Assembly (NCBI RefSeq): GCF_001436305.1
Contig: NZ_AZFO01000022.1
Location: 1 to 38,472 of the forward strand
Source of the DNA: Lactobacillus ultunensis DSM 16047
GTDB lineage: Bacteria; Bacillota; Bacilli; Lactobacillales; Lactobacillaceae
Direction of reading: 5' to 3'
DNA: 38,472 nucleotides
Every line of letters starts with the position of its first letter. Within the stretch, counting starts at the first letter, position 1. The position numbers were made by a program, and so were the translations under genes. Of the stretch, positions 1 to 38,472 are shown piece after piece. The notes beneath the pieces were generated by a model, which saw nothing but the letters and a program-made list of their open reading frames with translations, was not told the origin of the DNA and searched no databases.

Positions 1-34
1 GATTTAACTAGCACCACGCGTATAAGGAGAATAA

Positions 35-1513
<1,479 letters not shown>

Positions 1514-1534
1514 AAATAAGAAAAACTATATGGT

Positions 1535-1577
1535 AAAAGAGAGTAATGATAGCAAGTATTTCGTTACTCTCTTTTTG
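1535..1577 (+). terminator. Rho-independent terminator of the GH1 gene
   Basis: AAAGAGAGTAA (1536-1546) pairs with TTACTCTCTTT (1564-1574), giving an 11-bp stem with a T-rich tail. It lies 22 bases after the stop codon of the glucosidase gene. Confidence 0.85.
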
Positions 1578-1657
1578 TTGTTCACTTGATATTGGTATGT
1601 GCAGCCCAAGTAATCCTTTTCTGAAAATGTCAATATACCATATGAAATTAAAAAGCG

Positions 1658-1663
1658 TATAAT
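1658..1663 (+). promoter_or_regulatory. Candidate -10 box for the hydrolase gene
   Basis: A perfect TATAAT lies 34 bases before the TTG start and after the upstream terminator, so the next gene probably starts its own transcript here. No good -35 box is visible at 16-18 bases; the nearest candidates are poor. Confidence 0.4.
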
Positions 1664-1697
1664 TAATTTAACTATTTATTATATAGGAGTTGGCATT

Positions 1698-2654
1698 TTG
1701 AATAGGAATAAAAGAAAACATAACAAATTCAAAATCATCTTTGGAATTATAGTAGCAATTTTATTGCTAGTAATTGGAGCAGGTGAGGCATATTTCTTTC
1801 ACGTTGCTTTTGTCCCAGGCAAAAAGAGCGTGTTAAATAAATATTCTCATTATGTCAAAAAAGATCCCTTAGCAAGTAAAAAGAAATGGTATGCTCAGGC
1901 GAAGAAGCAACGCTGGTACTTAAAATCAGCAACTTGTGACTATCGCTTGGACGCAAACTACATTCCAGCTAAAAAATCGAAGAAGACGGTAATAGTGCTT
2001 CATGGTTTTGGTAATAATAAAAATACGATGGGATCGTACGCTGCAATGTTTCATGAGTTGGGTTACAATGTCTTGCTCCCTGATGCACGTGCTCATGGTC
2101 AAAGTCAAGGAAAGTACATTGGCTATGGTTGGCCAGAAAAGTACGATGTACGTAAATGGGTAAGAGAAGATCTACGTAAAGAAGGTAAGAATCAAAAAAT
2201 TGTAATTTTTGGTGTAAGTATGGGTGGTGCCACTACTATGATGGTAAGTGGCATGAAAATGCCTCATCAGGTTAAAGCTTACATTGAAGATTGTGGCTAT
2301 ACTGATGTTAAATCTGAATTCTTGCATGAAGCTCAAGATTTGTATCATTTACCAGGGCCAATAGCTACCGGGGCTGTTGATTTATTAAGTGGCATTAGTA
2401 AAGCTAACTTAGGATTTTATTTAAAAGATGCCTCTGCGGTAAATCAATTGAAGAAGAATAAAAAGCCAATGTTGTTTATTCATGGTGGTAATGATCCATT
2501 TGTGCCAACGAAAATGGTATATGCAAACTATCGAGCAGATAATGGAACTAAAGAATTATGGGTTGCTAAAAAGGCAACACATGCTAGATCTTTTGAAACT
2601 TATCCTCATGAATATGAAGAACATATAGCTAACTTTTTGAAAAAATACGCGTAA
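1698..2654 (+). CDS. Membrane-anchored alpha/beta hydrolase
   Basis: 318 residues. A basic N-terminus (MNRNKRKHNKFK) is followed by one hydrophobic segment at about residues 13-33, so the enzyme is probably tethered with its catalytic domain outside the membrane. The alpha/beta-hydrolase fold is shown by an HGFG oxyanion-type motif, the nucleophile elbow GVSMGG (Ser174), an acid in GGNDPFVP and a C-terminal His in ATHARSF. It resembles the large family of lactobacillus extracellular hydrolases that contain DUF1749/BAAT-like or esterase-like members. Substrate unknown. The start is TTG at 1698, seven bases after AGGAGT; no in-frame ATG near it has a ribosome site. It is monocistronic, with its own -10 box and a terminator shared with the convergent permease. 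Confidence 0.8.
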   Translation: MNRNKRKHNKFKIIFGIIVAILLLVIGAGEAYFFHVAFVPGKKSVLNKYSHYVKKDPLASKKKWYAQAKKQRWYLKSATCDYRLDANYIPAKKSKKTVIVLHGFGNNKNTMGSYAAMFHELGYNVLLPDARAHGQSQGKYIGYGWPEKYDVRKWVREDLRKEGKNQKIVIFGVSMGGATTMMVSGMKMPHQVKAYIEDCGYTDVKSEFLHEAQDLYHLPGPIATGAVDLLSGISKANLGFYLKDASAVNQLKKNKKPMLFIHGGNDPFVPTKMVYANYRADNGTKELWVAKKATHARSFETYPHEYEEHIANFLKKYA

Positions 2655-2690
2655 AAAAATGCTAGATCAAATTTGATCTAGCACTTTTTA
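2655..2690. terminator. Bidirectional terminator between convergent genes
   Basis: A perfect 24-base palindrome TGCTAGATCAAATTTGATCTAGCA (2660-2683) is flanked by seven A on the left and a T run on the right. It can therefore stop the hydrolase transcript (plus) and the permease transcript (minus). Confidence 0.9.
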
Positions 2691-2705
2691 TATTTAATTT
2701 TGTTT

Positions 2706-4331
2706 CTACTTAGTAGCATCTTTTGGCTTTCTGCGACCCACTAACCAAGTAAGAAGTAATGCAATAATTGCTTCAATAATGATCAAAGCGATTCGCATTG
2801 AAATCTTAGTGCTGCCGAGCCAAACATCTAGGATGATTGAACCGATAATCAGAATACCCATCCAAATCCATTGTTGTTTGTCAAAGGCAGTGCCGTATTC
2901 TTCTTCACGTCGTCTAATACCTGGTAAGATTGCGCCTAAACCAATTAAAACGATTACGGCAACAATATTAATGACTAATTCGTACCACCATAAACCACTG
3001 CCTTGTTTAACATCTTGTGGAGCAAAGCCTAGGATCGTTGCTACAGCAGTAACAATTAAGAGGGCTAACCCAACTAGCCAAGCAAGCTTATCATTCTTAA
3101 TGTAAGTGTATTTTGATGGGTATTTAGCGGAATTCTTTCTAACTCGCATGAATGAGTAGAAGATCCAGCAAGTTACACCTGGCGAAACAATTGAATTTAA
3201 GTTAAGCAACCAGTTGAAAATGTCGTTCATGTCAGGTAAGAAGATACCCAAAATCATAATGAATGATGAAAGAGCGACAGTTAGGATATAACCATTAATT
3301 GGCAAACCATTTTTATCTTTTTTGCGTAAAAACTTAGGCATGTACTTGTCGCCAGTATCAGAAATTAGCATTCTAGTCATGGCATCAAGCAAAACAGCAA
3401 CTAAAGCACAGTTAAAGAGCAATGAAGTCCAAGCCCAAACATAAAGTAAAAGCTTGCCCATGCCGAATTGGTGACCAACCATGTCGAATACATAGTATGC
3501 ACCGTTCATCTTTAAGTCGTTTGGAATGTGATATGCATTGAAATAGATTCCTAATGCAAATGAACCTAAGATGGTCAAGAAAGCGGTCATAATAGCCAAA
3601 GCAATCATTGCCTTAGGGAAGTCTGATTTAGGTTTCTTCATCTTAGTGACGTATGGGGCAACCAGTTCACAACCATTCATGGCATAGATCAGCATCCCCA
3701 CCGTTGACCAATAATGCAAATTAAAGTTTGGAATAATCGTGTGCCAAGTAAATGGTTGAGTTGCCATATGACCGCCTGATTTTGCTAAGCCTACAAAGGC
3801 TAAGAAGACAAACAGCACAGTCATGATCACCATTAATCCCCCACCGATACTGGAAAGAAATTCCATTGAATTTGCAAAGTGGTGTTCTACAATGATGAAA
3901 ACGATGAAGACTACGAAGGTAAGAGCCGCAAACATAGTAGTTGGAATCTTATCTTGGAAGTCCTTTGAACCGGTTAAAGCCCAGCCGAGGTCGACAATGA
4001 TTTCATTAGCTGAGTCAACAGCATAAGGAATTGAAGCAGCCCAGTAAGTCCAAGCAGTAAAGTAACCTAAGAATTCACCATCTGTACCGCGAACCCATGA
4101 TGAAAGTCCACCGCCTTCACTACTAAAGGTTGAACCAAGCTGTCCCACCATTAAAGAATAAGGTGTTACGTAAAGTAAGCACATAATAATCCAAGAGGTG
4201 ATAACAGGCATCCCTTGGTTTTGAAAGTTGTACATGATATCGTCCAAGCCGATAACAGTACAGAGGGCCATCAAGGTCAAAACTGGCCAAGTGATGGCTT
4301 TCATTTTCTTTGTTGAAGTTAAATCGTCCAA
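2706..4331 (-). CDS. APC-superfamily amino acid permease
   Basis: 541 residues with about 12 strongly hydrophobic segments, typical of an amino acid/polyamine/organocation transporter of the glutamate-GABA-antiporter-like group. The first segment starts at about residue 14 (ITWPVLTLMALCTVIG). A glycine-rich stretch SSEGGGLSSWVRG matches the conserved substrate-loop region of the family. The C-terminal loop is basic (GRRKPKDATK). The start is TTG at 4331, with AGAAGGATG about ten bases upstream on the minus strand; a Met lies at residue 10 but has no ribosome site. The gene is transcribed alone, divergent from the S14 unit, and ends at the shared palindromic terminator. The transported amino acid cannot be told from sequence. 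Confidence 0.88.
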   Translation of the reverse strand: MDDLTSTKKMKAITWPVLTLMALCTVIGLDDIMYNFQNQGMPVITSWIIMCLLYVTPYSLMVGQLGSTFSSEGGGLSSWVRGTDGEFLGYFTAWTYWAASIPYAVDSANEIIVDLGWALTGSKDFQDKIPTTMFAALTFVVFIVFIIVEHHFANSMEFLSSIGGGLMVIMTVLFVFLAFVGLAKSGGHMATQPFTWHTIIPNFNLHYWSTVGMLIYAMNGCELVAPYVTKMKKPKSDFPKAMIALAIMTAFLTILGSFALGIYFNAYHIPNDLKMNGAYYVFDMVGHQFGMGKLLLYVWAWTSLLFNCALVAVLLDAMTRMLISDTGDKYMPKFLRKKDKNGLPINGYILTVALSSFIMILGIFLPDMNDIFNWLLNLNSIVSPGVTCWIFYSFMRVRKNSAKYPSKYTYIKNDKLAWLVGLALLIVTAVATILGFAPQDVKQGSGLWWYELVINIVAVIVLIGLGAILPGIRRREEEYGTAFDKQQWIWMGILIIGSIILDVWLGSTKISMRIALIIIEAIIALLLTWLVGRRKPKDATK

Positions 4332-4507
4332 GTAATTCTCATCCTTCTCTAGTAATTAAATTTTCTTTTCTCCCACTGATGAGAATACTGGCGATTTATT
4401 TTTGCATTTTTCGCGCATTCTTTCCCCCTCGTATTAATACCATTATTGATTTTACCTGTTGAATTGTATTGTGACTAGGGGAAATATACTTTTAAATGTT
4501 TAGCTTA

Positions 4508-4536
4508 TTTACTTATTTAATGTAAGTTGATACAAT
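4508..4536 (+). promoter_or_regulatory. Promoter of the small peptide-S14 unit
   Basis: TTTACT (4508-4513), a 17-base spacer, then TACAAT (4531-4536), with a TG extension one base before the -10. This is a good sigma-A promoter 36 bases before the first start codon. Confidence 0.65.
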
Positions 4537-4572
4537 ATAACTAACGAAAAGTAAGGAGAGCGAGGAGTGAAA

Positions 4573-4674
4573 ATGAATACACAAATTATTGCAATTGGAA
4601 TAATTATTTTAGGATTATTAGGCTTAACCAAGGAAAGAAAGCCAGAAGTTGAAAGAATTAAGAGGCATAGATAA
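4573..4674 (+). CDS. Small single-span membrane peptide (33 aa), unknown function
   Basis: A short ORF of 33 codons ([17 protein letters not shown] at the start). Residues 4-18 form one membrane span and the rest is highly charged with many Lys, Arg and Glu, ending RIKRHR. The ATG has GAGGAG five bases upstream; an in-frame GTG at 4567 has its own AAGGAG at 4553, so translation could begin two codons earlier. It lies between a clear promoter and the S14 gene, which starts five bases after its stop and has only a weak, distant ribosome site. Translational coupling is therefore likely. The small size and tail resemble leader-type or type-I-toxin-like peptides only superficially. Function not recognised. 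Confidence 0.55.
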
Positions 4675-4679
4675 AAATT

Positions 4680-4865
4680 ATGGCAAAAACATCACAAATT
4701 ATTCGTAACAAAAAGATAGCTAAATTTTCAACTAGAGAATATACTCGCTGTGAGCGTTGTGGTCGACCACATTCGGTTTATCGTAAATTTGGTTTGTGTA
4801 GGGAATGCATGCGAGAGTTAGCACACAAGGGTCAGCTTCCAGGCGTTAAAAAAGCTAGCTGGTAA
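4680..4865 (+). CDS. rpsN: 30S ribosomal protein S14, zinc-binding (type Z)
   Basis: 61 residues, the exact length of the short zinc-type S14. Two CxxC pairs at C24/C27 and C40/C43 ([19 protein letters not shown]) form the zinc ribbon, and the C-terminus GVKKASW is the family signature. It binds 16S rRNA in the head of the small subunit. It is not in a ribosomal protein cluster here: neighbours are a 33-codon membrane peptide and a VanZ-like gene. Many Firmicutes keep one S14 gene in the spc operon and a second isolated copy, so this may be the second. The isolated copy is often the zinc-free form, but here all four cysteines are kept. Confidence 0.93.
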
Positions 4866-4871
4866 AAGTGC

Positions 4872-4896
4872 GTCCGAGTTTTCTCGGGCTTTTTTT
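4872..4896 (+). terminator. Rho-independent terminator after S14
   Basis: GTCCGAG and CTCGGGC (4872-4888) form a 7-bp stem with a TTTT loop, allowing one T-G pair, followed by a run of seven T. It begins six bases after the stop codon. Confidence 0.88.
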
Positions 4897-4986
4897 AATA
4901 GAATTTTTGTAAATTCTTATCAACTAACAGCAATTTTTTTGTTAAAGTAGGAAAAAGAATGATGGATTAGATAAGGAAAATTGTTA

Positions 4987-5502
4987 ATGAATAAATTTCA
5001 CTTCACTAAACGAGAAAAAATCTTTTTGCTGTTAGCTTTATTTGTATTGCTGATGTTATTTGTTTCAAGTTCTATGACATATCAGCAACAAGAATTACAT
5101 AATAATTTTATGGATAGACGCTTCGGCTGGCTTGAAAATATGGTTGCAGGTTGGAACTTTAGTTATGGTGGTCGAATTCATAATGTTCAAATTGATGGCC
5201 GTGCTGGTTTAGCACAATTTGTTTTACGTAAGATGGCTCATTTTGGATCATACTTTTTATTAGGTGCGTTTGGTTATCTAGGGTTGCGTCGCATCTTTAA
5301 AATTAAATGGGTAGCACCTGTTGTAACTTGGTTTATTGCAATTGCCTTTGCTGCTTTTGATGAATATCATCAATATTTGACTGGTGATCGAACCCCAAGC
5401 GTACATGATGTCATGCTAGATGGATCAGGAGCTTTAACAGCTATTATTTTAATCATGATAGTTTTATTTATCAGGAAAAGATATTTTGTCAAGAAAAAGT
5501 AG
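4987..5502 (+). CDS. VanZ-like family membrane protein
   Basis: 171 residues. Hydrophobic segments lie at about 12-28 (IFLLLALFVLLMLFVSS), 80-98, 110-126 and 148-165. VanZ-like marks are the Lys-x-x-His pair in LRKMAHFGSYFLLG and the acidic/Arg motif DEYHQYLTGDRTPSVHDVMLDGSG in the last third. In family members this region holds conserved Gln/Arg/Asp residues beside the membrane. VanZ of enterococci raises teicoplanin resistance; most relatives have no known role. I chose ATG 4987 because AAGGA lies nine bases upstream, while the in-frame TTG at 4981 is too close to it. Single gene between the S14 terminator and the yebC promoter. Confidence 0.8.
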   Translation: MNKFHFTKREKIFLLLALFVLLMLFVSSSMTYQQQELHNNFMDRRFGWLENMVAGWNFSYGGRIHNVQIDGRAGLAQFVLRKMAHFGSYFLLGAFGYLGLRRIFKIKWVAPVVTWFIAIAFAAFDEYHQYLTGDRTPSVHDVMLDGSGALTAIILIMIVLFIRKRYFVKKK

Positions 5503-5521
5503 GTTTAACTACTAGCTACCA

Positions 5522-5550
5522 TTGAATTTTGAAGTAGCGTGAGTTAAGAT
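5522..5550 (+). promoter_or_regulatory. Candidate promoter of yebC
   Basis: TTGAAT (5522-5527), a 17-base spacer and TAAGAT (5545-5550), about 40 bases before the yebC start. AT-rich alternatives overlap, so the exact boxes are uncertain. Confidence 0.42.
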
Positions 5551-5592
5551 AATAACGTTAAATATTATTAGAGAATAGAAAGAAGGATCCTT

Positions 5593-6321
5593 ATGTCAGG
5601 ACATTCAAAATGGCACAATATTCAAGGCCGCAAGAATGCGCAAGACGCAAAGAGAGGTAAAATTTTCCAAAAGTTATCTCGTGAAATTTATATGGCTGCA
5701 AAGAGTGGTGGTCCTGATCCTGATGGGAATCCTACATTACGTATGGTAATTGATAAGGCACGTTCAAACAACATGCCTAAGGACAACATCAAGCGTGCCA
5801 TCAAGAAAGCCGAAGGTGGCTCAGAAGAACACTACGACGAAATCACTTATGAAGGTTACGCTCCAGGTGGTGTTGCTATTTTCGTAGAAGCTTTGACTGA
5901 TAACAAGAACCGTACTGCTTCTGACGTTCGTGTTGCATTCACTCGTAACGGTGGTTCACTTGGTGCTACTGGTTCAGTTGCATACATGTTTGATCGTAAA
6001 GGCTACATTGTAATCGATCGTTCAACTACTGATGCTGATGAAGATCAAGTTTTGCTTGATGTAATGAACGCTGGTGGTGACGATCTTCAAACTAGCGATG
6101 ATGCATATGAAATCTACACTGATCCTAAGCAATTCGCAGAAGTTCGTGACGCTCTTATTAAGGATGGTTACAAGCTTGCTGATGCTGAATTAACTATGAT
6201 TCCACAAAACACCACTCCAGTTCCAGCAGACAAGAAGGAACAATTTGAACACTTAGTTGACGCTTTGGAAGACAACGATGATGTTCAAAATGTTTACACT
6301 GCAGCAGCTGACGAAGATTAA
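5593..6321 (+). CDS. yebC: YebC/PmpR-family protein (translation factor or transcriptional regulator)
   Basis: 242 residues, normal for the family. The N-terminus [14 protein letters not shown] is the near-universal YebC signature. Next come [18 protein letters not shown], the segment [20 protein letters not shown], and the acidic middle domain with [18 protein letters not shown]. Members were long annotated as DNA-binding regulators; some YebC proteins are now known to help ribosomes through proline-rich stretches. Which role applies here cannot be read. The ATG has AAGAAGGAT upstream. It has its own terminator. The coding sequence uses more C-ending codons (aac, ttc, cgt) than nearby genes, consistent with high expression. 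Confidence 0.95.
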
Positions 6322-6330
6322 TTGAAATGA

Positions 6331-6364
6331 AAACAACTTAGTCAAACGGCTAAGTTGTTTTTTT
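6331..6364 (+). terminator. Rho-independent terminator of yebC
   Basis: AAACAACTTAG (6331-6341) pairs perfectly with CTAAGTTGTTT (6350-6360) around an 8-base loop, followed by T residues. It lies ten bases after the stop. Confidence 0.9.
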
Positions 6365-6375
6365 ATTGAAATTTT

Positions 6376-6417
6376 GCCGGAGAAAACATGGGATTTTAAT
6401 CCCGTGATGAATCCGGC
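6376..6417 (+). repeat. Left-end hairpin of the IS605-type element
   Basis: GCCGG (6376-6380) pairs with CCGGC (6413-6417). Inside it CATGGGATT (6387-6395) pairs with AATCCCGTG (6398-6406), with one wobble. Subterminal imperfect hairpins of this kind are what IS200/IS605 transposases recognise. It could also act as a second terminator for yebC because T-rich sequence follows. Confidence 0.55.
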
Positions 6418-6503
6418 TCTTTTTTCTAATATTTTTTGCTTGTTCCCCTTCCTTTCTTGAACAGTTGTTTGATATAATTTTTGGAAGAAAGGAGGGAACA
6501 AAT

Positions 6504-7681
6504 GTGCTTAAAGGCATCAAGCTTAGATTATATCCTAATCAAACTCAACAAGGCCAGCTCTGGCAAATGTTTGGCAACGACCGTTTTGTCTGGAATCAAA
6601 TGCTGGCGATGATGAATGAGCGCTATAAAAACAATCAAGATTTGCCTTTCTTGTCTAAATTCAAGCTAAACTATTTGCTTAAGCCCTTGAAGAGAGAATA
6701 TCCATTTTTGAAAAACAGCGACTCTTCCAGCTTGCAGGTAGTCAATGAATTCTTAGTTCAGTCATGGAAGAACTTCTTTAAAGACAAAACGGGACAAGTC
6801 AGCAAGCCACGCTTTCATTCGCGCAAGTATCTGAGACTATCTTATACTGGAAAATCCATCATTAAGATAGCCGGCAAAAGATACCTGTACTTGCCTAAGC
6901 TAGACTACATTAAAACCAGCAAGACAGGCGCTTTAAAGGATGTCAGAATCAAACGCTACACTGTCATGCTAGAACCAACCGGTAAGTATTATCTGTCTTT
7001 GCAAGTTGAAACAGCTGTACAAATTAAGCTTAAGAAAGCTGGCAAACAGGTCGTCATTGATGTGGGCGTTTCTGACTTAGCTATCTTGTCCAATGGACTG
7101 AAATATCCCGCTTTTGATGCTTCTTATTTTGAAAAGCAAGCTAAAAGCTGGCAAAGCAAATATTCTCGTCGAAGACATCAGGCCTATGTCCTTTGCCAAC
7201 AAGACAAGCAGCGAAAAGTGCTGATGACTCCGCGAAGCTTGGAAAGCTTCTCCAACTGGCAAAGAGCCAGAAAGCTAAAAGCAAGATATCAGTCTAAAAT
7301 TGCCAATAAGCGCAGGAACTATCTCCATCAGCTGACAACGCATTTGGTCAGGCAATATGATGTGATTGCCATTGAAGATTTGAGAGTCAAGAACCTTCAA
7401 AAGAATCACTGCTTGGCTAAAAGCATTGCCAATGCCTCTTGGAGCATGTTCAAACAGATGCTGGAATACAAGTGTGAATGGTACGGCAAGCAATTAATCA
7501 TTGTCGATCCTAGAAACACTTCCAGAATCTGTTCTCATTGCGGTCATCTAAGCCATTGAACATTCGTGAGTGGACCTGTCAGAAATGTCAGGCTCATCAC
7601 GATCGGGATATTAATGCGGCAGTTAATATCTTGAAAAAAGCAAAGCCAGCTGGTCAGGAACTGGCCGTGGTAAATAGCTGA
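6504..7681 (+). pseudogene. tnpB: TnpB RNA-guided nuclease, frameshifted
   Basis: Starts at GTG 6504, eight bases after GAAAGGAGG, with MLKGIKLRLYPNQTQQ, the usual TnpB N-terminus. RuvC-like residues are visible: Asp186 in VIDVGVSDLA and Glu291 in AIEDLRVKNLQ. The zinc ribbon begins with CSHC at about 7532, but the frame then closes at TGA 7557-7559. Reading the -1 frame from about 7543 restores the rest: the second CxxC (CQKC), the [11 protein letters not shown] motif carrying the third RuvC acid (7601-7609), and a stop at 7679-7681. A single-base loss between the two halves of the zinc ribbon explains this. As written the product lacks the third catalytic acid and should not cut DNA. A sequencing error would be the alternative. 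Confidence 0.85.
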
Positions 7682-7756
7682 GTTCCGTGAGTTGGGTATA
7701 AGGATAGCGATATTCTTTGTAAGATCCCACAAACACTACTCAGTGTTCCCAGAAGC

Positions 7757-7774
7757 CCGGCACTTTAGTGCCGG
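7757..7774 (+). repeat. Right-end hairpin of the IS605-type element
   Basis: CCGGCAC (7757-7763), loop TTTA and GTGCCGG (7768-7774) form a perfect 7-bp hairpin, followed by TGTAGTTCAC. In tnpB elements this end is also the 3' scaffold of the guide (omega) RNA, so bases just beyond about 7784 would be the guide. Confidence 0.7.
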
Positions 7775-7878
7775 TGTAGTTCACGCTTAATTTTAATAAA
7801 AAATCAATTTACAGGTGACTGAAAGATTTATTTTCTGGTCATTTGTAAATTTTTTTATTTTCTCAGAAAAAAATTGCC

Positions 7879-7893
7879 TTTTTTTGCGTAATA
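7879..7893 (+). promoter_or_regulatory. Possible ComX/SigH-type promoter element of comG
   Basis: A T run followed by GCGTAATA lies about 30 bases before the comGA start. It resembles the CIN-box (T-rich, then TACGAATA) used by alternative competence sigma factors in streptococci and by SigH in lactobacilli, but with one extra base. No good sigma-A promoter is visible in the same stretch. Confidence 0.33.
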
Positions 7894-7923
7894 AATAATG
7901 TGGGGCAAAAAAGGAGGTATTTT

Positions 7924-8898
7924 ATGAAAGTCAAAGAGGTTATCAATCGTATGCTCGTTTCGGCAATTTCGAACAAAGTCAGCGATATTTTCTTTTTTCC
8001 GAAAAGAAATGAGATTGTAGTGGAATTCAGAACGAGGCATGGCGTGGAGAGACAAGTAGCTTTTTCAATGAATGAAGGTCAAGAAATCATTAATTTCTTT
8101 AAATATAGTGCTCAGATGGATATTGCGGAACACCGTCGTCCGCAGGTCGGTGCGATGATGTATGACTCTGAAGGAACAGAGTATTACTTAAGATTATCTA
8201 GCTTAGGCGATTTTTCTGATCAAGAGTCGTTGGTGATCAGAATCATTTATGGAATTGAACACAGTCGCTATTTTATACCTGAGCAATTGGAAAAGTTACA
8301 GGAATTAGCCATGCTTAGAGGATTGATCGTAACTAGTGGTCCAACCGGATCAGGGAAGACCACTACAATGTATGAGATTGCTAAGAAAATGAGTAAGGGC
8401 AAGGTTGTGATGACGATTGAGGATCCAGTCGAGGTTCATGAAACTTCTTTTTTGCAAGCACAGGTCAACAATGAAGCTGGGATTGATTATCAAAGTTTGT
8501 TAAAAGCAGCACTGCGACATCGTCCAGATATTTTGATCATTGGGGAAATTCGGGATGCAGGGACAGCGCGGCTGGCAATTGATGCAGCTTTAAGTGGGCA
8601 CTTGGTATTTGCAACGGTCCATGCCAAAAGTACTCTGCAAACAATTTCACGATTAGAAGGGTTAGGTATTCGTCGAGATGAATTAGCTAACTGTTTGACT
8701 GCCGTGTCATATCAGCGATTAATGGTTAGTCATGACGAGGTTAAATGTCTAATGGATATTGCGAGTGGAACGCTTTTAAAAGAAAAAATGAAACGAGAAA
8801 TTCGTGGTGAATTTGTTGACTGGCAAAATAATATGCAACTTTTATTGAAGGGAGGAGAAATTAGTGATGAAGTATATCAGCAATTCCAACAAGGATAG
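7924..8898 (+). CDS. comGA: ComGA, competence pseudopilus assembly ATPase
   Basis: 324 residues, similar to ComGA and shorter than PilB/GspE because the N-terminal domain is reduced. Secretion-ATPase motifs: Walker A GPTGSGKT (Lys145), Asp box MTIEDPVE, Walker B ILIIGEIRD and His box ATVHAKST. The cytoplasmic hexamer powers extension of the transformation pseudopilus from the ComGB platform. I placed the start at ATG 7924 behind AAGGAGG (7910-7916); an in-frame ATG at 7900 lies before that ribosome site. First gene of a seven-gene operon, overlapping comGB by 32-35 bases. It begins about 140 bases after the IS605-type element. Confidence 0.95.
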   Translation: MKVKEVINRMLVSAISNKVSDIFFFPKRNEIVVEFRTRHGVERQVAFSMNEGQEIINFFKYSAQMDIAEHRRPQVGAMMYDSEGTEYYLRLSSLGDFSDQESLVIRIIYGIEHSRYFIPEQLEKLQELAMLRGLIVTSGPTGSGKTTTMYEIAKKMSKGKVVMTIEDPVEVHETSFLQAQVNNEAGIDYQSLLKAALRHRPDILIIGEIRDAGTARLAIDAALSGHLVFATVHAKSTLQTISRLEGLGIRRDELANCLTAVSYQRLMVSHDEVKCLMDIASGTLLKEKMKREIRGEFVDWQNNMQLLLKGGEISDEVYQQFQQG

Positions 8899-9868
8899 GT
8901 TGAATAGCGAAGAGCAATTGGCTTTTTTAGATTATTTAAAGCACAGCTTAGATAATGGTTTTTCATTGATTAATTCAATTGAATTGATGCCAGCTTTGTG
9001 GCCGAAGCGTGAAGAGTTGATGCAAAAGTTAGCCGATCAGATGAAAGAGGGAGCGAGTTTTAGTACTGAGTTGGTTAAACTAGTTTTTTCAAAAACAACA
9101 GTAACTCAGGTGAATCTTGCTTTGCAACAAGGGAATCTAACGGAGTGCTTGAATCAATTAGCAACCTTGAACAGATTAAAGCAGGAGCAGGTTAAGAAAT
9201 TACGATCCGAATTGTCATACCCATTGGTTTTGGCAATTATGATGGTCATCTTGCTTGTTTTTATGCAGTCATTTGTTTCAACCCAATTTAGTAGCACCAG
9301 TGAGCATTCAGGTGACATTGTGATGTTAGGATTAATTGTTTTAGTTATGACAGGGATTTATTTCTTTGTACGAATTGTCAATTTGCTAAACAAGCAGGAT
9401 TATGAATCGATGAAAAAACTGGTGAAGTATCCCATTATTGGCCCAGTAATTGCACTGTATGTTAATTATTTGTTGGTCTACGATATTGGGATGCTATTGG
9501 CAAGTGGCTTTTCATTGCAGAGAATGTGTGAATATGCTTCAGAACAAGAACGAGGATCGTTGCAACAGGCTTTAGGACAGAAGATTGGGCATCAATTGGC
9601 TGAAGGTAGAAGTCTAGAGGAGATTGTTGAACAGGAAGAATTTTTACCTAATAGTCTGTTGATTTTGTTGCAAACAGGATCAGAAAGAAAAAGTCTTAGC
9701 CAGAGATGTTTGATTCTAGGACGGAGTCTTTTTCTAGATTTGACGGAGAAAATTGAAAAATTAGTAGTAAATGTACAACCAGTCTGTTTTATTTTGATTG
9801 GTTTGTGCATTATTGGTATGTATTTGAAATTGTTATTGCCTATGTATTCAATGATGCAAGGCATTTAG
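8864..9868 (+). CDS. comGB: ComGB, pseudopilus inner-membrane platform protein
   Basis: 334 residues of the GspF/PilC fold: two cytoplasmic helical domains, each followed by membrane segments. The first pair is at about 120-140 (YPLVLAIMMVILLVFMQSF) and 151-169, and the last is near the C-terminus (VCFILIGLCIIGMYLKLLLP). It anchors ComGA and pseudopilin assembly in the membrane. GTG 8864 and the adjacent ATG 8867 both follow GGGAGGAG (8850-8857) at workable spacing, so the start is uncertain by one codon. The overlap with comGA implies translational coupling. Confidence 0.92.
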   Translation: MMKYISNSNKDRLNSEEQLAFLDYLKHSLDNGFSLINSIELMPALWPKREELMQKLADQMKEGASFSTELVKLVFSKTTVTQVNLALQQGNLTECLNQLATLNRLKQEQVKKLRSELSYPLVLAIMMVILLVFMQSFVSTQFSSTSEHSGDIVMLGLIVLVMTGIYFFVRIVNLLNKQDYESMKKLVKYPIIGPVIALYVNYLLVYDIGMLLASGFSLQRMCEYASEQERGSLQQALGQKIGHQLAEGRSLEEIVEQEEFLPNSLLILLQTGSERKSLSQRCLILGRSLFLDLTEKIEKLVVNVQPVCFILIGLCIIGMYLKLLLPMYSMMQGI

Positions 9869-9877
9869 GAGTAAAAA

Positions 9878-10225
9878 ATGAATAAGAAGATGAAACGGTA
9901 TTTACTAAATATTTTGGCAAAGAGTCGTCGCCAAGAGGGCTTCACTTTGATTGAAATGGTAGTCGTGATTGCGATTATTGTAATTTTGATTTTGTTAATT
10001 GTACCCAATCTGATTGATCAGAAAAAGAAGGCAGACGATAAAACGAGTGATGCATTCAGAACCACGATTCAGACACAGGTTGAGCTCTACAAAGATGATA
10101 AAGGCAAAAAGCCTACTACTTTAATGGATTTGGAAAAAGAGGGTTATTTAACCTTAGATCAAATAACTAGAGCTAAAGAAAAGAAGATCACTATTGAAAA
10201 TGGCGAAGTTACTAAACCGAAATAG
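9878..10225 (+). CDS. comGC: ComGC, major competence pseudopilin
   Basis: 115 residues. A basic leader of 21 residues ends at Gly21, then FTLIEMVVVIAIIVILILL is the type IV pilin N-terminal helix. The prepilin peptidase (ComC, not in this window) should cut between Gly21 and Phe22, leaving Glu at position 5 of the mature protein. The remaining domain is small and polar with many Lys and Asp. The ATG is preceded by AGGAG at 9868. It lies nine bases after comGB and overlaps comGD by 26 bases. This is the main subunit of the transformation pseudopilus. Confidence 0.95.
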   Translation: MNKKMKRYLLNILAKSRRQEGFTLIEMVVVIAIIVILILLIVPNLIDQKKKADDKTSDAFRTTIQTQVELYKDDKGKKPTTLMDLEKEGYLTLDQITRAKEKKITIENGEVTKPK

Positions 10226-10628
10226 CATTCTAGCTTTTACACTCATTGAAACGCTTATCACTTTAAGTATTTGTTGTGGTATTTTGCTGATTGGTAGTTT
10301 TCAGCTTCGAAGGTATCAACAACGAATGATCTTTGATAGCACGGTAAAAGAAGTAAGCACCACAATAGAACAAGCATCACGTTTTAGCGTTATTACTGGT
10401 GAAAGTATTTTAGTTATATTTTCACCACAAGAACATTATTTAAAAATATTAGGTGGTCATTGTGACAAATTAGTAAAAATAGACAAGGGCATTCATATTA
10501 GTAATTTGGATAAATTCACTTTTTGTAATAATGGATCATCTAGACCTAGAACTATTGAAATTACTGGCTTTGGATTTACAAAAAAGATGAAATATCAGAT
10601 GCAATGGGGACGAGTGACTGAACAATGA
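10200..10628 (+). CDS. comGD: ComGD, minor competence pseudopilin
   Basis: 142 residues. The leader MAKLLNRNSILA is followed by FTLIETLITLSICCGILLIG, a type IV pilin helix. Ala rather than Gly precedes the cleavage site, a change accepted in some ComGD proteins. The C-terminal part is beta-rich with two Cys (GHCDKL and FTFCNNGSS) that could form a disulfide. ATG 10200 overlaps the end of comGC; a TTG two codons earlier is the alternative start. The ribosome site (AAGAAG) is weak, so coupling to comGC is likely. The last four bases overlap comGE (ATGA type). Confidence 0.88.
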   Translation: MAKLLNRNSILAFTLIETLITLSICCGILLIGSFQLRRYQQRMIFDSTVKEVSTTIEQASRFSVITGESILVIFSPQEHYLKILGGHCDKLVKIDKGIHISNLDKFTFCNNGSSRPRTIEITGFGFTKKMKYQMQWGRVTEQ

Positions 10629-10891
10629 GGATAAAAGGATTTTTAATGATGGAAAGCTTTATGGCAATTATGATTGCCACCATTGCAGTAAGCTGCCTTT
10701 ATTTAACCGTTGCAGAAAATCAAAAGAATGGACGAGAAATTGAATTAAAAACTGATCGTGCATATGCTTATCATGTTTTGACCGAGAGCAATTTGGATCA
10801 GGTAATGGTTCATGATCGAATCTATGAGAAGGCGGGGCACAACTATGTTTATGACAGGGATGCTAAGCAGAAATTTGCAGTTGCGGGCTAA
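10625..10891 (+). CDS. comGE: ComGE-like minor pseudopilin
   Basis: 88 residues with a very short leader (MRIKG), then FLMMESFMAIMIATIAVSCLYL, a pilin-type helix with Glu at position 5 after the expected Gly5/Phe6 cleavage. The rest is polar and short. It starts with an ATGA overlap on comGD. Assignment rests mainly on operon position and the pilin motif, because ComGE proteins diverge strongly. It overlaps the 5' end of comGF. Confidence 0.78.
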   Translation: MRIKGFLMMESFMAIMIATIAVSCLYLTVAENQKNGREIELKTDRAYAYHVLTESNLDQVMVHDRIYEKAGHNYVYDRDAKQKFAVAG

Positions 10892-11399
10892 GGGATTTAT
10901 GTTGGCAGAAGCACTATTTTCTTTATTTGTGACAATTTTAGTTTTGTTTATTTTGCAGAATTTATTAATGAGTATTAAAAGAGCGAACCTAGATCAGAAT
11001 CATCACGTGAATGAAGTTGCTTATGCCTATGTGCAGTTAAATCGTTTTATGCGAGATAAGGATACTAAGTTGGTTTATCCTGTTCGAGATGATGCTAATT
11101 CGTCTTTTACGGCTTTTACTAAAGTAGATAAAAATAAGAAAGAAAAGATCTATCGTATAACGCATTATGCGAAAAAACATGTATTAAAGGTGTCTAATTC
11201 TGAAACAGGTGGTTACATGCCACTAATTTTCAATATTCAAAAAGCAGAATTTAAAACTACAAAAGATCAGATTATTATCCGTGTAACTGAGTACGATAAA
11301 GGCAAGTCAGATCTTATCTTTCAACTGGATGAAAAACCTGAGGAAAGGGATGCAGATGAAAAGGAGAAAAAACAAAATAAAAGGAAGCGCGCTCTTTAG
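10860..11399 (+). CDS. comGF: ComGF-like minor pseudopilin
   Basis: About 179 residues from ATG 10860. The pilin motif AKGFMLAEALFSLFVTILVLFIL follows a short leader and has Glu at position 5 after the Gly/Phe cut. The start is uncertain: ATG 10860 has no properly spaced ribosome site, TTG codons at 10875 and 10881 are alternatives closer to the motif, and an upstream ATG at 10812 would give an unusually long leader. Initiation probably relies on coupling with comGE, which ends at 10891. The C-terminus is very charged (EKPEERDADEKEKKQNKRKR). ComGF in other species works with GD, GE and GG as a tip complex. Confidence 0.78.
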   Translation: MLSRNLQLRAKGFMLAEALFSLFVTILVLFILQNLLMSIKRANLDQNHHVNEVAYAYVQLNRFMRDKDTKLVYPVRDDANSSFTAFTKVDKNKKEKIYRITHYAKKHVLKVSNSETGGYMPLIFNIQKAEFKTTKDQIIIRVTEYDKGKSDLIFQLDEKPEERDADEKEKKQNKRKRAL

Positions 11400-11511
11400 T
11401 AGCGTACTTGTCTTGTTAACCGCTTTATTGTTTATCAAAATGTACCAAGACATTTATCGTGCCAGTATGGAAAATAATATTATGATCATGAAGTATCTTA
11501 CGAGTGAATAA
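11356..11511 (+). CDS. comGG: ComGG-like small pseudopilin (51 aa)
   Basis: 51 residues from ATG 11356, seven bases after AGGAAAGG, overlapping comGF. It begins MKRRKNKIKGSALFSSVLVLLTALLFIKMYQ: a basic leader, then a Gly followed by a hydrophobic helix, but without the usual Phe at +1 or Glu at +5. ComGG proteins are known to lose these signatures. It is much shorter than typical ComGG (about 100-120 residues), so it is either a lineage-specific mini form or a truncation. Assignment is by position as the last comG gene. Confidence 0.6.
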   Translation: MKRRKNKIKGSALFSSVLVLLTALLFIKMYQDIYRASMENNIMIMKYLTSE

Positions 11512-11517
11512 CTTTTC

Positions 11518-11546
11518 TTGCACCACCATCGACCTTTCTTTAAAAT
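11518..11546 (+). promoter_or_regulatory. Promoter of ytxK-ackA
   Basis: TTGCAC (11518-11523), a 17-base spacer and TAAAAT (11541-11546). This lets ytxK-ackA be expressed independently of the competence operon, which ends only seven bases earlier with no terminator between. Confidence 0.62.
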
Positions 11547-11570
11547 AGTTTAGGTATGGAGGGCGACTCA

Positions 11571-12572
11571 ATGGAAAATTTTGAAAAACTTTTTAATCAA
11601 TTCTTGGACTGTGTCCAAACTTTGCAAACGGCTTTGAATGTTTCATTTACTGAAGCTTTAGTAGAAACATTTGATAACTTGGAACAAGGTAAGATTAAAG
11701 TTGAAAATGGTGCGCCAGATCACGCAACTGTTGAAAAATTAAGCAAGAAATATCAGGCACTTAATTACGATCAAATTAGTCAAAAAGACAAGGCACAAGT
11801 TTTCACTTTCCTAACTTTGAAAGCTGTTAACGATGATGGTTTGAATGCCAATCAAATGCCAACTCCACCTGCAATTTCTACTGTGATAGCAATGCTCATG
11901 CACAAATTGCTTAAGGATGAAAAGATGGAAGTTGTTGATCCAACAGTGGGTACAGGCAACTTGCTTTTTTCAATTGTGGCACAATTAAAGGCGCTTAATC
12001 ATTCTAAAGATAATTATCAATTGGTTGGTATCGACAATGATGAAGAGATGCTTAATTTAGCTGATGTCGCTGCTCATTTGAATGATATTGACATTGAACT
12101 TTACTGCCAAGATGCTTTGATGCCATGGATGTGTCCTAATGCGGATGCCATCGTTAGTGATTTACCAATCGGTTATTATCCTATTGATAATAATGCTAAG
12201 AATTTTGAAAATAGAGCTAAGAAAGGTCATTCTTTGGCCCACTTATTATTAATTGAACAAATTATTAAAAACTTGAAGCCAAATGGCTATGCCTTTTTAG
12301 TGGTTCCTAAATCTATTTTGTCTGGCAAGATTGGCGCGGACTTTATGCCTTGGTTGACTAAAAAAGTATACTTAAAGGCAATCGTAGAATTACCCGATGA
12401 CATGTTTAGAAATAAATTCAATCAAAAGTCAATTTTAGTCTTCCAGAATCATGGTGATCAAGCCAAAGCTAGTGAGGTATTGCTATCCAAGCTTGATTCT
12501 TTGAAGAAAGAAGAATCTTTGATTCGTTTTAATGTGAAATTGAACGAGTGGTATAATAAAATTCTTCATTAG
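11571..12572 (+). CDS. ytxK: YtxK-like class I SAM-dependent DNA methyltransferase
   Basis: 333 residues. An N-terminal helical part is followed by a Rossmann methyltransferase core: motif I DPTVGTGNLLFS (Asp123), an acidic GIDNDEEMLNLA, and the catalytic motif IV DLPIGYYP (Asp197), a variant of the NPPY signature of N6-adenine methylases. No restriction subunit or specificity gene lies nearby. The gene is next to ackA, the same pairing as ytxK-ackA in Bacillus, which suggests a housekeeping rather than a restriction role. The ATG at 11571 follows GGAGGG; an ATG at 11556 lies before that site and is rejected. Confidence 0.86.
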   Translation: MENFEKLFNQFLDCVQTLQTALNVSFTEALVETFDNLEQGKIKVENGAPDHATVEKLSKKYQALNYDQISQKDKAQVFTFLTLKAVNDDGLNANQMPTPPAISTVIAMLMHKLLKDEKMEVVDPTVGTGNLLFSIVAQLKALNHSKDNYQLVGIDNDEEMLNLADVAAHLNDIDIELYCQDALMPWMCPNADAIVSDLPIGYYPIDNNAKNFENRAKKGHSLAHLLLIEQIIKNLKPNGYAFLVVPKSILSGKIGADFMPWLTKKVYLKAIVELPDDMFRNKFNQKSILVFQNHGDQAKASEVLLSKLDSLKKEESLIRFNVKLNEWYNKILH

Positions 12573-12618
12573 TCCGTGAAGCACTTAACTTTAATTGAAA
12601 GAAGAGGAAAATATTTTT

Positions 12619-13803
12619 ATGAAAAAAGTTTTGGCAATTAACTCTGGTAGTTCATCATTCAAGTACAAGTTATTCTCTTTGCCAGATGAAAAGGTAATTG
12701 CAAAAGGTATGGCTGATCGTGTTGGCTTAGACGATGCTTCTTTTGAAATTAAATTAGCTGATGGCACTGGTCATGTTGAAAAAACCGAGATTCCTGATCA
12801 AGAAGCTGCAGTAAACTTATTGATTAAGTTTTTAAAGCAATTCCACGTAGTTGAAGATTTAAGTGAAATTGTAGGTGTGGGTCACCGAGTTGTTAATGGT
12901 GGCGAATACTTTAAAGATTCAACTATTATTACTAAAGAAAATCTTCACCAAATCTATGAATTGGAAGATTATGCTCCACTTCATAACCCAGCAGAGGGTC
13001 GTGGTATTGAAGCATTCATGAATGTATTGCCAAATGTTCCTCAAGTTGCCGTTTTTGATACTACTTATCATCGTAACCTTGATCCAGTTCATTATTTATA
13101 CTCATTGCCATATGAATATTATGAAAAATATGGCGTACGTAAATACGGTGCTCACGGTACCTCAATTCGCTACACTGCACCACGTGCTGCAGAATTAATG
13201 GGCAAGGATTTGAAAGATTTAAAATTAGTCATTTGTCACTTAGGTTCAGGTGCTTCAATTACTGCTGTTAAGGATGCTAAGTCATTTGATACTTCAATGG
13301 GATTCAGTCCAGTTGCCGGAATTACAATGGCTACTCGCACGGGTGATATTGACCCTTCACTTATTCAACACTTGATGCACGTTGAACATAAGACAATGGA
13401 TGAAATGATCTACATTTTAAACCATAAATCAGGTTTGCTTGGTTTATCAGGTATTTCTCCAGACATGCGTGATGTCAGAGAAAGCGATAGTGATCGCGCA
13501 AAGCTTGCAAGAAAAATCTTTATTAATCGTATTGTTCGCTACGTTGGAGCATATATTGCCGAAATGGGTGGTGTAGATGCAATTATCTTCACTGCCGGTA
13601 TTGGTGAACACGATGTTGGTGTTCGTAAGTCTGTAATGGATGCATTTAAGTACATGGGTGTTGAGCCTGATTACGAAGCTAACGAAAAGAATGAAGAAGG
13701 ATTTATTTCCAAACCTGATTCCAAAGTTAAGGCAATGGTAATTCCAACTAACGAAGAATTAATCATTGAACGTGATGTAGTTCGTTTAACTCACATTAAT
13801 TAA
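12619..13803 (+). CDS. ackA: Acetate kinase
   Basis: 394 residues, the normal length. It converts acetyl-phosphate plus ADP to acetate plus ATP, the substrate-level ATP step of heterofermentative and mixed-acid metabolism. Family motifs in order: VLAINSGSSSFKYKLF (nucleotide/phosphate loop), GHRVVNGG, HNPAEGRGIEA, FDTTYH, YGAHGTS, LGSGASITAV, DTSMGFSP, ATRTGDIDP and FTAGIGEHDVGVR. The start is ATG 12619, ten bases after GAGGA; an in-frame TTG at 12595 precedes that site. It is 46 bases after ytxK and probably co-transcribed. The tmRNA gene with its own promoter follows. Confidence 0.97.
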   Translation: MKKVLAINSGSSSFKYKLFSLPDEKVIAKGMADRVGLDDASFEIKLADGTGHVEKTEIPDQEAAVNLLIKFLKQFHVVEDLSEIVGVGHRVVNGGEYFKDSTIITKENLHQIYELEDYAPLHNPAEGRGIEAFMNVLPNVPQVAVFDTTYHRNLDPVHYLYSLPYEYYEKYGVRKYGAHGTSIRYTAPRAAELMGKDLKDLKLVICHLGSGASITAVKDAKSFDTSMGFSPVAGITMATRTGDIDPSLIQHLMHVEHKTMDEMIYILNHKSGLLGLSGISPDMRDVRESDSDRAKLARKIFINRIVRYVGAYIAEMGGVDAIIFTAGIGEHDVGVRKSVMDAFKYMGVEPDYEANEKNEEGFISKPDSKVKAMVIPTNEELIIERDVVRLTHIN

Positions 13804-13832
13804 GCATATTAGTCGCGTATTATGCAGGTCTA

Positions 13833-13841
13833 TGCTACAAT
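13833..13841 (+). promoter_or_regulatory. Extended -10 promoter of ssrA
   Basis: TGCTACAAT (13833-13841) is a TGn-extended -10 box 15 bases before the mature tmRNA 5' end. The -35 region is poor, as is common for extended -10 promoters. Confidence 0.5.
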
Positions 13842-13855
13842 AGATATCGTCTCAA

Positions 13856-14219
13856 GGGGATGTTTTGGGATTCGACAGGCGTAGACCCGCATTGACTGCG
13901 ATTCGTAGGTTACGTCTACGTAAAAACGTTACAGTTAAATATAACTGCAAATAACAAAAATTCTTACGCATTAGCTGCTTAATTTAGCGCATGCGTTGCT
14001 CTTTGCCGGCTTACTCGTGACCAGCACTGAGTATCAACTTAGCGAGTTACGTTTAACTACCTCACCTGAATAGTTGAAAAGAGTCTTAACAGGTTAGCTA
14101 GCTCATCCTAGCCCTGTTATATGGCGTTTTGAGCTAGTGAAGTTCAAGTAATATAACTATGATCGTAGAGGTCAGTGACGAGATGCGTTTGGACAGGGGT
14201 TCAATTCCCCTCATCTCCA
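13856..14219 (+). ncRNA. ssrA: tmRNA
   Basis: Transfer-messenger RNA of about 364 bases that frees stalled ribosomes and tags their products for proteolysis. The 5' GGGGATG (13856-13862) pairs with CATCTCC (14212-14218) to form the Ala-type acceptor stem. The T arm GGACAGGGGTTCAATTCCCC is just before the 3' end, and TTTTGGGATTCGACAGG is the conserved 5' segment. The tag reading frame starts with the resume codon GCA at 13947 and ends at TAA 13980-13982, encoding ANNKNSYALAA. No CCA is encoded after discriminator A14219, so CCA must be added. The gene lies between ackA and a long-stem terminator. Confidence 0.96.
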
Positions 14220-14230
14220 TTTGTAAAAAA

Positions 14231-14278
14231 GTGCTTTAATGTTGACGGCTTGAAAACGTTGATATTAAAGCATTTTTG
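14231..14278 (+). terminator. Terminator of ssrA
   Basis: A 17-bp stem, GTGCTTTAATGTTGACG (14231-14247) against CGTTGATATTAAAGCAT (14257-14273) with G-T wobbles, followed by TTTTTG. Confidence 0.88.
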
Positions 14279-14393
14279 TTTTCTCAATTTTTCTGAAATT
14301 AAATAAAAATGCAAAAATAGACTTCATATTTTTACTAAAGCGTAAACGAGTTAATTAAAAGTTTTTAATTGGAATACAAGATATAATCAATAC

Positions 14394-14447
14394 ATATTCT
14401 AATAAATTAGTGAAGCGGACTATCAAACAAGATAGTCCGCCTTTTTT
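14394..14447 (+). ncRNA. Possible very short transcript (about 50 nt)
   Basis: A perfect TATAAT at 14382-14387 is followed 28 bases later by the perfect hairpin GCGGACTATC/GATAGTCCGC (14415-14440) and CTTTTTT. No ORF lies between. Transcription from this box would give a roughly 50-base RNA made almost entirely of a terminator hairpin. No convincing -35 box is visible, so this is a candidate only. The alternative is a leftover terminator of a deleted gene. Confidence 0.3.
14415..14447 (+). terminator. Strong plus-strand terminator
   Basis: A 10-bp perfect stem (14415-14424 with 14431-14440) and a run of six T. There is no T run on the opposite strand, so it acts only on plus-strand transcripts. 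It shields the leftward gene from ssrA read-through. Confidence 0.85.
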
Positions 14448-14452
14448 AATTA

Positions 14453-14499
14453 TCAAAAAAGCATCTTATAGCAAGATGTCTTGTACTATAAAGATGCTT
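14453..14499 (-). terminator. Terminator of the leftward 83-codon gene
   Basis: On the minus strand AAGCATCTTTATAG pairs with CTATAAGATGCTT, with one unpaired base in the stem, around the central bases, followed by a TTTTTT run. The stem overlaps the stop codon at 14498-14500. Confidence 0.75.
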
Positions 14500-14749
14500 A
14501 TTTAGTAACTAAATTTGAAATTATCGTAGTAATTACAGAAATAGCAATACCACCTACGACTGTGTATAGCAACCAGTTTATTTTTTCTTTGTTACTAATA
14601 GCCGTATTTTTAATATCATGTAGTTCAATCTCATTTTTATTGAACTCGGTTTTTAAATTATCGTTCAATTCAGCAAACTGATTATCCATTCTATGAAGAA
14701 TCTTTTCAGTATTTGCTTCTAATTCTTGATAAGTTACATATTTGTCCAT
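14498..14749 (-). CDS. XhlA/holin-like small coiled-coil membrane protein
   Basis: 83 residues. Residues 1-55 are charged and helical with heptad-like spacing (NTEKILHRMDNQFAELNDNL), then one membrane segment at about 59-77 (WLLYTVVGGIAISVITTII) and a short polar end. This is the layout of XhlA-type hemolysin/holin accessory proteins of phages, and also of some unrelated small membrane proteins. The ATG has a strong GGAGGTGA upstream on the minus strand. It is a single gene with its own terminator, sitting just downstream of ssrA, whose 3' end is a frequent phage integration site. No other phage gene is near. A prophage remnant is plausible but unproven. Confidence 0.6.
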   Translation of the reverse strand: MDKYVTYQELEANTEKILHRMDNQFAELNDNLKTEFNKNEIELHDIKNTAISNKEKINWLLYTVVGGIAISVITTIISNLVTK

Positions 14750-14862
14750 GGGTGGTTCACCTCCGTTACCACCATTATCTCTTACTATTGAAGAGAAATC
14801 TATATACTTTCATAAATCTCTATCCATACCCATAAGTTATAGTATTACCTTAAAAATAAGTA

Positions 14863-14892
14863 TTAAACATTATTACTACTGACTCATATAAT
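14863..14892 (+). promoter_or_regulatory. Promoter of the DUF3737 gene
   Basis: TTAAAC (14863-14868), an 18-base spacer and a perfect TATAAT (14887-14892), about 55 bases before the start codon. Confidence 0.55.
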
Positions 14893-14946
14893 ATAAGCAG
14901 AGCAACTTACTAAAAATAACCATGTTAATAGTGAGAAGGAAAAATA

Positions 14947-15837
14947 ATGACACAAATTAAAAATAGATATTTTGAGGGCGAAAGAATACTTTATGGTTTA
15001 GAAAATGCAGATCTAGATGGCATTACTTTTGGTAAAGGAGAGTCACCTTTAAAGGAAGCCAAAAACATTAATCTAAAGAATTCAATTTTTCAATGGAAAT
15101 ATCCACTCTGGTACGATGAAAATGTCAAAGTGGAAAATACTACATTTGAAACGATGTCACGTAGCGGGATCTGGTATACCAAAAATATCACTATCAAAAA
15201 TAGTGCGTTGCAAGCACCAAAATTATTCAGAAGAGCTAGTTACATTGACTTAGATAATGTCCACTTTGCGGATGCTCAAGAAACAATGTGGACTTGCGAT
15301 CATATTAAGATTACTAATTCGCAAATCAATGGTGATTATTTTGGTAAAGATAGCAAGAATATCTACCTTGATCATGTTAGCGTTGTTGGTAACTATGTCT
15401 TTGATGGTGCAGAAAACATTGAAGTTCACAATTCAACCTTCGTATCTAAAGATGCTTTCTGGAATTGCAAAAACGTCACGATCTATGATTCAACCATTGA
15501 TGGTGAATATCTAGCCTGGAATACGGACAATATTAAGTTCATTAATTGTAAAATTGAAAGTGATCAAGGTTTGAACTATATTGATCAGCTTGAAATCAAG
15601 AATAGTGCACTCATTCATACAGACTTAGCTTTCGAAAAAGTTTCTAACATGGATGTGGAACTGACTAGCAAGATCGATAGCGTGAAGAATCCAATCTCTG
15701 GCAAGCTTAGAACTCCTGAGATCGGTACGTTGATTATAGATCTGAATAAGATTGATCCTACTAAAACAACTATTGATTGTCCTAAGATTGATAAAAAAGT
15801 TGATCAATCAGATATGAATCAAGAACCAAAGGATTAG
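14947..15837 (+). CDS. DUF3737-type right-handed beta-helix protein
   Basis: 296 residues with no signal peptide, so cytoplasmic. The N-terminus (RYFEGERILYGLENADLDGITFGKGESPLKEA) and repeated rungs of about 20 residues ending in N-S/N-T/D-S steps (ITIKNSAL, IKITNSQI, IEVHNSTF, VTIYDSTI, IKFINCKI, LEIKNSAL) match the DUF3737 family, which is predicted to fold as a pectate-lyase-like beta-helix. No catalytic residues are assigned to the family. ATG 14947 follows GAGAAGGA. It is seven bases from the MalY/PatB-type gene and surely co-transcribed, which hints at a linked role, but the role is not known. Confidence 0.8.
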   Translation: MTQIKNRYFEGERILYGLENADLDGITFGKGESPLKEAKNINLKNSIFQWKYPLWYDENVKVENTTFETMSRSGIWYTKNITIKNSALQAPKLFRRASYIDLDNVHFADAQETMWTCDHIKITNSQINGDYFGKDSKNIYLDHVSVVGNYVFDGAENIEVHNSTFVSKDAFWNCKNVTIYDSTIDGEYLAWNTDNIKFINCKIESDQGLNYIDQLEIKNSALIHTDLAFEKVSNMDVELTSKIDSVKNPISGKLRTPEIGTLIIDLNKIDPTKTTIDCPKIDKKVDQSDMNQEPKD

Positions 15838-15844
15838 TGATAAT

Positions 15845-17008
15845 ATGCAATATGATTTTGTTAATGCGCCAGATAGAACACATGCTGATTCAGTGAAGTG
15901 GAATGTAAAGCCAGGCGAGCTTCCTATGTGGATTGCGGATATGGACTTCAAGACTACACCTGAGATTATTGAAGCAATGAAGAAAAAGGTGGCCCTCGGA
16001 GCTTTCGGCTACGAATTCCCTAAGGACGATTATTTTAATGCGGTTGCTGATTGGTATGAAACTGAACACAATCATCGTCCTTATAAAAGTTGGATGATTT
16101 TTACCACTGGGGTTGTACCTGCAATTTCATCTATCGTACGTCGTATTTCACCTATTGGCGACAATGTTTTAGTACAAGAGCCGGTCTACAATATTTTTTA
16201 CAATTCGATCTTGAATAATGGCCGTCACGTTTTATCCAGTGATCTGCAATTTGATGGGCAAGAGTATACCGTTGACTGGCAGGATTTGGAAGAAAAATTA
16301 GCCGAACCGCTGACTACTTTAATGATCTTCTGCAATCCGCACAATCCAATTGGTAAGGTGTGGACAGCTGAAGAAGTGCAAAAATTAGCTGATCTTTGTC
16401 ACCAACATCATGTCACGTTACTATCTGATGAAATCCACGGAGATTTAGTCAGAAAGGGAAAGGACTATACGCCTGCATTTTCGATAACCGGAGAGGCTCA
16501 GCCCAATGTAATTTCATTGGTTTCACCAAGCAAAACCTTCAATGTTGCTGCTTTGCATGCTGCTACTGCAATTGTACCTGATGAAAATTTGCGTGAGATG
16601 GTTAGTCGTGGTTTGAACAGTGACGAAGTAGCTGAACCAAATTTGCTAGCAATTCCGGCAACTATCGCAGCCTATGAACATGGTCACGACTGGCTGCATG
16701 CACTGAAGAAGCAGCTTAATGAAAACTTTGATTACGCTGCCGATTTTATCCAGCAAAATATTCCAGAAGTCAGAGTCATTCCAGGTACGGCTACTTATTT
16801 GATGTGGATCGATGTGCAAAAAGTTACTGATGATTCACAAACTTTAGCCGACTTTCTTAGAAAGAAAACTGGCTTAATCGTCTCCGCAGGTAGTGTTTAT
16901 CGTGGCAATGGTCATGACTTCATTCGGATGAATTTAGCTTGTCCACTAGCAATGGTGAAAGACGGGATGCATCGGTTAGCAAGTGGAATTAGTAAGTATA
17001 GCAAATAG
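15845..17008 (+). CDS. MalY/PatB-family PLP-dependent C-S lyase (cystathionine beta-lyase type)
   Basis: 387 residues, a fold-type I aminotransferase. MalY/PatB marks are the opening YDFVNAPDRTHADSVKWN and LPMWIADMDF. Next come GVVPAISSIV, CNPHNPIGKVW (the substrate/PLP Asn region), LSDEIHGDL (Asp contacting the PLP ring nitrogen) and SPSKTFNVAAL with PLP lysine K230. The C-terminal FIRMNLACP carries the carboxylate-binding Arg. Members cleave cystathionine or cysteine to pyruvate, ammonia and a thiol; some regulate transcription (MalY) or make aroma thiols. Substrate not determinable. It follows the DUF3737 gene by seven bases; its ribosome site AAGGA lies inside the end of that gene. Confidence 0.9.
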   Translation: MQYDFVNAPDRTHADSVKWNVKPGELPMWIADMDFKTTPEIIEAMKKKVALGAFGYEFPKDDYFNAVADWYETEHNHRPYKSWMIFTTGVVPAISSIVRRISPIGDNVLVQEPVYNIFYNSILNNGRHVLSSDLQFDGQEYTVDWQDLEEKLAEPLTTLMIFCNPHNPIGKVWTAEEVQKLADLCHQHHVTLLSDEIHGDLVRKGKDYTPAFSITGEAQPNVISLVSPSKTFNVAALHAATAIVPDENLREMVSRGLNSDEVAEPNLLAIPATIAAYEHGHDWLHALKKQLNENFDYAADFIQQNIPEVRVIPGTATYLMWIDVQKVTDDSQTLADFLRKKTGLIVSAGSVYRGNGHDFIRMNLACPLAMVKDGMHRLASGISKYSK

Positions 17009-17009
17009 C

Positions 17010-17039
17010 TTTACATGTAAAGAAAAAAGTTAATATATA
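17010..17039 (+). promoter_or_regulatory. Candidate promoter of manA
   Basis: TTTACA (17010-17015), an 18-base spacer and TATATA (17034-17039). The -35 lies inside the palindrome CTTTACATGTAAAG (17009-17022), which could be an operator. Confidence 0.42.
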
Positions 17040-17070
17040 ACAAAGAAAGGGGTTCCATTTTTATTGCCTT

Positions 17071-17084
17071 AAAGTATATACTTT
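17071..17084. promoter_or_regulatory. Palindrome AAAGTATATACTTT before manA
   Basis: A perfect 14-base palindrome 17 bases before the manA start. It could bind a dimeric regulator or form part of a second -10 region. It has no T tail and so is not a terminator. Confidence 0.3.
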
Positions 17085-17101
17085 AGATGAGGTGATTTTA
17101 A

Positions 17102-18067
17102 ATGGAACCATTATTTTTGACCCCGTATTTTAGACCTAAGATTTGGGGCGGACGTAAATTAAAAGATATTTTCAATTATGATATTCCAGATGGAAAAGTC
17201 GGTGAAGCTTGGATCATTTCTGGCTACAAGGACGATGCTTCTACTGTAACAGAGGGTCCACTCAAGGGGATGTCACTGAGAGATGTTTACTTGAAACATC
17301 CTGAACTTTTCGGCAATCCTAAGGCTAAGGAATTTCCACTTTTGGTAAAATTCTTGGATGCTAACGACAACCTTTCAGTTCAAGTTCACCCAGATGACGA
17401 TTATGCCCGCAAGGTGGAAAACGACTCAGGTAAAACTGAAAGTTGGTACGTCATGCAAGCTGATCCAGGTGCCTACATTATTTATGGTCACCATGCTAAG
17501 ACTCGTGAAGAATTGGCTGACATGATTCATAAGGGCGAATGGAACAAGCTGCTCAGAAAAGTTCCAGTTAAGGCTGGCGATTTCTTCTACGTACCAGCAG
17601 GTACTATTCATGCTTTGACTAAGGGATGCCTGGTTATCGAAACTCAACAATCAAGTGATGTTACTTACCGTTTGTACGATTACGATCGTGTTGACAAGAA
17701 GACTGGCAAGAAACGTGAACTTCACACCCAAAAGTCAATCGATGTAACTACGGTACCACACGTTGATCCTAAGCTTGATGTTAAGACTAACAAGGATCAA
17801 GATGCAGAAATCAAGACTTTGGTAAAACCACCAATTTCACCACACTTCTACTTATGGCAAATTGATCTTGATGGTACTTGGAAGACTAGTTTAAAGAATC
17901 ATCCATATCTTTTGGTTTCAGTCATCAAAGGCGAAGGCAAACTTGAAGCCGATGGCCAATCATATGATTTGAAGATGGGAACCAATTTAATTATTCCAAA
18001 TGAGATGAAGAATTTCACATTCACTGGTAAAATGAGAATAGTTATGTCTGCACCGGGTGAAGAATAA
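17102..18067 (+). CDS. manA: Mannose-6-phosphate isomerase, class I
   Basis: 321 residues, the short Firmicutes class. It interconverts mannose-6-phosphate and fructose-6-phosphate, for mannose use and for sugar-nucleotide supply. The zinc ligands can be placed: Gln94 and His96 in SVQVHPDD, Glu113 in KTESWYV and His170 in AGTIHALTKG. Also typical are IWGGRKL near the N-terminus and DVTYRLYDYDR. The C-terminal cupin half is present. The ATG follows GAGGTGA. The next gene starts 34 bases after the stop with no terminator, so read-through into the SdpI-like/two-component genes is likely. Confidence 0.95.
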   Translation: MEPLFLTPYFRPKIWGGRKLKDIFNYDIPDGKVGEAWIISGYKDDASTVTEGPLKGMSLRDVYLKHPELFGNPKAKEFPLLVKFLDANDNLSVQVHPDDDYARKVENDSGKTESWYVMQADPGAYIIYGHHAKTREELADMIHKGEWNKLLRKVPVKAGDFFYVPAGTIHALTKGCLVIETQQSSDVTYRLYDYDRVDKKTGKKRELHTQKSIDVTTVPHVDPKLDVKTNKDQDAEIKTLVKPPISPHFYLWQIDLDGTWKTSLKNHPYLLVSVIKGEGKLEADGQSYDLKMGTNLIIPNEMKNFTFTGKMRIVMSAPGEE

Positions 18068-18101
18068 CCGTTTAATTTATCAGAATTAGGAGTGAGAAAT
18101 T

Positions 18102-18494
18102 GTGATCTATGTCGCTTGTGGCTCAATTATGGCAGTGATTGGGATACTTTGGCTAATTTCCCCAGCTAAAAAGCCTAATCGAATTTATGGCTATTTATCT
18201 TATCTGGCGCAAGTTAACAAGGAGAGTTTTAAATTTGCTCAAAAAAGAGCGAGTTGGTATTTGATTCTCTTTGGTTTGATTCAAGTTGTGATAGGTTTGA
18301 TCATTCACTTTTTGAATTGGGATCGCTATTTTCTCATTTGGCTATTAACTTTTTATTTATTTATCTTATTGCCAATTATTTTTACTGAGAAAAGTTTGAA
18401 AGCTTTTTTAATTAAGCGGCATGAATTGCCATATGATTATGTCGATCCCGATCAAGTGAAACGTCAGAGAACAAAAGGATTTAGGGATCGATAA
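18102..18494 (+). CDS. SdpI-like small membrane protein
   Basis: 130 residues with three clear membrane segments at about 2-19, 50-70 and 76-95, and a basic C-terminal tail (RQRTKGFRDR). After the first segment, KKPNRIYGYLSYLAQVNKESFKFAQKRAS resembles the N-x-x-x-G-Y...W/F-x-x-A-x-x loop of the SdpI/YhfL family. In Bacillus, SdpI is both the immunity protein for the SdpC toxin and a sensor that sequesters a repressor. The start is GTG 18102, nine bases after AGGAG. Its stop TAA overlaps the ATG of the response regulator (TAATG), so the two are translationally coupled. Family assignment is moderate. Confidence 0.55.
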   Translation: MIYVACGSIMAVIGILWLISPAKKPNRIYGYLSYLAQVNKESFKFAQKRASWYLILFGLIQVVIGLIIHFLNWDRYFLIWLLTFYLFILLPIIFTEKSLKAFLIKRHELPYDYVDPDQVKRQRTKGFRDR

Positions 18495-19216
18495 TGAGCT
18501 TAAGAATTTTAATGGTAGAAGATGACACTTCCGTCGCTGAGATGATGGGAATGTTTTTCAAAAAAGAAGGTTGGGAACAAGATATTGCTGTCGACGGTGT
18601 CGAAGCCGTCGATATGTTTAAGAAAAATGCAGATAAATATGATTTGATTACGCTAGACTTGAATTTGCCTAAGAAAGATGGCATTCAAGTGGCTAAGGAA
18701 GTGCGAGCAATCTCACCGACTGTGCCAATCATCATGCTTACTGCAAGGGGCAGTGAATCAGACCAAGTGTTGGGATTAGGCATTGGTGCTGATGAATATG
18801 TCACGAAGCCCTTTAGTCCACTGGCATTAATTGCTAGGATCAAGGCTCTTCATCGTCGAATTATGATGAAAGAAGAGATAGCTCCTAAAACGGAAGCTAA
18901 GCAGGACTACGATATTGAAACTAATCATTTGAAGATCTCTAAGAACAGACGTGAGGTTATGTTCGATGATCAGCCTGTGACTGATTTAACGCCGAAAGAA
19001 TTTGACTTGCTTTATACAATGGCTCAGAAGCCGAAGCAAGTCTTTTCGCGTGATCAGCTTTTGGAATTAGTTTGGGGCTATGAATACTATGGTGAAGAGA
19101 GAACTGTAGATGCCCATATCAAGAAGCTGCGTCAAAAATTAGAAAAAGTTGGTGCTCAAGTGATCCAGACTGTTTGGGGCGTAGGCTATAAGTTTGATGA
19201 TTCGCAGGTTAAATAA
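18494..19216 (+). CDS. OmpR/PhoB-family response regulator
   Basis: 240 residues. Receiver domain at about 3-120: acidic pair in MVEDDTSV, phospho-acceptor Asp55 in LITLDLNLPKKDG, the Thr in IIMLTARG and Lys in YVTKPFSP. A linker follows, then a winged-helix DNA-binding domain at about 135-236 with LTPKEFDLLY, VFSRDQLLELVWG and RTVDAHIKKLRQKL. It is a transcription factor controlled by the histidine kinase encoded next. Both junctions are TAATG overlaps (18492-18496 and 19214-19218), so the SdpI-like protein, regulator and kinase are made together. The nearest downstream target candidate is the giant adhesin locus; that link is inference. Confidence 0.95.
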   Translation: MSLRILMVEDDTSVAEMMGMFFKKEGWEQDIAVDGVEAVDMFKKNADKYDLITLDLNLPKKDGIQVAKEVRAISPTVPIIMLTARGSESDQVLGLGIGADEYVTKPFSPLALIARIKALHRRIMMKEEIAPKTEAKQDYDIETNHLKISKNRREVMFDDQPVTDLTPKEFDLLYTMAQKPKQVFSRDQLLELVWGYEYYGEERTVDAHIKKLRQKLEKVGAQVIQTVWGVGYKFDDSQVK

Positions 19217-20673
19217 TGAAGTTAATTTACCAGAACATGTTGGGATTTTTGTTGATAATCGTAACTACGATTTCGATTATTGGCTATTCTGAGATTGGCT
19301 ATGCTCGTAATCAGGCGTATACACAGAACTATCAGCGAATGGAAGGCTACGCGAATTCGTTAGGTGACTTAGCAGAAGCTGATGGCAAAAATGGTACGGC
19401 TTTGCTCAACAATAACTTTTTGAATCAGCTGCAGTTCGTTCTTCATGGTGACGATGTCCATTTACGAATTTTCAATGATAAAAATCAACAGATTTATCCG
19501 AAAACGGATTCAGATATTCAATTGTCTAAGACGGTTTTCAATACGTTGCAGAACGGACAGGAAATTCGCATTCAAAATAATCATGATGAGAATTCGCCAA
19601 TTCGTTCAACCAAGGATGCCTATACTGGGGTGCTAGTACCATGGATGAATGGTAGAAATCTTGTAGGAATTGCCTGGATCAGTTCACGAGTTAAACATGT
19701 AGAAAGACCGATTTATACGGCTAAGCGCAATTTATTGCGGGCGTTGCTGATAACGGTAGCTGTTGGGTTGCTCATGAGTTTCATCATCTCCTATTATTCA
19801 ACCAAGAGAATTAAGAAATTGTCGCGTGCTACTCAAAAAGTTGCAGCTGGTGATTTTGATGTGCATATTCCGCATAAGGATAGTGATGAGATTGACCAGC
19901 TAGCTGAGAACTTCAATAAGATGGTCAAGGCGCTGAAGCAGTCTAATGAAGAAGTTAAGGCGCAGGAGAAGCGACGCGATCAATTTATGGCAGATGCGGC
20001 GCATGAGATGCGCACGCCGCTGACAACGATTAATGGTATTTTGGAAGGGTTGCAGTACGATGCGATTCCGGAAGAATCCAAGCCGAAGTCAATTGCTCTG
20101 ATGCAACATGAAACTAAGCGTCTAATTCGATTGGTCAATGAAAATCTAGATTATGAGAAGATTCGTAATAATCAGATTATGTTATATAAAGTTAACTTCA
20201 ATGCTGTACCGGTCTTACATGATTTGCGGTCACAGCTAATGCAAAATGCTAAGAAAGCTAATGATCAATTGCAAGTTGTTGCACCTGATGAGGTTGAGGT
20301 TTATGCAGACCGTGATCGTTTTACTCAGATTATGGTGAACTTGATTCAGAATGCGATTCAGTTTACTCATGATGGCAAAATTAAGATTATTAGTCAGCGA
20401 TTAGAACATGGTGCCCAGTTTAGCGTGCAAGATAATGGAATCGGAATGGATGAGAAACAGATGAAATTTATTTTCGAGCGTTTTTTCAAAGCTGATCCCT
20501 CAAGAGCGCGCTTAGGTACAGGTGAATCAGGGTTAGGTTTATCGATTGTGTCATCTTTAGTAAAACAACATGGTGGCAAGATTGAAGTTAAATCAGAGCC
20601 TGAAAAGGGTTCAATCTTTATTGTTACTTTGTACGATAAAGGGTATGAACAATTTGTTAAAAAGAAAAAATGA
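19216..20673 (+). CDS. Sensor histidine kinase
   Basis: 485 residues. Membrane segments lie at about 5-25 (MLGFLLIIVTTISIIGY) and 173-195 (ALLITVAVGLLMSFIISYY), enclosing an extracellular sensor domain of about 145 residues. A HAMP linker follows (RIKKLSRATQKVAAGDFDVHI), then the HisKA H-box DAAHEMRTPLTT with His263, and the ATPase domain with N box NLIQNAIQF, G1 DNGIGM, F box FERFFKAD and G2 GTGESGLGLSIV. It is a bifunctional OmpR-partner kinase of the envelope-sensing type. The signal is unknown. It is the last gene of the operon; a terminator starts two bases after the stop. Confidence 0.95.
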   Translation: MKLIYQNMLGFLLIIVTTISIIGYSEIGYARNQAYTQNYQRMEGYANSLGDLAEADGKNGTALLNNNFLNQLQFVLHGDDVHLRIFNDKNQQIYPKTDSDIQLSKTVFNTLQNGQEIRIQNNHDENSPIRSTKDAYTGVLVPWMNGRNLVGIAWISSRVKHVERPIYTAKRNLLRALLITVAVGLLMSFIISYYSTKRIKKLSRATQKVAAGDFDVHIPHKDSDEIDQLAENFNKMVKALKQSNEEVKAQEKRRDQFMADAAHEMRTPLTTINGILEGLQYDAIPEESKPKSIALMQHETKRLIRLVNENLDYEKIRNNQIMLYKVNFNAVPVLHDLRSQLMQNAKKANDQLQVVAPDEVEVYADRDRFTQIMVNLIQNAIQFTHDGKIKIISQRLEHGAQFSVQDNGIGMDEKQMKFIFERFFKADPSRARLGTGESGLGLSIVSSLVKQHGGKIEVKSEPEKGSIFIVTLYDKGYEQFVKKKK

Positions 20674-20674
20674 T

Positions 20675-20717
20675 AAAAGAGTGTCATACTTTCATTTTAG
20701 AAGGTATCACTCTTTTT
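20675..20717 (+). terminator. Terminator of the two-component operon
   Basis: AAAAGAGTG (20675-20683) pairs with CACTCTTTT (20708-20716). An inner stem ATACTTT/AAGGTAT is separated by a two-base bulge, and T-rich sequence follows. Confidence 0.8.
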
Positions 20718-20797
20718 ACTTTTACGTTATAATACTTTTTATTAATAAAAAAACATAATTATATTGTGCTAAATATTAATAACAGTATATTAAAAAG

Positions 20798-20806
20798 TGT
20801 TAAAAT
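20798..20806 (+). promoter_or_regulatory. Candidate extended -10 promoter of the adhesin locus
   Basis: TGTTAAAAT (20798-20806) is a TGn-extended -10 box 36 bases before the start codon. The -35 (TTAATA at 20776) is weak and at a long spacing of 19. Confidence 0.4.
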
Positions 20807-20842
20807 TACATTGTCAGGATAGATTATGGAGGTAAACTGCTT

Positions 20843-21532
20843 ATGTTTAATAAGTTACAAAGATATTCAATCAGAAAACTTACAATTGGTGCAGCTTCCG
20901 TTTTAATTGGTGTTACCTTTTTAGGTATCGATACAGAAATTGTGCATGCAGAGACAACTCCGACATCAGAAGAGACGATTACTGAACAAAATGAATCGCA
21001 AAGTGATGTAGAAAAAAATAATGCAGAGAATCATGAAACTAGTGATTCCCGCAAAGCCGGTGGCGGAGATACTGAACAAAATACTAATAACGAAAATAAT
21101 AAAAAAATCGAGGTTGAAAAGGGAGATACTGTCGATGACAGCTCCCTTATTTTACGTACAGCAAAAGATGTAGATAAAACAACTCAGACTAACAAGAACA
21201 ATAGTACTGAGAATAATCTAGAACAAGCCCAAAACAAAACAGGACAAAAATCTATCCAACCACCGTCAGAAGAACAAAATACTAACAACGAAAATAGTAC
21301 TAAACAACAATCTACTAATACTAAGCAAATAGATTCTGTAACAAATAAAGCAGACGATCTTCAAAAGGATGTATCAGATTCTAAGACCGTACAGACTAAG
21401 ACTGATGATCGAAAGCAAGATCAAAATCCAGATATTAAGGATATAAAGGATACTGCTGTTAAATCAGCTCCTGTAACTCTTGATTCTTTGACTAAAGCTT
21501 ACACTGAGTTAGGAAAAAATTTGCTTCAATGA
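20843..21532 (+). CDS. 5' part of the giant surface adhesin: YSIRK signal peptide and N-terminal linker
   Basis: 229 codons starting at ATG 20843 behind TGGAGGT. The YSIRK signal is plain: RYSIRKLTIGAASVLIGVTF, with signal peptidase cleavage expected after VHA at residue 36. This signal type sends proteins to the septal region of Gram-positive cocci and lactobacilli. Residues 37-225 are low complexity, rich in Asn, Gln, Thr, Lys and Glu, with repeated EQNTNNEN. The ORF ends at TGA 21530-21532, directly overlapping the long ORF in the -1 frame. On its own this piece would be secreted but has no anchor or binding domain. It is almost certainly the beginning of the downstream gene. Confidence 0.88.
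   Translation: MFNKLQRYSIRKLTIGAASVLIGVTFLGIDTEIVHAETTPTSEETITEQNESQSDVEKNNAENHETSDSRKAGGGDTEQNTNNENNKKIEVEKGDTVDDSSLILRTAKDVDKTTQTNKNNSTENNLEQAQNKTGQKSIQPPSEEQNTNNENSTKQQSTNTKQIDSVTNKADDLQKDVSDSKTVQTKTDDRKQDQNPDIKDIKDTAVKSAPVTLDSLTKAYTELGKNLLQ
21512..21532 (+). other. Frame-disrupting A6 run between the two adhesin ORFs
   Basis: GGA AAA AAT TTG CTT CAA TGA is read in the first frame. One extra A in the run (21514-21519) would give GGA AAA AAA TTT GCT TCA ATG, joining both ORFs in frame as GKKFASM. The same site has the form A AAA AAT, which allows a -1 ribosomal slip, and the run could also slip in replication or transcription. Confidence 0.8.
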
Positions 21533-24500
21533 ATGAGCAAGAACAGCATAATGCTTTGACTGACTTGAGGAAAAAGGTGAATCAGCTTTCAGTTGCTGAT
21601 CAGATTAAATTGGCTAGTTTTATTGGAACAGATGAAAGTCGTTATAGTACAAGTCTTGATGATATTAACTGGAACGGTGTTGGATACCTAGCTGGTATTC
21701 ACAAGACAGATCAGACTACAAGTGTGGATAATGACTTGGATCTTAGTGTGACGCAAAATGACTTTAACTTACATTCTAAAGAAGGACTCGCTTCAGGTTA
21801 CTCATATAGTTTTGAATGGGCTAATCCAACTGCTTCTCACCAGTTTAATGATAAAGGCTATGTGCAACTTGGCATTAAAGGAACTTTAACTCATGCTGGT
21901 AGAACGGTTCAAACTAAGACTTGGACTTTTACCTTTCTTAAGAGGGGTATGAGTTATGCAGATTATTTTAATTCTGCAGATCAAAGTAAACTACAGGCTC
22001 TAACTCATGCTTTGGAGCCAAATTCAGTTCTAAATTCTGACCGTCAGTTAGCTGCTAGTCCACAAATTTTGACTAATATTACGGTTGATAACTGTTCATA
22101 TAGTGGTCAAGAATTAGCTGATGCGGGTATTTTAAATAATATTAGATGGTCGGGAGTGCATAGAACGCCAGCTTCTTCAGAGGGAAAAGAAGAGTGGACA
22201 CCAACTGCGGGGATTATTCTCCTATTTAGCGATAATTCAAGTACTGGTCAAATGAATGCATCGCTTACTATTCGTAGTACATTAGTCACAACAGCCATTT
22301 TTGCTACAACGCAGGGCAACAACACTTGGCACACTATTAATGTCGGTAATGGTATTGATGCGGGTAATGCAGTTAAAGGTGTTGGCAATGCAAGTCGATT
22401 AAGTATTTTCAGTCCAACTTATACTTGGTTAAAAGATATGCCTAATGTTACCCCTGGTATGACCGCGGCTCAGATAATTGCCAATCATAAATTAACGCAG
22501 GAAGATGTTAATAAGTTAGAAGCTGGTCCGCATACTTTATACGTATTAGTCTCATATACTGCTAAAGAATATCATAGTGGCGTAGCAAGTTCTCGTCCGG
22601 ATGGTTATCAAATTGTTAAAATTAACGTTAATAGCTTAAATCAGATTATTCATGTTGAACCACATTCACCAGTCAATGTGCATGTTGGTCAATTAAGTTC
22701 TGATTTTGATACTGATTCAGCAGCTGATCATATGTCTGCTTGGTATATTGGTTTTGATGGTCAGAAGAAAGATTTAATTATTGATCCAGGTAAATTTGGA
22801 CAAAGTAATTATCCAATTAAATCAATCATTTGGGATCAAAAGCCAGGTAGTTATGTTGATCCAACTACTCATCAATTAGATAATACTAAGGCATCAATTA
22901 AAGTTGTCTATGCTGATAGTGCATCGGATGAAGATGTAGATCAATCAATTATTACAATCGATCTGGATAAGGCAACAGCTAAAACTGGTTTGTCAATCAA
23001 TGGTGGAGATACTGTTAATAACAGTGCTGACTCTGCTTTGCAAAGTAGCACTAGTGTTGATAGCTCTCAAATTACCAGATGGCAACCTAGTTATGAATGG
23101 GTTTATGATCAAAATGGTACAGCGCTTGATGCCAGTCACCAATATGACACTAAGTGGAACAAGAATCATACTTCCTTTACTGGATATGTGAAGGTAACTT
23201 ACTACAAGGCTGATAGAGATGGTAATTTAGTACTAGAAAATAATCAAAAGGTTTATGACGGTTACCAAATTGTCCCAGTAAATATTAAGATTAAGTCAAT
23301 GGCTGATCAGATGGGTGTGCAACTATATAATGACCTTGATTACATGAACTCACACCCAATTACTAATAAGGATGATATTGAACCTCAATATAAGTTGACT
23401 TGGGGATGCAACATTCAAGAAGTTCACTGGAAAGCTGGCGTTAGCCAAGCTACAATTGATAAATACATTCGCAGTGTTGATCGGTTTGAGACTGCATATG
23501 AGCATAGTTTTCCGGTTCAAACAATCCACACAGATTCGCAAGGGAATAAGTATTATGTTGTAGTTCCCGGTATGAAGATTTTGTTTACTGATGGTTCACA
23601 GCTGCATTATGGGACTGATACGACGCCAACAATTCCTACGCGTGTTTATCCACCAGAAAACAAAAACACGACTGTCCCAACCTTTGTTGCTAAAGATATG
23701 GGAGCATTTAACAGTACATCTGCTAAAGGCCAATTAACTAATTTAGCTGAGTCTCTATTGGGGACTTATAAGCAAGATTACTACTGGGTAGTTAAAGATA
23801 GCAGTGTTCATCAACATACCCTTGAAGGTATCCCTGTAACTGGTTACCGTGCTTTAAAAGACAGCGATATTGCTAGTGCTGGTACTAAGAGTGATATCTA
23901 TGTTATGGTCAAGTACACCAAGGAACGTGGCAATGGTGAACCAGATGGCTACTACATGGTCAATGTGCCAATTAACTTAATTAGTGGTGTTTACACTGAT
24001 CCACAAAGTAAGACTTTTGATAATCAAGCTGTTACGGCTGATCAGATTGTGAATGAATTGAAAAGTGGCACCATGACCTTAAAGATGTCAGATGGTACAG
24101 CTTTGGCGATTCCGAGTGATTTGTCTAGTGCAGATATTGAATGGCTTGATAGTACTGGTGGTCCGCTGACTGATGCACCAATTTATGCAGGTAGCTATAA
24201 GTTTGAACTTTCACTTACTGGTTTTAACAAATTAAAGAATGCTAATACTGGCAAGATTTTTGAAAATACGTCAATTGATTATACGATCAAGGTAGCACCA
24301 GTTTCTGTTACCCTGAATGGTAAGGGTGAACGTGATTACAACGGTCATGTTGTTTCCACTGATGATTTAAAGAATGATAGTAGTGATCCAATTAAAGTAA
24401 TGTTTACATTTCCAGGTAACACTAGTGATAGTTATACTTTAGTTGATGGTGATTACAGTTGGTATACCAAAGATGGTAATAATTACGTTGCCTATAATAA

Positions 24501-27500
24501 CAATCTTGCTGGCTCTAATGGTGCACCAACTGGTGTCGGTACTTACTATTTGAAGATCAATGATACTGGTAAGCAAAATATTCAAAATTGGCTGAGGAGT
24601 AAGTTAGGTGATAAGTACTTCAACAGTTTAAAGTGGTCTCCTAGTTCATTTAGTGATGATAACTACGCTTCATTTAAGATTAACCAAGAAAAGGTTAAGT
24701 TTATTTTAGGTGGAGAAAGTTCTGGCGTTTATATTGGTTCAGCTCAAGCTATTAATAATATTAAATCTTTTGACAAGGGTGGCAGTATTTACTTCAAGAC
24801 TAATTATCCAGACTTCCAAAGTACTAATTTAGAAGCAGGCGATGTTGATTGGTACGATAGTTCAATGAATAAGTTGACTGGAGCCCCTACTGATGTTGGT
24901 ACTTACTACATTAAGTTGAAAGATAGCGTGATTAGTGATCTTAAAAATAAACTAATTCAAGCTGCAGGTTATGGCTTAGACGGTACAACACAAAATATTA
25001 CCTTTGAAGATAATGGAGTTGGTGGTCAAGCAACCTATAAGATCACTCCTTCATCAAATGTTGTAACTGTTTCTGGTACACAAACCAACGAATATAGTGG
25101 TAGCGAAATTAGTGTTGATTACCAAGCTGATGGAACTAACAGTGTCAAGGTTACTATTGCTAAGGCAACTGGTAATACTGATGGTAAAGTTGCAAGCTTG
25201 ACCGGAGTTACATTAACTTCAGGCGACTTCAAGATTGTTGATAATCCAGCTATTAATGTTGGCGATTACCACATTGTTTTAACCGATGCTGGTTTGAATA
25301 AGATTAAGAACGCTTTAGGTAGCAACTACGACATCACTAATGACGGTACAAAGTATGGTACGTTAACTATCACTCCAGCTGAAGCTTCTGCAAAATTAGC
25401 AGGTTCTAACCATAAAGATTACGATGGCAGTGCTGTAACTTTAACCGAAGTTAACAGTAGCACCGGTGATATTGAAGTCGCATTGACATATCCTGGTTCA
25501 ACTGCAGCTTCAACATACACGTTACATGCAGGGGACTACATCTGGTACAACGAAGATGGTTCTGAAGAATTAGCTAATAACGGAGCTGCTCCAACTAATG
25601 CCGGTACTTATACAATTAAATTAACTAACGCTGGAATCACTAATATTGAAAAAGCTATTAAGCAAAAGACTGATCCTAGTGGCGCAACTAAGTCTAATGT
25701 TAAATTTACTGATAAAGATGGCAACGGTACTATTCTCGGCTCAGCTAAATTTACTATTAATAAGCGTGCTTTAACTGATCTTACATTCTCTGGTTCAGAT
25801 TCTAAGACTTATGATGGTAGCGTAGGTACGATTGATCCAGCCAAGGCTAAGAACTGGACAGCTACAGGTTTGCAAAACAATGAAACTTTGAATGTTAGTG
25901 GCTTAACTGCTGATGACTTTAAGTGGGAAAGCGGCTCTGCTCCAACAAACAAAGGTGATTACAATATTGTTTTGAGCCAAAATGGTATTAATAAGTTATT
26001 ACAAAATAATAGTAATTACATCTTTAATTTAAATAGTGTTAAGATTGGCAGCCATGTAGTTTATACCATTAATCCTTCAAAGAACGTCGTAACTGTTTCT
26101 GGTACACAAACTAATGAATACACTGGTAGTGGAATTGGCGTTAATTACCAAGCTGATGGAACTAACAGTGTCAAAGTTACTATCGCTAAGGTAGCCGATA
26201 ACACTGATGGTAAAGCTGCAAGTTTAACGGGAGTTACCTTAACTTCAGGCGATTTCAAGATTGTTAATGATAGTGGCAATGATGTAACGGCTATAAATGT
26301 TGGTGACTATCGCATTGTTTTAACTGATGCTGGATTAAATAAGATCAAGAATGCCTTAGGTAACAATTACGATATCACTGAAGCCAGTGATAAGTACGGT
26401 AAGTTAACTATCACTCCAGCTGCTCAAATCAACATTCATTATGTTGATGTAACTGGTATCGCTAATAGTGCCAATTATGCAAGTCAAGGTAAGACTATTG
26501 ATAGTCAAGATAAGACTGTCACAAATGATCCAAATGCTGACTTCAGTTTGAGCGGTGTTTCAGATGCTTGGGACTACGGTAATGCAGATTGGGACTATGT
26601 AAGCAGCACTAATTTGACTAAGTTCCCTAACAATGGACAAACCACTACTGATGGCAACTACTACGTAGCTACTTACAATGTCTACTTAAAGGCAAAGGCT
26701 AATAATGATACTAAGACTTTGCATAAGACAGTTACCTATGTTGATGCAAATGGTAACCGTCTAGACGTAACTCAACCAACTGAAAGCAATTTAACTGTTA
26801 CTAAGACCCACAATCGTGGTGAATTTAACAGTAATGGTTCAGCTAAGTATGTTTGGACAATTTCCAACTTAGATAAGACAAGCTTTGATACTCTTGACTT
26901 CCCAGCTACATTGACTATTAAGGGCAAAACTGCTTACTTGAATTTGGATAGTAGTCATTTTGCCTACTCGCCAAATACTGGTTCAGCAATTAAGATTACT
27001 ACAGGATCTGATGGTCAAAAAGTTGTTACTCTTACTGCTGATCCTGATGCTGCTGATGGTACGATTTATAGCTTTACGCTTCCTTATGTAACGCCAGTAA
27101 TTACGCTTTCTGGCTCTGGAACTAAGGTCTACGGCAGTGCAGATACACCAACTGTAAAGCCAGCTTGGGATGAACAAGGTTTGTTGCCAAGTACTTCACT
27201 TGATACAAGTGGTTTGGTAAATGCTGATGGCACATTTAAGAGTCAGTACTTCACTTGGTATTTGCAAGGTGCTAACAATAATTTAACTGAAATAACCGGA
27301 ACACCAAAGAATGTTGGTACTTATGTCGTTAAATTGAATGCTGCTGGTTTGGCTAAATTGCAAGCTGACAATAGTAAGTATGCTGGTTTAACCAAGGATA
27401 ACTTCAGCGGTTCAATGACTTACACCATTACCCAAGCTGATGCTACTGCAACCCTTGGTGGATCTAACAGTAAGACTTATGATGGAGCAGCTGTAACTTT

Positions 27501-30500
27501 AGATGAAATTAACAGTAGAAATGGTGACATCAAGGTAACAGTTAGCTTCCCAGGTGTTACTGATGCACAAAAGACGATCACTTTAACAGCCAACGATTAC
27601 GTTTGGGATACGAGTGATGATCATGCACCAATTGATGCAAGTACCACACCTTACACGCTTAAATTAAGTATAACTGGTATTAGTCGGATTAAGAGCTTGA
27701 TTGAATCTGAAGCTGGCTCCGGTACCGATGCACAAGGCAACGAAGTGTCGAACGTTAAGTTTGCTGAAAATGCTGTTGGTGGTTCTGCTGAGTTTACGAT
27801 TAATGAAGGTACTGAAGATCGTTACATTCAATACCAATTTGTTGATGCTGATAAGAATGATTCAACAGTTGGTTCACCAGTTACTGTTTCAGGTAAAGCT
27901 GGTCAAAATGTCACAATTAGTGGATTAGATGTACCAACTCATTATGAATTGGCAACAGGTCAAACTATTCCAACAAGTATTACTTTCTTAGATCAATCAA
28001 CTGATAGTGCTAAACCAACAGTTGTTCAAATTAAGTTGGTTCATCAACATGGTGAGACTACTCAATATGAGACTCGTCAGATTACTGTTCATTATGTTTA
28101 TGGTGCTGGTGAACATGCTGGTCAAAAGGCCCATGATGATGCTGTTCTTGATGTTTACTACAAGAGAACTGGTGATACTGACTTAGTAACTAGCAAGATG
28201 GTTGATACAGCTCCATGGCTCTTTGACGGTAGTTACAATGCAGACGGATTTAGCAATGGCTATAAAGTTGTATCGGGAACTTGGACTTTGCCAACTTCAT
28301 GGAATCCGGTTGAGGCTGAAGTACCAACAATAGATGGCTATAAAGCATACTTAAATGGTGACTGGACAAAGAATAAAGATGATAAACAATCTACTGTTCC
28401 AGCCAATAAGTTTGTCTTTCCAAGTTACAATAACCCTGGAACTTCAGATACGAGTTTGAATTCAACTGCATATACCGATGCAGCAACTATTTATGAAGCT
28501 ACTCCAGAACATACAATTTACTATGTTCCAGCTGAACAAGTTGAAGGTCGAACAGTAACTGAACACTTCAAGAAATATGTCAGTGGCGACTTCAATGATC
28601 CAAATAGCTATACTGATGCAGATGTTGTAACTCTGCCAGATGGAACTAAGCAATCCTATGCTCAGATCAAAGTTTGGTATAAAAAGGATGCTACTGGTTT
28701 TGCAACCAATGGCAGTACCGATCCAAGTAAATGGAAAGCAACTTATGGCAGCTGGAAGTGGGATTCCACAGTTGGTGATGCATCTACACCAGGGTTTACC
28801 GTTATTTCTGGTAAAGGCTTATGGTCCGGTATTGCCAATGGTAGCGGTAACTCATGGGGGATTAGTTTTCCACCTTTAGATGGTTATAAAGCCATATCGT
28901 TAAAAGAAGACCTTAGCTATGGTAGCGGGACATTTGGTTCACCAATTAGTGGTGGATTTACTAATGCCACTGATCCGGCATGGTATTACCGGAATTCTTT
29001 GACTACCTTCTATATACCTAAGTCGTTATTAAGTAAAACTGTTACTAGAACGATTAAGATTACTAATCCGGATGGTACTGTTCGGTCTATTCCACAGAAA
29101 GTTACTTTTAATCGTGAAGCTCGATTAAATAATAATGACACAGTCGTTGTGCTTGGTGCCTTAAAGGATAATGTTTATCATTTCACTCCTGGTAATAATG
29201 TATGGAATTACAAATCAACTGATAGAGATGGCATTCCAACAGGTACCTGGGCTGAATATAACGTTACGAAGCCAGGGTACACCGCGCTTGTTGATGGAAA
29301 TGTAGCGACAAGTGTTACTGAAGCAACAGTTACACCAGATACTGCTGATTCTACTGTTGACGTAACTTACATAAAGAATTCTGGAACGATCACCATTAGT
29401 CATGATGAAGTTGATCAAACTTACACTGGGAATGCTGCTGATACAGTTATTCCAAGTGGCATAACACATGACATTCAGAAGAGTAATAATCTTTTAACTT
29501 GGCCTACTGGTGCTGAAAATGTAACTCTTGATAGCAGCGACTTCTCATTTGCCAATACGAATGGCGATATTCTGACCGATAAGCCAGTAAATGTTGGAAC
29601 TTACCATATTGTTTTGAATAAACAGGGTCTTGATAAATTTAAGAACCTTGATTCTAACTTTACTTGGAAGTATGATCCAAAGACTTCATATGTGGTTTAC
29701 AAGATTACCAAAGCTACACCACATGTTGCTTTCCAAGGTACAGGTTCTAAGACTTATGACGGATCAGCTTTGAGTAGTTCTGATTACAGCACTCAAATTG
29801 GTTTAGCAATAACTGATGCACCAAACGCTGGTAATGATCCAATTAGTTTAACTGCTGGTACAGATTATGTATGGACTAAGGGTAGTCATAAATACACCAC
29901 TGCACCTGTTGATGCTGGTGATTACACTATTGAATTAACTGATGCTGGTAAAAATAAGATCAAGGCAGCAACTGCTAATGGTGACAACCTTGATTGGGCT
30001 AATGCTGTTATTTCTGGTACTGGTACTTACACAATTAATAAGGCTGATGCCACTGTTAAGTTTGGTGGGGATGCTACTAAGACTTACGATGGTAGTGCAA
30101 TTAGCAACTATCAATTTAGTTACAATCCAACTGATGGTTTTAATGCTCCAGGTACCACAAGTACCAATTTTGCTTTAACTGCTGGTACTGACTACGTTTG
30201 GTACCAGACCGATAGCGAAGGTCACAAGACTGGCTGTGCTTTAACAAATGCTCCTGTTAATGTTGGTAATTACATTGTTGAGTTAACAACCGCTGGTATT
30301 AATAAGATCAAAGATATTAATAGCAGCAACTTGAACTGGACATCTATTACTGGAAGCGGGAATTATGACATTACTCCAGCTTCAGCTACAGCTACGATTG
30401 CTGGTAGCGCAACCGTTACCTATACTGGTTCACCTGCCGTGATTGATTATGGTTCAGCTTCTAGTCCAAATTACACAGTCACATTAAGCAATAATCAACA

Positions 30501-33500
30501 CTATACTTTACAAGCTGGTGATCTTGACTTTGTCGCTAACGATCACACTAATGCGAATAGCACCGGCTATGTTTTGAAATTAACTCAAGCTGGTTTGGAT
30601 CACATCAAAGCAGCTGAAGGAACAACTAACAGCAACTACACTTGGACATTTGATAGCACTGGTTCAAGTGCCAAGTTGATCGTTAAGAAAGCTGACGCTA
30701 CTTGGACATTATCTGGTGATAACAGCAGTCAATACACCAAGACTTATGATGGTCAGGATGTTTCAACAGCTGATACGGGTATGAAGGTAACGCTTGCTTA
30801 CCCAGATCCAGCTGGTAACAGTCATGATTACTTATTTGACACTTCTGATTATGAAATCAAAAACGCTGCAGGTACTGTAGTTTCTGAAATGAAGAATGCT
30901 GGCACCTACACGATTAGCTTGACTGAAAGTGGCATTAATAAAATCAAAGCTGTTCAAGCTGATAATCTTAACTGGTCAGGTTCTGGTCAGATTACCGTCA
31001 CAATCAATAAGAAGGCTTTAACTGATGTTTCCTTCTCTGGTTCAGATAGTAAGATGTACGATGGTACGGCAGGTGCAATTAATGCCGATAAGGCTGGAAA
31101 CTGGCAAGCAACGGGTTTAGTTTCTGGTGAAAACTTCAATGCAACTGGCTTAACTGATGCTGACTTCAAGTGGGACGGTTCAACTCCAACTGATGCTGGT
31201 AGTTATGAGATCGTTTTGAACGATGATGGTTTGCACAAGCTGCAAGCAAATAACGCCAACTATGACTTTAGCAAGGTTACTGGTCATATTGCTTACACGA
31301 TTGAGAAGGCTGATGCAACTTGGACTTTGTCTGGTGATAATAACAGTCAATACACCAAGACTTACGATGGTCAGGCTGTTTCAACGGCGGATATAGGCAT
31401 GAAGGTAACGCTTGCTTACCCAGATCCAGCTGGCAGCAGTCATAATTACTCATTTGCAAGTACCGATTATGAAATCAAGGACTCTGCAGGTACTGTAGTT
31501 ACTGAAATGAAGAATGCTGGTACCTACACGATTAGCTTGACCGAAAGTGACATCAATAAGATTAAGGCCATTCAAGCTGATAACCTTAACTGGTCAGGGT
31601 CTGGTCAAATCACGGTTAAAATCAATAAGAAGACCTTAACCGATGTTTCCTTCTCTGGTACAGATAGCAAGAAGTACGATGGTACAGCTGGAACAATCAA
31701 TGTAGATAAAGCAGGTAACTGGCAAGCAACTGGTCTGATTAGTGGTGAAAGCTTTAACGCCACTGGCTTGACTAATGCCGACTTCAAGTGGGACGGGTCA
31801 ACCCCAACTAATGCTGGTGATTACCAAATCATTTTGAATGATGATGGTTTACAAAAGCTACAGTCAATCAACGCTAACTATGACTTTAGCAAGGTAACTG
31901 GTCATATTGCCTACACAATTGAGAAGGCTAAGGCAACCATTAACTTGGCTGGTAGTCAAACTAAGGACTACAATGGTGAAGCTGGTACGATTGATGCATC
32001 TAACTTTACTCCAAGCGTAAAGACAGATAATGGAGTAGATTGGACGATTCCATCAACTACAACATTTGATAGCAATGACTTCATTTTTACCGATGATCAA
32101 GGCAATCAGATTACCGCACCTACAGCTCTTGGCGACTACCACGTTTACTTAAGCGCTAGTGGTTTGAACAAGATCAAGACTGATACTACTAACTATGATT
32201 GGGCTGATGGTTCTCTTGGTATTTACAAGATTCAAAAGAACAGTGATAGTACTGTTTCATTAACTGACGTTAGTGATGGTCAAAGTGAAACCTACAAGGG
32301 TTCTGCTTATGGCAATACTGATATTGATGTAAGTGACTACAAGCTGACTTTGCCAACTGGTTTCACTTACACCTTGCAAGCTAGCGATTTGGAATTTGTT
32401 CCAAGTACTGATGCCACAAATGTAGGTACTTACCATGTTGAGTTAAGTCAAGCAGGTAAAGATCACTTGAATGCCGCTGACCCAACACACTTTAGCTTCG
32501 ACTTTAGCAAGTTCAATGCAGGTGAAGGTACGTTTAAGATTACGAAGGCTTCAGCTTCCGCAGCCTTCTTAGGTAACGGTAGCAAGACTTATGATGGCAA
32601 TGCAATCAGTGGTTATGCACCAACGGTTTCAATTACCGCTCCAGGTGTTGTAGCTTCTGATAATCCTGCTTTGACTGCTGGTACAGACTATGTTTGGACC
32701 AAAGATGGTCACACTTACACTAGTGCTCCAGTAGATGCTGGCACTTACACAGTTGAATTAACTACTACTGGTAAGAACAAGATCAAGGAAGTCAACTCTG
32801 CTAACTTGACTTGGACTGATGCTGAAATTACAGGTACAGGAACTTATATCATTACCAAGGCTACGCCAACTGTTACTTTCCAAGGTGCAGGTTCTAAGAC
32901 TTACAACGGTTCAGCTTTAAATACTTCTGATTACACCACTCAAGTTGGATTAGCAATCACTGATGCACCAAACGCTGGAGAAAATCCAATTAGTTTAACT
33001 GCTGGTATAGATTATGTTTGGACTAAGGATGGTCATACATACACTACTGCACCTGTTGATGCAGGTACTTACACCATTGAATTAACTACTAATGGTAAGA
33101 ATAAGATTCATACCGCAACAGCGAATGGCGATAATCTTGATTGGCGTAATGCGGTTATTTCCGGTACAGGAACTTACAAGATTACCGAAGTAGCCGCAAC
33201 TGCTAATTTGTCAGGAGAAAATAATCGTGACTACAATGGCTCAGCTGTTTCAACTGCTGATTTGAACAACGGTGGCAATATCACAGTAACGATTGCTATT
33301 CCAAATAGTACCAAGACCATTTCTTACACTTTGCAAGATGATGATTACACTTGGACAGCTGGTTCTGCACCAACTGATCAAGGTAGCTACACTTTGTCAT
33401 TGAATAAAGCTAACGTATTGGCACACTTGAAAGCTCAGATCGCTGCAGATTCAACTTGGAAAGGCAACGTAGGTATTATTGCTTCTGCTTTGAGTGGTAC

Positions 33501-36500
33501 CGCAACATTTACGGTTAATAAGAAAGCTGCCACAGTTTCATTAACTGGATCTACTACTGTTACTTACGATGGCAATCAAGTTGAAACACCGCTTGCTCAA
33601 TTGAAAGACAAGATTAGTGGTACTGATTTAGTAAGTGGTCAAAGCTTAGACCTTTCAGGTTTAACTGCTGACGACTTTGATTGGTATGATGCATCTGGTG
33701 ATAAGCTGAATAATGCACCAACTGATCATGGTACTTACACAATTAAGTTGAACACAGCTGGCTTTGCTACCTTAAAGAATAAGAATACTAATTACAGTCT
33801 TTCTATTAAAGACGACCAAAATAGCTATAGTTATGAAATTAAGCAAGCTAAAGGTTCAGTAGCCTTAGATGGTTCACGGACTATCACTTTTGGTACTGCT
33901 GATCCAGATTACTACAAGCATTACAGTGTCACATTAACTACTGATCCAACTGCAATTCATGGCTTTACACCAAGTTATACTTTGCAAGCTGGCGATCTAG
34001 AATTCTCTAGCGACAATGGACGTACTTGGAGTACTTCTGTTCCAACAACCGTTGATACTTACCAAGTTAAGTTAAGCGATGCTGGACGCAACAATCTTAT
34101 TGCTGCTAACAAGGATAACGGTAATATTGACTGGCCAGCTAATAGCTTCACTGGCATTAAGACTTATATTATTGAAGCTGCTACTGCAACTGCTGCCTTA
34201 GGTGGTAACGCAAATATGACTTATGATGGTCAAGTTGCTGAGTTGAGCAACGTTAATAGTGGAAGTATCCAAGTTAATGTCACGATTCCAGGAACTACTG
34301 GTAATCATACTTACACTTTGCAAACTGGCGATTACACTTGGAACACGACCGGACGTGTAGCTCCAACTGATGCTGGTGATTACACAATTTCCTTTGACTT
34401 GACTGCAACTGGTAAGGCTCACTTAAAGAACTTTATCGATGGCATCGCAGGTGCAGGTAATGTAGATATTCCAGCTAGTGTTACTGGCACTGCCGACTTC
34501 AAGATTAAGCAATTAGCAATTACCGTTAATGAGGGCAATTCTGATGAAAAGACTTACGACAGTAATCCTGCTTCAATTAGTCTTGATACTTTGAAGAATA
34601 GTTTGAGCGGTAGTGGTTTAGTAAGTGGTCAAAACTTAGACACAAGTACTTTGACTGCAAGTGACTTTGATTGGTACCAAGGCACAACTAAGTTAACTGG
34701 TGCCCCAAGTGATGCTGGTGATTACACTATTAAGTTGAATGCTCATGGTTTACAAGCATTGCAAACTGCCAATAAGAATTACAGCTTCTCTGCAATAACT
34801 GGTGACTATGACTACACGATTAATCAGGCCAATGCCACAATTAAGCTTGATGAAGCAACTAACCAGCAAACAGCAACTTGGGATGGTAATAATATCAGCT
34901 TAGATTTAACTAAGTTCCAACCATCTATTACAACTGATAATAGTCACCAAGCAACAATTGATTTACCAAGTACTTTAACTTTGACTGCTGGTGACTATCA
35001 AATTACCCAAGATGGCACAGTTAAGACGCCTAAGGAACCTGGAACCTATACAGTTAAATTGACTGAACAAGGCTGGCAAAAAGTTCGGGATGCAATTACT
35101 GGTCATGATAATTACAACTGGAAGTCGACTGGCTCAGGTAAGTTGATCATTAATAAAGCTACTGCAACAGCTAAGCTAAGTGGTTCAGGCTCGGTTACTT
35201 ATACTGGTTCCATCGCTCAGATTCCATATCCTGGTAGTTATGAAATTACTTTGAGTAATGGTGAACGCTATATAGTTCAGTTTGGTGATCTTGAATTTAT
35301 TTCAGGAAATAATCCAGTTAATGTTGGCGATTATAGAGTTAAATTATCTAATGCTGGTTTGCGTCATATCTCTGAAGTAGAAGGTAATCATTATGATTAT
35401 ACGTATGATAATAGTACAGCTATTTTAAGTATTACTCCTGCTTCTGCTACTGCAACACTTGAGGGTACTGGTCAGCATGATTATGACGGTTCTGTTGCTT
35501 CCTTGAGTGAAGGTCGCTATAGTGTAGAATTAAGTAATGGTATGACTTACAATCTTCAACCAGGTGATTATACTTGGGCAACTGGCACAGTTCCAATTGC
35601 TGCTGGTACGTACAATATTAGTTTAACAACGCAAGGTAAGAATCATATTAATGCTTTGACAACTGTTGGCACTACAAATAATTATGATTGGACATTTGCA
35701 TCAAATGCTAACTTTAAGGTTGCTCAAATGCCGGTAACTATTACTGTTTCTAACAATGGTCGCAACGGACAAAGTGTTGTTTATGGTCAGCCAATGACAA
35801 TTGATCCAAGTCATTATCAAGTTATTATTACAACTGAAGATGGTCGGACTTTAACTGGTTGGACTCCTTTAGCTGGTGACCTCCAATTTGAGGGAGCTAC
35901 TCCAGTTAATGTTGGGGATCAATATAAGGTCATTTTATCAGAACAAGGTATGCGAGGTATTAAGGCAGAATTTGGTATAAGAAATTATACTTACAAGAAG
36001 ACTGGTAATGGTAACTTCACTGTAACGCCAGCTAAAGCAACCATCACTTTAATTGGTGATGATAATATGATTTACAGTGGTAACCCTGCAGGTCTAAATG
36101 CAAGTAAGTACAGATTAACTTTGCCTAGTGGATTTACTCATACATTGACGAATAGTGATTTACAATTTATTGATGCTAGAGGCAATCAGATTGATCCGCC
36201 AACTAATGTTGGTGACTATCATGTTGCTTTAACAACCACCACATTAAATGCAATTGAGGCTCTGGATGGTAATAATGGTAAGAACTATGAGTGGACAATT
36301 AAGCAAAACAGAGCCACTTACGAAATCAATAGGGCTTCAGAAATTATTATTCATTACCGCGATGTTAATGATGATAATGAACCAGAAAGTGGTTGGACAA
36401 GTACATCAGGTAAAGCTCTTGATCATGATCAAATTGTAGTCGGTACAGCTGGTGGTAGATTCAACTTGAATTCAGTCGGAGGTAAGTGGAATTACGTAGC

Positions 36501-38196
36501 TGCTTACTATGTCTTAGCTGGACAAAATGGTGTGAACTCTTTCCCAATTACTGGTGATATATCAAGTGATGGTAACTACTATGTAGGTAATTACTACGTT
36601 TACTTGAAACACTACATTGCAGAAACTGATAATCAACTACCAGGATCTGAAGCTTTGGTAAAGACTTTCACGAGAAAGATTGTTTACCGTGGTACTAAGG
36701 ACGACGGTAGAACTTATCAACATGCATATGGTTCTCCAACAGGTAGTTATGAGTACACTCAGACTGTAGTCTTTAAACGTAAGGCTTATGAGGATATGGT
36801 AACCAAACAAATTATTGGCTATACCGACTGGACTAGTGATCAGCCAGAATTTGAGTCTGTTGTTTCTAAGCGACCTAAGGACTTAACTTACAACTATATT
36901 GATAAGCCAGTTGTAGCCAGTCTAATAGTTAATCCTGAATCAACCAAAACTTATCTAGGAACAATAGTTGTAACATATCGTTATAGCGAAATTTATAACA
37001 GAACTTATGCTGTAACAGTTAATTACGTTGATGAGAACGGTCAAAAGATTAAAGATTCAACGATAACCGATAACTATCCGGATGATTCAGAGTATCAGAC
37101 TATTTATCCAACTACAATTACTACTTCTAATGGTCAGACTTATGAATTCGAAAAAATTTCTCCACATAGTGATTGGCCAAATGGTAAAATTGATGCGGCG
37201 GATGTGGAAGTAACTTATGTTTATAAATTGAGACAACCGACGGACATTAAGCATCTGGTAACTGTTTATTATATTGATAAGGATGGCATGCCAATCAGAC
37301 CACAAATTAGTTTGCCAGAAGAGTTTAAACCAGGTGAGTCATATGATGTTTCTGGTTATGAAACTGCAATAATTTATTATAATGGTGAAGAATATAGCTT
37401 TAAGGATGTTAAACGTGGTGATCAGCCAAATGGTAAAATCGCTAACAGCGATGTAACCGTAACCTTTATTTATCAGAAAATTTCAGATACGGATGAGTTC
37501 AAGGTTACGATTAACTATGTCGATGAGGATGGCAACGCCATCAAAGATCCGGTAATTGATAGTATGATTGATGGTGCTCACTATGATGTAACAGACTATA
37601 AGCCAGCTGAGGTCCAGTTTAACGGTCGGATTTATAGGTTCGATAAAGTTTTGGCTGGTAGTGATCCGGAAAATGGTACAATCCAAGATCGTGATGTAGT
37701 AATAACTTATGTTTATAGGTTAACTGATGGCATTGTGATAGGGCCAGCTCCAGCGCCTCAGCCGGGAGAAGAGCTAAAACTAAAACCTCAATCAGCACCA
37801 CAAGCGCCAGAGGTGCCGCAGGCTCCTACAGAGTCAGTACCAATTAAAGAATTAAAGCAGTCGACGTATGAGTTAACAAGACAGATTCCAATAGAACCGC
37901 AACAACCGATAAATAATAAGTATGAGCTAGCTCACTCACCACAGAAGTTTTCTAACAAAAAATCAACCAGAAAGGAAAATATCGTTAACCGTGCTCCCAA
38001 GAATAAGGTCTTGAATAATATGCCTAAGCAACCTGTAGTACCTGCAGTCAATGTAGTGAAGAAGACGCAAAGTAAGGATACTTTGCCACAAACAGGTGAG
38101 AAGCAAAATCAAGTAGGTTTGTTTGGTTTGATTGCCCTTTCATTTACAAGTATTATGTCCTTTTTGGGAATAGATCATAAGAAGAAAAAGAAATAA
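21529..38196 (+). CDS. Giant LPxTG adhesin with YDG/MBG-type, Mub-like and MucBP repeats (main part)
   Basis: 5555 codons with no signal peptide of its own; joined to the upstream ORF it would be 5784 residues (roughly 600 kDa). Order: a unique N-terminal region with three related modules (about 21530-23985); seven YDG/MBG-type beta repeats (23985-26425); a Mub-like block (26425-27085); two more repeats (27085-27805); a second Mub-like block (27805-29385); about 22 repeats (29385-36335); a third Mub-like block (36335-37000); three MucBP repeats (37003-37720); a Pro/Gln-rich stalk; LPQTG (38083-38097), a membrane segment and a Lys tail. Sortase A would link it to peptidoglycan. The likely role is binding mucus or other host or matrix ligands. 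ATG 21529 has no proper ribosome site, so independent translation is doubtful. Confidence 0.9.
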   Translation: MNEQEQHNALTDLRKKVNQLSVADQIKLASFIGTDESRYSTSLDDINWNGVGYLAGIHKTDQTTSVDNDLDLSVTQNDFNLHSKEGLASGYSYSFEWANPTASHQFNDKGYVQLGIKGTLTHAGRTVQTKTWTFTFLKRGMSYADYFNSADQSKLQALTHALEPNSVLNSDRQLAASPQILTNITVDNCSYSGQELADAGILNNIRWSGVHRTPASSEGKEEWTPTAGIILLFSDNSSTGQMNASLTIRSTLVTTAIFATTQGNNTWHTINVGNGIDAGNAVKGVGNASRLSIFSPTYTWLKDMPNVTPGMTAAQIIANHKLTQEDVNKLEAGPHTLYVLVSYTAKEYHSGVASSRPDGYQIVKINVNSLNQIIHVEPHSPVNVHVGQLSSDFDTDSAADHMSAWYIGFDGQKKDLIIDPGKFGQSNYPIKSIIWDQKPGSYVDPTTHQLDNTKASIKVVYADSASDEDVDQSIITIDLDKATAKTGLSINGGDTVNNSADSALQSSTSVDSSQITRWQPSYEWVYDQNGTALDASHQYDTKWNKNHTSFTGYVKVTYYKADRDGNLVLENNQKVYDGYQIVPVNIKIKSMADQMGVQLYNDLDYMNSHPITNKDDIEPQYKLTWGCNIQEVHWKAGVSQATIDKYIRSVDRFETAYEHSFPVQTIHTDSQGNKYYVVVPGMKILFTDGSQLHYGTDTTPTIPTRVYPPENKNTTVPTFVAKDMGAFNSTSAKGQLTNLAESLLGTYKQDYYWVVKDSSVHQHTLEGIPVTGYRALKDSDIASAGTKSDIYVMVKYTKERGNGEPDGYYMVNVPINLISGVYTDPQSKTFDNQAVTADQIVNELKSGTMTLKMSDGTALAIPSDLSSADIEWLDSTGGPLTDAPIYAGSYKFELSLTGFNKLKNANTGKIFENTSIDYTIKVAPVSVTLNGKGERDYNGHVVSTDDLKNDSSDPIKVMFTFPGNTSDSYTLVDGDYSWYTKDGNNYVAYNNNLAGSNGAPTGVGTYYLKINDTGKQNIQNWLRSKLGDKYFNSLKWSPSSFSDDNYASFKINQEKVKFILGGESSGVYIGSAQAINNIKSFDKGGSIYFKTNYPDFQSTNLEAGDVDWYDSSMNKLTGAPTDVGTYYIKLKDSVISDLKNKLIQAAGYGLDGTTQNITFEDNGVGGQATYKITPSSNVVTVSGTQTNEYSGSEISVDYQADGTNSVKVTIAKATGNTDGKVASLTGVTLTSGDFKIVDNPAINVGDYHIVLTDAGLNKIKNALGSNYDITNDGTKYGTLTITPAEASAKLAGSNHKDYDGSAVTLTEVNSSTGDIEVALTYPGSTAASTYTLHAGDYIWYNEDGSEELANNGAAPTNAGTYTIKLTNAGITNIEKAIKQKTDPSGATKSNVKFTDKDGNGTILGSAKFTINKRALTDLTFSGSDSKTYDGSVGTIDPAKAKNWTATGLQNNETLNVSGLTADDFKWESGSAPTNKGDYNIVLSQNGINKLLQNNSNYIFNLNSVKIGSHVVYTINPSKNVVTVSGTQTNEYTGSGIGVNYQADGTNSVKVTIAKVADNTDGKAASLTGVTLTSGDFKIVNDSGNDVTAINVGDYRIVLTDAGLNKIKNALGNNYDITEASDKYGKLTITPAAQINIHYVDVTGIANSANYASQGKTIDSQDKTVTNDPNADFSLSGVSDAWDYGNADWDYVSSTNLTKFPNNGQTTTDGNYYVATYNVYLKAKANNDTKTLHKTVTYVDANGNRLDVTQPTESNLTVTKTHNRGEFNSNGSAKYVWTISNLDKTSFDTLDFPATLTIKGKTAYLNLDSSHFAYSPNTGSAIKITTGSDGQKVVTLTADPDAADGTIYSFTLPYVTPVITLSGSGTKVYGSADTPTVKPAWDEQGLLPSTSLDTSGLVNADGTFKSQYFTWYLQGANNNLTEITGTPKNVGTYVVKLNAAGLAKLQADNSKYAGLTKDNFSGSMTYTITQADATATLGGSNSKTYDGAAVTLDEINSRNGDIKVTVSFPGVTDAQKTITLTANDYVWDTSDDHAPIDASTTPYTLKLSITGISRIKSLIESEAGSGTDAQGNEVSNVKFAENAVGGSAEFTINEGTEDRYIQYQFVDADKNDSTVGSPVTVSGKAGQNVTISGLDVPTHYELATGQTIPTSITFLDQSTDSAKPTVVQIKLVHQHGETTQYETRQITVHYVYGAGEHAGQKAHDDAVLDVYYKRTGDTDLVTSKMVDTAPWLFDGSYNADGFSNGYKVVSGTWTLPTSWNPVEAEVPTIDGYKAYLNGDWTKNKDDKQSTVPANKFVFPSYNNPGTSDTSLNSTAYTDAATIYEATPEHTIYYVPAEQVEGRTVTEHFKKYVSGDFNDPNSYTDADVVTLPDGTKQSYAQIKVWYKKDATGFATNGSTDPSKWKATYGSWKWDSTVGDASTPGFTVISGKGLWSGIANGSGNSWGISFPPLDGYKAISLKEDLSYGSGTFGSPISGGFTNATDPAWYYRNSLTTFYIPKSLLSKTVTRTIKITNPDGTVRSIPQKVTFNREARLNNNDTVVVLGALKDNVYHFTPGNNVWNYKSTDRDGIPTGTWAEYNVTKPGYTALVDGNVATSVTEATVTPDTADSTVDVTYIKNSGTITISHDEVDQTYTGNAADTVIPSGITHDIQKSNNLLTWPTGAENVTLDSSDFSFANTNGDILTDKPVNVGTYHIVLNKQGLDKFKNLDSNFTWKYDPKTSYVVYKITKATPHVAFQGTGSKTYDGSALSSSDYSTQIGLAITDAPNAGNDPISLTAGTDYVWTKGSHKYTTAPVDAGDYTIELTDAGKNKIKAATANGDNLDWANAVISGTGTYTINKADATVKFGGDATKTYDGSAISNYQFSYNPTDGFNAPGTTSTNFALTAGTDYVWYQTDSEGHKTGCALTNAPVNVGNYIVELTTAGINKIKDINSSNLNWTSITGSGNYDITPASATATIAGSATVTYTGSPAVIDYGSASSPNYTVTLSNNQHYTLQAGDLDFVANDHTNANSTGYVLKLTQAGLDHIKAAEGTTNSNYTWTFDSTGSSAKLIVKKADATWTLSGDNSSQYTKTYDGQDVSTADTGMKVTLAYPDPAGNSHDYLFDTSDYEIKNAAGTVVSEMKNAGTYTISLTESGINKIKAVQADNLNWSGSGQITVTINKKALTDVSFSGSDSKMYDGTAGAINADKAGNWQATGLVSGENFNATGLTDADFKWDGSTPTDAGSYEIVLNDDGLHKLQANNANYDFSKVTGHIAYTIEKADATWTLSGDNNSQYTKTYDGQAVSTADIGMKVTLAYPDPAGSSHNYSFASTDYEIKDSAGTVVTEMKNAGTYTISLTESDINKIKAIQADNLNWSGSGQITVKINKKTLTDVSFSGTDSKKYDGTAGTINVDKAGNWQATGLISGESFNATGLTNADFKWDGSTPTNAGDYQIILNDDGLQKLQSINANYDFSKVTGHIAYTIEKAKATINLAGSQTKDYNGEAGTIDASNFTPSVKTDNGVDWTIPSTTTFDSNDFIFTDDQGNQITAPTALGDYHVYLSASGLNKIKTDTTNYDWADGSLGIYKIQKNSDSTVSLTDVSDGQSETYKGSAYGNTDIDVSDYKLTLPTGFTYTLQASDLEFVPSTDATNVGTYHVELSQAGKDHLNAADPTHFSFDFSKFNAGEGTFKITKASASAAFLGNGSKTYDGNAISGYAPTVSITAPGVVASDNPALTAGTDYVWTKDGHTYTSAPVDAGTYTVELTTTGKNKIKEVNSANLTWTDAEITGTGTYIITKATPTVTFQGAGSKTYNGSALNTSDYTTQVGLAITDAPNAGENPISLTAGIDYVWTKDGHTYTTAPVDAGTYTIELTTNGKNKIHTATANGDNLDWRNAVISGTGTYKITEVAATANLSGENNRDYNGSAVSTADLNNGGNITVTIAIPNSTKTISYTLQDDDYTWTAGSAPTDQGSYTLSLNKANVLAHLKAQIAADSTWKGNVGIIASALSGTATFTVNKKAATVSLTGSTTVTYDGNQVETPLAQLKDKISGTDLVSGQSLDLSGLTADDFDWYDASGDKLNNAPTDHGTYTIKLNTAGFATLKNKNTNYSLSIKDDQNSYSYEIKQAKGSVALDGSRTITFGTADPDYYKHYSVTLTTDPTAIHGFTPSYTLQAGDLEFSSDNGRTWSTSVPTTVDTYQVKLSDAGRNNLIAANKDNGNIDWPANSFTGIKTYIIEAATATAALGGNANMTYDGQVAELSNVNSGSIQVNVTIPGTTGNHTYTLQTGDYTWNTTGRVAPTDAGDYTISFDLTATGKAHLKNFIDGIAGAGNVDIPASVTGTADFKIKQLAITVNEGNSDEKTYDSNPASISLDTLKNSLSGSGLVSGQNLDTSTLTASDFDWYQGTTKLTGAPSDAGDYTIKLNAHGLQALQTANKNYSFSAITGDYDYTINQANATIKLDEATNQQTATWDGNNISLDLTKFQPSITTDNSHQATIDLPSTLTLTAGDYQITQDGTVKTPKEPGTYTVKLTEQGWQKVRDAITGHDNYNWKSTGSGKLIINKATATAKLSGSGSVTYTGSIAQIPYPGSYEITLSNGERYIVQFGDLEFISGNNPVNVGDYRVKLSNAGLRHISEVEGNHYDYTYDNSTAILSITPASATATLEGTGQHDYDGSVASLSEGRYSVELSNGMTYNLQPGDYTWATGTVPIAAGTYNISLTTQGKNHINALTTVGTTNNYDWTFASNANFKVAQMPVTITVSNNGRNGQSVVYGQPMTIDPSHYQVIITTEDGRTLTGWTPLAGDLQFEGATPVNVGDQYKVILSEQGMRGIKAEFGIRNYTYKKTGNGNFTVTPAKATITLIGDDNMIYSGNPAGLNASKYRLTLPSGFTHTLTNSDLQFIDARGNQIDPPTNVGDYHVALTTTTLNAIEALDGNNGKNYEWTIKQNRATYEINRASEIIIHYRDVNDDNEPESGWTSTSGKALDHDQIVVGTAGGRFNLNSVGGKWNYVAAYYVLAGQNGVNSFPITGDISSDGNYYVGNYYVYLKHYIAETDNQLPGSEALVKTFTRKIVYRGTKDDGRTYQHAYGSPTGSYEYTQTVVFKRKAYEDMVTKQIIGYTDWTSDQPEFESVVSKRPKDLTYNYIDKPVVASLIVNPESTKTYLGTIVVTYRYSEIYNRTYAVTVNYVDENGQKIKDSTITDNYPDDSEYQTIYPTTITTSNGQTYEFEKISPHSDWPNGKIDAADVEVTYVYKLRQPTDIKHLVTVYYIDKDGMPIRPQISLPEEFKPGESYDVSGYETAIIYYNGEEYSFKDVKRGDQPNGKIANSDVTVTFIYQKISDTDEFKVTINYVDEDGNAIKDPVIDSMIDGAHYDVTDYKPAEVQFNGRIYRFDKVLAGSDPENGTIQDRDVVITYVYRLTDGIVIGPAPAPQPGEELKLKPQSAPQAPEVPQAPTESVPIKELKQSTYELTRQIPIEPQQPINNKYELAHSPQKFSNKKSTRKENIVNRAPKNKVLNNMPKQPVVPAVNVVKKTQSKDTLPQTGEKQNQVGLFGLIALSFTSIMSFLGIDHKKKKK
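22336..23985 (+). repeat. Triplicated N-terminal module (about 100 aa)
   Basis: Three diverged copies lie at about 22336-22644, 22990-23295 and 23680-23985. Each has a Y-x-W motif (PTYTWLKD, PSYEWVYD, DYYWVVKD), then VLVSYT/VKVTYY/VMVKYT, and ends in a DGY-x-(I/M)V-x-(V/I)N(I/V) strand (PDGYQIVKINVN, YDGYQIVPVNIK, PDGYYMVNVPIN). The family is not one I can name. Confidence 0.55.
25057..26421 (+). repeat. Repeat pair (25057-25380 and 26083-26421)
   Basis: Two closely similar units share VTVSGTQTNEY, YQADGTNSVKVTIAK, LTGVTLTSGDFKIV and VLTDAGLNKIKNALG. The second carries a five-codon insertion after FKIV. Two unrelated YDG units lie between them. Confidence 0.85.
29704..33180 (+). repeat. Dispersed 330-bp repeat pair (29704-30033 and 32851-33180)
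   Basis: Both copies are exactly 110 codons and share LAITDAPNAG, NPISL/DPISLTAG, YTTAPVDAG, ATANGDNLDW and AVISGTGTY. They are separated by about 2.8 kb of other units, so recombination between them could delete a multi-unit block in frame. Confidence 0.85.
30691..31926 (+). repeat. Tandem 618-bp duplication within the repeat array
   Basis: Copy 1 is 30691-31308 and copy 2 is 31309-31926, each exactly 206 codons and covering two YDG units. Both start ATWTLSGDN and end VTGHIAYTIEKA at the protein level, with only scattered substitutions. This is the youngest visible duplication in the gene. Confidence 0.9.
37003..37720 (+). repeat. Three MucBP repeats
   Basis: Copies lie at about 37003-37230, 37252-37477 and 37498-37720. 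Each begins V-x-(V/I)-x-Y-(V/I)-D-(E/K)-(D/N)-G and ends NG-x-I...DV-x-(V/I)-T-(Y/F)-(V/I)-Y, the MucBP signature of lactobacillus mucus-binding proteins. Confidence 0.85.
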
Positions 38197-38285
38197 AGGA
38201 GGGTTAATAAGTAGTTTATTGAAATAAATGTTTAGTGGAAAAGCCACTAGGGGTAAAATAAAATGCGTTAGGATTTTGAAATATT

Positions 38286-38300
38286 GGCTCTTTGTCAAAC
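38286..38300. other. Possible insertion-sequence terminal repeat
   Basis: GGCTCTTTGTCAAAC resembles the outer ends of ISL3-family elements, which commonly begin GGCTCTTT. If real, the element extends to the right beyond the window. From memory of the family only; the partner end is not in the window. Confidence 0.3.
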
Positions 38301-38312
38301 ACCCTAAAGTAT

Positions 38313-38356
38313 AAAGGTAGATAGAAAGATGACGATGTTTTTATCTACCTTTTTTC
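38313..38356. terminator. Terminator hairpin after the adhesin gene
   Basis: AAAGGTAGATA (38313-38323) pairs with TATCTACCTTT (38342-38352) and T residues follow. Outer bases AGTATAA/TTATACTT can extend the stem past a bulge. It could also stop a leftward transcript. Confidence 0.7.
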
Positions 38357-38451
38357 TTATACTTAGATTGAGGTTGAGGTCGACAACAGAATGGAATATT
38401 GAATTCGACTGTCAAACGGGCCCATAAATATTTATTTTCAATCAAACTAGA
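38341..38451 (-). pseudogene. Leftward coding remnant at the window edge
   Basis: On the minus strand an open stretch of 36 codons reads IENKYLWARLTVEFNIPF, then CCRPQPQSKYKKKGR and a stop at 38341-38343, inside the hairpin. The charged end looks like a protein C-terminus. A stop codon lies just upstream in this frame, and a neighbouring frame stays open to the window edge (SEIHTLNLV), so a frameshifted gene, possibly a transposase, is one reading. Too short to identify. Confidence 0.28.
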
Positions 38452-38472
38452 TTAAGGGTGTGGATCTCAGAG

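Follow-up and report, generated by a model that had tools for sequence, protein, structure and literature searches.

A probably real frame break separates the signal peptide from the body of a giant MBG-repeat adhesin in Lactobacillus ultunensis

Introduction

Many large mucus-binding genes are reported as pseudogenes in the accessible portion of the LAB-Secretome survey, a set of genes in which YSIRK signals are frequent within the L. acidophilus group (PMC3017865). According to the same portion, these proteins share with the gene described here a YSIRK signal, an LPXTG anchor, a very large repeat body and frequent frame breaks, as well as fragments that are mistaken for intracellular proteins, although it is MUB or MucBP repeats that define the LAB-Secretome families, whereas the body described here consists mostly of MBG repeats with three MucBP domains (PMC3017865). 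The other MBG adhesins of Lactobacillus have a signal, linker, MBG repeats and anchor in common with it and occur in both intact and broken versions. They contain 14–23 MBG repeats in nine intact relatives, compared with 31 here, and they differ in the head region, for which the present protein has almost no matches among them.

InlA of Listeria monocytogenes is an anchored surface protein. As described in the available part of one study, a length-variable 5' poly(A) tract in inlA breaks the protein, so that in both cases a surface protein is interrupted at a short poly(A) tract close to its start; tract variation has been measured in inlA, whereas the run of six A residues (A6) described here is known from one length in sequence (PMC2831843). 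The same text notes that runs are biased to the 5' end of genes in prokaryotes at large (PMC2831843). The sortase-dependent pili of Bifidobacterium breve are switched by replication slippage in a G-tract, as far as the available text of that work describes (PMC9187656); they also concern a surface protein of a commensal with a tract as the site of proposed slippage, but there the tract is of G residues and mixtures were measured, whereas the A6 is known from its sequence alone (PMC9187656).

Here we analyse an adhesin gene of Lactobacillus ultunensis DSM 16047 in a stretch of 38,472 nucleotides, referred to as the window, which comprises in full contig C21 of a draft genome of 2.16 Mb in 105 contigs. 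No paper that we recognised as describing this gene was found in the literature searched, as far as the texts were available. The frame break is newly described and probably real, and breakage of this kind is already known in broken large YSIRK mucus-binding genes.

Results

The gene is divided between two open reading frames on the forward strand. ORF1 (positions 20843–21532, 229 aa) encodes a YSIRK signal peptide followed by an N/K/T/Q-rich linker and terminates at a TGA (21530–21532); a GGAGG at 20828–20832, 10 bases 5' of its ATG, is presumably a Shine-Dalgarno-like site. ORF2 (21529–38196, 5555 aa) encodes the adhesin body and overlaps ORF1 by the four bases of an ATGA stop-start, with an AGGA lying 14 bases 5' of the ORF2 ATG; a signal of its own was looked for in ORF2 and none was found. 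Both frames and their overlap are exactly as described in an earlier note on this DNA, which also correctly reported that the large part lacks an export signal while carrying the anchor. The body frame contains no stop in 5555 codons, compared with 321 and 898 when this stretch is read in its two alternative frames, and is therefore coding rather than open by chance, in agreement with the 16.6 kb free of stops that the note had claimed. Signal and anchor are not in one reading frame (YSIRK is in ORF1 and LPQTG in ORF2), and we accordingly class the gene solely as a broken member of the YSIRK-LPXTG MBG/MucBP adhesins.

Upstream, the body frame is closed by a TGA at 21505–21507, and the forward-strand interval 21508–21532, the sole stretch open in both frames, contains the break. 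The A6 run (21514–21519) lies inside this interval and places a repeat tract at a frame break near the 5' end of the gene; it is one of five runs of at least six in 20843–38196, three of which are in ORF1. The note attributed the break to one missing A. The run is present in the overlap, but its shortening by one base is something that we infer, no intact sister allele having been found.

The YSIRK signal (PF04650; 20849–20926, forward strand, E 8.2e-13) is the sole match listed for the genome. ORF2 is composed, in order, of a head region, MBG repeats, a Muc_B2 domain, three MucBP domains and an LPQTG anchor. A family search places 31 MBG repeats (PF17883) within 23992–36330 on the forward strand, and all 31 MBG copies found by this search of the genome fall in this gene. 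A domain search, with residue positions converted to coordinates, locates a Muc_B2-like domain (PF17966) at 36655–36981 and the best of the three MucBP domains (PF06458) at 37501–37719, both on the forward strand. Beyond the LPQTG sorting motif (38083–38097, forward strand) come a hydrophobic stretch and a tail rich in lysine; the Gram_pos_anchor match is marginally above its cut-off (20.2 versus 20 bits). Inside the MBG region, one portion of the body matches PDB 4ng0 (E 1.8e-9), named by its depositors the LAR_0958 cell surface adhesin, which is a single solved domain of 97 residues resembling that part of the region. A fold predicted for the head (600 aa, 3 sequences) had a mean pLDDT of 34.6, too low to use.

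Nine MBG adhesins of the genus have signal, linker, repeats and anchor region in one frame of 3577–4631 codons. From this architecture, together with the absence of a signal from ORF2 and of an anchor from ORF1, the two ORFs are likely to be pieces of a former single gene, as the earlier note proposed; the contrary arrangement, orthologues made up of two separate genes with a second signal peptide, was not seen in the loci examined. The large size ascribed to the adhesin also stands, but not a place among the very largest without rivals, given the lengths of these intact relatives and a 12,445-codon open frame in G003. This frame (G003:C1, L162–L164) starts with an FGFRK-type signal and has repeats of a different type; G003 is a weak profile match and has no MBG by profile.

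In the protein database, the head is closest to P0005 (73%, 1421 aa) and P0006 (43%, 2006 aa). P0006 continues in one frame from a signal-like N-terminus (judged by eye) through a linker into the head and aligns with ORF2 from residue 85 onward; it carries no listed YSIRK domain, and its C-terminal end is without an anchor. P0005 ends abruptly, and its N-terminus is uninformative because the protein starts inside the head. No junction-spanning homologue was found in the loci surveyed, neither the final 60 residues of ORF1 nor the initial 80 of ORF2 having a match there. The head had no match outside its own genome among those listed by the genus profile search, and two weak partial matches (E 2.6e-5 and 5.4e-5) among 60 genomes. 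A search for orthologues by DNA patterns matched eight stretches in genome contigs, none of which was confirmed, and returned nothing from viral contigs; positions 19001–23000 had no match in the plasmid collection.

Ahead of the adhesin gene lie genes for a response regulator and for a histidine kinase; their best matches, PieR and PieS, score below the cut-off. Because in nine of 11 related loci the kinase directly adjoins a reverse-strand gene of about 710–745 codons, with no adhesin, the adhesin is, judged by gene order, an addition at this genomic place; the remaining two loci end at the kinase. The genome has its own copy of the 710–745-codon gene (Sulfatase family) on contig C42. For a transporter gene, the best matches in other genomes reach 85% identity. 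Downstream, positions 38286–38472 are an interspersed repeat, which recurs with 94% similarity on C62 and partially on C42, and as an 84% partial match on C60. We rejected this repeat as a marker of adhesin genes; its copy on C42 comes after a subtilase gene.

Database searches recovered two proteins that bear on the break. P0003 is 5555 residues long with a start identical to that of ORF2, and it is not merely the same contig again because three of its residues differ. Its truncated body, seen at the protein level, places the lesion in more than one sequence, and its start hints that here, too, the frame is closed immediately 5' of it. A search with ORF1 returned P0004 alone, and no 229-residue stub. 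The first 131 residues of P0004 (145 aa) are common with ORF1, and its last 13 are encoded in another frame of the window from 21244, after which comes a stop; five bases are absent, equivalent to one of two adjacent copies of AAAAC (21236–21240, forward strand). By its sequence, P0004 is another broken N-terminal allele. Thus two broken N-terminal alleles and no continuous-frame or intact sister allele of the species were found in the protein database, which is clustered at 90%, so that a longer sister could in principle sit among the 10 members. Cluster representatives are usually the longest member. With no intact sister allele of the species found, the loss is judged from more distant relatives.

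Breakage is common among these relatives. The genus profile search matched 21 of 74 relatives (22 of 75 with the own genome), and 20 relatives gave 24 MBG-adhesin loci; G034 and G028, weak matches in the 60-genome search with no MBG by profile, were excluded, and G081:C1:645530 lies outside the set. Nine loci are intact (G016a, G008, G094, G089a, G007, G006, G013, G021 and G025; G007 ends in LPQTD instead of LPXTG), three are cut by a contig end or N and uncut as far as seen (G016b, G095 and G088), eight have one or two lesions (G081, G089b, G030, G011, G070a, G070b, G020 and G096, with G020 and G070a beginning at an end of the stretch read), and four are remnants (G062a, G062b, G064 and G027), giving 12 of 24 broken or remnant. 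The eight loci with one or two lesions hold 10 in total, a count that leaves internal frame changes of the remnants aside. Seven are in-frame stops (G089b, G070b, two in G030, G011, G070a and G020) and three are frameshifts (G081, G096 and G070a), where the longest runs are 3, 3 and 5, respectively. With remnant G027 included, the stop codons are TAA (4), TAG (3) and TGA (1). G081 (L138:484-13693) has a layout like that of the window, with a 529-codon YSIRK signal frame overlapping a 3881-codon MBG frame and no homopolymer above 3 at the junction. Since the lesions are mostly in-frame stops and the frameshifts are not at runs of at least six, homopolymer slippage does not look, from these sequences, like the general cause of breakage in the family.

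In G030, G011, G089b and G070b (L146, L147, L144 and L151) the in-frame stops have long clean frames on both sides, and three of the four genomes are single-contig. For the window and the six loci with both ends seen, the first lesions fall at 4, 12, 12, 22, 24, 44 and 58% of the gene; we do not claim a 5' bias from seven positions, which are too few.

As a control for assembly quality we sampled 15 stretches of the own genome plus the initial 20.8 kb of the window (315 kb; contigs below 1 kb dropped). Full-length homologues were available for 79 of 252 ORFs of at least 120 aa, and these 79 contain 94 runs of at least six; no run-associated frame break was found among these sampled genes. Compared with the ORFs of the single-contig relative G062 (836 kb read), three breaks were found here in 66 matched genes, and in the reverse comparison six breaks were found in G062 in 70 matched genes. 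The three here, named by our own reading of the proteins in this sample, are frame changes in a glycerol-kinase-like gene and an IS605-type gene, neither at a run of at least six, and an in-frame stop near the end of a regulator. Against a wider reference set the sole frame change found is that of the glycerol-kinase-like gene, and it lies at no run. This frame change, on contig C16 (L183, near 17507), is probably a real small deletion. At 6465–7680 of the window lies an IS605 OrfB/TnpB-like gene (364 aa), the last part of which is in another frame relative to one relative.

Homopolymer runs were also counted in adhesins and in ordinary genes, and are given as observed versus expected. ORF1 has 3 runs of at least six versus 1.6 in shuffles (P 0.18), which is not a significant excess of tracts, and ORF2 has 2 versus 7.2 in synonymous shuffles. 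In 12 relatives (nine intact, three uncut), runs of at least six number 19 versus 24.9 in the first 690 nt and 41 versus 79.0 in the rest, and runs of at least seven number 7 versus 9.2 and 1 versus 17.6. A control set of 238 ordinary genes (mechanical ORFs of at least 400 aa with no YSIRK-like motif) has 231 versus 304.4 and 187 versus 365.1 runs of at least six in the first 690 nt and the rest, respectively, and 41 versus 87.9 and 18 versus 107.2 runs of at least seven. The adhesin N-terminal parts are thus slightly above ordinary genes only for runs of at least seven, and on seven runs. We rejected N-terminal run enrichment as a sign of switching, as ordinary genes are alike in direction; the distribution marks where slippage would fall and not its use.

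Discussion

The reading that we favour, and hold to be rather probable, is that the window gene belongs to an adhesin family prone to breakage and has itself lost its function through a genuine, recent break, and that its body would not reach the surface. Slippage in the A6 run would have given rise to the lesion. Translation would start at ORF1 behind the GGAGG and end at 21530–21532, and the product, a signal peptide and short linker with no anchor, would be secreted and lost; the body would at best be translated by reinitiation, and would be neither exported nor anchored. A body stop-free over 5555 codons in both the window and P0003 is unlike a long-dead gene and counts against loss. The lack of further decay fits only a young break, since about 7.2 stops are expected per 1% neutral change in the body; if the body has been released from selection, the break would be younger than about 0.4% neutral divergence (at the 95% level). 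The earlier note took the open frame as a sign that selection keeps it so, but an open 16.6 kb is no proof of current selection and indicates a young break.

An assembly or sequencing error, in which the strain has a continuous gene and the contig is short of a base, would be natural to suspect at a homopolymer site in an otherwise clean frame of a 105-contig draft. We regard it as unlikely, as the same truncated body occurs in P0003, a different sequence (3 of 5555 residues), and the sampled genes with their 94 runs show no run-associated break. Two separate genes coupled through the ATGA overlap would account for the stop-start arrangement but leave a body that has an LPQTG anchor and no signal, where nine relatives have one gene, and this possibility is scarcely credible. 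Programmed frameshifting or transcript slippage that bypasses the break to yield some full-length protein has in its favour an A_AAA_AAT in the signal frame at the junction, which we take to have the slippery X_XXY_YYZ layout, and a longer piece around the site whose fold is slightly more stable than that of shuffled sequence (z -1.53; 12 of 200 shuffles did as well). RNA from the site onward, however, folds like shuffles (z -0.03 and 0.19), with neither a stimulatory structure nor a conserved site apparent; A_AAA_AAT is only slightly depleted relative to six synonymous shuffles (132 versus 159.5; A_AAA_AAA, 76 versus 150.2), and no such site is present at the other junctions read. Heptamer counts and folds thus lend a programmed frameshift little support, and we consider a bypass very unlikely, although strand-slipping is raised for broken mucus-binding genes in the accessible portion of the LAB-Secretome survey (PMC3017865).

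Reversible on/off export through slippage in the A6 or the AAAAC pair within a population is a further proposal, and one for which tract precedents exist in the available accounts of InlA (PMC2831843) and the B. breve pili (PMC9187656). Three of the five runs of at least six lie within the first 4% of the gene, two different lesions affect short repeats inside the same 230 codons, the body frame is open in two sequences (the window and P0003), and runs of at least seven are nearer expectation in adhesin N-terminal parts (7 versus 9.2) than in ordinary genes (41 versus 87.9). Against this, A6 is short, N-terminal runs of at least six in the 12 relatives are not above synonymous shuffles, ordinary genes have the same 5' bias, and no continuous-frame allele was found; moreover, in-frame stops account for seven of the 10 lesions in relatives, and the three frameshifts (G081, G096 and G070a) are at short runs. 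The on/off control put forward in the earlier note is therefore unsupported, and we think it improbable. The more elaborate suggestion that display of the roughly 5800-residue adhesin is switched by slippage in the A-rich repeats of the linker, with purifying selection clearing runs from the 16.7-kb body (2 versus 7.2) so that breaks stop export at least cost, is similarly doubtful.

The frame break in the window gene is probably real, and is part of a wider habit in which 12 of 24 related loci are broken or remnants. Because breakage is so common in the family, signal-less giants in such genomes should be suspected of being broken surface proteins rather than intracellular proteins. Were the N-terminal repeats to act as a switch, surface attachment in a commensal bacterium would be under an on/off control that is easy to measure.
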